DNA of 64,000 nucleotides. It comes from Climacium dendroides (Eukaryota; Streptophyta; Bryopsida; Hypnales; Climaciaceae). Below are positions 1 to 64,000 of the stretch, in pieces (the first letter of the stretch is position 1; every line of letters starts with the position of its first letter). Under the pieces are notes generated by a model. The model was not told where the DNA came from. It worked only from the letters and a program-made list of their open reading frames with translations, and searched no databases. The stretch is taken from positions 12,169,538 through 12,233,537 of the forward strand of contig OX467091.1 of the NCBI GenBank assembly GCA_950106755.1, in the 5' to 3' direction. The translations under genes and the position numbers were made by a program.

Positions 1-170
1 GAAATGGGCAGTTTTCCAATAGCAAAAATGCTTTTTCCTTTGATATCTAAGTAGGATCACAGGTCTAGATTTAAGGTATGCACAACTGTACAAAACTTTG
101 CAAACTTCCCAATTTTAAATGAATATCACCACGACTGTCATCGATAGAAGCAAGTAAGCAGCGCACTTAC

Positions 171-415
171 CGATTTTCCTCAAAGCTAAATAACTCATCT
201 CCATGCTGGAAACCCTCGAGGATGCAACCCACACCCGAAATGCTGAAAATTGTGATACAAGAATGACACTGATACGCAAAGAGAACTACCTCTCGACCAG
301 CACTGTACACAACTCCTCGCAGGTTAAAAAAGTACGACACTAAGAAATCATTTAATGGTATCGAAGGCTTCAATCTTTCATACTTTGTGGAAGACTTTCT
401 TTCTAGTCGGCACAC
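171..415 (-). other. possible exon of an unidentified gene at the window edge
   Basis: On the minus strand a short open frame ends exactly at a strong splice donor (GTAAGT, complement of 165-170), so the last exon base would be 171. The frame is moderately hydrophobic and of ordinary protein composition, and it is less AT-rich than the DNA to its right. A possible acceptor (polypyrimidine run then TACAG) lies near 300, so the true exon may be only about 130 bases. No family is recognisable, and the rest of the gene would lie left of the window. This is inference from splice signals alone; it could be chance. Confidence 0.22.
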
Positions 416-2289
416 GAGGCAACTTCTGGCTCGATGTCGGCAAAGCTACCATTTTACTCGATGTCGGTAGACATGCTATCAGAATCTTAATAGGAAGAGT
501 CGTGTGGTTCAAATAAATTTTCACCAAAAGTTTATGTTACTTTGGTAGATAGGGAATTTCATTGAAATGGCATATTCTATACACCATTTCCAAGCCCGCA
601 TGGTGTAAACCGTAAAAATTCCAAAGCTGTGGATGGTGCCATTTTAACAAAAATCTTCACATAGTGCCTACTATTGCACTAGAAAAAAATAGTGGCAAAA
701 ATTTATACATATATATGATAGCTGATAGCATAAAAATGTCTTGATGGAATATAAGATACATCCAAGTTTGAGTGAGGTTTATTAATCTTAGATTATGTAG
801 TAAATGAACACATGCATGTGGTGGATGGATGTCAAAAAAATGAATGATGGTTATGACCCTCTAAGCAATTCAAGGTGTAAGTCATACAAACAATAAAAAA
901 ACCAAAATAAAATTCTAAGTGTAGTATACCAATGGGTATTTATTTAATTGTTCTTTGGGGTGATAAGAGTCAAATGGTGAAATTTTTTTCTTTTGGGGGG
1001 CCCAAAATTCGTTTTTTTTTGTCATGTCATTGATTAATCATATTTGAAAGGATACAAAGTCAATGTAGACCTTTAGCATGTAAGTATTATTGTAATTTTT
1101 TTTCTTTAGCATCTACCACAAAACGAGATTGATTTCAACTTATTTTAACTTAAAATAGTACAACTTTGATAAATTAATATCATATACACGAATAGAATAA
1201 ATTAGTATAGTATTAGAATATGGGTTGATTTTTAGGTGTCTAGAATTGCCACCACATAATAAAAAGATATTGTTAAGTCACTAACTATATCTATGCATTG
1301 TATGTGGGTTATTTCTTTTTGTTTTTGTAGATATTGTCAATGTCAAGTATTAGTCTATTATAATATAATTTTTTTGCATTTGTATTATTGCTTTTAGAAT
1401 AACATTGTAGTTGTGACACATGTCACAAACCACCTACCCTAATCCCATTGATTCACAATCCTATTATGATTCTATATCATTTGTGTATTTGGATGCTTAG
1501 GCACTCATAGACTCTCTATTGTGTCATTATTGTTCATTCTCATGCTTTATTGCATATTAGCACAATGTATTTATACATGACATTTTTGAAACTCGCTATG
1601 TTATAGGAAATGTTTGTATTATTTTGGAAACTTTTATTTTGTATTTATTGTAAGCTTCTCAAACAAGGTTGTTCTTATTTTGAATCTTCAAGATCATATT
1701 TATTTTAAATCAATTTGGAAGATTTCTACAAGTCAATATAGAGCCCTTTTGTTTTGCTCAAATTGTGCTCTTGTGGATGATGTGATATATAAAAATGAGT
1801 AACTCTTTGAGTTATAAATCAAGGGCTTGGAAGGTATTGAATTATATTGATAGTGGGATTTTGATGGGGTTTCATTTTCTTTTCTTAATGTTGTTGTTTG
1901 GCTTAAGGAAGAAACCCAATGCTTTTTGCATCTTTTGAGTAGAGCCTAGGCAGCCCACACTTTGAAATGAACTATGTAGAAAAAGTAATCTTGAGATGAA
2001 CTAATAAGATGCATTACAACACATTCAAGAAGAAATTTATTGAATGAGCTTTGGCATATTTGACAATTTGTTGAATATTTTGATCCTTTTCTTGAGAAGT
2101 GAGTGTATGAATCAAGTGAGACCACCAATGAAAATTTAAAAAATTGTGGCATGTGTAATTCATAGATTTGCTCACAATAATAGTTTGGAGCACATGGAAA
2201 ATCATTTCAAGATTTGATCTTCAACCATTAGAAAATACGTTGACATAGTTTGTGACATACTTACTAATAGAAACTAATTATTTAGCTTT
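416..2289. other. AT-rich intergenic DNA
   Basis: No convincing gene. Short direct repeats of a CTCGATGTCGG motif occur near 431 and 458. At 641-668 a segment resembles, in reverse complement, the end of the CACTA-like repeat at 35257-35592 (CACTAT followed by TTTTGTTAAAATGG), so a transposon end fragment is likely here. The rest is simple AT-rich sequence. Confidence 0.5.
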
Positions 2290-2880
2290 TACATTAGCAT
2301 TCTAAATAATCATTGCCTTCATAGCATCATCACACAGTTTGAGGAATTAATGAGTTTGCCCAACATATGTGGTGCAATTAATGGGGCACATGTATCATTA
2401 GCAAAAAATTCAAGCAAGAGAGTCATAATGATATCTAATGATTTTTTCAATAGGAAGAAATTTCATTGCATTATATTGCAAGAAGTTCGTGATTTACAAA
2501 AGATTTTTTGGAATGCATGAGAATACCAATCTAGAGGAATGTTTGGTTGATGGTGGCTTGTTTAAATTGTCAAATTTGTACAAGGACTTGAGGAACCAAG
2601 AGTCCAAGACATTTAGCAAAAATAGCGGTTTTGGTTGGAGATATAAGGTGTGCTTTTTATTTGATTGGAGATGTTGCCTATTCCATTCACCTATTTGATG
2701 AAGAATTGGAAGGTTCCTAATGATTTGTAAATGAAAAGGTTTAACAATCCTGTAAATTTTAGAGTTGACAAAGTTGCTAGGATTATAGTAACTTATTGTT
2801 AATTACACAATTATTGTGAGTTGTTGAACTAGCTAGAGCCTCATGTGCCTAATGTAGATTTATTAAAAAACCCACTTGAT
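2290..2880 (+). pseudogene. decayed PIF/Harbinger-type transposase (HARBI1/DDE_Tnp_4 family)
   Basis: Reading the plus strand across two or more frames shows the landmarks of a Harbinger nuclease. Near 2341-2400 is a block matching the family's LPNxxGAIDGTH core. It is followed by a block like NRKGYHSIVLQ (2446-2490), then a GD-AYP-L block with MKNWK (2665-2720), and a C-terminal block like 'A-I-LHN-CE' (2775-2830). The first catalytic Asp reads Asn (GAINGAH). A stop at about 2518 and several frame changes follow, so no functional enzyme can be made. Terminal inverted repeats were not found by eye. Family assignment rests on motif order, which I consider reliable; exact borders are not. Confidence 0.62.
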
Positions 2881-5460
2881 GGATTTGGAAATACAAGATA
2901 ACACGTGATTAGGGAGGGAAAAGAAGCAAAACATGATGGTGAAAGACTTAGTTTAGCCAATAGGTTATAGAGCCCCCCCCAAAATGAATGATTGCAATTT
3001 GCAATGATATTTGTATTGTATTTTGTCTAAACTTTGAATTCAAATATCTCTAACCATAGTTTTTCCTTGCTTTGCTTTCTTTTCTTAGTACATTAACTTC
3101 ATCTTCCCCCACATATTATGCATTTGTTGTCAAGTTCTCTGAGTGTTGTTAGGGAACTATGTATTGAGTTGCTTTTCAAAGAACTTTCAATTTACTTGCT
3201 TGAAGAGCTTGAGGTTAAACTACCAATATTTCTCCTCACACATATCCACAAGAAATCTCAAAGCCAAACTCTTCCTTCTACTCCCTCTTTACATTAGGAA
3301 TAGTATTCCTATCCCTCTTTTTAGTCACTTGAGAACCATCAACCCTTTCATTATGAAAGATTAGTGTTAATAACCTTGGCTTTTGGGAAGCTCTATAATG
3401 CCACATTGAACTTCAAACCCTAACTCACTCTTCTAAGTAAAAGAAACAACCACAACTTGAAATGAAGAGAATAAGCTCACTATCAAAGAAGAGAAGATGA
3501 TGGATCATAGTCTTTGCTCTTGGTTGAATGTTTAGTCACCTTTAAGCACTGTTGCATTTTCCTATCTTGTCCTTTTGTTTTGTGGCTTGGTATGACAACT
3601 TAGCAATTGAAATCTTTCCAAAAGATGATCCAATCGGAATATTGAAGTACTATCTTGGAAAAAGCTAAAATTGCAACCCCAACTTCCATATATTGCAATT
3701 GTTCCTACTATTTTCTACCTTACAATAAACCACTTGAAAGACACTCTAAAAGACAAAAATCATAGTAATTTTAGTAAATCACGATTACACTAATTAACCT
3801 CTAAGGACCAAACTACATTTTTTTAGCAACATAGCAATTTTGGGAAGCTTACTATGAATGAAGTTTTATTTTTTTCTTTGAAATTTTCACACAACATGGG
3901 GATGAGGTTTTTCATTGAAGCCCAACAATTTTCATAACTTTTGATTACATGTTAAAAAGTTATTGTATGGTATATAGGTTTTTCCTCAAATGGGTGGATT
4001 AGGTAGATAAAAAAATCACTTTCTTGAAAAACAAATATTTGAAATTGATTCTCTAGATTTATATATATTTGGAATTTTTTAATCATTTGATTTTGATTAA
4101 TGAGTCAAAAATGATGGATTATAGTTTGTAGGTAGTTATGGATTCTCTACTTTAAAATAAACTTTGAAGTCTTTTATTTAACTCAATTTTTAATATTTAA
4201 AAATAAAATAAAATCATAGGATGTAGATTATTTATTATAACACTACAACCATTGGAATTGGCATTTTTCAATTCCATAACTAAGTTCTTCACAATTTTTT
4301 ATTTTGAATCATTCTCTACTTTTTTCCACTTACTATTTTTTTCCTATGTATTGTACAATTCCAAATGATTGGAAAATTTTCAAGCATGTAGCCAACTTAC
4401 CTTGAAGAATGAATCCAAAGAAGCACCACCATTTGGACATTTTTTCCATACAAATGTGACCTTGTAAAGTACAACTGTTTAGTTTTTCGTAGGGCCAAAA
4501 AAAGGATTTTTGGTGCTTCAAATGCTAATATCTTGCAATCTATACGGTGGAAATTTTTAAAATTTTTTCTACATCTTCTCAAACCAGCATACTATAGGAT
4601 CTGTTGGTTACATGAGTCCAAAAAAGATTCTTTTTTCTCCCTGAAATTTGGTGTTTGTAAAAAAAATGATAGCTTTGGAGTGGTTTTGGTGAAACATTAT
4701 TTGAAAACCTTCAAGGATTAAGCACATTTCACTCCAAATTGGATGTAAGTTAAAGTTATATTTGGTGAGGCAATTATACTAGACTATTGACGATAACTTT
4801 AGTGGCAACCAATAACCGCACCTAAATTTTCCAAAATCTAATCTAAATTATTCATTTAACCACCAATAAGTGTTCATTTAGGCCCCTGTATATTCATTCA
4901 ACAACTAATCACTTTACAACTAAACCACCATTTTTACCATTTATTACTTCCTGCCATTTCTTACCCCGACAACATTCATCCAATTCCAAATCCCATCGAG
5001 CCTATTCCCACCTTTCATCATTCCCAGCGGTAATAGGTGTTGACGGAGTTGGGCACCGGACGGTGAAAGGCCCTCCAACCTTCCTCCCGAAGCCCCAGGG
5101 CAATCAATCCCTAGGTTATCCTGTTCGTGCGCTGGATTGTTTGAGTAGTGTTGCTGTCGTCAAGCTCAGTGCGTGTTTTCGGGCATCGGCATCTCGTCGT
5201 GGTGCTGCGGTTGGTGGCGATGGAGTGGGAGCTGGAATGATAAAGGCGGCGTGGGCCGTGAAGGCAAAGTGTTGTGGAGTCTGATGCGGTAGGTTATGGT
5301 GTAGAATGCTGAAGGATGTGCAGTTGTTTGGAGTCGAGGAATTGCTCTGGTTTGCCCTAGCTGAAGGGAAGGAGTGGTGAGGGGGAAGGTCAGCTCATGA
5401 GGGCGCCACGGGAGGAGGGGAAGAGGTGCAGCGCCAGACGGAGAAGGAAGCATAGGTGTG
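2881..5460. other. AT-rich intergenic DNA with a repeat fragment
   Basis: No gene recognised up to about 5.0 kb. The stretch 4480-4730 resembles the interior and right end of the dispersed repeat family described at 32087-32668 (AAATGCTAATATCTT-like start, CCTTCAAGGATTAA-like end). From about 5040 the base composition becomes GC-richer. Reading frames there lack an ATG in a sensible position, so I read 5040-5460 as promoter or leader DNA of the gene that follows. Confidence 0.45.
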
Positions 5461-5470
5461 TTAAGGACAC

Positions 5471-5479
5471 TATATATAC
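5471..5479 (+). promoter_or_regulatory. candidate TATA box of the At1g76660-like gene
   Basis: A CTATATATA stretch stands at the border between the GC-richer block and the leader of the downstream gene. If used, transcription would begin near 5505 and the leader to the ATG at 6525 (about 1 kb) must contain at least one intron, because many stops and upstream ATGs intervene. Position is the only support. Confidence 0.3.
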
Positions 5480-6524
5480 GATTGGCTTGAGAGCAGCATT
5501 GTGCAGTTTCTTAGTTGAATACTGTGCTTAGTTTTGTTCTTTATGTTTGCATGCCTGCAGTTTATAAATGGAAGGTTGTAGCCTTAAGACTTGTCCGTGG
5601 CAGTGGCTAAACGTTTGGTGCTCGCATGGAGTCGGACCGACTTCGAAGTAAATTTTGTAGGAAGTCTTGAGCCTATACGGGGAGTTTGATGAGGTGGAAT
5701 CTTCTTGTTTGAGATGCTATGGCTTGACCTCTCCTGCCCTTCTGAAGTCTTCATGATAGAAGAGGACACACCGAAAGAACTCCTCTGTGATAGGTTACCA
5801 ACTGATTATGAGGACAAGCAAAGGAGAACCAAGTACAGGACCTGATTCCGTGTGTCCCTGAAATGTGATCATGGAGTGAATTGGACATTTCTGGTGAATT
5901 GTGGCAGATTAGGGGCGGAGATCTTTATCTGCAATCAATAACTGATGATGAAGAAGACTTGGATATTGGAACTTTGGCGATGTGCCATTGATGAAAAGCA
6001 CTTCTGAAGGAGGAGACATTGGCGTCTTCCGACCTCTTCTGAGGTTGAGACTTCTTACCTTTTTCTTATGCACTTGTTCCTGCTAGATGTCAACGAATGT
6101 GTTGTAATAATTTTGAGCACACGAGGGATACAACTAGTCATTTTATACTACTGTTCCACAGTCTTGGCTGTTTTTCATGTGTATTATAATTAAAGTGTTG
6201 GCTCATATTTCATCACTTGTAGTATTATTTGGTCATAATTGAGATGATTGATCTTGGCCCATGTATTTTTCCGAAGAGATCCTAATTGCGTACTGCTATC
6301 ACCCTGATCCAAAGAACTGTAGTGTGTTTGCTTGTGACCCGTTTGCATATTACCTTTGGAAGATGTGACACAGACGTTCGTTCTCTTGGCAGTTGCATCA
6401 ATTAGAGATGTCAATCGTGGTAGAGCTGGCATGGTGTACAGCTGCTTACGGGGTTACTGGTTTACTTTTTGCTCCGATCTAGAAGCGATATGGATTTGTC
6501 TAATACGGATTATTAATGATGCAG
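5480..6524 (+). other. likely spliced 5' leader / first intron of the At1g76660-like gene
   Basis: There is no long open frame. The stretch ends in an intron-like 3' end (AT-rich tract then GATGCAG at 6518-6524) directly before the ATG at 6525. In Arabidopsis relatives a short first exon encodes a few residues before the Gly-Gly-Cys-Trp block, so a short coding exon may be hidden here. I could not identify it. Confidence 0.4.
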
Positions 6525-8937
6525 ATGGCACGAGGTGGTTGCTGTTGGAGTGGTCTTGGTTCGCTATCTCGCAAGAATAAAAAGCGAATAGCTCCGGCTA
6601 TACAGATTTCACAGGCTACTGATCCCCAGGGTCAATTTGCCTTTCTTCTTGCGCCCCCTTCATCTCCAGCCTCTCACCAGAATTCTATGGTGCCATCCTC
6701 TGCTCAGTCACCCCACTACCGTCCAACATGTCCTGTTCCTCCGGGTGGCGGCTCGAGAATTCCATTAGAAACACAATCCAATATGTTCACTGTGGGTCCT
6801 TATGCTCATGAAACGGCACTTGTCTCTCCTCCAGTTTTTTCCACGTTCACGACGGCCCCCTCGACAGCTCCTTTCACACCTCCGCCAGAGCTCGCAGCTC
6901 AATTCACCAGGCCTTCTTCCCCTGATGTTCCATTTGCAAAGCTGCTAGGGTCGTCGTTCACGGAGCAAAGACCTGGGAAGCGAGAGCCGGAGCCCCCGTA
7001 TTCTGCTTCTCCGTTCGCCTCCCCGGATTACTATCAGCATGATCAAAATCAGCAAGATGACTTGCAGGTTGCATATCAGTTGTATCCGGGAAGTCCACTG
7101 GGTCGTATAATTTCTCCTGCCGGCACAACAGGTGCGTCAACACCCTTTGGTGGAGGAGGCACTACTGGCACTACAACACCCCATGCAGAGAGTGATAATC
7201 CCACTCCGCTGACCGTCCTTCCAGCCGTTGTAAGTATACTCCCAAACCTTGAGCATCAGGTTGCTGAGGGTCTTCACCAAAGGAGCGTTTTAGATTCCCA
7301 ATGCGGCCCAGGAGAACCTTTGAGTGATAGCTATAGAGAGAGGAATGGAAGCTTCGACGGTAACGCACGGTTCATGGGATCCATGTTACATGAACGTGAT
7401 GGATTTGATTCAAACTCAAACTCGTATGGAAATGAACGGTACAGTGGAAGTTTAAGTGGCCTCAATGAGGTTTTGGAGGGCCGGAATAGGTATTCAAAAT
7501 TACAGCAGGACAAGCAAGCACGTCACACGGATATGGATTCAAAAGAAGAGGTGGAGGACGATATTCGGGAGGATGATTTGCTTGAGCTGCCGATGCTGTC
7601 GGGCACTGAGGTCTCTCAGTGCGATTCCAGGCCCTCACGATCACCTAGTGGCAGTAGCAGATTTCAGAGCAAGGCAGGGAGCAATGTAGGGAGCAATGTA
7701 GGGAGTAAGGCTGGAAGTAAGGCAGGGAGCAAGGCAGGGAGTAAGGCGGGAAGTAAGGCAGGAAGTAAGGCAGCAAGTAAGGCAGGGAGTAAGGCAGGGA
7801 GTAAAGGAGGAAGCAAGACTGGGTCTGATGCTTTGAAGGACTGGGATCACAGTGAAGAGAATTTACTGGAATATGCATTTAGTTTGCTGGAAGGAACCAA
7901 CGGAAACAAACCGGGGACAATTGGTTGGGCGCCATTGGATACCTCACTTTCAAGAGTATCTGAAGCTTCCTCCCATTTATCTTCTGACCCGGAACATTCG
8001 ACTGAAGAGAGTAGAGCGAATTCTTTGAGGGTGAACTCTCCGCATGCAGGTGACCACGCTCGTAAGTGTAGCAACGATGTGTCTCCGGAATCAAAAGCTG
8101 CGGGAGCAAGTGTGGTGCCCGAGGAGACGAACCCTCCGGTTGAACATTGGGACAGAGATCCTGGTAGGAGAACAATAATTGCCTGCAGCAGCAAATGATA
8201 TCTGAATTTTGCTCTGTAGATTTCATTTCTAGCTTCTTCTCATCTTATTCAGGGCACCTTGTTGTTTTTACAGTGTATGAGGTTTACCGTAGCCAGTATG
8301 CTTGCTGATTAGTTGTGACTAATATTTTTGCGCACCTAATGTCTTACAGGTTGCTGTTCAAGATGCGAGTCGCTCGTCTCTCAATGTGAGCAGTTATCAG
8401 TGGCGTTGAAGGAGGCAGAAAGAAAACAATTGGAGAAAGAACGCCTTGCGGAGGAAAGAGAACAACAAATACGGCACCTTACAAAGCTACTGCAGTCGGG
8501 GGTATGCATGCATCTTGGTTTGGACAGCAAATTCTTTAGAGACTCAGGCTTATCTTTCAGTTAAATCATGTTCTGGCAAGGTTCAGCGTTCAATACAAGT
8601 TCTAACTCTAACTAAGATTCACCATGATAGATCATCACTTGACACGCGGTTTTATGCATAACATGAAATATTGCGAAGTCATTGACTGCGTCTAGGCGAG
8701 GATAAAGTGGGGGCACTGGTTATTGTCTAGTAGGAATTCAGATTTTAAATACCTACGGGCTCGATTCATAGTTTCATGGATTTCGTTCATCTCATATTTT
8801 GCTCCAGCTCTCATTTCATGTTTTAAGTCGGTGATATGTTTTCTCTGGCTTTGCAGGGCCTCCAGAAATACGTGGGAGATTTCTCAAGATCTGGCAATCA
8901 AGTGGTCAAGGATATCAAGGTCGAAGATACATTATGA
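6525..8937 (+). CDS. At1g76660-like (hydroxyproline-rich glycoprotein family) protein, 3 visible coding exons
   Basis: Exons read 6525-8163, 8350-8501 and 8857-8937, about 623 residues. Both introns are GT-AG (186 and 355 bp) and phases match: exon 1 ends one base into a Gly codon, exon 2 ends in phase 0. The N-terminal third matches the plant family typified by Arabidopsis At1g76660: a Gly-Gly-Cys-Cys-Trp block with a basic KNKKRI stretch, LLAPPSSPAS, GPYAHET, SPPVFSTFTTAPSTAPFTPP, SSPDVPFAKLL, and YPGSP. The middle is acidic and Ser-rich, then a Gly-Ser-Lys-Ala repeat (about 7666-7820). The two small 3' exons encode a Cys pair, a Lys/Glu/Gln-rich coiled coil (about 40 residues) and a short tail. 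The family's biochemical role is unknown to me; despite its name there is no signal peptide, so an intracellular location is likely. The start is uncertain: an acceptor-like AG precedes the ATG, and a further upstream exon is possible. Confidence 0.78.
7666..7820 (+). repeat. in-frame 12-bp minisatellite encoding Gly-Ser-Lys-Ala repeats
   Basis: About thirteen copies of a 12-bp unit (AGTAAGGCAGGG and variants) encode a run of Ser-Lys-Ala-Gly and Ser-Asn-Val-Gly tetrapeptides inside the At1g76660-like protein. Unit length is a multiple of three, so copy number can change without breaking the frame. The run is strongly basic in an otherwise acidic region. Confidence 0.9.
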
Positions 8938-10165
8938 AATAGGGATTCTTTCCAAGTTTATTAGCCCTTCAAAGCATAGACATTACATGCAAGGTAATAA
9001 CGAGGACTGGCGATCAATCCTGGTTTGGAGTAGAGTAGTTTCTTACAGTCCTTAGACTTACTGGGCAAATACAGTGCTTGGCCAGATATTCCACTGTTTG
9101 ATTCCTAAGCAGTTCTTAGAGATAGTTTGAGCTGAGGACACAAGTTCATGTCATCATATTTTCATTCTGCAGCGTCACTGTTTGATAGGCTAAATCGACG
9201 CTGCAATTTAATATTTTCTTCGTGGGTGTAAAGTCGTTCAGCCTTTTAGCAGGAATATCTGATCCGGGCAGTTTAATTCCGCTTCATTGCTATAAGAAGG
9301 AATTTTCCCATTTCTACAAGATTCAGTGAGATGTAGATTCTCTTTTCAGCTTGTCAGGTAAGTGGAGAGCCTGTCTCCATTTCTAGGTTCCTAGGTATGA
9401 AGTTCCATGCCCAGCATCATTTCGTTCGGTCTTCATTTATTAATAACTCGAACACGTCGTTCTCTATTATCTCGTTGATCCTCAATTTGGTGATGATTCC
9501 CAGAGAAACAGGATCTCTTGCATGAATTCAATACCTTGTTTCCATGATCTGAATAGAAATGTTTGTGTGCGAAATCTGGAACTGTTGCGCAAATATTAAC
9601 CCCTAAGCGCCTCAGGGGACCAAAAGTGTTCTCACATAGTCTGGAAGTCCAATTGAAAGTGCTGTAACTTTTGCACCCAATGTCTGAAATCAATGAAACT
9701 TGTTGGGATGCAGCCTATGTCTGAATTTAATGAAACTTGTTTGTGTGGTAAAATTTTCAGATCCATTCAAGATGTAAGGTAGCTGCACCCATAACCCTTA
9801 ATTTAAGGGTTTGGGACAATGATTACTAATACACATCCAACAAATTATTGGACTCTACTAGCAAGAGAAAAATAATTCTTGTGCACATTCAAATGTATTA
9901 TTTGGACATTGTGAGTATAAGTTGTGAAATTTTTAAAGAGCCGACTATGAATGCACCTAATACTAGGTTTGTAAATGCACCTAACACTAACATTGGGGTT
10001 TGATAGTACATCCTTGTAATTACATCTATTCACTTCCCCAAATTTTCCATGATTTAAGAAGTGACGGTTATAGATGCATCTAATATTGGCATTGAAACTA
10101 GGGTATGATATTTAGATATAGTACATTCTTGTAATTACGTCTATTTACTACCCTAGATTTTTCAT
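8938..10165. other. 3' flank and intergenic DNA
   Basis: The first few hundred bases are probably the 3' untranslated region of the preceding gene. Later there is a duplicated phrase (GTCTGAA-T-AATGAAACTTGTT at about 9680 and 9719) and a perfect CCCTTAATTTAAGGG palindrome near 9796. At 9597 a TTAACCCCTAAG sequence resembles the end of the TTAA-flanked repeat family seen at 32087. No gene recognised. Confidence 0.45.
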
Positions 10166-10564
10166 GATTTTAGAGGTGACAGTTAGTCAGTGATGGATCT
10201 AGTGGTTTTAGAGGTGACAGTTAGTCAGTGATGGATCTAGTGATTTTAGAGGTGACAATTAGTCAACGATGGATCTAGTGATTTTAGAGGTGACATTTAG
10301 TCAGCGATGGATCTAGTGTTTTTAGAGGTGACAGTTAGTCAACGATGGATGTGGTGATTTTAGAGGTGACAGTTAGTCAGTGATGGATCTAGTGATTTTA
10401 GAGGTGACAGTTAGTCAACAATGGATGTGGTGATTTTAGAGGTGACAGTCAGTCAGCGATGGATCTAGTGATTTTAGAGGTGACAGTTAGTCAACGATGG
10501 ATGTGGTGATTTTAGAGGTGACAATTAGTCAGCGATGGATGTGGTGATTTTAGAGGTGACAATT
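10166..10564. repeat. 38-bp tandem satellite, about 10.5 copies
   Basis: Contiguous 38-bp units begin GATTTTAGAGGTGACA, continue with (G/A)TTAGTCA, and end in ATGGATCTAGT or ATGGATGTGGT. The two end variants alternate irregularly, which points to unequal exchange of higher-order blocks. There are no spacers and no coding frame. Confidence 0.95.
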
Positions 10565-10812
10565 CACCTAATTGCATTTTAATGGATGCAACTTCAAGTG
10601 CTTCTATCTCCTTCATCCAATAAAATTTACTGGATTATTTTTCCTTTGAAGTCTTATTGTAGTAAAATTTTCACATCAATCCAAATTGTTTTGAATGTTT
10701 GGGAGTAATTTGAAGTTCAAAATCAAGACATTTTTTTACTACAGTGAACTTTGGTGGCTTGTTTCTTCTTCATACAATGTCTATATCTAGTATAAAAAAT
10801 TAGGAAAGTTGT

Positions 10813-10908
10813 GCATATTAGTCTAGTTTGTGTAGTTAAAATTTCATATCAATTCCTACTAAAATGCTTCTCACATAAATTTTAACTACACAAACTAGAC
10901 TAATATGC
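10813..10908. repeat. perfect 32-bp inverted repeat with 32-bp spacer
   Basis: The arm 10813-10844 (starts GCATATTAGTCTAG) is the exact reverse complement of 10877-10908. RNA across it would form a 32-bp perfect hairpin. It lies just left of a TTAAGGGTTAA sequence (10941-10951) that may be the end of a repeat starting near 9597. Confidence 0.9.
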
Positions 10909-11190
10909 AAAAAATCCACAAAAATTTAGGCATTAAAGAGTTAAGGGTTAATAATAGAAACTATGCTTTGATCCTCATTTGGTTGCTTTTAGGTATCATT
11001 ACCTCTCCTCGTTGCTAATACTAGAGCCTTGCATCTCTTAGAGTATAGGAAGTAAATTCAATTATTGGAAATTTGCACAACCATTGGTGGATGTTAATCC
11101 CAAAATGCTCAAGACATTTTGGTTTTAGAAACATCATTCATTAGGAGAAAATTGAACCCTCAAAGAAGCCGCTTTGTAATGTAAAAATTT

Positions 11191-11398
11191 GGGTGGGAAG
11201 AGCCTTCTCAACTCACTAATTGGGCCAAGAATTTCATGACGAATTCAAAAATTTGTCATCATTATTCAATCTATCTCCACGATCTCATAAATTGGGGTGG
11301 GAAGAGCCTTCTCAATTCACTAATTTGGGCCAAGAATTGCATGATGAACTCAAAAATTTGTCATCATTGTCCAATCCATCTCAACGATCTTATAAATC
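11191..11398. repeat. two tandem copies of a 104-bp unit
   Basis: The units 11191-11294 and 11295-11398 both begin GGGTGGGAAGAGCCTTCTCAA and stay alignable throughout with scattered substitutions. The short open frames across them share repeated peptide phrases only because of this duplication. Not coding. Confidence 0.85.
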
Positions 11399-12083
11399 TC
11401 ATGATGGTTCTATCATGAAGGATGGAGCACACTCCTTCCACAAATTTCTACACACCAAGTGTCCACAAGCAATCCTACATGGTCACCTAGTAGTTCTAAT
11501 GAGGATGTGGCCACCTTTATACTCATTCAAATATTGGTAGTATTAAAATTAGTAAAAAAACTCGAAGGCTCTTCTTGGGTTCAATTTCCTCCTAATGATT
11601 TTTAAAGTGTTATGGGTCTAAATGTCACTAAGGTATATAAATTTCAACCGCACGATATTATAGTATATGCATTGTAGATAATGTGAATAAAATTTAGAAT
11701 CATTTCACTACATAAATTGCAAGATTACAATGTTTTAATATTGAAAAAAGATGATGAAATTTTCTCAACAACACATTTGGAGGTGAAATTCAATTTCTAT
11801 ACCTATGCAAATGTTCAATAGTCATTTTATTTGCAAAGTGGATTTGAAATGTCAAAAAATAGCAAAAAAATGTTGATAAAAACACATCTAAGGCTAAACC
11901 TCCTACTAAAATGCTTCTCAATCACTCATAAGTATTCCTATTCTTCATTTATTGTTTATTTTTTAGTCTAGAATTTCTTAAGATTAGAAATTTCAATTCA
12001 TATCTCACCACCTCCTCACTTTGGAAGTTGCAATTTCAATTTTCAATTTCTCTTTTCTATAAGTCATCTTTTATTTTTCCATC
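11399..12083. other. AT-rich DNA before the Copia remnant
   Basis: No gene recognised. A 5' LTR of the Copia element would be expected here but no copy of the 13009-13242 LTR sequence is visible. Confidence 0.45.
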
Positions 12084-13242
12084 ATGAGTACTTTAAACTC
12101 TTCTGTTGCTCCATTTGTAGCAATTCTTGTCGCTACTACTAACATTGAGCCACCAAGGCTACAACCTCTTTTGTTTGCACAGCTAGCAATTGATGGAAAT
12201 AACTATTTATTGTGGGCAAAAACTATGAAAGCATACATATTTGTGGAGCAGTTATTACAATCTATTACTTTTGATCAGCTTCCAACTGTTCTTCATCTAA
12301 AAACTAATAGCATTTTTCTTTCATAAGTGCTTTATATCAACTGAATCCTACAAAGATTCAATATGATAAATGACTATCCACTATCTGCATATATGGTTGG
12401 TCGTAGCAACAAAGAAGATCCTTATTGCCCTTGAGAGGAGGAGGAACATTGGAGGAACAATATCCATACATCTCTATGGTTGGATCACTTTTATATTTGG
12501 CTACATATTCAAAGCTTGATATTGCATTTGCAATCAATGTTCTTGCAAGGCATAATAATCATCCCACATTACAACATGGTTATGTTTTCTTACAACATGG
12601 AGCTACAATATCTTGGAAATCAAGCAAGCACTTGAAATTAAGAAAATTACATCAGTAGATAATCTTGCGGATCTCTTCACCGAGGCTCTTCCCTCATGTA
12701 CCCATCGTTGACTTATTCATGGTATTGGAATGTAACGACTCAATATTTTAGAACAAGAGATTCAATAGTTTTTTGTTATGAAATTTGTAAAACCTTTTGA
12801 TATCCTTCCATGGATTTTTTTCCCAGTGGATTTTACTATGAGGATGGATTGATAAAGGTGTTGTACTCTTTTTTCCTTCATCTATGATTTTCTCCTTGAC
12901 TTTAATCAAGGTTTTCCTAGATAAGGTTTTAATGAGGTAGCACCATATATCTTACAAGATTACAGAAATTATCAATTTTATATAAATGTTATGTTGAGTG
13001 AGGAGGAGTGTTAAGATAAATATTATCTTCAGAGTTACATCCTCTACTCTAGTTAACTATAGACTATAGTTTACTTTAGTTAGAGGATCCCTTGGACCAA
13101 TAGTAGAGGAAAAGAACTATTTATAGATTTTCTTTCCTTGGTATATATTTACTTTACCTTGAATATATTTAAGACTCTTTTCATCTTGCATACTTTGGTT
13201 ATATAATACTTTTTAGTTTCATTTCGTTTACTATTTTCAACA
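12084..13242 (+). mobile_element. internally deleted Ty1/Copia retrotransposon with 3' LTR
   Basis: At 12084-12326 lies the N-terminus of a Copia-type gag, with the typical LDG-NYLLW-like block (IDGNNYLLWAKTMK). Coding then jumps directly to the C-terminal end of pol at about 12370-12720. Visible there are a YPLS-MV-RS block, the VGSLLYLATYSKLDIAFAINVLARH block of the reverse transcriptase/RNase H border, and an NLADLFTEALP block near 12660. Protease, integrase and most of the reverse transcriptase are missing, and a stop and frameshifts break what remains. After a purine-rich tract (GAGGAGGAG) the LTR runs from 13009 to 13242. No 5' LTR is seen. This is a dead deletion derivative. Confidence 0.75.
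13009..13242 (+). repeat. Copia 3' LTR
   Basis: Starts TGTTAAGATAA directly after a polypurine tract and ends CAACA, giving the usual TG...CA ends and a length of 234 bp. It contains a TATATATTT promoter-like segment. The right border is inferred from the CA and would be confirmed by a second LTR copy. Confidence 0.6.
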
Positions 13243-15628
13243 AAGACAAATGATAGTTTGAGTAAGTTTCTAAAATTTCAATTTTTGGTATAATTTTTTT
13301 AAACTTCTTTTGAAGATAAGAAAACAAATTTGCTTCGTAGAAGTATAGTTTGCATTTTAGTTAGTACTTGGAACCAAAACTTATCCCACCTAAAGTAAAT
13401 ATAGCTATGCTTAATAGCTAAAAATTCACAAAACTTGAGACAACCTTGAAAAAAAATTTAAATATGCTTCTTATAGAATATATTTTTATCAGCATAGGAA
13501 GATTTGATTTATTCCATTTGGATTATTGATGTGAAAACTATGAAAAGTTTTATTTTGATGCAATCGAAGCATCATTCTGATACAATAATGTATATAATTT
13601 TTTTTCAATTCAATTTTCAAAATCTTAAAAAAAAAAAGGTGCAAGGTTTAGATTCCTTGGTAGAACAATCTCACCATTAGAATTGACAAGTTGCAATTCC
13701 TAAACCTTCAATTGAATTCACCTACATAAAATATCAAAAATAAAAATTAGTAGCACAAAGAATTTAAGTTAAGAAGGTTCAAAGTCTAATAGCCTAGTAT
13801 GAAAAAGTGAAGAGAAAAAGGATTTCTTTTCACTTTAAATGCTAAAATCTAGCAAACTATGTAGTCAAAGTTTTAAAATTCTTCTACACATGACCATCTC
13901 ATCTAGTGCAAGACCCTATATTCGAATATGAAACAATAGCCAAAAAAAGACATTTTTACACTTTGCATTAGAAATGACAATTTTTGGAGTGATTTTTGAT
14001 AAAATGTAGTCATGGAATTTTAGGGATTCAAAATTCTAGAATTTTCTTTTATTAAATGAGAAGGCATTTGGACAAAGCATTAGCATAAAACACTCAGATT
14101 GATATCCATGATATAGTTGTTGGAAAGTTGAAGAGTTAACCCCTAAAGTTCTTTGACTATATTTTACAAAAAAAAACTACTTAGAATAGACCATTTTGAT
14201 GGCAAAGGCTCCAAAAATTGAAAAAAATGTCTTGTTGCATCTTTATGCAGGATCTTGTAGAAGGTTACTTCATTATTATGGCATAGTAAAAAAATGAGAG
14301 GTTTTGAACATACATTGTGAGATTATAGTATTTGAAGTTGGAAAAAGTGTTTTTGGAGGGCATCGAAATTCTAGGCAAATCTAATTTAGGGAGGCTTTTG
14401 CATAGTTAATTTCACATTTTTTCTCGAAATGTTTCTTTCTTTCTTTTTGTGAAAAGTTAGTCATATGGTTGCTAGAATGTGAACCTAGGATCTTGAACCC
14501 ATAAGCTTAGGAGCCTAGGCTCCAATGTTATAGGTACCTTCCATAGTTATAGAATATTTATATGATAGGTGTCTATATTGTAGGTACATATGTTGTAAGC
14601 ACATTCCATGGTTATAGGATACTTAATATATTATAAGTATTAATGTTATAGGCACCTTCAATAGTTGTAGAGTACCTACTTACACCTAGATTCAAGGCTA
14701 GTAAGCTCACATTTCTAGGCTCACATTCTAACGTTGTTGAAGAAAACTTTCATACAAAAATAAATTCAAGAATTAGCCGTCTTTTCAATAATTTACAGCT
14801 TGCACATACTTAAATCTCTTCTAAATATGAATAGTACATAGAGTATTAGATTTCAACTAGCCCTAAAAGAGGGGAAAAAATAGTAATGGATAAAATTTAG
14901 AGAGGGTTTCAAAGGGACATTTCCTTTGACATTTTCAAACATTCTCTTTGAATTGTGTTCATAACTTTTGATTGGATACTTGAAATCTCAAATAAGTTTT
15001 GGAAGATGAAAGTTATCTTAACTCCTAAAGGCCTATTGTTCTTTTGGGAGACAATTTGAAGTTTGGGTAGGTTCTTATGAGTTGAACTTGTACTTGATTT
15101 TTTGTAAAAAAAATTTGAAGACGTGTAGTTTTGCAAGAGCTTTGTGAATATATAGTTTTTCTTTCAAACCAATACTAAATAAAAAAGTTATGAGGCTTTC
15201 TAGGCAAATTTTTGTTCGAGGGGCAGGCTAGGCTTGCCAATATCTCATTGACTAAAGCCAAGGGCAAATGCACAAGCTACATTGTTCAGAAGGATTGAAG
15301 TTGAGGTGGGTAGTAAGTGAAGGGCTCAAATGAGTGGCACCCCACCTACTCCCCCAGGCATGTCAAAGTCCCTGAAATTTCAAACCATGGTGTCATGATA
15401 AAAATTCTAAGATCCAAAAAATAAATTTACAAAATAAATGAAAAATATCAATTTCATTTGATAAATTTGCCATCAAGAAAGAACTTGTTAGCAAAATGTA
15501 GGATTGGCTTCATTGGCACTTGGTAAGAAGCTAGGGTGAAGAGGTTGTTTTTATAATGAAATGCATTGTCCATCATGAATCCTCAAAGGGTATGGGATAA
15601 TTTGAAGGTGAAAGCTTGACTGCTTATT
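13243..15628. other. AT-rich repeat-derived DNA
   Basis: No gene. The part 13300-14030 is alignable by eye with the interior of the 32087-32668 repeat (shared phrases such as ATTTGGATTA-TGATGTGAAA). A TTAACCCCTAAAG end lies near 14136. At 14528-14690 there is a degenerate tandem repeat of a roughly 28-bp TATAGGTACCTTCCATAG-like unit, whose inverted counterpart is near 18370-18480. At 14885-15010 is a fragment of the foldback repeat found at 15629. Confidence 0.45.
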
Positions 15629-16022
15629 GTCAAAACTTAGAAATTGTGTTCAAAGTAGAATTTCAGACCTCATTTAAGCATGGTAGAATAAACTTTTCCA
15701 AAAAGCTTCGAAATAAAAGAAGTTGGAAAATCAAGATAAATTTAATTTCTAAAAATCTTTTTGATATTTAGATCTTCTAATCAAAATTCATGGACAAAAT
15801 TTAGAGAGGATGTTTGAAAATGTCAAAAAAATTCCCTTCTAAACTTTCTCTAAATTTTGTTCATAACTTTGGATTAGAGGTTCTAAATTTCAAATGGATT
15901 TTTGGAGATGAAAGTTATTTTGATTTTCAACATTTTTTGGCAAATTTGTTTTGATAAAAGTTATTCTACTATGACTAAATGAGGTCTAATATTCTACCTC
16001 AAACACAATTCCTAAGTTTGAC
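15629..16022. repeat. foldback (long inverted) repeat, about 394 bp
   Basis: The left arm (from GTCAAAACTTAG at 15629) and the right arm (ending CTAAGTTTGAC at 16022) are reverse complements over roughly 190 bp each, at about 85% by eye, meeting near 15830. The region reads as a MITE-like foldback unit. A second copy of the right-arm outer part recurs at about 16800-16950, and a copy of the centre at 14885-15010. Confidence 0.7.
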
Positions 16023-19000
16023 TTAACTATGAGCGGTTGAGCTCCTACTAATTTCAATTTACGTACACCACATGGATTGTTTTACCTTCTAGGCTCCTAC
16101 CACCCCATATATATGTACACACATATACACACACAAATATATATACATATACTCAATGGATTCAAATTTAAATTTCTTATAGTTTAATATTCAAGCAAAT
16201 AATGAAATTACATCACATTGTATATCTCACTTGGCACCCCTTTTTAGTGCAGCCACTATATAGATGCCTTGAACTTGTAAAGCATTAGTATATCTTTCAA
16301 TCCACTATTTAGATTTCAAAGTTTCAAAACTATGTAGTCGCAAATGTGCTAAAAAAATTATATTGTGCATTGTGAGCTTTTGGACATTACTGCATTGCAA
16401 GATTTTTTAGATGTGCTCTATGTCTTTTTTTGGCTTGAAATTTTTTGGAGACATGATATATATCATGTTGCATATGCTGTATTTTTAAATTCAAAATGTG
16501 TAGTGCAAAAAGTTGCTACAATCAATGGTCAAAGACATCTGAAATTGTCGAGCACAGTGGAAAAAAAATCCTTTCCCTTCAAATGCTTATATCTTTCAAT
16601 CCATGCGGGCAATGTTATGAAATTTTTACCACTTCTTATATTAGTATAGTATAAAATTCTATTGTTAGATTTTCAAGAAAAATGATTTTTTGAAAATTTT
16701 GATGAATGTTGAAGTAGAGGCAATTTTGAGTGGTTTTTCATTGAAAAATGGCCTTGAACCTTTAGGGATTAATTTTCCAAATTTTCTTAGTTCAAAATTT
16801 TGGGAATTTTTTTCTATTACGCCAAAATGAGGTTTGAGATTCTAATTTGAATACAATTCATGCTTTAGACTTAACTATAAGTGGTTGAGCTCCTATTAAT
16901 TCTAGGTAACATGTCTCACATAGGTTGTTTTACCTACTACTACCCTTCTTGTATTAAAATCTTGCCTTCTCCTCTTTGTACACACAAAATAAGTGACTTT
17001 TGAAGCTATGTGAGATAGTTACCAAGAAAATTTGATTTCTTTAAATTTGTTGCCAAATTTTCTAAAATTATGCTTCATAGAGTGGGGAACATGAATCCTA
17101 CCTCCTTTTCATCAATATTGTCAAAAATTTATGTGTCCAAAAACATGTTAGAAAAGTGCCTCGATCTCAATTTGGGTTGAGGGTCTTATTTAGACTCTTA
17201 CTATGCAAGCTCCTCCATGCATTGTAATGCAAATTTTGCTTTAGAGTAAGTATCATTGCTCATGTTGCCCTCTACCCATTAGAAACAACATTTTCCCCAT
17301 AATACTTCATGGGCAAACCCAATTTTTTTTTAAAATTGGAAAAAATATACTGAATATTTTTGTTCTTAGTGAGTTGCCCAGAATAGCTTATCTTCCATGA
17401 AAAAAATGTAAAGATTTGAAATTACTGTGAATTTTTCAAGAATAATTGCAAAAAATTAAGTCAAATATAATATATGCTTAATAGATTTATAAAATTTTAC
17501 CATAGGTATACATTAAAGTTTTGAACATCATATAATTGTAATGTACCACATTTAACTTCAAATAATTATTTAAAAAAGAACGGAAATTTTAGAATATTTT
17601 TCAAAAACAAAACAATTGTTTGGCAAAAGTGAAATTACAAATATTCACAAAATTTTGCATTTCTCTATTGCTATATTTGGAAAAATTACTTAATTTGAAT
17701 ATAGAGAATCTACTAGAAAACAAAGGTAATGTAAACAAAATTATTGTGTCCCACAATACTTAAAATGATAGTTGTAGGCTCTCAATTGTAAATATTTTCT
17801 CAATAACCAAACAAATCATTTCATATGTCAAACAATCAGGTTTTAAGTGCAAAAAGTCAAAACTTAAGCATTAAAATATACAACAAGGATGTTTTTATTT
17901 TTTGAAAAAAAACATTAGTTTAATTAGAAAATATTGACCTAATCTTGTGACTTCAAAAATTGAGTCGAACACTAAAACGAGAGATTTCAAATTACAATGC
18001 CTATAAAAAAAAGTTGATCAAAATCATATACAAAAAATTGTTTATAAGTATGAATGTATAAGAACTCCATTTTTAAAATGACTTAAAATGTATCAATAAA
18101 TGCATCTAGTCATGAGATCTTTGATACTACTTCATGTTAACTTAGTGGGATATTGATGACTAAAAGTGTTCAATGAATGACTTTTAAAGAAACTTTAGAC
18201 ATAAAAATACAACTCATTCAAAAATATGATAATATATACCAAAATATCTTAGTAATAGAGCCACATCTTTCTAATGTTAAACATCATTTCAAGTGACCCC
18301 TTTTCAAACGATGCTATAATGTGACTCGTATAGAAATGCAAGGTGAGCATATGTATAATTCAATATTCTATAACCATTGAAGGTACTTGGAATATAAACA
18401 CTTATAATATAGGTATTTACAATTTTGGTACACTATTATTATGGAAAATTGCTATAATATAGACACCTATAATATAGGTGTATAGACTCTTATATTCATG
18501 TACTTGTGAATCTAGGCTCATGTAATAGCAATCCTTCTTTTCAAAACATGTAAAACATTGATAGAACTAATTTTGTTGAAAATGAAATGATACATAACAA
18601 AAAAGCAAAGATATTGGCTTGATTAACATATATAGGATTTTAATGGATTCAATCATCTCAATAGCAGATACTCTTATTGGCACCATTGTGAAAAATCCGC
18701 CATAGGTTGCAAATTGAGTGAAGGTTGAATTTCATTTATATTATTTTTCAAATTTATATAATTTAAAATTCCTAGAATAAATTAAATTTATATTTAACAA
18801 CCCTATGGATTTATTTTTGAATGAAGATGTTGGGATGTAGAAAATTTGATCTCCTCGTGATTTTGATTAAAAATTTAAGTAAAATTAAAGAATAAAATCT
18901 TGAGACAATTTTCATTCTCAACTATCTACGATATCACCTCAGATGCTACATAGAAATTCTTAGAGTATCATTAATGCAGCACTCCAAATCAACTCTCCAA

Positions 19001-20447
19001 ATATATTACTATGTTTTAATTGGTGTAAAATTAGAACTTGTAATCACTATTATTGGAATTGCATTAAAATCCCTTAAAATAGATATAGTATAATTTGGAA
19101 ATGGAAGTTGGGTAACGAAATTGAGACAATATGCTATTCACAATGGATTAGCAATGGAGAATGAAGTACAACATGGATTTAAGTGTTTCGAAACTTGCCT
19201 TGTTCTTGACAAGATTAACTTGTAAAGGTTAGAGGGTGTTTTTGTTGATTGTCCAAAATGTAAAATTAATTTTTTTTTGAATTCCAACCTTACGAAAGTG
19301 CATTAAACAAGTAAAGAAATGCATGGAAAAAATTTGAGTCCATTTGACTTGGCGGATTGAAAGATTGTAATATTTGGAGTGAGAAAAAAAACTTTTTTTT
19401 CCTTCTTGCAAAATATGGTCAACAAAATTCAATCCTTCTTGCTCTATACAAAAATGCAAATTTTGACCATTCATAAGCAAATGATATTAGCTTTATTCAC
19501 GAAAAATTTCAGAAGAAAATATGGAGTTTAGCTTACTCTAAATCACCTTGCAATGCAAGGATGTTAAGTGAATTGGCAATACATTAATCATTGTTTGATG
19601 ATTTCTTGCACAATAAGAAAATTTCTCATTTGAAATCTAAGGTGTGGAAAGTTAGAGACAAATATTTGGGATATGTAGGAAAATTTTCGAGAGCTTTGAC
19701 TTTACACATTGCAAGATAATAGGTCTTGAAGTTTTAAGGAAATGTATTTCTTAAAGAGGAATCAAACTTTGTTAGCTATGATATAGCTAACAAAGTTTGA
19801 TTTCTCTCTTAAAATGTGATTTGAGAACTTTTTATTTATTTTATTTATTTTGATAATTGTATGTCATATTTTATTCATTACATACATGAAGTAGATGAGG
19901 GTTTTAGCAAAGGGCACCCTAAAGATGCCCAAATTGCTAAGGCTACTAAAAAAGTTGAAGACATCAAAACTTTTGATTGGAGCATCCAATTGGAAAAAAA
20001 ATTGTATTCCCACTAAAGGGTACATGATCACATTTTGTACCAAAAATTTGTGAACTTCTGATTCAAACTGACTTTGTAGGAACCTACCTAAATTTTCAAT
20101 TGTCCATTCAAAGGACAATTGGGATTAAAATTGAGATGCAATCCAAATAATTATTTGCCTTGCTTGGCAATTCCAAACTATTCAACATTCAAACTTCACT
20201 CTAAAGCGCCTCCATGGCATTGCCTAGTAATTTAATGACAACATGGTTGCTAAGGTAAACCAACCCAATTCCATCTACAACCCAATTTTGCACCGTACAT
20301 TTGGTCCCAATTCCATTTGTTCACACTTCCAAATTTGTCCAAATCATCAACCAAATTTGTTTACAAATCTAGCAAAATCAGTGCATTAATGCCATTAAGG
20401 ATAATGTGTCAATACATGATTGGTGAATACTTAAATGCTAATAGATA
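16023..20447. other. AT-rich gene-poor DNA
   Basis: No gene recognised in over 4 kb. A TA/CA microsatellite lies at 16110-16156. At 16360-16790 there is a diverged relative of the TTAA-flanked repeat, ending CCTTTAGGGATTAA. The rest is low-complexity AT-rich sequence with frequent stops on both strands. Confidence 0.5.
19760..19802. repeat. perfect 20-bp hairpin with 3-nt loop
   Basis: The arm 19760-19779 (AATCAAACTTTGTTAGCTAT) is exactly complementary to 19783-19802 across a GAT loop. The flanks extend the pairing imperfectly (TTAAAGAG on the left, CTCTCTTAA on the right). It could be two ends of a tiny foldback element, or a cruciform-forming site. Confidence 0.85.
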
Positions 20448-21019
20448 CTCCCTTCGTCATGAAATAAATCTAGGCGTTCGTAGAAATGGCTAAATTAGTA
20501 TGTGAATAGCTCCTATTTTCAAAAGATTGTGTAGTTTCTATAGCTTCCACTAAAAACCACAAGGCTTGGAATGAAAGAATAGAAGTCAATAGTGAAGTGA
20601 TGCATGATGAAAACAAGAGGGAAATCAATTTTTTTTGGCCCTTTTTGGAATTGCTCTAGTGGTATTAATTTTGATCATATGGTGGTGTAGTGATGTCCAT
20701 TGACATCTGTAGTATTCAATTCCAACAATGTCTTGTGATTCAAGTCCATAAAATTTTCAATAAGAGATTTGTTAGTAGTTGTTTTTGTATAGTTGTGGGT
20801 TGAATTCTTTGCCTTTGTTTTGGTTAGAGGTTGCGTTTTGATTCCCTTTGCAAGGATTGAATTGCTATTTAGCTCTAAAGCATATTATTTGCTGATTCTT
20901 TTGCTTCAGAGTATTCGAACTAGCTCAGTTGTTGTCCATTAAGTTGTCGAGAACCAATTTTGAATTTAATTTGGGACAATTATATTTGAAACCTTGGATT
21001 TATTTTGGGACAGAGGGAG
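20448..21019. mobile_element. Tc1/mariner Stowaway-like element
   Basis: The left end CTCCCTTCGTC-TGAAATAAAT and the right end (reverse complement CTCCCTCTGTCCCAAAATAAAT) match the well-known plant Stowaway terminal repeat. Both ends are bordered by TA (20446-20447 and 21020-21021), the expected target duplication. The 572-bp interior has no transposase frame, so it is non-autonomous. Confidence 0.85.
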
Positions 21020-21021
21020 TA

Positions 21022-23655
21022 CATAAAAGGGCAATTATGAGTTGTTAATAGGGCATTTATGACTCCACTTTATGAGTGGTTTATAATTTTAGGGTTAAAT
21101 AATTTAAAAATTCACAATTTTGATTGGAAAATTATAATTCCACTTGGGTTTGACTCACGAAACAAGCGCACACTTCTAAAAAACATGAACCCCTCTTGGA
21201 ATTGACCTAAAGATATTCAACTTGCAAATTAGGGTGGTCATAGGGTTGTCTATCTTATGTCTCCAAGAGCATTTTCTAGGCTTATATGGTAATGTACGTA
21301 AGGAGTACACCCAAAATCGCACCCTTGCCTAAAACTGCCGTAACCAATCTATGTACATCTCCAAAATCAATATGATTGTACGTATGTTGAAGAAATGATT
21401 CCCAAAAACCTCTACCTAAAAAACTTTGACCCTTCCTAACTTTTGCATACGGTATCCAAATGTTGTGTTCTTTGGTGCGTTGGAACCTCCTTTCGCTTGC
21501 CAACAAGGAAATACAAAAATTTGAAAATTCTAATAATAGAAAACAGACACAGCAGCGAAAAGTGGCGGTTTGGGGGGTACCCACCTTCTCTTACACGGTT
21601 ACACCCTGATCTGGCCGTCCACTCCTGGCCTTTGCATGCATGAAACAGCTGCAGGCTCAGACTTGATTCAGTTGAGAGCTGCTTGAAATTGTCCGTCCCA
21701 TGTGCAGTTGCACCAGGCACTCTCTGCACATGATAAAGGATCACGGCTCTCAGCGGTTGGGAACTCAAATGAATGCTCACAGCAGGACGTACACTCAACC
21801 CTTTCTAATGACATTGGCATGTTCGCGAGGGGACAAATTAAATGGACGTCGTGGGGTGGACAAATTAAATGAACTTTCCCAACTTGACGTAAGGTATATT
21901 AACAATTTTAGTGTATAAGTACCACTGCCTAAATATCTAAAAACACCTAAAACAGGAACATGAATGGTGAAGGAAGACATGAAAAAACTGTTAAAAACTC
22001 AATGTCATTGAACGTATGTAATTTTATGAATCCACCGTATTGTGTGTTTATACAGTATTGTTTTTTTTTCAAAATGCGTTGAGCTTGATATATGGGTGAC
22101 CAACCTTATAATTGTGCTATTTCGAGATGAACTTTGGAATTGCATATCTCTCTATTCTGAGACCGAAGAGAGTTTGACTTCAGCATGGCATTGATAGCGT
22201 TCCCAACTGCATCCGGATTCCAATCAGTTTTAGCTTGATTTTTTCTTTGAAACAAATGAAGTTTTAGCACGCTTGATTCCAATAAGTAAGTGGTGATGCA
22301 AGGTGCACAGACCTCGTGAAAATGTACAACTACAATCACAGAGTGTCCTTGCCGGACGATGGGCGTGTTGGCATATCACATTCTTCTTGGAAGTTGTCAA
22401 GTCCGTAAATATGGTACCTTTCATTAGCAGCACTGATGCTTTTAGGCTATTTAATGTCGAATTGCCTAAAAAAATGGGCAACTCAAGCCTACAAAAAAAA
22501 AAGGTAAATGTGCTGAAAAATGCCAAATTGTAATCATGGCCTTGCACATTGCTGCTATAGAGTCCCTTCTGACTCTGCATTCATTGCAAAGTGTGCGAAG
22601 TCCTCACCATAAATTGTCACTCAAACTGTTGAATGTGACCTGAGAATGTCTTTTCTTATTTTCTAGTGTGCTCATGTGGGTGAGCTCAGTTTCATTGCCA
22701 TGCTGATTGCAGAACAAGTAGTGTCATTAGCAATCCTTTTTTTGGGTGCTCAAAATGTAGTCTTTTTTGGCCAAATCGTTTAAATTATACGCAAGATATG
22801 AATGAAATTGTCAATGCTAGCTTCCAATGCTTAAAGTGGTTAAATTGAAAGACACCTGAGCCCCCAAACAAACCCTTACAAAGCTGCCACCTCCACAATA
22901 CCATAAATGAACCCATTCATTACCTGTAAAGGTCTCCCAGTCTACGTCTTGTTGTCGCCCATATGCTAACTCATTTTGAACCCAAAGCAGAGGTTGACAC
23001 GCCATAGGGATTGGTGAAATTAACTTAACCTAATGGCACTATTTGTACTCAAATAGTGCCGAAGTTGGAGTGTTCATCTTTCAACCTTCATATCTCATTT
23101 CTATACTGATTATTCCGACGCTTAATTTGTTGTAATCCCTAGAAGTTATACTGTGTGTCGGCCAAAATGATAAATCTATTCCATAAATTTTTCCTGAATT
23201 GGTACCCTCAACCAGATCTTTTGACCTACTCCTGCCAGAACACCAAATATGAACAAAACAGAAAACCACAAAAACTAAGGCTGCACTGACTGACCCTGAG
23301 TGATTTCTGAATGATGAAGTGCAGAGTTGAGGGCACAATCACTCACCTTTTTCTGTGGACGGTGCGTTCAGCAACGGCACATGCTACCATAATACCTCCG
23401 ATCTCTGGTCAGTCCTCACTCCCCATCATACCTTGAGTTATAAATCCTCAGTCTACCTCATTGCGTTTCCAGTCACTACAGGTATCCAACAGCTTCCACG
23501 CATTCCCGTATCCCCCCTTGTTCCACCGTCAATATCTTTCCTCAGACGGACTCTAGCTGCGCGAGACTCTCCGATTTCCAGCACCCCTGGAGGCATTGTC
23601 TGTATATCTGTCGATCTGTCTGCAGGCCAAGGTTTGATTTGTTCGAGTTAGATCG
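21022..23655. other. intergenic DNA upstream of the lipid-transfer gene
   Basis: Composition becomes less AT-rich after about 21400, and several frames of 70-120 codons exist on both strands, but none shows a domain, coiled coil or consistent splice structure. Bases 23340-23655 precede the lipid-transfer gene and are its probable promoter and leader; no clear TATA box was seen. Confidence 0.4.
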
Positions 23656-24202
23656 ATGGCGGGCTCCCAGCAGAAGGCCTTGGCTATGGCCGGTGTGTGC
23701 ACATTGCTGGTGCTCACTTTCCTGGCGTCGGACGTGAACGCGGCGTGCAGCATCGCGCAGCTGAACCAGTGCACCGACGCCGTCACCAAAGGGACCCCAC
23801 CCACGGCCGCCTGCTGTGGGCAAGTGGCCGGCATCAATGACTTCAACTGCTTCTGCAACATCCTGTTGAGCCAGCGCAATGTGCCGCAAAACATTATCAA
23901 CAACGCCGTTTCCGTGCCCATGAAGTGCGGCGCTCTGGGAGCGAAGCTCCGCAACAAACAGTGCGGAAGTAAGTACAGTGCAGTGCCGTGCGGGGCAATC
24001 CTTCCTTGGCTTACACTTTCGAATCGAAGCACCATTCCCCTGATTTTCACGCTCTTAATTCGCCGAGTCCAGCTAGCAACAGCCGATCGATCTCAAGCTT
24101 GAATGTTGGTTGCTTTAATTTCTGAGAGTTTGGGATTGTGGTTGCTTTAATTTCTGAGAGTTTGGGATTGTGGTTGGCTGTGCAGATACCCATATTCCGT
24201 GA
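23656..24202 (+). CDS. non-specific lipid-transfer protein (eight-cysteine motif), secreted
   Basis: Two exons, 23656-23968 and 24186-24202, encode 109 residues; the intron has a GTAAGT donor and a TGTGCAG acceptor and splits an Asn codon after its first base. The intron frame would otherwise run on to a stop at 24102. Residues 1-29 form a signal peptide (hydrophobic core ending VNA), so the protein should be secreted to the wall or surface. The mature part has the full set C-x7-C-x13-CC-x10-CxC-x23-C-x11-C, close to type 2 nsLTPs in its first half. Such proteins bind fatty acids or other lipids in a four-helix fold pinned by four disulfides; in land plants they are tied to cuticle formation and defence. 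No GPI-anchor tail is seen. The ATG is the first in frame and sits in a good context (TCGATGGC). Confidence 0.88.
24108..24171 (+). repeat. 32-bp tandem duplication within the lipid-transfer gene intron
   Basis: Two exact 32-bp units (starting GGTTGCTTTAATTTCTGAG) lie at 24108-24139 and 24140-24171, 14 bp before the 3' splice site. They bring in a second T-rich tract and probable branch region. Confidence 0.9.
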
Positions 24203-27200
24203 AGGAGGAGTCGTCATGCCCGCTAATTTCGTTACATGCCACTGTGGATCGAGAGTGAATTGAAGGTAGCCTCGATAGAACCAGGTTTTCGGGTGCAGCT
24301 GTGGAGACTGATTGTGCACAAGTTCGTTAGCTCTTGTACTGAACGTGCATTCAAAGCTCGTCTTTCCAGGATTCCATTGGTTTTGTGTTAGCTGCAGTGG
24401 CAATTTGTCGGAATGATGCTTTTCTTATAATTCATATCAGTTGTGTTGAAATGAACAGAGTAACTTGTCCGAATGGTTCCGAGTGTGTTGAAGAGGTGAG
24501 TGTGATGTCATTCGAATTGAAGCTCTAACTTATGGTTGTTGATCTGGTTCTGAAAATTTGTCCAAGCCGTTCCACCATGGCTTCAAACACTTGCACTATT
24601 GATGCCAATTGGTAGGAATAACATACAGGAGAACCTCTCTAAAGTAATAGGGCCAGGATTGACTGACTATATTACATTAGGGAGGGTCATTTGCATTAAA
24701 ATGACCATATTCTGCAATTTTGGACATCGTTTCTCGGCATGTCAACCTCATAGATGTGCCAATTCTGTCCCCAACAAGTTCAAATTGCAACACAACTCCC
24801 ATGTTTTTTCACCCATGTGCCATCTTTCTATGAATTTCTTCCATTTCTTAAATCCTTAAAGGATGGACCCTACAATTGCAAAAAAAAACTGAAAAATTCA
24901 TTGCTTCTTATGCTCCATTTTCCCACACATTTGAGTAGAACTTGTTTTACTTTATAATTTTATTTTTTAGTAGGGATACAATCACATGGTCTCTAGAAAT
25001 CAAATCAAATGAGGAGATATAATATTCAACCCCTTCAATGGCTAAATTTGGGTGCTTAAGAGATTGTCATATTATAGGTCAAGTAATTTGAATTTGAGAT
25101 AATAGAGCTACATGCAATGATAGTGTGACAAGTATACAAGGTACATCCATTCAAATGTCATTGAAAAGAGGATCATGTTAAAGAAGTTTGTATCTACTAC
25201 AATTATTGTGGAAAGGGTAGTTCCATGGATGAGTGGTTCAAAAGCGACACTTATGGGCTGTGGCCTCACTATAAGTCACTAAGATTGGAGACTATTTTGT
25301 TTGATGGCTACTACATCTTTTATTGAAATTGGAATCATTATTCTACATTTTAATAGGTGAAGATTTTGCATGTTCTTTAATTGTAAAGATTTTGCATGTT
25401 CTTTAATTGTGAAGAATTTGCATGTTCTTTAATTGTAAAGATTTTGATTTGAAAAATATTAGAATTACTCTACATTTCATTGCATGTGTATTTGTAAATT
25501 ATTATGTAAAAGTTAATAATTTCTTAATTGAAGATTTTATTGAAATTGAAACTATTGATTTACATATTCAAATAAGAAGATTCTATTTATATTTTTTATT
25601 TGATTAATTTCTTTTTATTGCAATGTTTTCATATTTGTATTTATTTTTTTATGAAAATTATAATATAAAGATTTTTTAAAATTACTTTCTATTGCATAAT
25701 ATATGTATTTTCAAAGAATATTGTATGAAGATGTCATTATTTTCATTTAAAGATTATATATACTTTGTTAATCTACATTTTATCACATGAGAAATTGATG
25801 AAAGTAATATAGTTAATGCATAGCAAAGCAAGTACCAACTGCTAATTGGAAACAAAATAGAAAAAAATTTAAAGTGAAGGGTGGTCCACCTTAATCTTCT
25901 AAAATAAAACTTGATAGAAAAAAATAAAGATTATAATAAATATTTATTAAAAAAATGTCCCCAAAATTTAACCTTCAATTTAACTACCAAAAAGTTTCTA
26001 ATTCTATATTTAAAAAAAATTATAATATAATAAACATTTCACTCAAACAAAACCTTTGAAACATTCATAACAAAGTCATTAGAAAAACATTTAAATACAT
26101 CTATATTTTCAAAAAAGTCCGTATGTAATATTTTCCTCAGTTGTGACAAGTCCATATACTACACTTCAAAAATCCCATATTCCTATTAAAAATTGAAAGT
26201 TCTTAAACCAACTACATGAATGTCTTCATAATCAAGTTGTTAAGTATTTTGAGCAATTTTTTTTTAAGACATGCAACCATTTGTGTCCTAAAGCCTTTGT
26301 AATTCTAACATTTTCTAAAAACATTTATGTGACCAATTTATTGAGTCACTCATCCATACATCTACCCAAAATAAATGCTGGATTGACTTCATAAATGAAA
26401 ACAAAATTAGACTTCCATTTTGTTCTTGCATTTGATTAATGATGGGTGAATTTAATAATCATTGCATTGTTGAAATTTTACATCACACCCGCAAGTATTT
26501 CTTGTTGATGCACCTATGCTTATTGCGTAGCAATATTATTTTTCAATTTGGAAATTGTCAATGCTACAATTGTTGCAACCTATCTATATTCTAGCCTTTA
26601 TGCATATGAGAACTTGTTACAAGTTGAGATTTTTTAAGATATCAAAATGCAAAATAAATGGGAGGTGCAATACTGGTACCTTAAAGCAACAATATATTAA
26701 GAGTTTAAGTGTCTTGTGAATGACCATATGGTGAAATTTATGTTTAAACACATTAGCAAATCAATATAGTGAAAGATTCTGTAAGTGGAATCTAAATTTT
26801 CTACTCTTTACGACTTAAGAATATTTTATAAATTTACAAAAGTAAGAAACTACAAGCTACTATAATGGATCATAGACCCCATAGGATACAACACATTTTG
26901 AACCTTGAGACAACATGAAAGAGTGGTAGTGCATGAATAGAGGCACCTACAAATAGCCACTTTGATTTTCTATTGAAGTTCTACATACATGACATCGAGG
27001 TAATGTTTGGGGAGAACCATTGGTGTCTTTGGAAAAATAACTTGTTGGAGTGTGAAAATAGAGGATTCAAAACTGAATAAAAAATTGGTAGGACTAGAAA
27101 CCAATCTGTTTGCAAAAATAAAAGGTAGATATGTAGTTGCTGTTCCCTAGAAATCTTGAAATCATCAAATTTCAACCACTTGCAATTCACAATCCAAGGC

Positions 27201-28254
27201 TAAAATACCGGAACTACTAGAAGCCAGAGCGTTCTTGGACAAGACATGTATTGCTTTAGGGTTGGCCGTTGAGAGGCTTGGATTGCTCTCCTGCTCTTCC
27301 TTCGCTTGCTCTCGCTCCTACTCCAGCTCCGTCTCCTACTCGGCTTACTCGCACTCCGGCTCGCGCTTCAGCTCCGGCTCTTGATACTACAACCCAAGCT
27401 CTCAGTTATCAGTCACACAACTTGGTCTGTTCTCAGAATGTCTACAGGTGAACACATATGATAGGCAACTTTCACATCTCACGCTTTGAAACACATGTGA
27501 TAGGAGATTCTTGAGTCGTGTGCCTACGACACACAGAAGTTCCAAGTGTGTCAGTTTTTGGTGATGCATCTTGTGTGTTAGAAATCTTGTGTTGTTACAT
27601 TATGTTGTGTAGAGGATTTTAAAGAGGGAACCTTACATAGTGTCGGTTTTGTCCCACACTTCATCATATGGGTTGCAGTGATTTCGCTCCCAGGTTTGTC
27701 ATTATGGGGTCTTGGATTTGCTTCTGGTTCCATCCGAGATTGTTCTATTTACAGCTCTTGAATGAAATTACTCTTCAGCGACGACTGCAAGTCAGATATC
27801 CCTGAACTCAGGATTGCTCTTTGTGTATATTTTTTGAATCGGTGATATTTTCGTTGTAAGAGCACTAGCATTGGACAATGTCTGGGAAGATCTGAGAGGA
27901 TCAGTGTGAGGCTATGAGCCATGAATGAATGCTATTTGCTATTGTACCAGTAATAATAGGAAAATCACAAACTTTTTTCAATTGTTTCCTTGAGATTGAT
28001 ATGGTACAAAAGAAGGAACAAGAAGAACGAAGGCTTTATTGATCATCAATCTGCAGAACGTAGTCAAACACATGATTGACTACGTATACTTGCACTTTGA
28101 GAGAAGACTCATTCTGCATGTAATAATTTGAACTTCAGAACTTATTGCTTCTGTTGTTTTGAGGTCTGTTGAAGATACGTGATTTGATATTTGAGCTTGT
28201 TTAGGATTTAGTTTGCTTTGTATTTTAGATGAACAATGATGAGTGTTTGTTTCT
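24203..28254. other. gene-poor interval
   Basis: 24203-24600 is probably the 3' end of the lipid-transfer transcript. From there to 27.2 kb the DNA is very AT-rich with no gene. At 27260-27400 there is a striking GCTCC-rich low-complexity stretch reading Pro/Ala/Thr in one frame, followed by a less AT-rich stretch to 28.2 kb; it lacks an ATG in that frame and I do not call a gene. Confidence 0.45.
25359..25450. repeat. 26-bp tandem repeat, 3.3 copies
   Basis: Units of GAAGATTTTGCATGTTCTTT plus AATTGT repeat three times with first-base and one internal variation, then a partial fourth. Not coding. Confidence 0.88.
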
Positions 28255-28866
28255 CGGTGATCTACCCCACCCACCCCATCCCTGGACTGATACTCAAATA
28301 CCTTTCGAGGATGCTCGCCATTCAAAAATTCTAACGTCTGAAAAACGCACTTCACTCGTACACAAGCTCTGAAAACCTAAAATCAATCCTGAGTTGAGTA
28401 GGAACGACAGCGTGAGCCGGTCAGAATTGTCTGCAGTGTTCGAACTGTAAATACCGTTGCTTAAGATTCCGCTCTGCTGCTCGCCCTCTACAACGGCCTG
28501 GATTATAAGACTAAATACCATGATTCAACTGCAAAGCAATGGCCAGCCTTTTAGACAATGCAATTGATGTGAGGTGGGGGTGCAAGTGGTCACTGGCATT
28601 CCGGAAACTCTTTGAATGATTTGTTTGTTTCAATTCCTCGTGCTGGCTGCGGATTTCAATTGGAAATCACTATGCCCAGCTGAACAGCAGTTAATCAATG
28701 GGGTTGCAATCAATGCAACACATGAATGGACCTAGATAGCTAACTATGAAGTGCATCAAATGGTCCGATTTGAACCTTTCTACACTTATCACGAGTACAC
28801 TGATATACATGATCGGCACCAAAAATGAATTCACTCAAAATGCTAGCCCGTCGATCGGGACCTCGC

Positions 28867-30320
28867 TCATTGATTGGCAGCGGCCCGGAGCACCAGCACC
28901 TCCAGCGTCAGTCCCGGTCCGAAGCCGATGAAGAAGCCGAAGTCGCTGCCCTCCCCGAGCGTGGAAGAACCCATCTCCAACGATCTCTGCCGAATCTGGT
29001 CCAACACGAACAACACCGACGAGCTCGACATGTTGCCGTACTCCAGCAGCACGTCGCGGCTGCCCTGCATCTTGTCCTTGGACAGCTGCAGCTTGGCCTC
29101 CACCTGGTCCAGAATAGCGGGGCCTCCGGGGTGCACGGCCCAGAACATCTCGTTCCACGCAGGGGAGCCCACGCACTTGCGCGCCTCCGTGAGAAACTTC
29201 TCGATGTTCTTGGAGATCAGCCCGGGCACGTCCTTCATCAAATGGAAGATGAGCCCTGCTTCCGTGAGATGGCCGTCGATGGCGCCGTCACTTTCGGGCA
29301 AGATGGTCTCCCCCGCCCAGTGGACCTCGAACAAAGCCTTCTCCACTTGCGGCTTGGGGTCCGACCCGACCACGTACACGCCCGCGCCATCCCCGAAGAG
29401 CGCCGAGCCCACCAGCCCGTCCAAGTGATTCTCGCTCGGGGCACGGTACGTCACGGCCGTCACCTCGCTGCACACGGCCAGCACGCGCGCGTTCTTGTTG
29501 TTCTCGGCCAAGTCCTTGGCCACGCGCAACACCGAGGCGCCGCCGAAGCAGCCGGTTTGGTACATCATGACGCGCTTCACGGTGGGCTTCAGGCCCAGCA
29601 GCTTGGCCAGCGCGTGGTCGGCGCCGGGCATGTTCACGCCGCTGGTGGTGGCGAACACGATGTGCGTGATGTCGGACTTGCGGCCACCCCACTCCTTGAT
29701 GGCCTTCAGCGCGGCCTCGGCCGCGAGCTTCGGCACCTGCACCACCACGATGTCGTGGCGCGCGTTCAGCGAGGGCTCCATGTACGTGCATATGCCTGGG
29801 TTGGCCTTCAGCACCTCCTCCGTCAAGAACAGGTGTCGCTTGCGGATGCCCGACTTGTCGCCTGTGGAATGGGATCACACACAAACCACGTCAATTTCAC
29901 TGAAGGCACCACCCCAAGAGCATCTTACTTCGAATTCATCCAGCTCTGAAAATCAATTTGGAGAGACTTGCATCAGAATTCAAATTATTTTCCTCCAATC
30001 CGATCGCCCACATTGAACTAGTCGATGGGATTCATCGGCAAGCAATTAGGTCAGGTGGGTCGGAATGAGTATTCCCACAACGGGGAAGGCAATATTTATT
30101 TAGATGCGGCTCTTGATGGTCACTTACAGATGCGCTTGAACTTGGCCTTGAGCGCCTCCTTCTCGCTGCAGTTGGTGATGTTGAAGAAGAAATCCGGGTA
30201 CTCCGATTGCAGAAACTCCGTGGGAGGCACGGCAGTGCCGATGCCCAACACGCACGCGGGCCCGTCCGCACGAGGCTGTCCCCTGGGGAGCGCAGCGCTC
30301 ACCGCAGTCTGGGAAGCCAT
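28867..30320 (-). CDS. CHS: chalcone synthase, copy A
   Basis: Type III polyketide synthase that condenses one p-coumaroyl-CoA with three malonyl-CoA to naringenin chalcone, the first step of flavonoid synthesis, as a cytosolic homodimer. Exon 1 is 30128-30320 and exon 2 is 28867-29861; the 266-bp intron (GTAAG...CACAG) interrupts the Cys65 codon after its first base, the conserved CHS intron position. The product has 395 residues, the normal length. Catalytic Cys169 (YQTGCFGG), gatekeeper Phe220 (LFGDGAG), His308 (WAVHPGG) and Asn341 (EYGNMSS) correspond to alfalfa Cys164, Phe215, His303 and Asn336; the C-terminal GFGPG loop is present. The start ATG (MASQTAV...) is the usual plant CHS start. 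Coding DNA is strongly GC-rich against AT-rich surroundings. A G-box and TATA box lie upstream. The protein closely resembles moss CHS; a CHS-like enzyme with another starter is possible but nothing in the active site suggests it. Confidence 0.96.
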
Positions 30321-30592
30321 TGCGACGAGTTCGCTAAGTCGACGAACCGAAAGGTGGGAAGTGCGTGCGCTTCGCGTTCCAAGTCTGCCGTCTAAAAGTC
30401 GACTTCTCTGTGATTCAATAGATCCGATCCGAATGAGAGCTTAGTAACTCGCTTGGAATCGAATCCAGGGCCTCTGTCTGTGACTACAGTGTACTAGAGA
30501 ATTCTTGGATTGTGATGTCCAGTAAGTAAGTTGCTGGAGTGCTGGGGATTGATGTTTGCTGTTGTGAGGATTGGATGTGGGGTTTCAGGCTC

Positions 30593-30598
30593 TTTATA
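30593..30598 (-). promoter_or_regulatory. TATA box of CHS-A
   Basis: TATAAA on the minus strand, about 275 bp before the ATG, giving an expected start near 30565 and a leader of roughly 245 nt. The same site stands at 47259-47264 in copy B. Confidence 0.7.
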
Positions 30599-30641
30599 GT
30601 GCGTGTGGAGAGCAACGCGGAGTGCGAGTAGTCTGCGGCGT

Positions 30642-30647
30642 CACGTG
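30642..30647 (-). promoter_or_regulatory. G-box of the CHS-A promoter
   Basis: A perfect CACGTG (in GTCACGTGTTG) lies 43 bp upstream of the TATA box. G-boxes are bound by HY5-type bZIP and bHLH factors and form the light/UV-response unit of many CHS promoters. A possible MYB site (CTAACC on the minus strand, 30746-30751) lies a further 100 bp upstream. Binding is inferred. Confidence 0.65.
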
Positions 30648-31611
30648 TTGCGTAGTAGCGTGGAATTAGTGCTGGGAAGTCTGGGTCACGAGTTCTGTGG
30701 AGAAAAGGGCAGGAAATGGCCCACCAGGGGAGAACGGGTAAACGAGGTTAGTCTGGTCAGCGGGCGGCCAATTCCTTATCACGGGGTAGAGCATTAGAAT
30801 GTCAACTCCGTGGCTTTCCTCGTTGAATGTCGCTTTGTTGTGGTTGACATCCCATGCTTGAAATTTCTCGTCAGTTCTCGGTTTCTCTCTTCAAAGTGTG
30901 ATGAGCTGTCTTTACAACCGGGTTTTAATTTTCTTCTTCTTTGTGATTTGAGTGGCATTTGCACCAAAGTAATGAGCCTTGCACCATGTATTGAAAGGGC
31001 AAAAAATCGCCAAAAAAATCTAAGGAAAAGGAAAATCTTGGATGAAATCTCCAAATTGTGGTTGACAACAAAACTATTGATATTTGATATGTGCTAATTT
31101 GATATTTTCTATCCAATATGTGGGTGAATGTTGAAATTTGGAGCACTACTTTGACACTTTGAAAAAAACTACAACTTATGACATTATTGGCTCCATCCCA
31201 TGGGAATGACACATTTATCCAACCATTTCAAGTCTCCAACTTCCTAAGGTAAAACTGAGCTACCTAATCCTTACACCTTCTATTTTTGTGAAATAGGTGT
31301 GTATTGAAGTGTCACCAATATGACCTCAAACTTTTGGCTTTGAATGGCTCTTAATTTACAAATGGCGCTTCAAGGTTGTAAAGTAACAAGATTTTTAGCG
31401 AATGGTTATGGGTCATTGTCAAGGCTCTTTAACATACACCAATTGAACACTTTCAAGATTCTTCCAATCTTGACTTTGAATATGTGTAGAAAATACAAAA
31501 ATCTTCCAACTTCCAACTTCCTACAAAGAATTCCATTCTCTCTAAGAGGATGGAACACCACATTACTTTTATCTCACTTGAGTAGCTCCTAATGGAGACA
31601 AGAACCTTATC

Positions 31612-31749
31612 CACTAGAAGAAACCCACGTTTAACTTGACAATGTAACATCTTGATGTTATATTGGACGTAATTTTTGACATAAAAACATGAAATTGTAA
31701 CATGATGCGCAAAAAAATCCGTCAAGTTAAACACGAGTTTCTTCTAGTG
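31612..31749. mobile_element. 138-bp CACTA MITE inside duplication copy A
   Basis: Both ends start CACTAGAAGAAAC and pair over 29 bp with three mismatches (31612-31640 against 31721-31749). ATC flanks both sides (31609-31611 and 31750-31752), the 3-bp duplication expected of CACTA elements. The paralogous site near 48315 reads straight through CCTTATTGTTTTATT without the element, an empty site. Confidence 0.9.
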
Positions 31750-32086
31750 ATCGTTTTATCGTCCTTATTTGGTAACTTATTTTATTGTCAAATTTCCTAG
31801 GATGGTGTTGTTGATTCCTAGATTTTGAATAAATGTTGAGGCCCAAGAGTGGTGGATGGATGACTTTCAAGATTTGGTCTACAAATTAGATCAGTTTGGA
31901 CACAATATCGTGGTTAAAGGTCTCATCCTTTCATAGTCAATGGATAAATTGTAACTTCATTGAGTTCACTATTTTCTTCAGTCAAATAAACAATTGATAT
32001 TATTTATACTTACCTTGGTAGCACCCCTTGTTTGTCAATAAGAAGATAGAAAAACATGTAAAAAATTCTTAGAACATAATAACTAA

Positions 32087-32668
32087 ATTTAACCCCTAAA
32101 GTCCCATTGTCCTTGCACGGAACAAAATGGATTTTAGGCAAGCATCTATTATCTCAATTTTTACTGAATTGTTTTCAAATTTTCTCATAATTTAGAAAAA
32201 CTTATGAGATTTCTGAAAATATAATTTTTTTATTTTAATTGGTACTAGATACCAAAGGTTTAGGGACAATAACCTAAAAACATTGGAGACTTGGCAAAAT
32301 AAAATCCACAAAAAATTGAAATAAAAATTTCAATATTTCTTTTCTTGTAGATTATATTTCTTTCTAAATGGAAAACTTTGATTCATTCTATTTGGATTAG
32401 TGATGTGAAAGTTATGGACTTGCTTATTTTGCGGGCAATCATAGCTACTTCTTGAAAGAAATTTTTTTCTTTCACTTTGAATGGTAATATCCTTAAATCT
32501 ATATTGTCAAAAATCACAGAAATTTTATCATGTGGTTCAAGATAAGTGTGGAACAAGATCCATTAGTTACAATCTAAAAAATATTTCTTATAATTATTTT
32601 GTAGGTAAAGGTAGCAGAAGTAGTCATTTTGACCCCAAAAAATGGCCTTGGGACTTTAGGGGTTAAAT
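32087..32668. mobile_element. TTAA-flanked terminal-inverted-repeat element, 582 bp
   Basis: The first 20 bases (ATTTAACCCCTAAAGTCCCA) are the exact reverse complement of the last 20 (32649-32668). If the TTAA is read as target duplication, the element proper begins CCCC at both ends. The interior is AT-rich with no transposase. Diverged relatives are scattered at about 4.5, 13.3-14.0 and 16.4-16.8 kb, and a left end is at 48654-48673 in the other duplication copy. The superfamily is not certain. Confidence 0.75.
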
Positions 32669-35256
32669 GAAGATAAAACTATCATGTGTACACAAGATAC
32701 TAGGTGCATGGCTATGTCGTTTTTTCATCATTTTTAGATTTCTTATCTCAAGATTTTACTTGAATTCACTAATATTTATCTCTTCAACTTATGGTGCACT
32801 TGGAAAAAAAATTCAAAGTTGCTATGCTATATGATTTTCATAACCTTTTTGAAATTTGATGTAAGAATGCAGATGTTGAAAGTGGATTTTAGAAGTAATG
32901 TATACGGTTAAGTTTGAATTTTAAAAATATAGATCTATGAATAATCAACTTAAATGATCTCAACTTGAAAAATTCATTACAAATACAATTTTTATTCTTC
33001 CCCCATGATTTGGGGGTTACTTGGCTAAATCTATAAGATTATTCAAATAACACATATTGCAAAGGAGAAAACTAGACCTTTTGGGTTTAATTTCATATTT
33101 TAAATAAGACATAAAACACATCCATATAAATAATAACTATCAGCTTCATTATAAAAGAGGTAGCTTTGGGCTACAATGTTCCCACCACCTTCTTGGAGGA
33201 TTGGCTTATTGGATGGGATTTGGACTTGAACAAAATCAATGCCACTCATGTGTAGCTTCCTACATTTAGGAGTTAATGCATCTTTCAACTATATTTGATA
33301 TTCTCATATCTTCTTCAATAATCTTGGGAAAATTTTTCATTCAAATTAATTTAAGAATTTCATCTTTGTAGCAATGAACAACAATCACTTTTATGGTAAT
33401 AACTTCCATCATTTATTTAAGATTTTGTGATTAGTTTTTTTCAATAATTGAAGGCATAAAAGGGTGAACGCTTGAAATGCTTGCTCATTTTGTTGCATTT
33501 GACCATTTGGAAAGGTAATACTTGGGTGCTATGAGTTTTTGGAAAAACATATTTAAAAATATAATAAAATATAAATAATGTAAGAAATACTATAAATTAG
33601 TACATAATTCTCAAAATTTCAAGCCTAAGAAAAATAATCTCCAAAAGTTATGTACAAAACAAGTTAATGGAAAATTTCATCCCAAAAGATGCTTTGATGT
33701 TTAAATTGTTAGAAAATATTGAAAAACTTTCCAAAAAGTAGAGCATAAATAGGCCATTTCTATAAACTTTGTGCAAATGAGATTCAACTATTGAAATTAT
33801 GGATACATGTTTGAATGTCTAGAAATGCATTTGCAAGAGAGCCTTCTTTGCACCTATATAGAAGACAAAGAAATTACTTTTTGTATAAATCCCTAAACAA
33901 GTGGATGAAATCCTAGTGGAAGAGCCTTCATTCTAAATTTCTAAGTGAGATTCACTGTTTTGAATACTCCACATTACTAAAAACCATCAATACCACCAAA
34001 TTCTACTTAATAAAACAAGAAAATAATATTTTAATAGAAAATAATTTTTTTATTTAAAAAAATATAGAATGCATTTGAAATTCTATAATACTCTTTCACT
34101 ACTAATTTCAAATACAATGACTCCACATCCCAAAAGTTATGATTGCATTTGAGTTGATTGTGCAGAAAATACATAAAATAGTACTTCTTTTGGTCTAAAA
34201 TAATCTTCTTTTTGACCTTAAATTTTTATTCCAAAATAATCTTCATATTGCACTTTATAATGTTGTGATCGGTCAAATTAGGCTTTCAATTGCTATTTGG
34301 GACCAACAAAACAACTCCAAGTAGTAATTTCCCCTACATCCATGCATTCATTAATAGAAAACAAATGAAGTGATTGAACAAATCAATCAACATTATTTTT
34401 AAAAAAAAAATTTGTTTCTCTTTAAGTGAGCCTAATTGAAGAAGAGGAAGCTCTAGGAGGTGGAACAAAGGTCCCCACATGGTCTTGGCCCTTACTAACT
34501 AACCACATAATAACAACCTCACACTCAAAAAATGTGAGTGAAAAAGTGCCCATTGGTACTCCTTGAAAATGTCTTGAAAACTCCACTTTTCAATACTCCT
34601 AAACTATACTTTGAAAAAGACTTCAAAATTCAAAGTTTCTTGAGTTGTAGGAATGCATCAAACCCAACTCACTATATAAAAAAGGATTTTTAAATGTTAT
34701 TTCTAGTGTTAACCTGGAACATTGGACTTCAAATTCAAAGTTTCTTGGGTTGTAGGAAGGCATCAAACCCAACTCACTACATAAAAACAAGCTTTAAAAA
34801 TGTTATTTCTAGTATTAATTTGGAACATTTTGTCAATAGGAAATCATTTGGAGACAGAGTATGTACAAGAATTTTTAGCTTTCACCCCAGATGGAATTTG
34901 TATGATGTCCATTTTAAAAAAAATATCTTTATATAGTTGTAGAAATTGCAAATGAACTTGAAATAATATAATTGTTTTTGAAAAATAGAGATAATATCAA
35001 CAAACTCCTTGGAATCATCAATATAATATATTTTTTGAGCTCATATGCAAAATTTGTAAAAAAATATATTCAAATGTAGTATATATTATGCTTCCAAGTT
35101 GTTGCCTTCAATGGCTATAAAAATGGCAATTTCTATGATCTTGGAAAAAACAAAAATGAAATAAAAAAATAGATTGAAGGAACTATTTTACTATAGTATG
35201 ACTTGGCCTTTGTCTTTGAAACAACAAAATGTGTTTTAATTGTATTATTAATAGTT
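32669..35256. other. AT-rich intergenic DNA with a 106-bp tandem duplication
   Basis: No gene. Units 34621-34726 and 34727-34830 are two copies of a 106-bp sequence beginning CTTCAAA-TTCAAAGTTTCTTG. A TACTTCTTTTGGTCTAAAATAAT sequence at about 34180 resembles a decayed Stowaway end without a visible partner. Confidence 0.5.
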
Positions 35257-35592
35257 CACGGTAGTCATGGGCAATCTTGTTAAAATGGCGAAATTTCGCT
35301 ACTTTGGCAAATTTTAGAATTTACAACGGGCGGTTTGAAGTGTACAAACATCTTAGATGTTTGAAATCTATACCATTCTTAAATGTGTAAGATCTACATA
35401 AGTGCTAGATATCACTTTTACTATTCAAATTGTGTGGTCTAAAATCTATAGTAGTCATAGATTTCTTAAATCTATAAAAGTCCAAGATTCTTGAAAACTA
35501 TACTTATCCTAGATGTCACTTTTACAATTCAGAGTAGACAGACTAAAAATAGTACATGGAATGCTACCATTTTAACAAAATTCCCTATAGTG
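35257..35592. mobile_element. possible CACTA-like non-autonomous element
   Basis: The left end (CACGGTAGTC..CTTGTTAAAATGG) and the right end in reverse complement (CACTATAGGGA..TTTTGTTAAAATGG) share an inner block and a CAC start, giving a 336-bp unit. Flanking triplets (GTT and ATT) do not match perfectly, so ends or family may be wrong. Confidence 0.4.
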
Positions 35593-37800
35593 ATTAATTT
35601 ATATATTTTTGATGAGTGAACAAATACTAGTTGTTTATTAGTGAAGTTTTCAACACAATTTTTTATTTATTTTCCAAAAATTTTACTATTTGTTTCTTAA
35701 ACTATTTATAAAAAACTGATTTTGACATCAATTAAGTAATCTAAACCAGAGATCATGTCATATTCAAGCATTTAATGTTGGAGCTAGCAACATCAAAATC
35801 ACAAATTAATGCATGTTAAATTTTGTATTTGACCTTGAAAATGACTTTGGGCATCTAGGTACGTAGTGAAGTGTTTAAAATTACCTTCCATCTTTTCATG
35901 ATTCCCTCCAAGGATTAGAAGACAAATTGAGTAGGGTTGAAGAACATTATCTACAACCACCAAATAGATGGGGTACATGAAAGCAATGTCATATCCATTG
36001 CATTTTTGGGTTGTTTCAAGCAGTACTTGTTTTCAAAATACCTATTTTGAACAAGTACTCTATTTTTTTCTTTTTACTTATTAGTAGATTCAAAATTAGA
36101 ATCACTTAGTTAAATTGTTGGAATATATCCTCCATAAAATTTGATGTGCATAATTATAAGATCTATGTAGTTGATTTTCAAAAACAACGAATTTTCTATC
36201 CATCTTGGATGTGAAGTTTCATACTTCAAACTTTTTGATCATTGACAAAAATTGTAGCACAAAACTTGAGAGGAATAAATTTCGTGTTGAAGAAATAAGA
36301 ACATGCAAATATATGAAGAACAATTTGACAATAAATACTTCATATTCATTCTTGAAACTTTGCATGAGGGTAAGGATAAAATAACTTACAAGAAATATTC
36401 CGTACTAAATTGTGAAGGGCATCACCAATCCAACACAATAAACTACCAAAAAATTAGTTTGTGTTATTATTTTTAGATTGGGGTAGAGTTAGGACTTTAA
36501 AGTGTTATCATTGGATATGAAATTTGAAACTACATATAACAAAAAAAAGAAGATATGAATTTGGAATATGGATTTGAAAATTTGTTATGCAATTTGCATG
36601 ATTTTTTTTCTTTAGCCTTACTTGTCATGGCACATTAAATTTTTTGCTTTGAGCTTGCTTCTAATGGATTCTATTTTGATTGCCCAAAGTCCAAATTAGG
36701 ATTCCTTTTCCTTTTCTTTCTTGTATTTGATTTTAATGCTCTTCCAATAATAGTGCTTTGATGAAGCTTTGTGCCAATCAAAAATAGTAATACAATTGTT
36801 GAATGATTCCAATGAACTGCATTGTTTTGATGGCTTTGAAATCATTTTAGAAAATTAATTAGAAACTTTTGATCCCAAAGATTAAAATGGTATTGGTCAA
36901 AAATGTTTGGGATGTAATCTAAACCCTACATGTTGATACATTTTCAAACTGAAATTGTCATATTCTACTCTAAACCTTATCTCTAAACTTCAAACTAACA
37001 TACTCTTGTTTTCTAGTCTAAACCTTATTTCTAAACTTCAAATTGTCATATTCTAGATTTCCAATTTAAACCTTATTTCTAAATTTTGATCACTCATTTA
37101 CCCATGCCATAAAATGCATGAGAGGACATTTGGGATGATTTTAGAGAGACCTCAGGGATAACTTTTTTTTTTTCATTCAAATTGATTTAAAGAGTTGTTT
37201 GAATCCAATTTCAATGAAAGATGTTCAATATCCTCTCCTTGTGATCATTTTTACTTTCCTACACAAGAAAATGGCATTTTCATGGATCTCCATGTAATGG
37301 CAAATTTTCACACTTTGTGCTGTATTCTCTAATTTTGAATTTAAGCCATACAAAATATTTTTTTCTAGATTTGAATTTAAGCTATAAAAATGATGTTTTT
37401 TGAATTTGAGACCAACTTAAGGAAACAAAGCTTATCAATTCTAATTTCTATTGGAATATAGAATATTTTGGAAAATTCCTAAATTTGTGCACTTCATTGT
37501 ATTTGAACTTGAGGGCTAAATGAATGCAAAAAAAAATTGGTATCCTTTCGGAACGGAAGGGTTCAATCGGATACAGATGTGTCTGAAAATGATATCCCAT
37601 CGCCGAGAAGGTTCACAGAACCTGCAGCCCAGCTGCATCCAAATTTCGACACATTCCCTTTGAGGGCCTGAAGTCGGAATGCCTGGGCCCAGCCACTGTC
37701 GACAAGGCCAACCAGCACGCGGCCTTTCGGTGCAAACTTCAACGAGAATCCCCGACCCACACTGAATTGCCCTCGTTTCCATGCACTTTTTCAACAGTCT
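35593..37800. other. AT-rich intergenic DNA
   Basis: No gene. At 36950-37090 a phrase like CTAAACCTTATTTCTAAACTTCAAA recurs three times as a degenerate tandem repeat. Composition becomes GC-richer from about 37540 towards the PAL promoter; the frames there show no domain. Confidence 0.5.
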
Positions 37801-37917
37801 TCCCCAAGTAATTGAAACTGACCCGCGCTGTCAGAAAAAAATCACAACTTTAATAGCACAAGTCCCTCTACAGTTGCACACATGCCCAGTTGCCCAGTCA
37901 AGAGACCCAACAACGAA

Positions 37918-37966
37918 CACGTTTCTTCAATTGACCACGAGATGCCAATCCAGCTCGTCCACCTAC
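37918..37966 (+). promoter_or_regulatory. ACGT core and AC-like MYB site upstream of PAL
   Basis: CACGTT at 37918-37923 is an ACGT-core element, and ACCTAC at 37961-37966 resembles the AC elements recognised by R2R3-MYB factors in phenylpropanoid promoters. They lie about 140 and 97 bp upstream of the putative TATA box, a reasonable spacing. Short motifs, so low confidence. Confidence 0.35.
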
Positions 37967-38062
37967 AAATACTGACCTTCGTGATCCCAGTTCCTCATTT
38001 CAGACCTCTCTCAATTGATAGCAGTGCAGCAACTTCAATTCGAGCCTGCAGTCCATATACAG

Positions 38063-38069
38063 TATATAT
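38063..38069 (+). promoter_or_regulatory. candidate TATA box of PAL
   Basis: TATATAT about 236 bp before the ATG, predicting a start near 38095 and a leader of roughly 210 nt with no intron needed. Confidence 0.5.
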
Positions 38070-38304
38070 GCAAGGTTCCACACTTGCTCAGAATACAAAA
38101 GGTGCAAGTTCCACAATCAGCTGTGCGATCGATAATATACACCAATTCCATTCGTCCAAGTCGAATTCTTAGACTTAACTTCGTTGAAAATTGCAGGGAG
38201 GTTCGATCACAGTGGACGCCTGAAGGAGTACTTGAACTAGGAACTGGCTTGCAATTATTTGAGTGAAGCGCTCAATTCAGGGGGCAAATACAATATTCGA
38301 CTTC

Positions 38305-40470
38305 ATGGCGTCGTCCCAGAGCTACATGAATGCGGGATGCGAGCCCGCCTTGAAGAAACCGACGACATGCCCCAGCTTCTGCAACGAGGCTTCCGAAGCC
38401 GAGGTTTCCCGAGCCGACCCGCTGAACTGGGCCAAGACGGCCGCCAAGTTGCAAGGGAATCATCTGGACGAGATCAAGCAGATGGTGGCCACGTACTTCG
38501 ACTCCACCGAAGTGGCGATTGAGGGCGTCCATCTCACGGTGGGACAGGTCACGGCCATCGCACGCCGGCCCGACGTGGCGGTGGTGCTGGACGCGGCCAA
38601 CGCCAAGGCCAGAGTGGACGAGTCCTCCAACTGGGTGCTCACGAAGATCATGAACGGCGGGGACATCTACGGAGTGACCACGGGATTCGGCGCCACGTCG
38701 CACCGCCGCACGCAGCAAGGCGTGGAGCTGCAGCGCGAGCTCATCCGCTTCCTGAACGCCGGCGTGGTGGTGAAGGGGCACTCGCTGCCCGCGGAGACCA
38801 CGCGCGCGGCCATGCTGGTGCGCACCAACACCTTGATGCAGGGCTACTCCGGGATCCGTTGGGAGATTTTGGAGGCCATGGAGAAGCTGCTGAACGCGCA
38901 CGTCACGCCCAAGCTGCCGTTGCGTGGGACGGTCACCGCCTCCGGGGATTTGGTGCCCTTGTCCTACATTGCGGGGCTGCTCACGGGCCGACCCAACTCG
39001 CGAGCTTGCGCTCCAGATGGCCGGGAGGTTTCGGCGCTGGAGGGGCTGCGGATGGCGGGCGTGGAGAAGCCGTTCGAGCTGCAGCCCAAAGAGGGCCTGG
39101 CGCTCGTGAACGGGACCGCCGTGGGGTCGGCGTTGGCCTCCACGGTGTGCTTCGACGCCAACGTGTTGGCGTTGCTTGCGGAAGTGTTGTCCGCCTTGTT
39201 CTGTGAAGTGATGCAAGGGAAGCCGGAATTCGCCGACCCCTTGACGCACAAGCTGAAGCATCACCCGGGCCAGATGGAAGCTGCAGCGGTGATGGAGTGG
39301 CTCTTGGACGGCAGCGACTTCATGAAAGCCGCGGCCAAGCTCAACGAGACCGATCCCTTGAAGAAGCCGAAGCAGGATCGGTACGCGCTGCGCACTTCCC
39401 CTCAATGGTTGGGTCCCCAAATCGAGGTGATCCGCACCGCCACGCACGCCATCGAGCGCGAGATCAACTCCGTGAACGACAACCCCATCATCGACGCCGC
39501 GCGCGGGATCGCGCTGCACGGGGGCAACTTCCAGGGCACACCCATCGGCGTGTCCATGGACAACATGCGCCTGGCGCTGGCGGCCATCGGCAAGCTCATG
39601 TTTGCGCAGTTCTCGGAGCTGGTGAACGACTACTACAACAACGGCCTGCCGTCCAACTTGAGCGGGGGACCCAACCCCAGCCTGGACTACGGCATGAAGG
39701 GCGCCGAGATCGCCATGGCGTCGTACCTGTCCGAGATCAACTACCTGGCCAACCCCGTCACCACGCACGTCCAGAGCGCGGAGCAGCACAACCAGGACGT
39801 GAACTCGCTCGGCTTGGTGTCCGCGCGCAAGACGGAGGAGGCCGTGGAGATTCTCAAGCTCATGAGCTCCACCTTCCTGGTGGGGCTGTGCCAAGCCATC
39901 GACCTCCGCCATGTGGAGGAGACCATGCAGTCCGCCGTGAAGCAGGTGGTGTTGCAGGCGGCCAAGAAGACGCTGTTCATGGGCCAGGACGGCGCCCTCC
40001 TGCCGTCGCGCTTCTGCGAGAAGGACCTGCTGCTGGTGGTGGAGCGGCAGCCGGTGTTCTCGTACATCGACGACGCGTCGTCCGACACGTACCCGTTGAT
40101 GGAGAAGCTGCGAGGCGTGCTGGTGAGCCACGCCCTCAAGGACGCCTCCCGCTCCGTGTTCGAGCAGATCCCGGTGTTCGAGGCCCAAGTGCAAGAGCGG
40201 CTGCGCGTGGTGGTGCCGTTGGTGCGGGAAGCTTATGACAGCAAGGGCCTTTCGGCGGTGCCCAACCGGATCGAGTCTTGCAGGACGTACCCGCTGTACC
40301 AATTCGTGAGGTCGGAGCTCGGGACGCAATTGCTTTCGGGCTTGCGAAGTGTGTCTCCCGGGACTGAAATTCAGAAAGTGTTCGAGGCGATGTCGGAGGG
40401 GAAGCTGATTCGACCTCTGTTGCAGTGCGTGCAAGGCTGGACTGGCGCTCCTGGCCCATTCCCCTTGTAA
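38305..40470 (+). CDS. PAL: phenylalanine ammonia-lyase
   Basis: Removes ammonia from L-phenylalanine to give trans-cinnamate, the entry to phenylpropanoid metabolism, as a cytosolic homotetramer. The gene is a single 721-codon exon. The Ala212-Ser213-Gly214 triad ([11 protein letters not shown]), which cyclises to the MIO electrophile, is intact. The inner lid Tyr122 is in the [15 protein letters not shown] block. Phe149-Leu150 (RFLNAG) is the pair typical of Phe over Tyr preference. The conserved GTITASGD-like core, NDNP and the [14 protein letters not shown] block are present, as is the plant C-terminal domain, so length is normal. The start at 38305 is the first ATG in frame; the frame is open upstream but only with non-ATG codons. 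Coding DNA is strongly GC-rich. It lies between two CHS genes: divergent from CHS-A (8 kb apart) and convergent with CHS-B. Confidence 0.97.
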
Positions 40471-43400
40471 TTTCCTGTAGCTCATACAGTACCAGGGATG
40501 CTTTCGTTCCGTTAGCCAGTGTACATTCACACATAAGTAGAGATTTAGATATCACTGCTACGTACAGTAGTCGGAGTAGTCATCGGCACACAATTTTCGA
40601 GTCACAGGTTGTGACTCTCGTGTACATTTGATGAGCACTGGGTTCCACATTGGGCCGTGCTTGAGCCATTTTATAACATTCTTTGGACGCCGTGCAATGG
40701 GCGTCGACATTTTCAATTCAGGAGTTTCTTCCAATGCCACCACGGTTGTTTCTAAAATTTGCATGCATTGTCGTCTCTTGATTGAGTTTGTTCTGAGGGG
40801 TTGGTATTTAGGCCAGTTTCGTCGTACTAACATTATGTTCCTGACTGTAACCCGGGAAAAGTTGCATCTTCGAATGGTCCGACAGAAGTGAGAAGTACGC
40901 GAGGGGGAAATTGAAGGAGTTTTCTGATCTGATGGCCTGGAAATGGAAATGACTCGACATCCATCTACTGTGCAGCTCACATGCTCGCATTTTCTTTCCC
41001 AATTCGGAATCTCGACCCATATTGATGATTAGACTTGATATCGATTGGATTTTCGTTACCTAATGCACAATTGAGCAGGCGTGGTTGACGTTTATTTTTA
41101 TGACTTCGTGTTAGTATTTAGCTTCAGTCAAACAAACAAGGAATTATCCAGCACAGTGCGACAATGGGTAATGTTCAAATAGAAATGTTTCAACGCTTGA
41201 ACATGCCGCCGATCAATTGAGTTCGGGGTCAGTTCTCATTCTCATCTTCGATACCGCCTCCGTGTTCGGTGCTTATCATTGCTATCCTCATATAAATTCC
41301 GTTCAATATCATCTATTCTTCCAAGCTAATGTAAAGTGAGCACAAGCTTTGGACTGTATGGGCTTAATTTTTTCTCCTGGATGGCCAGCACTCGTTTCAT
41401 CAACGTAAGCGCCTGCACAAACCTACTGATGACGTGCATGATGGACGTTGTGCAGTTGCATGCTTCCCCTACACAAGAATTATTTAGTGCACATGAGTGC
41501 ATCTAATTTCTACACATGATGGTTTCCAGGAGTGGGTTATACCGAGATGAGGCCTGATACCTGAGAACTTAAGCAGCGAAGGAAGCTACATTCAGCAGAG
41601 TAGAAACAACTGAAGAGCCTGGGACAACTTCAGTACGATTAATTCTCCAATAGATTACATATGATAGATACCTAAGCTTGATTAATAACCTTCATGTCAA
41701 TCCTGACGGTCATCTCTCTCATACCGGACGCACAACGTCAGAGGTTTCATTCTCAAATCAAACGCTCGAAACTGATTGACCAGACGACCCAGACAGTGCA
41801 TTTCCCGGTTTCTTTGCATAATTTGCTGTGCCTCTTCGTTGTCTTGCAAAGCCACGGAAATTGCAAAACGATGGAACTGGTCTTCCAGCACTCGATCACC
41901 AAATTCGTCATGGATGTCCACCTTGCTGCTATAAACTAGATTGCTCGGTTTTTCTTCTGAACCTCTGCAATCAAAATATTTTGCATGGTCGAAACATCAG
42001 TGTGGTGCTAAACGATATGCGCGTGACACTAGTTAGACAAAAACTTCCGAAGTAAGTCATAGATCTATCCATTCATCTGGTACTGTACAAGACCAGTTGG
42101 TTCAGAAAAAGAATTCTGAAAGTCATTCATATCTACTTCTTCTGCCACTGAAGCCCTCTGGCAGGACTGTAAAAAAGCTGAAAGGCAGTGGAAACCCTTG
42201 ACACCTCCTTTTGTCAAAACTCCGTCCATTCTTTTGAATTCGATTTTCTTGAAGGGGCATTACAATCGTTGGAAACCTGCAAGAGGAGAATCTCTTCTTT
42301 GAACAGGCTTCATGCATGAAGCACGTTCGAGTATGAATAGCTACGCCTTGCTCCGCCACAACTCGACGAATTTGTTGGGCAGTAACCTTTCTGCAAGCAC
42401 CAGACTACAGTTATTGAACCCCGAATGTCGTAACGCTTGAGCTCAGTCCAAACACTCTCAACCCTAAATTCAGGCAAGTTTTGAGAGTTTTTTTCGACTT
42501 GATTTTCACTCATCCTGTACACAGCAATATATAGCGGAGACCACTCTTTCTTTCTTTTCTCAAGGCAGAATGCCACCCACTCTTCACAATATGTGATAAA
42601 ATGTGTTTGGATTCCACGACTGCCAAGTGTCCAGGATAGACAGTTGCACGTATCCTTGCACGTGCAACTGCAGCCTACTGTTATATTTGAATTAATCTGG
42701 TCCAGGCTCAGTATAATCTGAAAAGCCTTCAGACCAGGGAATGTGTCGAAAGTTGGTTGCATGTTCTGTGAACCTTCTCGGCAATGGGACGTTATTCTCA
42801 GCCAATTCCTCCAACTGCAGATTCAAAATTGCTGTGTTTTTTTGAATAAAAGGTGAGAAAAATTCATATCAAATATCAAATATGTTTTAAAAATATGAAT
42901 ATTTCTCCGTGGGTGTATATGTCATGGATTGAAACATTGAAACAGTGCAATTTTCTTTCTATAGTGCCATTTAAAAATTAAGAAAATCAACCATTTGTGG
43001 TAATAGGCCCAAAGTTCACAAATACACAAATTAAATATACAAATTTAGGAATTTTTCAACTAACTATGAAACAACTTACAATTTAGATACAATATCCATT
43101 TTTCTCTCTAGAAAATTTTACTAAAAATTATTTCAAGAGATCTAATACTCCCCAAATTGAAATGAATATTTAAATGGTTGTTCTATGCACCTTGTACTTT
43201 AATAGGACAAATTAAGTGGATAGCCTACCCACTTTCCGCTTTGCCATTTAAAGTACCAATAGTGGCTTGACCATTCAAATTGTTAAAGAAAACAAGTGGA
43301 ATTCAAATTTTGGCCTTATTTTATTAGTTTCAAAGAGCCTCACAAGACTGTTGGCATTGGGTAATTGGACTCATTCCCTTGGGCATCTTCACATGTAGTT

Positions 43401-44939
43401 TGTAGGATCAACCTTTTTTAGGTGGCAAAAAATTAGTTGATGGAAAAATCCACCTAAATTTGCAATAAAACCTCATATTGTAATCAAGTAAAATTTCATT
43501 CATTCAATTATCTTTTATTCTATTCAATGTTTTTCATCTACTTCATTGCTTTTCACCTAGGTTCAAATACAAAAACATTATATGAATTATTGGTTCCCAC
43601 TCTAACTATGATCCCAATTCCAAAATCGTAGCAAAGAACCTTGTTTGAAATGTATGTATGTCACTATCTATGAATAATATTGTGAGAGTACAATTGATGT
43701 TGTGCTTCCACCAAAAGGTATTTCCAAGGGATATCTCATAAGATCTCTATCTTCTAATCTTATTGATGGAAATTAACACTTCATATATGGCAATCAATCT
43801 TGGCAATGAAAAATTTCCCCCCAAAAAAATTGAAGAATACGTGAGGCCAATAGTTGCAACCATTAATTTGCTGCTAATACTGGATGTTGAAATGTTTAGT
43901 GTTGACTTAAATGCTAGTGATTTCACCCTTAAAGCACATGCAAGCCCCTTTGACTTGGTTTTGAGAGACTCATTAACAAATAGTGTTTTAGTTGCCTATC
44001 TTTGTTGTGTTTGAGGCATTCTTAGCAAGACTTGAGTGAGTTGTAGTTTCCAACACAAATGAGAATAGACAAGCCATTATTCTTGTCCAACGTTGGGGAA
44101 ACTAGGCCAATCCACAAATTTGTACGCAAACCACTTTCAAGTCCAGTTGGTGAAGCATGACAACATGTATTACTATAGTGTGAGTAGGTTTGTGGATTCC
44201 AACCAACCTACACTCACATACAATCATGTATGAGAATTTTCTCCATTTTAAATTTCATTTTTTCTAATGAAATGCAAAGTCAATACTTCATTGATGCAGC
44301 TGAAATAAAATGTGGTCTAATTTTACGTTCATGCACCTAAAGGACCGCCCAAGAAGCCCACTGACATTGGTTGAGACCATTGATCTTTTGTAAGCAGTTT
44401 TGAGGAGGTTCACATGGTGGAGGCTTTCTTTTGTCCATTTTTTTTTCCCAACTCACGCAACGATCTTCACTGACTCCGGTGATAACTGATAAGAATATTT
44501 GGGCCCAACTGAACTCTGAATATCATCAATCGAATTCAGCTCTTGTGACTGCACCAAAGAATCGACTGTTGGAATTATAATCGACACAACTGTGACGTGC
44601 TGGGAGAAAATTCAAAGGAGCTAGCATTCCAGAAACTCATTGAATGAATTGCCTCTTAATGATGACCTCTTTGTAATGAAATTGCAGAATTTCCTGCACA
44701 ATTCTCACACCGTTTTTCAATATAGATCACTTGTCACTGAGCAACCAAACTGCGTCATGAATACTTAGTTATGGAGACCCAAGCAGGGTGCACACATTCC
44801 ATGCGAAACATCTTATGATTTGATGTGATGTGAAGTTCCTAGATCATTCCCTCGACATGCATTCTATTGCGGGATGTAAAGTAGCGCCGGAGCATGATCT
44901 TACCTACTTCTGACTTGAGATCGAGCGACCAATTTCAGA
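40471..44939. other. PAL 3' flank and intergenic DNA
   Basis: About 40471-41100 is likely 3' untranslated and flanking sequence of PAL. From 41.1 to 42.8 kb composition stays moderate and two minus-strand frames (see next entry) are unassigned. After 42.8 kb the DNA is AT-rich again, with no gene to the second duplication block. Confidence 0.45.
41697..42762 (-). other. possible unassigned coding fragments
   Basis: Two minus-strand frames, 42310-42762 (150 codons, Cys-rich middle, then a stretch rich in Glu, Lys and aromatic residues) and 41697-41921 (74 codons, amphipathic), have protein-like composition in a GC-moderate island. I recognise no domain, and I could not join them with convincing splice sites. 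They may be an orphan gene, a decayed gene, or chance. Confidence 0.18.
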
Positions 44940-45550
44940 CGGTGATCGATACAACCCCCACAGACCGACACTCAAATACCTCCACAATCGTTTCTGGGAT
45001 GCAAGCCATCCAGCAATTCCAATACTTGAAACACGCACATCACTCGTACACAAGCTCTGGAAGCCTGAAATTCATTTCGATGTTCAGTAGAAACGAAAAT
45101 ACGAACTGATCAATATTGACTGCAATCAAGTGTGAATACCGTTGCTTGGGATTCCGCTCTTGTGATCGCCCTCAACAACGACTGGATTATAGTGCCATGA
45201 TTCAACTGCAAAGCAATGACCAGCGTTTAGACAATGCAATTGATGTGAGATTGTGAGGTGGGGGTGCAAGTGGTCACTGGCATTCCGGAAACTCTTTGAA
45301 TGATTTGTTTGTTTCAATTCCTCGTGCTGGCTGCGGATTTCAATTGGAAATCACAATGCCCAGCTGAACAGCAGTTAATCAATGGGGTTGCAACCAATGC
45401 AACACATGAATGGACCTAGATAGCTAACTATGAAGAGTATCAAATGATCCGATTTGAACCTTTCTACACTTATCACGAGTACACTGATATACATGATCCG
45501 CACCAAAAATGAATTCACTCAAAATGCTAGCCCGTCGATCGGGACCTCGC

Positions 45551-47004
45551 TCATTGATTGGCAGCGGCCCGGAGCACCAGCACCTCCAGCGTCAGTCCCG
45601 GTCCGAAGCCGATGAAGAAGCCGAAGTCGCTGCCCTCCCCGAGCGTGGAAGAACCCATCTCCAACGATCTCTGCCGAATCTGGTCCAACACGAACAACAC
45701 CGACGAGCTCGACATGTTGCCGTACTCCAGCAGCACGTCGCGGCTGCCCTGCATCTTGTCCTTGGACAGCTGCAGCTTGGCCTCCACCTGGTCCAGAATA
45801 GCGGGGCCTCCGGGGTGCACGGCCCAGAACATCTCGTTCCACGCAGGGGAGCCCACGCACTTGCGCGCCTCCGTGAGAAACTTCTCGATGTTCTTGGAGA
45901 TCAGCCCGGGCACGTCCTTCATCAAATGGAAGATGAGCCCTGCTTCCGTGAGATGGCCGTCGATGGCGCCGTCACTTTCGGGCAAGATGGTCTCCCCCGC
46001 CCAGTGGACCTCGAACAAAGCCTTCTCCACTTGCGGCTTGGGGTCCGACCCGACCACGTACACGCCCGCGCCATCCCCGAAGAGCGCCGAGCCCACCAGC
46101 CCGTCCAAGTGATTCTCGCTCGGGGCACGGTACGTCACGGCCGTCACCTCGCTGCACACGGCCAGCACGCGCGCGTTCTTGTTGTTCTCGGCCAAGTCCT
46201 TGGCCACGCGCAACACCGAGGCGCCGCCGAAGCAGCCGGTTTGGTACATCATGACGCGCTTCACGGTGGGCTTCAGGCCCAGCAGCTTGGCCAGCGCGTG
46301 GTCGGCGCCGGGCATGTTCACGCCGCTGGTGGTGGCGAACACGATGTGCGTGATGTCGGACTTGCGGCCACCCCACTCCTTGATGGCCTTCAGCGCGGCC
46401 TCGGCCGCGAGCTTCGGCACCTGCACCACCACGATGTCGTGGCGCGCGTTCAGCGAGGGCTCCATGTACGTGCATATGCCTGGGTTGGCCTTCAGCACCT
46501 CCTCCGTCAAGAACAGGTGTCGCTTGCGGATGCCCGACTTGTCGCCTGTGGAATGGGATCACACACAAACCACGTCAATTTCACTGAAGGCACCACCCCA
46601 AGAGCATCTTACTTCGAATTCATCCAGCTCTGAAAATCAATTTGGAGAGACTTGCATCAGAATTCAAATTATTTTCCTCCAATCCGATCGCCCACATTGA
46701 ACTAGTCGATGGGATTCATCGGCAAGCAATTAGGTCAGGTGGGTCGGAATGAGTATTCCCACAACGGGGAAGGCAATATTTATTTAGATGCGGCTCTTGA
46801 TGGTCACTTACAGATGCGCTTGAACTTGGCCTTGAGCGCCTCCTTCTCGCTGCAGTTGGTGATGTTGAAGAAGAAATCCGGGTACTCCGATTGCAGAAAC
46901 TCCGTGGGAGGCACGGCAGTGCCGATGCCCAACACGCACGCGGGCCCGTCCGCACGAGGCTGTCCCCTGGGGAGCGCAGCGCTCACCGCAGTCTGGGAAG
47001 CCAT
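45551..47004 (-). CDS. CHS: chalcone synthase, copy B
   Basis: Second CHS with exon 1 at 46812-47004 and exon 2 at 45551-46545, the 266-bp intron again splitting Cys65. The 395-residue protein is identical to copy A, and because all other reading frames across exons and intron also agree, the DNA is virtually identical from about 45484 to 47030. The intact active site (Cys169, Phe220, His308, Asn341) indicates a working enzyme. It is convergent with PAL, whose stop lies about 5 kb to the left. Its promoter has the same G-box and TATA box, but the leader just downstream of the TATA box lacks 18 bp relative to copy A, so transcript start or output could differ between copies. Confidence 0.96.
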
Positions 47005-47258
47005 TGCGACGAGTTCGCTAAGTCGACGGACCGAAAGGTGGGAAGTGCGTGCGCTTCGCGTTCCAAGTCTGCCGTCTAAAAGTCGACTTCTCTGTGATTC
47101 AATAGATCCGATCCGAATGAGAGCTCAGTAACTCGCTTGGAATCGAATCCAGGGCCTCTGTCTGTGACTACAGTGTACTAGAGAATTCTTGGATTGTGAT
47201 GTCCAGTAAGTAAGTTGCTGGAGTGCTGGGGATTGATGTTTGCTGATGTTTCAGGCTC

Positions 47259-47264
47259 TTTATA
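47259..47264 (-). promoter_or_regulatory. TATA box of CHS-B
   Basis: TATAAA on the minus strand, 255 bp before the ATG; the distance is 18 bp shorter than in copy A because of the leader deletion. Confidence 0.7.
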
Positions 47265-47307
47265 GTGCGTGTGGAGAGCAACGCGGAGTGCAAGTAGTCT
47301 GCGGCGT

Positions 47308-47313
47308 CACGTG
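47308..47313 (-). promoter_or_regulatory. G-box of the CHS-B promoter
   Basis: CACGTG retained with the same 43-bp spacing to the TATA box as in copy A, although nearby promoter bases have diverged, which suggests it is under selection. Confidence 0.65.
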
Positions 47314-48765
47314 TTGCGTAGCAGCGTGGAATTAGTGCTGGGAAGTCTGGGTCACGAGTTCTGCGGGGAAAAGGGCAGGAAATGGCCCACCACGGGAGAA
47401 CGGGTAAACGAGGTTAGTCTGGTCAGCGGGCGGCCAATTCCTTATCACGGGGTAGAGCATTAGAATGTCAACTCCGTGGCTTTCCTCGTTGAATTTGGCT
47501 TTGTTGTGGTTGACATCCCATGTTTCCAATTTCTCGTCAGTTCTCGGTTTCTCTCTTCAAAGTGAGGCGTCTTTACCACCATTGTTTGTTTTCTTTTCTT
47601 TTGTATGCGATTGGACTGCCATTTGCACCCAAATAATGAGCCTTGCACCACGCCTCTTGCACCACGCGTTTGTGCCACACACAATATTGAAAGGGCAAAA
47701 ATATTGCCAAGAAAATTCAAATGAAAAGGAAAGACTTGGATGAAATCTCCAAATTGTGGTTGAAAACAAAATTATTGATATTTGATATGTGCTAATTTGA
47801 TATTTTCTATTCAATATATGGATGAATGTTGAAATATAGAGCACCAGTATAACATTTGATATCACCACTTTGACACTTTGTAAAAAATTCAAAAAAACAC
47901 TTGGCTTCTTTATTGGCTCTGTCCCATAGAAATGACATGTTTACCCAACCATTACAAGTCTCCAACTTCCTAAGGTAATGTTGAGCTATCTAATCCTTAC
48001 ACCTTCTATTTTTGTGAAATAGGTGTGTATTGAAGTGTCACCAATATGACCTCAAACTTTTGGCTTCGAATGGGTCTTAATTTACAAATGGCGCTTTAAG
48101 GCTATAAAGTAACAAGAGGTCATTTTCAAGGCTCTTTAACATACACCAATTGAACACTTTCAAGTTACTTCCAATCTTGACTTTGAATATTTGTAGAAAA
48201 TACAAAAATCTTCCAACATCCAACTTCCTTCTAAGAACCCCATTATCTCCAAGAAGATGGAGCATCACATTATGTTTATTCCACTAGAGTAGCTTCTAAC
48301 AGGGACAAGAGCCTTATTGTTTTATTGTCCTTATTTAATAACTTGTTCTATTGTTGAATTCCCTAAGATGGTGTCGTTGACTCCCTGATTTTGAATAAAT
48401 GTTAAGACCCAAGAGTGGTTGATGGATGACTTTCAAGATTTGGTTTACAATTTGGATCATTTTGGGCACAACATCATGGTTAAAGGTCTCATCCTTTCAT
48501 AGTTAGTGGATAAATTGTAACTTCATTGAGTTCACTATTTGGTTTATTCAAACAAACAATTGATATTATTTTTACTTACCTTGGTAGCGCCCCTTGTTTC
48601 TCTAATAAGAAGATACAAAAACATTAAAAAAATTCTTAAAACATAATAACTAGATTTAACCCCTAAAGTCCCATTGTCGCTGTACATGACAAAATGGATT
48701 TTGGGCAAGCTCCTATGATCTCAATTTTTATTGAAATTTTTTGAAAATTTCTTATAATTAAGGCC

Positions 48766-49294
48766 TTATTCGTTAAATTGAGACAGAATGGTAGTTTTGA
48801 GACTTTGAAAACACATGTTAAAGTTTTTTTGAGGATGAAGTTGCAGCCTCAATTATAAATAACAGTTTAGTTTTTAGAGTTTCAGGCAGAATTGAGACAA
48901 CAATTTCAAAGAAGTGTACAAATAAGGTGAAATACTTTACAACGAAAAATGTCCGGTTTAGGGTTTGGAAAGAAAATACAAGCAAATTCACACTTGGAAG
49001 TTGAATGTACTCAAGGATTTGAATTCAAGTCGTGTAATTTTGCCCAGATTGGCTTCTGTAGTTCTCAAAATATAATCTCTTAATTTCTTATGAGTCCTAT
49101 GTATATACGAAGTGACTGCTTAAATGCAAAGCACTTCACTTTGATGAATATGGGGCTATAGGCATGATGTATACGCCGTATGTATAGTACAAGAGAAATA
49201 GCCTATAGCCTCCAAAACTTCCATTTTTTTCCTAAGCATTGCTATTGTCTACACAACTCTTTTGTTTAGCCTCCAATGCTTTAAGGTCTACTAG
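48766..49294. other. intergenic DNA, possible MITE
   Basis: Begins with AAGGCCTTATTCGTTAAATTG; near 48930 CAAATAAGG could be its inverted partner, which would make a MITE of about 170 bp. No gene. Confidence 0.3.
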
Positions 49295-52006
49295 CACTAC
49301 AAGGAATTGGGGGTTATCATGATTGCAGAAACGTGATTGCAAGGATTTTGCGACTGCATCATGACTTCACCTCTGTAATTGCACCAGCGGGTCGATCTTC
49401 CCGACGCTGCAATCATGATTCAGTCATTCTGCAATCGCACGATTCACTGTGGGATGAACAGTGACTGCGTTAGAGCTGAGGTTCATCCACAATGTTCCGT
49501 CCACAGGGTCCACGAGGAAGTGATGTGGCTATCAGAAACGCGATTGGAGACTACAGGGGACTGCCAAGTCATTGCAGTAGGACTGTAGGACTGAAAGAAG
49601 TCACGGGGAAGATGTTTTCTTTTACTTATACGTAAAGAAAAAGAAGTGAAGCCCCAGAGCGGTCCATGGAGGACAGGAGCGGACAACTACGGTATCGGGT
49701 ATGTGACTTCAATATGACTGTAGAATCACTAAGACTTCTTGCACATATAACTGGGAACATGCAATAATGTGTTTAGGGGAATATGATAGAGGGGGCCATG
49801 CTACAAATGGATGGAACTTTCGATAAGATGTGATGCAGGAAGCCTGAAATGAAACAACATTTAGATATAACGAGAGAGATGTGGGAGTGTCATTATTCAA
49901 ATGAAGCATATACAACATGAAGTGTACAAGGAAGGTATAATACTACTCGGGGTGGAAGCTCATTGAACATGGAGGCGTTTGAGGCGACAACTAGCATGCC
50001 AATGTCTCAAAGATGAGGTGAACACTACTCCAACATCATATTTGCGGTTTTGGCATTCACACTTGGTTGATAAAGTTTGCATTCATGCATTGGACACCAA
50101 GGTTCATAGAAATGTGGCTAATACAGTACTTGCACAAGCGGAAAATTGTATTGAGTATGAATGAAGGACAATGATAAAGGCAAGGTCATCACCCAATAAA
50201 TGGGGTGACATTGAGAGGAAGAGACACCTTGTGGGAAGTGAAGCCTAACTGATTGCAGTATGACTTCACCATGACTGTGATGCAACTACAGAATGACTGA
50301 AGCACGACTAGAGAGTCTAATTAATGACTCTAGTATAACTACTAACTGCCCGAAATGTTTGCAAGTGGTCTACTTGCCTGATTGCTGCATGACGCGTTTA
50401 GCTTTTGTGATGCTCCGCGATCCATGACACAATGAGGGACACTAAAAATGACGTGATTACCTTCCGACTACGGACCTAAGCAGGACTGTACCTAATATTG
50501 CTCTTGCGCCAATAAGTTCTCTTCCATCGATAATTCGATGGCTCCGACTAGATTGGCGGTGGAGCTTCTATCTGGCACTCTTCGTGGAGCTGTAAGTCCC
50601 ATGGCCTCGCCATTAGTTGTGATGAAGGCATCTGTGCGGTCGAGTACCTCTCGTTTCGAACGGGTTTCGTGGCATAAGACCACTTTCCAGCCAGGTTTGT
50701 CCGCCGCATCGGAGAAAAATACCTGTGTGGCTTGACTCGGGAAGATGAATGGCTCGGCCATGCGAGGGAGTTTATGGCGGAAGTTCACCAAAAGGAATCC
50801 TACGTCATCACGCACATACGTAGGGTTCCCTCGTGTGTCAATTGGTTTCACCCACTCACAATGTAGGAGAATAATGCGCGTATGCAATGCGCCATAATCT
50901 ACCTCCAAGATGTCCTTGAGCATGCCAACGTACTACACAGAGGACTGGCTACCACTTCCGCCCTACATTTCGAACATCGATGCCACACCACTATTGTAGC
51001 TTAGAAGTCGGAGTGTTGATTCATCTTCGACACGGAAGTGGTTTCCAAATGCTACGATTCGTGTATATCGAGTTGCTCTTTGTGAAGGTTTTTGGCTCAT
51101 TAAGAAACGATCCACATCCTCAGTATTGCTCCAATCAGGGTCAGAATGCAGCGCCATGGATTGAATCTACTCTGCTAGGGGTGCTGTTGCTGGATTCCGC
51201 TGTGACTCCTCCGTCCACTTCTTGTAGGAGTCCACAATAAGCATCAAATGACATCCGTGAGGCAGTACAAGGAAAACTATAAGACATTCAAAGTGTACGC
51301 AACACAAGGACACTTCACTTTGAATGGGTTCAGTCGAAACACGACTTCATCGCTATTTCATCAAGTCATTTACAAGTCGCATGGAAGTACTAAAATTTTC
51401 AATGACTGCAATACGACTTGTACGCAACTCAGTCACAACTCCGTAAATGAAACAATAGCCACTACATAGCGACTCGACAAGACAGTATCCAGTATTCCAC
51501 AGGAGGCCTATAAACATCCGAAAAATTGATTTCATAAGGTCCACGTCAGGAACTTACGCATACAAATCCTGCATAACGGTGGCATTGGTCAGCACGTACT
51601 GATAAGCAATGTCTTGCAACTCAAGGGTCATAACATATTGCTTTCCAACACTTTGGAGGACCTCCTCTGCGTCACCGTATTCTTCGTCTTTGTCCCACAT
51701 TCGTCGTTGCGTGGCCTCAAATTTATGCAGGTATTCAGTAATGAAGCCTAAGCACTCGTCCTTGAGGTAACCTTCTGCCATGCAAGCCTCTAGACACGCC
51801 AAATTGCGCACGTGATTCTTTAGTACCTTCATGTACCTTTCAACGAGGTACACCCACCTCGCGCTCACTGGTCCGCAGAGGTCTAACTCTCAGGCAAGGT
51901 GATAGGGGAGGTGAGTCATTATGTCAAAAAATGACGGCAGAAATTCTATCTCCAACAAGGCCATGCTCTCCGCTACATCAGTTTGTAGGGACGGGAAGTC
52001 CGCTGG
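49295..52006 (-). mobile_element. CACTA (EnSpm/CMC) transposon, 3' portion, interrupted by Gypsy DNA
   Basis: The terminus CACTACAAGGAATTG at 49295 is a standard plant CACTA end, preceded by TAG as possible 3-bp target duplication. The next 1.2 kb and scattered later stretches carry many copies of a short motif around GACTGCA/ATGACTT in both orientations, the subterminal repeats of this superfamily. The minus strand then encodes the end of the Tnp2 transposase. The element is cut at 52006 by Gypsy LTR sequence; its other end would lie beyond 64000. Confidence 0.82.
50492..52006 (-). pseudogene. CACTA transposase Tnp2, C-terminal part (DUF4218 + DUF4216), broken
   Basis: Reading leftward from 52006, the first part matches DUF4218: a block on a protein positioned as LPSFFDIMTHLPYHL, then RWVYLVERYMKVLKNHVRN and AEGYLKDECLGF (51554-52006). 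After about 400 bp it continues with DUF4216: an RYTRIVAFGNHFRV and NSGV block (50963-51157), then ILEVDYGAL, CEWV, and ATQVFF (50492-50923). Stops interrupt the frame near 51890 and twice between 50924 and 50962 in the same frame. The catalytic transposase domain would be upstream and is cut off by the insertion. Tnp2 proteins bind and cut CACTA ends; this copy cannot. Confidence 0.8.
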
Positions 52007-53676
52007 TGTCGCGACCCAAATGACACCTACTAGCTTCTAGCAGCTCACTAGGTTCACCCCAGTCCACTTACAGCATCACTTGGTCACCAACTGCCTACCA
52101 CTACACATGCCAAGCACCCACAGTATTAGTCCCCATTTCCAACTCAGTTTGCCAAGTCCCAGTCACCGGGACTACTAGCACACACTCCCATCGTGACACC
52201 GGGCATGTCACTTAGTAACATGGGGCGGAACTTCCACCTTAATGTGCAAGGACCCATGGTGGCACTACTCACCATGGTCCTAACCGCCCTTGAGTGTCAC
52301 CCCCACTCCATGCTAGCCCTTTTTGCATTTGCTACTCATCCATTAGAGATAACCAGCGCTCACAACTCAGGACAAATCCAAGGAGGCCTAGCAAGGAGCG
52401 GGACTCCACCCAACTGATGCCACGGGACACACACAAGTGTCCCATGGTGCCTTGAAGTGGTGGTGAAGTCACTACCACCAACCATGAGTCACCGGGACTC
52501 ACCAAGGCTTCAATAGGGAGTGAGGAGGGAGACCAACCCCTCCTATAGTACTCTCTATGATATTCAGCAGACCCCCCCGTCCTAGGTCGAAGGAGGTTCT
52601 TGGATAACCTTGGGTTGTGGAAGACCATCCACTTCCAACCCAAATCGCCAAGTTACATCACCGTTTGGGCTCCCGGACTTCCAACCGGCGTAACTTTGCG
52701 CTCTGATCTTCAAATCCAACATGCGAGTCCATTTTAAACATCTACGCGACGAGTAGATGTTGATGGACTGCTCACTTGTCCCATTTGGACAAGTATTCGC
52801 AAAGTTATGGCCCTCTAAAGATTCGGATGCACTAGGGGAGGTGTCATGACCCAAGTGACCCCTAACAGCTTCCAGCAGCTCACTAGGTTCAGTCCAACCC
52901 ACTTACAGCGTCACTTGGTCACCAACTGCCTAACACTACACATGCCAAGCATCCACAGTGTTAGCCCCTATTTCCAACTCAGTTTGCCAAGTCCCAATTA
53001 TCGGGACTACTAGCACACACTCCCATCGTGACACCGGGCATGTCACTTAGTAACATGGGGCGGAACTTCCACCTTAATGTGCAAGGACCCATGGTGGCAC
53101 TACTCACCATGGTCCTAACCGCCCTTGAGTGTCACCCCCATTCCATGCTAGCCCTTTTTGCATTTGCTACTCATCCACTAGAGGTAACCGGCGCTCACAA
53201 CTTGGGACACATCCGAGGAGGCCTAGCAAGGAGCAGAACTCCACCCAACCGATGCCACAGGACACACTCAAGTGTCCCATGGTGCCTTGAAGTGGTGGTG
53301 AAGTCACCACCACCAACCATGAGTCACCGGGACTCACTAAGGCTTCAAGAGGGAGTGAGGAGGGAGACCAACCCCTCCTATAGTACTCTCTGTGGTATTC
53401 GGCAGACCCCCCCGTCCTAGGTCGAAGGAAGTCCTTGGATAACCTTGGGTTGTGGAAGACCACCCACTTCCAACCCAAATCGCCAAGTTACGTCACCGTT
53501 TGGGCTCCCGGACTTCCAACCGGCGTAACTTTGCGCTCTGATCTTCAAATCCAACATGCGAGTCCATTTCAGACATCTACGTGACGAGTAGATGCCGATG
53601 GACTGCTCACTCGTCTCATTTGGACAAGTTCTCGCAAAGTTATGGCCCTCTAAAGATTCGGATGCACTAGGGGAGG
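52007..53676 (-). repeat. two tandem 835-bp Gypsy LTR modules, inverted
   Basis: Units 52007-52841 and 52842-53676 both begin TGTC-(GC/AT)-GACCC and end GATGCACTAGGGGAGG. They are direct repeats of each other and reverse complements of the last 835 bp of the LTR at 53677-54968. They lack the first 457 bp of that LTR. No internal retrotransposon sequence lies between them. Confidence 0.88.
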
Positions 53677-54968
53677 TGTCACGCCCCTATCTACTTGGGG
53701 TGCCCAATGTACCTAAGTGTGTAAGGGGGACCTTGGGAGTGACTTCCCAAGCCTTGCAATAGACTAGGTAGGGAGAATGAAGAGACTCCCGATCAAACAG
53801 GGCGCAATAGCGCCCTGGTTTTGAAGTGAACATGAGAGTGCCACACATTCCTGGAAAGATCTTGACAATATGCTTCTAATGGCACAAAGAACGCGCAATT
53901 TGGAGTTGTGAGCGAAAAGTTATGGCCGCTCAAAGTTGACTAGGTTCCGGGGGCGCCGGGACACTTGAGGGCTAGGTGTGTGGGGTTCTCAATGAATCCC
54001 ACAACAAAGTATGGCATGTGGCATATCATTGGAAAGCTATGAACACAAGGAACCTAGAATATCAAGCATTACGAGGTTCTAAGACATGAGTCAAAAGTTA
54101 TGGCCAAAAGAAGGGCCGTGGTGAAGGCGTGTCGCCTCCCCCGGTGCATCTGAATCTTTAGAGGGCCATAACTTTGTGAGAACTTGTCCAAATGGGACAA
54201 GTGAGCAGTCCATCAGCATCTACTCGTCACGTAGATGTCTAAAATGGGCTCGCATATTGGATTTGAAGATCAGAGCGCAAAGTTACGCCGGTTGGAAGTC
54301 CGGGAGCCCAAACGGTGACGTAACTTGGCGATTTGGGTTGGAAGTGGGTGGTCTTCCACAACCCAAGGTTATCCAAGGACTTCCTTCGACCTAGGACGGG
54401 GGGGTCTGCCGAATACCACAGAGAGTACTATAGGAGGGGTTGGTCTCCCTCCTCACTCCCTATTGAAGCCTTGGTGAGTCCCGGTGACTCATGGTTGGTG
54501 GTGGTGACTTCACCACCACTTCAAGGCACCATGGGACACTTGTGTGTGTCCCGTGGCATCGGTTGGGTGGAGTTCCGCTCCTTGCTAGACCTCCTTGGAT
54601 GTGTCCTGAGTTGTGAGCGCCGGTTACCTCTAGTGGATGAGTAGCAAATGCAAAAAGGGCTAGCATGGAGTGGGGTGACACTCAAGGGCGGTTAGGACCA
54701 TGGTGAATAGTGCCACCATGGGTCCTTGTACATTAAGGTGGAAGTTCCGCCCCATGTTACTAAGTGACATGCCCGGTGTCACGATGGGAGTGTGTGCTAG
54801 TAGTCCCGGTGACTGGGACTTGGCAAACTGAGTTGGAAATGGGGACTAACACTGTGGGTGCTTGGCATGTGCAGTGTTAGGCAGTTGGTGACCAAGTGAC
54901 GTTGTAAGTGGACTGGGGTGAACCTAGTGAGCTGTTGGGAGCTGGTAGGTGTCATTTGGGTCGCGACA
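53677..54968 (+). repeat. chromovirus 5' LTR
   Basis: Starts TGTCACGCCCC and ends GTCGCGACA, 1,292 bp. A 20-bp hairpin (CAGGGCGC-AATA-GCGCCCTG, 53798-53817) lies in a segment absent from the 3' LTR. Short frames in it are not genes. Confidence 0.9.
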
Positions 54969-54970
54969 TT

Positions 54971-54982
54971 TGGTATCAGAGC
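54971..54982 (+). other. primer-binding site (initiator tRNA-Met)
   Basis: TGGTATCAGAGC starts two bases after the LTR end and matches the initiator-Met tRNA 3' end used by many plant Gypsy elements. Confidence 0.88.
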
Positions 54983-55001
54983 AGGGCTACGTTGGTGTGC
55001 A

Positions 55002-56042
55002 ATGAGTCTTGGAGCCATGGTGAGAGCCAAGACAGGTGAAGCTGGAGCTTCAAGACAAGGGCGCCAAACACGTAGTCAAGTTTTGGAGGCTAATGAGCCT
55101 TCCTTGGAGGAAACTCAAGGAGGGGATTCTCTTCACTTGGAGCAAATGGGACAAGAATTGACTCCCATTGAGGAAGAGAATGTGGAAACTAGTGCCAAGG
55201 AAGGTGACACCGCCACTAGTTCCGGGAAACCCCAACGTGATCGCAAACGGAAAGGGCGTGACCTCATGTTTGAAGAACTTGTCAAAACACTTCAGGTGAT
55301 GCAAGGTGAAATCAAAGAGCTAAAGGAAAAGGGTTCTACCTCTTCTTCTCACAAATTGTGCAAAACCAACATGCCATCTTCTTTTACAGGCATTGGCAAG
55401 GCCCACAAAGTGAAGGACTTTTTGGTAGAATTGGAGTTGTACTTTGAAGCTCAAAGAGCACCTGAAGAAGACAAGATCACCATCGCGGTGACCTTTCTCA
55501 AGGATCATGCTTTGCTTTGGTGGACTCACTTTCGTGGGGAAAGTCCTGAGGTGGTGGATAACTTGACTTGGGCTGGTTTCAAGGAACGCATTAGCGACCG
55601 CTTCACCCCAGAATACCAAGACATTCGTGATGGAGTGGCACTTGTAAGACTCAAGCAAACAGGGAGTCTTAGGGGGTATGTGCGGGAGTTTAATGCCCAT
55701 TTGAATGTGCTTCCAAGGCTAGATGAGCTAGCCAAGAAAATCATTTTCTTCAATGGGTTGCAAAGTTGGGCAGAGCGTGCATTGTTTAGAATGCCCCAAC
55801 TTCCAGAGACTTGTGCTGAGTTGTTGAAGCTGGCTGAAAGAATTGGTGATGATGAGGGCTAAAACAAGAAGGCTAAAGATGGACCTTCAACAGGTGAGTC
55901 AAGCAAACACTCCAAGCGCAAGTTGAGGCATCATGTTTGGATGAAGAGCAAGCATGGTGGAGATGGAGCCAAGTCAAGTGGGCCAAAAGAAGGACAAGCT
56001 AAGGGCATTGACAAAGGGGGTGACAAACCAAAAGGGATGTGA
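55002..56042 (+). pseudogene. chromovirus gag (Retrotrans_gag), truncated by a stop
   Basis: The ATG at 55002 opens a 286-codon frame with a charged N-terminus and then the Retrotrans_gag capsid domain (about residues 120-280, with the LLWW-HFRGE and FK-RISDRFTP blocks). A TAA at 55860-55862 ends it early; the same frame continues open, Lys/Gly-rich, to a TGA at 56040. The CCHC zinc knuckle that should follow is read in another frame, so at least one stop and one frame change separate gag from pol here. Confidence 0.82.
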
Positions 56043-59000
56043 GCCAAATGACTTGTTACAATTGTGGAGAGAAGGGCCACTTGTCCCGGGGTTGCACCAA
56101 ACCTAAGGTGAGTGTTCAAAATGCACGCTCTCACATTGGAGAGCATGTTCTTCAAGGTGGCTTCTTGGCTAAGGCAAATCAACCCAAGTTGAATCCCCGC
56201 TTGTTGTTCTTAAGAGGATCCATAAGTAAGCATGATGTTTCACTCTTGGTGGATATAGGTGCAACTCACTCATTCGTGAGCCCAAGACTTACTTTGGAGT
56301 TGGGCTTGCAAATCAAGGAGTCTTGCAAGCCCATCAAAGTGCAGTTTGCCAAAGGCAAGCCGCACAAGACAAGCAAGGTGGCAACAAGCGTGGAAGTGAA
56401 GTGTGGGGAATTCACCTTTGTGGAGGACTTCACGGTATGTGATATGGATGGGGTAGATCTCATCCTAGGAAATACTTTCCTAGATACTTATGAAGTAGAC
56501 ATAAGAAGGCGGCCATCTTTGAAGGTGGTTGCCAATGTAGATGGCAAAGAGATGGAGTTAGAAATAACTAAGTCACCCAAGATGTTGGGGACTCAAATCC
56601 ATCTAGTAGTTTTGGAAGAACTTAGTGATACTAAGTTCTTGATTGTTATGCGTGCTAGTGTGGTTGGAGAGGAAAAGAAGTTGGCTAATAGGGCCAATTC
56701 CCCTCCAAAGTGTGTAACAAGTGTAATCCATAAGTTTATGGATGTTTTGACAACAGAGTTGCCTGATGCCTTGCCTCCTAAAAGAGAAGTGGATCACAAA
56801 ATTGAGGTGGTGCTTGGATCACAACCACCATCCAAGGCACCTTATCGGTTGAATCAAAGGGAGTTGAAAGAGTTGAAACACCAACTCAATGAGCTCTTAG
56901 CCAAAGGATACATTCGCAAGAGCAAGTCACCTTATGGAGCGCCAGTCTTGTTTGTGGACAAGAAGGATGGAAAACTTCGCATGTGTGTGGATTATAGGGC
57001 GCTCAATAAGATCACTATTAAGAACAACTACCCTTTACCTCGAATTGATGATCTCTTTGATAGGTTGGCAGGGGCGGTGTACTTTAGCCGCATTGATTTG
57101 AAGTCAGGTTACTACCAAATTCGAATTGCACTTGGAGACATTGAAAAGACGGCATGTAGGACCCGATATGGGTCCTATGAGTTTTTGGTGATGCCTTTTG
57201 GTCTATGCAATGCTCCTTCAACATTCACCACCCTTATGAACACCGTGTTCCATCAAGAGATGGATGAATTTGTCATTGTCTATATTGATGACATCTTGGT
57301 GTACTCCAAGACGGCGGAGGAGCATACCAAGCACCTTGAAATTGTGTTGGGAAGGCTTAGGGAACACAAGTTGTATGCAAATGGGGAGAAAAGTGAGTTT
57401 GGTTTGATGGAGATTGATTTCTTGGGCCACATGTTGTCTAGATCAGGGATCAAGCCGGATATAAAGAAGGTAGAAGCAATCAAGGAGTGGAAACCACCTA
57501 CCACCCAAAAAGGTGTAAGGTCATTTCTTGGACTTGCCAATTATTATAGGAGGTTCATTAGAGACTTCTCTAAGATTGCCAAACCTTTGTCTGACTTGTT
57601 GGAAAAGAACCAAGCCATAGTGTGGTCCAAGCCATGTGAGCAAGCTTTTGAGGAGCTCAAGGCCAAACTTTCTTCTCATCCAGTGTTGAAGTTTCCTGAG
57701 TTTGATCAACCTTTTGAGGTACACACGGATGCAAGTGATTTTGCAATTGGGGGAGTGTTGATGCAAGGTGGGAGGCCCATTGCTTTTGAAAGCAAGAAGT
57801 TAGATGGGGCCCAAACCAAATGGCCAACACATGAAAAGGAGATGTTTGCAGTGGTGCATTGTTTGAAGACATGGCAACATTACCTTGGTCTTCATCAAAC
57901 CAAGGTGTTCACCGATAATGTGTCGTTGAAGTATTTTGAGAGCCAGGTTAGAGTGATAGCGAAGCAGTTGAGGTGGTATGACACCTTGGCTCTTATGAAC
58001 GTGGACTTGATTCACAAACCGGGCAAAGAAAATGTGGTGCCCGATGCCCTTAGCCGAAAGGATGAGTTCAAACCAAGTTCTACTCAAATACTAAGGTTAA
58101 TGTATGAGGGAGAAAGTGACTTAGCTAGGAGAATAAGGGAGGCTTATATGAAGGACCCAGAGGCTCAAAAGTTCCTAAGTGATTTGAGGGTTGGCAAGAA
58201 AGTGAAGGGGATTCGATTACACCAAGGCCTAATCAAATTCAAACAAGGTAGGGTGTATGTCCCCAAAGGCAAGTTGAGGTTGCAAGTCTTGAAGGAGGAG
58301 CATGACAAGCCTCTTGCAGGTCATAGAGGTGAAAAAGCCACCATAAGTTTTGTGGCTAAGAGGTTCTATTGGCCTGGGATGAAAGAAGACATTGTACATT
58401 ATGTAAAGACTTGTGTCACTTGTCAAGCCAACCGAGCTTCATATCAAAAACAAGTTGGGTTACTTAAGCCTTTGCCCATTCCAAATGGTCCATGGGAATG
58501 TATTTCCATGGACTTCATCACTAGCTTACCGGAGTCACAAGGGTTTGATGCCATCTTTGTGGTGGTAGATCGGTTTAGCAAGTTGGCCAGGATGGCGCCA
58601 ACAACAGGAGTAGCAACTGCATTTCAAACAGCCACACTCTTTTTCAACACTTGGTGGAGGCATAGTGGATTGCCTAGGGTGATTGTCTCTGATAGAGATC
58701 CTAAATTCACAAGTGCATTTTGGAGGCACTTGTTTAGGAAAATGAAGACCAAGCTTTCATTTAGCACAGCGTTTCATCCTCAAACAGATGGGCAAACAGA
58801 GAGGGTGAATGGGGTCTTGAATCAATAGCTTAGAAACTATGTGAGTGCTGACCAAAGTAATTGGACGGAGTATTTGGCTTTGGCTGAGTTTAGTTACAAC
58901 AAAGCCAAACATGCAGCTACAGGAGAATCGCCATTCAAAGTGGCTTATGGTGTAGAGCCACTTATGCCTACTGACCTTGCCTTGGAAGGGTTGCAATCAG

Positions 59001-59593
59001 AGTTTGAAAGAAGCCAAGTTGCAGAAGACTTTGTTGTTCATAGAGAAGCTATGCTTGAAAAGATCAAGTTGCATTTAGACAAGGCATAAAAGAGATACAT
59101 CAAATAAGTGAAGAAAGGGAGACGCCATGTGGAGTATGCTGTGGGACAAAAGGTGTGGTTGAATGTGAAGAACTTCACATTGCCAGAAGGACTAACATCT
59201 AAGTTCATGGCCAAATATGCAGGTCCCTTTGTCATCGCCGAGCGGTTGTTTGAGGATGTCTATAAGTTAGAATTGCCACAGGAAATCAAGGTGCACCCAA
59301 CTTTTCATGTTTCATTGTTGAAGCCATATCATGAGGATACCTTGAGGCCGGAACGCAAGCAAGTGTTGAGGCCTCTCCCTGAGTTAGTTGGAGAACACCT
59401 TGAGTATGAGGTGGAAGGGATCCTCAAGAGTAGAAACACTAAGAAGAGGGGCAAGGAATACTTAGTGAAATGGCAGGGGTATCATGAAAAGGAGGCAACT
59501 TGGGTGAATGCTAAAGATATGGTTCATGCAAAGGAGGTGGTGGATCGATTTGAACAAAGTAGACAATCCAACAAAAAGCCGCGTAGGAGTTGA
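56039..59593 (+). pseudogene. chromovirus pol polyprotein with chromodomain, three premature stops
   Basis: In order: CCHC knuckle ([14 protein letters not shown], 56051-56092), aspartic protease whose active triad reads Asp-Ile-Gly instead of Asp-Thr/Ser-Gly (about 56252), reverse transcriptase with YIDDILVYS (about 57280), RNase H with [10 protein letters not shown] (about 57722), integrase with the HHCC zinc domain and a DDE catalytic core, and a C-terminal chromodomain (about 59400-59530). The frame is open from 56039 to a TAG at 58826-58828; two more stops lie at 59087 and 59105, all in the same frame, before the natural stop at 59591-59593. Integrase is therefore separated from the chromodomain. 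Any function would need another copy in trans. Confidence 0.9.
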
Positions 59594-60455
59594 TGAGGAC
59601 ATCAACCTTTGTTAGTGGGGGAGAAACACAACACTTGTGTAAACAGTGCATTTATGCGCTTGTCTATTGTGTACTTGTTTTGAAATAAAGTTGCAATGTT
59701 GGAAATGACTCCTTGTGTGTGAGTTAGTTCTTGATTGGCATTAGCACTATGAGATGAGTCCTAGTCTCATTGATGTTTGGTTTAGTAGAAGAGGATGGAA
59801 TGATACATAAATCAATTTTGAGAATGCTGCAAAATAGGGGCCTTGGCTTGAAGGTTGCAAAGGACTAAACCCTTTTGACTTTCAAGCTTAGGACTTGCTC
59901 GGGCGGGAGCAAGATAGTGGCACAGGCTTACAAAAGTGCCCTTTGAGAGTGGACCATTGTCTACACATGGATTGATCATCCATGCCTCGGGAGAGTACTC
60001 AAAGGACAAGTCGGGCGGGATTTGACACTATCTCTAGGCTTGCAAAGTTCATCACTTGATAACTTAAGTATTTGAGAGGGGTCTTGGTGTTGCAACCAAG
60101 TAGAAATTGATGAGCCTTGAGTTCTTCCTAGTCAAGTAAATAAGATAGGCTAGTTGAGCCTAACTCGGAGCCAAAAGAGGGCAAACCGAGGGAGTCTCAA
60201 AGTAGATAAGTCCCTTTAGTGTAGGTTTAGGTCCTTGGATGTTTGCCGTCCAGGGTGCCAAAACCATGGGCTTATCTAGTGCCACCTTTGGAGACTTAGC
60301 CATTTGAACTAAGTAAATGAGTACTTGGATCATTGCGGGGTTAGCTACCCAGAACGCAATGAAAGTGTTGAGGGGGATGGCTACCCTTCTTAACTCAATG
60401 CTTCCGACAAGAAGTAATGTCGATGAGGGCATCGACCCTATTTGGTGGGGGTGAG
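59594..60455 (+). other. chromovirus 3' untranslated region and polypurine tract
   Basis: No coding signal between the pol stop and the 3' LTR. A purine-rich GGTGGGGGTGAG at 60444-60455 directly precedes the LTR and is the probable plus-strand primer. Confidence 0.7.
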
Positions 60456-61716
60456 TGTCACGCCCCTATCTACTTGGGGTGCCCAAATGAACCTTAGTGC
60501 GCAAGGGGGGACCTTGGGAGTGACTTCCCAAGCCTTGCAATAGACTAGGTACGGAGAATGAAGAGACTCCCGATCAAAAAGGAGAGTGCCATACATGGGT
60601 GGAAAGCTCTTGACAATACGCTTCTAATGGCGCAAGGAACGCGCAATTTGGAGTTGTGAGCGAAAAGTTATGGCCACTCAAAGTTGACTAGGTTCCGGGG
60701 GCGCCGGGACACTTGAGGGCTAGGTGTGAGGGGTTTTCAATGAAGCCCACAACAAAGTATGGCATGTGGCATATCATTGGAAAGCTATGAACACAAGGAA
60801 CCTAGAATATCAAGCATTACGAGGTTCTAAGACATGAGTCAAAAGTTATGGCCAAAAGAGGGGCCGTGGTGAAGGCGTGTCGCCTCCCTCGGTGCATCCG
60901 AATCTTTAGAGGGCCATAACTTTGTGAGAACTTGTCCAAATGGGACAAGTGAGCAGTCCATCAGCATCTACTCGTCACGTAGATGTCTAAAATGGGCTCG
61001 CATGTTGGATTTGAAGATCAGAGCGCAAAGTTACGCCGGTTGGAAGTCCGGGAGCCCAAACGGTGACGTAACTTGGCGATTTGGGTTGGAAGTGGGTGGT
61101 CTTCCACAACCCAAGGTTATCCAAGGACTTCCTTCGACCTAGGACGGGGGGGTCTGCCGAATACCACAGAGAGTACTATAGGAGGGGTTGGTCTCCCTCC
61201 TCACTCCCTCTTGAAGCCTTAGTGAGTCCCGGTGACTCATGGTTGGTGGTGGTGACTTCACCACCACTTCAAGGCACCATGGGACACTTGTGTGTGTCCC
61301 GTGGCATCGGTTGGGTGGAGTTCCGCTCCTTGCTAGACCTCCTTGGATGTGTCCTGAGTTGTGAGCGCCGGTTACCTCTAGTGGATGAGTAGCAAATGCA
61401 AAAAGGGCTAGCATGGAGTGGGGTGACACTCAAGGGCGGTTAGGACCATGGTGAATAGTGCCACCATGGGTCCTTGTACATTAAGGTGGAAGTTCCGCCC
61501 CATGTTACTAAGTGACATGCCCGGTGTCACGATGGGAGTGTGTGCTAGTAGTCCCGGTGACTGGGACTTGGCAAACTGAGTTGGAAATGGGGACTAACAC
61601 TGTGGGTGCTTGGCATGTGCAGTGTTAGGCAGTTGGTGACCAAGTGACGTTGTAAGTGGACTGGGGTGAACCTAGTGAGCTGTTGGGAGCTGGTAGGTGT
61701 CATTTGGGTCGCGACA
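60456..61716 (+). repeat. chromovirus 3' LTR
   Basis: 1,261 bp, same ends as the 5' LTR. The first third differs from the 5' LTR by many substitutions and a 31-bp net deletion, while the last two thirds are almost identical. Confidence 0.9.
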
Positions 61717-64000
61717 ACCACCACAAAGATGGCATCAAACCCTTGTGACTCCGGTAAGCTAGTGATGAAGTCCATGGAAATACATTCCCATGGACCATTT
61801 GGAATGGGCAAAGGCTTAAGTAACCCAACTTGTTTTTGATATGAAGCTCGGTTGGCTTGACAAATGACACAAGTCTTTACATAATGTACAATGTCTTCTT
61901 TCATCCCAGGCCAATAGAACCTCTTAGCCACAAAACTTATGGTGGCTTTTTCACCTCTATGACCTGCAAGAGGCTTGTCATGCTCCTCCTTCAAGACTTG
62001 CAACCTCAACTTGCCTTTGGGGACATACACCCTACCTTGTTTGAATTTGATTAGGCCTTGGTGTAATCGAATCCCCTTCACTTTCTTGCCAACCCTCAAA
62101 TCACTTAGGAACTTTTGAGCCTCTGGGTCCTTCATATAAGCCTCCCTTATTCTCCTAGCTAAGTCACTTTCTCCCTCATACATTAACCTTAGTATTTGAG
62201 TAGAACTTGGTTTGAACTCATCCTTTCGGCTAAGGGCATCGGGCACCACATTTTCTTTGCCCGGTTTGTGAATCAAGTCCACGTTCATAAGAGCCAAGGT
62301 GTCATACCACCTCAACTGCTTCGCTATCACTCTAACCTGGCTCTCAAAATACTTCAACGACACATTATCGGTGAACACCTTGGTTTGATGAAGACCAAGG
62401 TAATGTTGCCATGTCTTCAAACAATGCACCACTGCAAACATCTCCTTTTCATGTGTTGGCCATTTGGTTTGGGCCCCATCTAACTTCTTGCTTTCAAAAG
62501 CAATGGGCCTCCCACCTTGCATCAACACTCCCCCAATTGCAAAATCACTTGCATCCGTGTGTACCTCAAAAGGTTGATCAAACTCAGGAAACTTCAACAC
62601 TGGATGAGAAGAAAGTTTGGCCTTGAGCTCCTCAAAAGCTTGCTCACATGGCTTGGACCACACTATGGCTTGGTTCTTTTCCAACAAGTCAGACAAAGGT
62701 TTGGCAATCTTAGAGAAGTCTCTAATGAACCTCCTATAATAATTGGCAAGTCCAAGAAATGACCTTACACCTTTTTGGGTGGTAGGTGGTTTCCACTCCT
62801 TGATTGCTTCTACCTTCTTTATATCCGGCTTGATCCCTGATCTAGACAACATGTGGCCCAAGAAATCAATCTCCATCAAACCAAACTCACTTTTCTCCCC
62901 ATTTGCATACAACTTGTGTTCCCTAAGCCTTCCCAACACAATTTCAAGGTGCTTGGTATGCTCCTCCGCCGTCTTGGAGTACACCAAGATGTCATCAATA
63001 TAGACAATGACAAATTCATCCATCTCTTGATGGAACACGGTGTTCATAAGGGTGGTGAATGTTGAAGGAGCATTGCATAGACCAAAAGGCATCACCAAAA
63101 ACTCATAGGACCCATATCGGGTCCTACATGCCGTCTTTTCAATGTCTCCAAGTGCAATTCGAATTTGGTAGTAACCTGACTTCAAATCAATGCGGCTAAA
63201 GTACACCGCCCCTGCCAACCTATCAAAGAGATCATCAATTCGAGGTAAAGGGTAGTTGTTCTTAATAGTGATCTTATTGAGCGCCCTATAATCCACACAC
63301 ATGCGAAGTTTTCCATCCTTCTTGTCCACAAACAAGACTGGCGCTCCATAAGGTGACTTGCTCTTGCGAATGTATCCTTTGGCTAAGAGCTCATTGAGTT
63401 GGTGTTTCAACTCTTTCAACTCCCTTTGATTCAACCGATAAGGTGCCTTGGATGGTGGTTGTGATCCAAGCACCACCTCAATTTTGTGATCCACTTCTCT
63501 TTTAGGAGGCAAGGCATCAGGCAACTCTGTTGTCAAAACATCCATAAACTTATGGATTACACTTGTTACACACTTTGGAGGGGAATTGGCCCTATTAGCC
63601 AACTTCTTTTCCTCTCCAACCACACTAGCACGCATAACAATCAAGAACTTAGTATCACTAAGTTCTTCCAAAACTACTAGATGGATTTGAGTCCCCAACA
63701 TCTTGGGTGACTTAGTTATTTCTAACTCCATCTCTTTGCCATCTACATTGGCAACCACCTTCAAAGATGGCCGCCTTCTTATGTCTACTTCATAAGTATC
63801 TAGGAAAGTATTTCCTAGGATGAGATCTACCCCATCCATATCACATACCGTGAAGTCCTCCACAAAGGTGAATTCCCCACACTTCACTTCCACGCTTGTT
63901 GCCACCTTGCTTGTCTTGTGCGGCTTGCCTTTGGCAAACTGCACTTTGATGGGCTTGCAAGACTCCTTGATTTGCAAGCCCAACTCCAAAGTAAGTCTTG
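61717..64000 (-). pseudogene. second chromovirus pol, inverted and truncated, runs off the window
   Basis: The exact reverse complement, without indels, of 56283-58566 in the first element, covering part of the protease region, reverse transcriptase, RNase H and the integrase start. I see one substitution (near 61864, a Thr-to-Ile change in the integrase zinc domain). It has no internal stop in this span. On its 3' side it breaks off in the integrase core at the FVVV block and joins directly to the LTR end at 61716, so the rest of the integrase and the chromodomain are missing. Gag and the 5' LTR would lie right of the window. Confidence 0.92.

What the first reader, a model, noticed from the sequence alone, without database searches (positions are those of the whole stretch)
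28867..47004. PAL and two CHS genes within 18 kb: a linked flavonoid-entry locus
The first enzyme of phenylpropanoid metabolism and the first committed flavonoid enzyme are neighbours, with no other convincing gene between them. In the well-studied flowering plants I know of, PAL and CHS genes are generally unlinked. Both gene types have strong GC bias and light-type promoter motifs. This could be a small biosynthetic cluster giving co-inheritance or shared chromatin control. I do not know whether the linkage has been described in other mosses.
Basis: partly seen in the sequence, partly recalled or inferred. Interest (0 to 1): 0.82.

Follow-up and report, generated by a model that had tools for sequence, protein, structure and literature searches.

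The report
Repeated moss PAL–CHS flavonoid gene pairs
In this moss genome the genes for the first step of phenylpropanoid metabolism and the first flavonoid step sit side by side, facing away from each other, and the pair has been copied many times; a similar pairing was already known from a liverwort, so this is a good new example rather than a new kind of thing.

Summary
Two CHS genes (28867-30320, 45551-47004, minus) flank an intronless PAL (38305-40470, plus). By six-frame search of the whole genome (412.6 Mb) I place 37 PAL and 38 CHS; 23 PAL lie within 50 kb of a CHS, at 6 of 13 PAL loci on three chromosomes (about 0.04 loci expected by chance). For 22 of these 23, the nearest CHS on the PAL's 5' side is divergent. 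Chromosome C40 carries 21 PAL and 21 CHS in four near-alternating clusters. Trees, Ks and spacers show the pair duplicated as a unit within C40 and between C1 and C35; between those two groups the case is weaker. Gene bodies are nearly identical between copies while flanks are diverged or swapped, pointing to gene conversion and unequal recombination. The window's cluster holds three 66.8-kb tandem units (one partial), 99.7-99.9% identical. No C4H or 4CL was found in that cluster, and the CHS-promoter G-box is confined to it, so shared control is unproven. Linked, duplicated CHS/PAL pairs are already published for the liverwort Marchantia. Verdict: real and striking, but a new member of a known kind.

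The parts
28867..30320 (-). CHS copy 1: exon 1 30128-30320, intron 29862-30127, exon 2 28867-29861; 395 aa
   Evidence: GT-AG join at the split Cys codon; PF00195 and PF02797
30593..30647 (-). CHS1 core promoter: TATAAA 30598-30593; G-box CACGTG 30647-30642
   Evidence: A TATA box is found in all 9 linked CHS promoters scanned; the CHS G-box only in the 5 copies scanned of this cluster
30321..38304 (.). 7.98-kb divergent CHS-PAL spacer, 33% GC
   Evidence: blocks homologous, mostly in the same order, to the spacers of the C40 18.3 and 18.8 Mb pairs; spacers of the C1 and C35 pairs are 3.93 and 3.22 kb
38305..40470 (+). PAL, intronless, 721 aa, with the MIO Ala-Ser-Gly sequence (label recalled)
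   Evidence: PF00221, 498 bits; 91-92% identity to its best matches, among them Ceratodon
45551..47004 (-). CHS copy 2: exon 1 46812-47004, intron 46546-46811, exon 2 45551-46545; coding sequence identical to copy 1
   Evidence: 0 of 1188 coding differences; first 1400 bp including the intron identical
52005..61423 (.). Ty3-type LTR retroelement (gag from 54900, pol, chromodomain and SH3 to about 59593) between direct repeats 53829-54675 and 60577-61423, with further LTR-like inverted repeats at 52007-53685
55152..64000 (.). Palindrome: arms 55152-58566 and 61717-65131 (the second runs past the window end), 3415 bp, 1 mismatch; the PAL and CHS genes beyond this point have the opposite orientation

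Best explanation
This is a divergently oriented CHS-PAL gene module that has been duplicated as a unit (clearly within chromosome C40 and between C1 and C35; less surely between those two groups) and amplified on C40 by unequal and inverted recombination into four near-alternating arrays (21 PAL and 21 CHS in all). Gene conversion centred on the GC-rich gene bodies keeps the copies almost identical. Shown: linkage, orientation, joint duplication within each group, tandem 66.8-kb units, mosaic flanks around homogenised genes. Inferred: the effect is to raise, in equal numbers, the gene dose of the entry enzyme (PAL) and the committed flavonoid enzyme (CHS), with the middle steps (C4H, 4CL) supplied from elsewhere in the genome. 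Tight co-regulation through a shared promoter is possible but not supported.
For: Positions and strands: (23 of 37 PAL within 50 kb of a CHS; nearest CHS on the 5' side divergent for 22 of 23; 6 of 13 PAL loci against about 0.04 expected). Joint duplication: PAL tree with a linked clade at 99/98, split into (C1,C35) 100/99 and C40 100/94; CHS tree with (C1,C35) 98/99 and C40 97/91. Ks in the same order for both genes: within C40 0.09-0.27, C1-C35 0.21 (CHS) and 0.33 (PAL), C40 against C1/C35 0.38-0.67. The C1 and C35 spacers match in order at both ends and in five inner blocks, and the C40 12.2, 18.3 and 18.8 spacers share blocks. Recent tandem units of 66.8 kb. Conversion: CHS copies 1 and 2 have 0 mismatches over +1 to +1400 including the intron, against 128 of 1040 aligned sites (12%) from -1800 to -600, and their 3' flanks do not match beyond about +1.8 kb. 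All 8 CHS and all 7 PAL of this cluster are intact.
Against: No expression, chromatin or read data. The CHS tree does not join the C40 and C1/C35 groups with support, and Ks of C40 CHS to the unlinked C1:31.7 CHS (0.51-0.58) or of window PAL to the unlinked C38 PAL (0.59) is about as low as to C1/C35, so descent of all three from one pair rests mainly on the PAL clade. C40 spacers match C1 only next to CHS and in inverted blocks, and C35 only next to CHS in the 18.8 copy. In 15 of 23 linked PAL the closest CHS by match position is on the 3' side, so which CHS is a PAL's partner inside the arrays is open. PAL-only (C38, 7 copies) and CHS-only arrays (C1:31.7 and C2:31.3, 5 copies each) also exist, so amplification does not need the pairing. 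One PAL (C40:16574928) has no CHS on its 5' side within 90 kb.
Confidence: 0.75

Rival explanations
1. Passive linkage: PAL and CHS became neighbours by chance and have since been copied together by recombination in an unstable region, with no advantage from being adjacent.
For: PAL-only and CHS-only tandem arrays in the same genome; spacers read vary from 3.2 to 36 kb, the longest holding retroelement genes; promoter words shared at chance level in the window pair.
Against: Near-strict alternation, equal numbers (23:23) and one divergent order on three chromosomes, over Ks of 0.38-0.67; all copies of the window's cluster intact.
Confidence: 0.45
2. Functional co-regulated module: adjacency gives shared chromatin or enhancer control for a UV or light response.
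For: Conserved divergent order; proximal promoters of linked pairs align within each gene, with a TATA box in 9 of 9 CHS promoters. In Pohlia nutans, PAL (14 genes) and CHS genes rise under UV-B (PMC9247546, passages), but linkage is not mentioned in those passages.
Against: The CHS G-box is confined to one cluster; a TATA-type word is found in 1 of 7 linked PAL promoters; no MYB-type element is conserved; gaps of 3.2-8 kb or more are too long for one bidirectional core promoter; words shared between CHS and PAL promoters are at chance in the window and 18.8 pairs and only marginal in C1 and C35.
Confidence: 0.3
3. Assembly artefact: the repeats come from fold-back or repeated placement of one locus.
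For: Near-perfect 3.4-kb palindrome (1 mismatch) and 66.8-kb units up to 99.9% identical.
Against: No N in 264 kb; aligned units differ at 45-77 positions plus gaps; linkage recurs on two other chromosomes with diverged copies (Ks 0.2-0.7). It could inflate the copy number, not create the linkage.
Confidence: 0.08
4. RNA-silencing locus: inverted PAL/CHS copies make double-stranded RNA that lowers PAL or CHS expression, as inverted CHS repeats do at the soybean I locus.
For: Inverted orientation within three of the four C40 clusters, including tail-to-tail PAL copies at C40:18.324/18.340; soybean precedent PMC3804491 and PMC6710647 (search listing and abstract starts only).
Against: Copies are intact with promoters of their own; the inverted neighbours lie about 15-100 kb apart; no small-RNA data.
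Confidence: 0.07

Closest known systems
CHS/PAL gene pair of Marchantia polymorpha (Bowman et al. 2017, as reported in PMC7010833)
   Same: Neighbouring PAL and CHS genes; the pair itself duplicated many times in a bryophyte
   Different: Another division (liverwort). The moss linked PALs nest inside moss PALs, so shared descent of the linkage is not shown. Orientation and homogenisation in Marchantia were not seen by me; the original paper was not held
Plant biosynthetic gene clusters (as described in PMC8133574)
   Same: Non-homologous enzymes of one pathway physically linked
   Different: Only two enzyme types found in the window's cluster; co-expression unknown. PMC8133574 (passages) concluded that type III PKSs are unlikely to form gene clusters in the many species studied, naming one barley case as the only published one
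Soybean I-locus CHS repeat cluster
   Same: Inverted CHS repeats changed by non-allelic recombination (titles and abstract starts)
   Different: PAL is not mentioned in what I saw; there the repeats silence CHS; no silencing evidence here
Ordinary tandem arrays of PAL or CHS alone
   Same: Several local copies; also present in this genome (C38; C1:31.7; C2:31.3)
   Different: Here two unrelated genes alternate as one unit

Membership tests
Phenylalanine ammonia-lyase | Full-length aromatic lyase domain, placed among plant PALs | tested here: met
   PF00221 at 498 bits; within moss PALs in the tree
Chalcone synthase | Type III PKS N and C domains, close to characterised CHS | tested here: met
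   PF00195 and PF02797; best solved matches are named chalcone synthase (9jl6, 9kah, 6dx7). Enzyme product not testable here
Bryophyte CHS/PAL gene pair (Marchantia type) | PAL and CHS adjacent and duplicated together | tested here: met
Bryophyte CHS/PAL gene pair (Marchantia type) | Linkage inherited from a common ancestor with Marchantia | tested here: inconclusive
   The linked moss PAL clade nests among unlinked moss PALs; no other moss or liverwort genome could be searched for context
Plant biosynthetic gene cluster | Three or more different enzyme families of one pathway | tested here: not met
   Window's cluster (264 kb): of 54 groups of other frames of 110 aa or more, 51 were scanned with Pfam and gave only transposable-element domains, DUFs typical of them (recalled), an LTP and a sub-cut-off Nop53 match. 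Other clusters were not scanned; 0 of 21 PF00501 and 0 of 96 PF00067 matches lie in them, but only 14 of 82 and 92 of 436 candidates were scored
Plant biosynthetic gene cluster | Co-expression of members | not testable with these tools
   No expression data
Bidirectional promoter pair | Short shared promoter between divergent starts (usually under 1 kb; recalled) | tested here: not met
   Start-codon gaps of 3.2-8.0 kb, and 36 kb in one, for the eight pairs read
CHS silencing locus (soybean I type) | siRNAs from inverted repeats | not testable with these tools
   No small-RNA data

The most novel reading that the evidence does not exclude
Divergent CHS-PAL linkage is an ancestral feature of mosses and liverworts, kept by selection since early land plants and used as a dose-balanced entry module of flavonoid metabolism, with gene conversion and repeated amplification as its working mode.
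Probability: 0.18. Interest if true: 0.8.

Novelty: new member of a known kind. Interest (0 to 1): 0.52.

Why it matters
PAL and CHS are usually thought of as scattered genes (recalled), and a study of 126 species judged type III PKS gene clusters unlikely (PMC8133574, passages). A moss with 23 PAL and 23 CHS in paired loci, beside the known Marchantia pairs, makes it testable whether bryophytes keep the two ends of the flavonoid entry together by descent or reached it twice. It also offers a natural system in which copy number and sequence homogeneity of both enzymes change together in a haploid-dominant plant.

Tried and rejected
Light-motif argument: G-box and MYB-type patterns were scanned in 1.27-1.5 kb upstream of 9 linked CHS and 7 linked PAL copies. 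The only promoter pattern that I take as conserved in all copies of a gene is the CHS TATA box; the stricter MYB-type pattern occurs in the C1 pair (both genes) and once far upstream in the 18.8 CHS, not in the others. Shared words between CHS and PAL promoters: chance level in the window and 18.8 pairs, marginal in C1 and C35; one heptamer occurs in all four pairs, but my shuffles ignored that the PAL promoters are homologous to each other, so I give it no weight.

GC richness as a result of biased gene conversion in arrays: array copies tend to have higher GC3 (0.84-0.94) than single or low-copy genes (0.66-0.86), but the ranges overlap and the copies are related; left as a lead.

Linkage in other bryophytes through locus tags: a Ceratodon CHS (KC19_6G202900) and a PAL (M758_6G204400) bear chromosome-6 tags and their clusters list the same 18,980,603-base contig, but the tags come from two annotations, are about 15 tag steps apart and fall in other subclades than the linked genes; a weak lead only. 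In Riccia, PAL R1flu_015507 and CHS R1flu_015513 are six tags apart, also a lead only. The third protein search added no further moss tags.

Literature: eight searches on this question (in some only 15 of 670, 209 and 34 papers were listed) and one on soybean. From listings, and passages of three papers, I found no report of a moss PAL-CHS linkage; papers of subscription journals are mostly not held. The Marchantia genome paper was not held.

Full report
What is in the window. CHS copy 1 (28867-30320, minus) and copy 2 (45551-47004, minus) each have two exons and encode 395 aa; PAL (38305-40470, plus) is a single open frame of 721 aa. Pfam confirms both enzymes, and the closest solved structures for the CHS are chalcone synthases. 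The best PAL matches are 91-92% identical and include Ceratodon, so the host is a moss. The frames tested between the genes have no Pfam match. The rest of the window holds a lipid-transfer-type protein at 23.6 kb, a Ty3-type retroelement at about 53.8-61.4 kb and DNA-transposon remnants.

The whole genome. The window is C40:12169538-12233537 of a 412.6-Mb assembly. From the PF00221 and PF00195 searches (50 and 75 matches) I kept one position per gene, 37 PAL and 38 CHS; these are six-frame counts, not annotated genes. Merged into loci they form 13 PAL and 12 CHS loci, of which six coincide: C40 at 12.2, 16.4-16.6, 18.3 and 18.8 Mb, C1 at 17.5 Mb and C35 at 13.3 Mb. Random placement would give about 0.04 coincidences within 50 kb, with loci treated as points; extended clusters would raise this somewhat. 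Of 37 PAL, 21 have a CHS within 20 kb and 23 within 50 kb. For 22 of those 23 the nearest CHS on the PAL's 5' side is divergent; the exception, C40:16574928, has its nearest 5'-side CHS 90 kb away and in the same orientation. In 15 of the 23 a CHS on the 3' side is closer still, because the arrays alternate. C40 alone holds 21 PAL and 21 CHS in nearly strict alternation; the 18.3 cluster has two PAL next to each other. Start-codon gaps are 3.93 kb (C1), 3.22 kb (C35), 4.56 kb (18.3), 6.96 kb (18.8) and 7.98 kb (window); three further pairs of the window's cluster have 6.5, 8.0 and 36 kb. The 16.4-16.6 cluster was not read; only its gene positions are known.

The pair moves as a unit. In protein trees the linked PALs form one clade (99/98) split into C1+C35 and C40; the CHS tree also groups C1 with C35 (98/99) and the C40 copies together (97/91), but does not join these two groups with support. 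Ks gives the same order for both genes: within C40 lowest, C1-C35 next, C40 against C1/C35 highest; yet C40 genes are about as close to one unlinked CHS (0.51-0.58) and one unlinked PAL (0.59 for the window copy) as to C1/C35 (0.38-0.67). The C1 and C35 spacers match in order at both ends and in five inner blocks, and the spacers of the three C40 clusters compared share many blocks; C40 against C1 match only next to CHS and in inverted blocks, and C40 against C35 only next to CHS in the 18.8 copy. All five Ceratodon PALs in the set fall outside the linked clade, and the nearest relative of that clade is an unlinked PAL of the same genome (C35:16.1, 93/90). So joint duplication is firm within C40 and between C1 and C35; that all stem from one pair is likely from the PAL tree but not settled, and presence in other mosses is not shown.

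How the copies are kept alike. The window's cluster spans three tandem units of 66.8 kb (the third matched over 39.9 kb), 99.7-99.9% identical, with no N in 264 kb. Older copies show a different pattern. CHS copies 1 and 2 are identical over the first 1400 bp from the start codon, intron included. From -1800 to -600 they differ at 128 of 1040 aligned sites (12%), and beyond about +1.8 kb their 3' flanks no longer match. Copy 1 shares its 3' flank with one unit copy and its closest 5' flank with another. PAL copies show the same mosaic: 0-6 of 2166 coding differences, with 3' flanks that match in one comparison and not in another. Purifying selection on the protein would not keep an intron and silent sites identical; gene conversion and unequal crossing-over centred on gene bodies explain it. 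Not all introns are homogenised: copy 1 and one unit copy differ at up to nine sites in that region. All eight CHS and seven PAL of the cluster are intact.

Function. The most likely effect is higher and balanced dose of the pathway's entry enzyme and its flavonoid-committing enzyme; this is inference. I found no sign of the two middle steps in the cluster: of 149 other frames of at least 110 aa in 54 groups, 51 groups were scanned with Pfam and gave transposable-element domains, DUF4216 and DUF4218, a lipid-transfer protein and one Nop53 match below its cut-off, no P450 and no AMP-binding enzyme. Genome-wide, none of 21 AMP-binding or 96 P450 matches lies in a PAL-CHS cluster, although only 14 of 82 and 92 of 436 candidates were scored. 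Small exons could be missed. The regulatory argument is weak: one G-box in this cluster's CHS promoters only (plus one in the 18.8 PAL promoter), no conserved MYB-type element, spacers too long for one bidirectional promoter, and no excess of shared promoter words in the window pair. PAL-only and CHS-only arrays elsewhere in the genome show that both families amplify without a partner, so passive hitchhiking remains a serious rival.

Against the literature. [quoted passage not shown] 2017, which was not held). A study of 126 species concluded that type III PKSs are unlikely to form gene clusters in the many species studied (PMC8133574, passages). The Pohlia nutans genome paper reports expanded PAL and CHS families and their rise under UV-B; the passages I saw do not mention linkage (PMC9247546). 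My eight searches on this question found no description of PAL-CHS linkage in a moss, judged from listings (partial in three of them) and a few passages, in a library that lacks most subscription journals. The finding is therefore a new member of a known kind, notable for scale, orientation and clear concerted evolution.

Noticed in passing
G000 C38:23707102-23810481: Seven PAL copies in a tandem array without CHS, with the highest GC3 seen (0.936 in the one copy read)
   Followed up: partly
G000 C1:31693933-31739987 and C2:31300145-31333267: Two CHS-only arrays of five copies each, in mixed orientation
   Followed up: partly
G000 C37:3.638 Mb, C35:11.570 Mb, C2:19.915 and 19.930 Mb, C34:21.378 Mb: PAL-family genes that match in several pieces, so probably intron-bearing, unlike the intronless PALs of the pairs
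   Followed up: no
window 10089-10658: Direct repeat of 38-bp period, 11 copies in register
   Followed up: no
window 6504-8198: 564-aa open frame rich in Ser/Pro with a run of Gly-Ser-Lys-Ala repeats; no Pfam match
   Followed up: no
window 23638-24102: Lipid-transfer-type protein (PF14368)
   Followed up: no
window 50495-51889: DUF4216 and DUF4218 fragments, typical of CACTA-type DNA transposons (association recalled)
   Followed up: no
L028 7416-7790: DDE_3 transposase fragment at the far edge of the cluster
   Followed up: no
G000 C1:17493796-17493912: PAL fragment below the family cut-off about 25 kb from the C1 PAL-CHS pair; possibly a remnant copy
   Followed up: no
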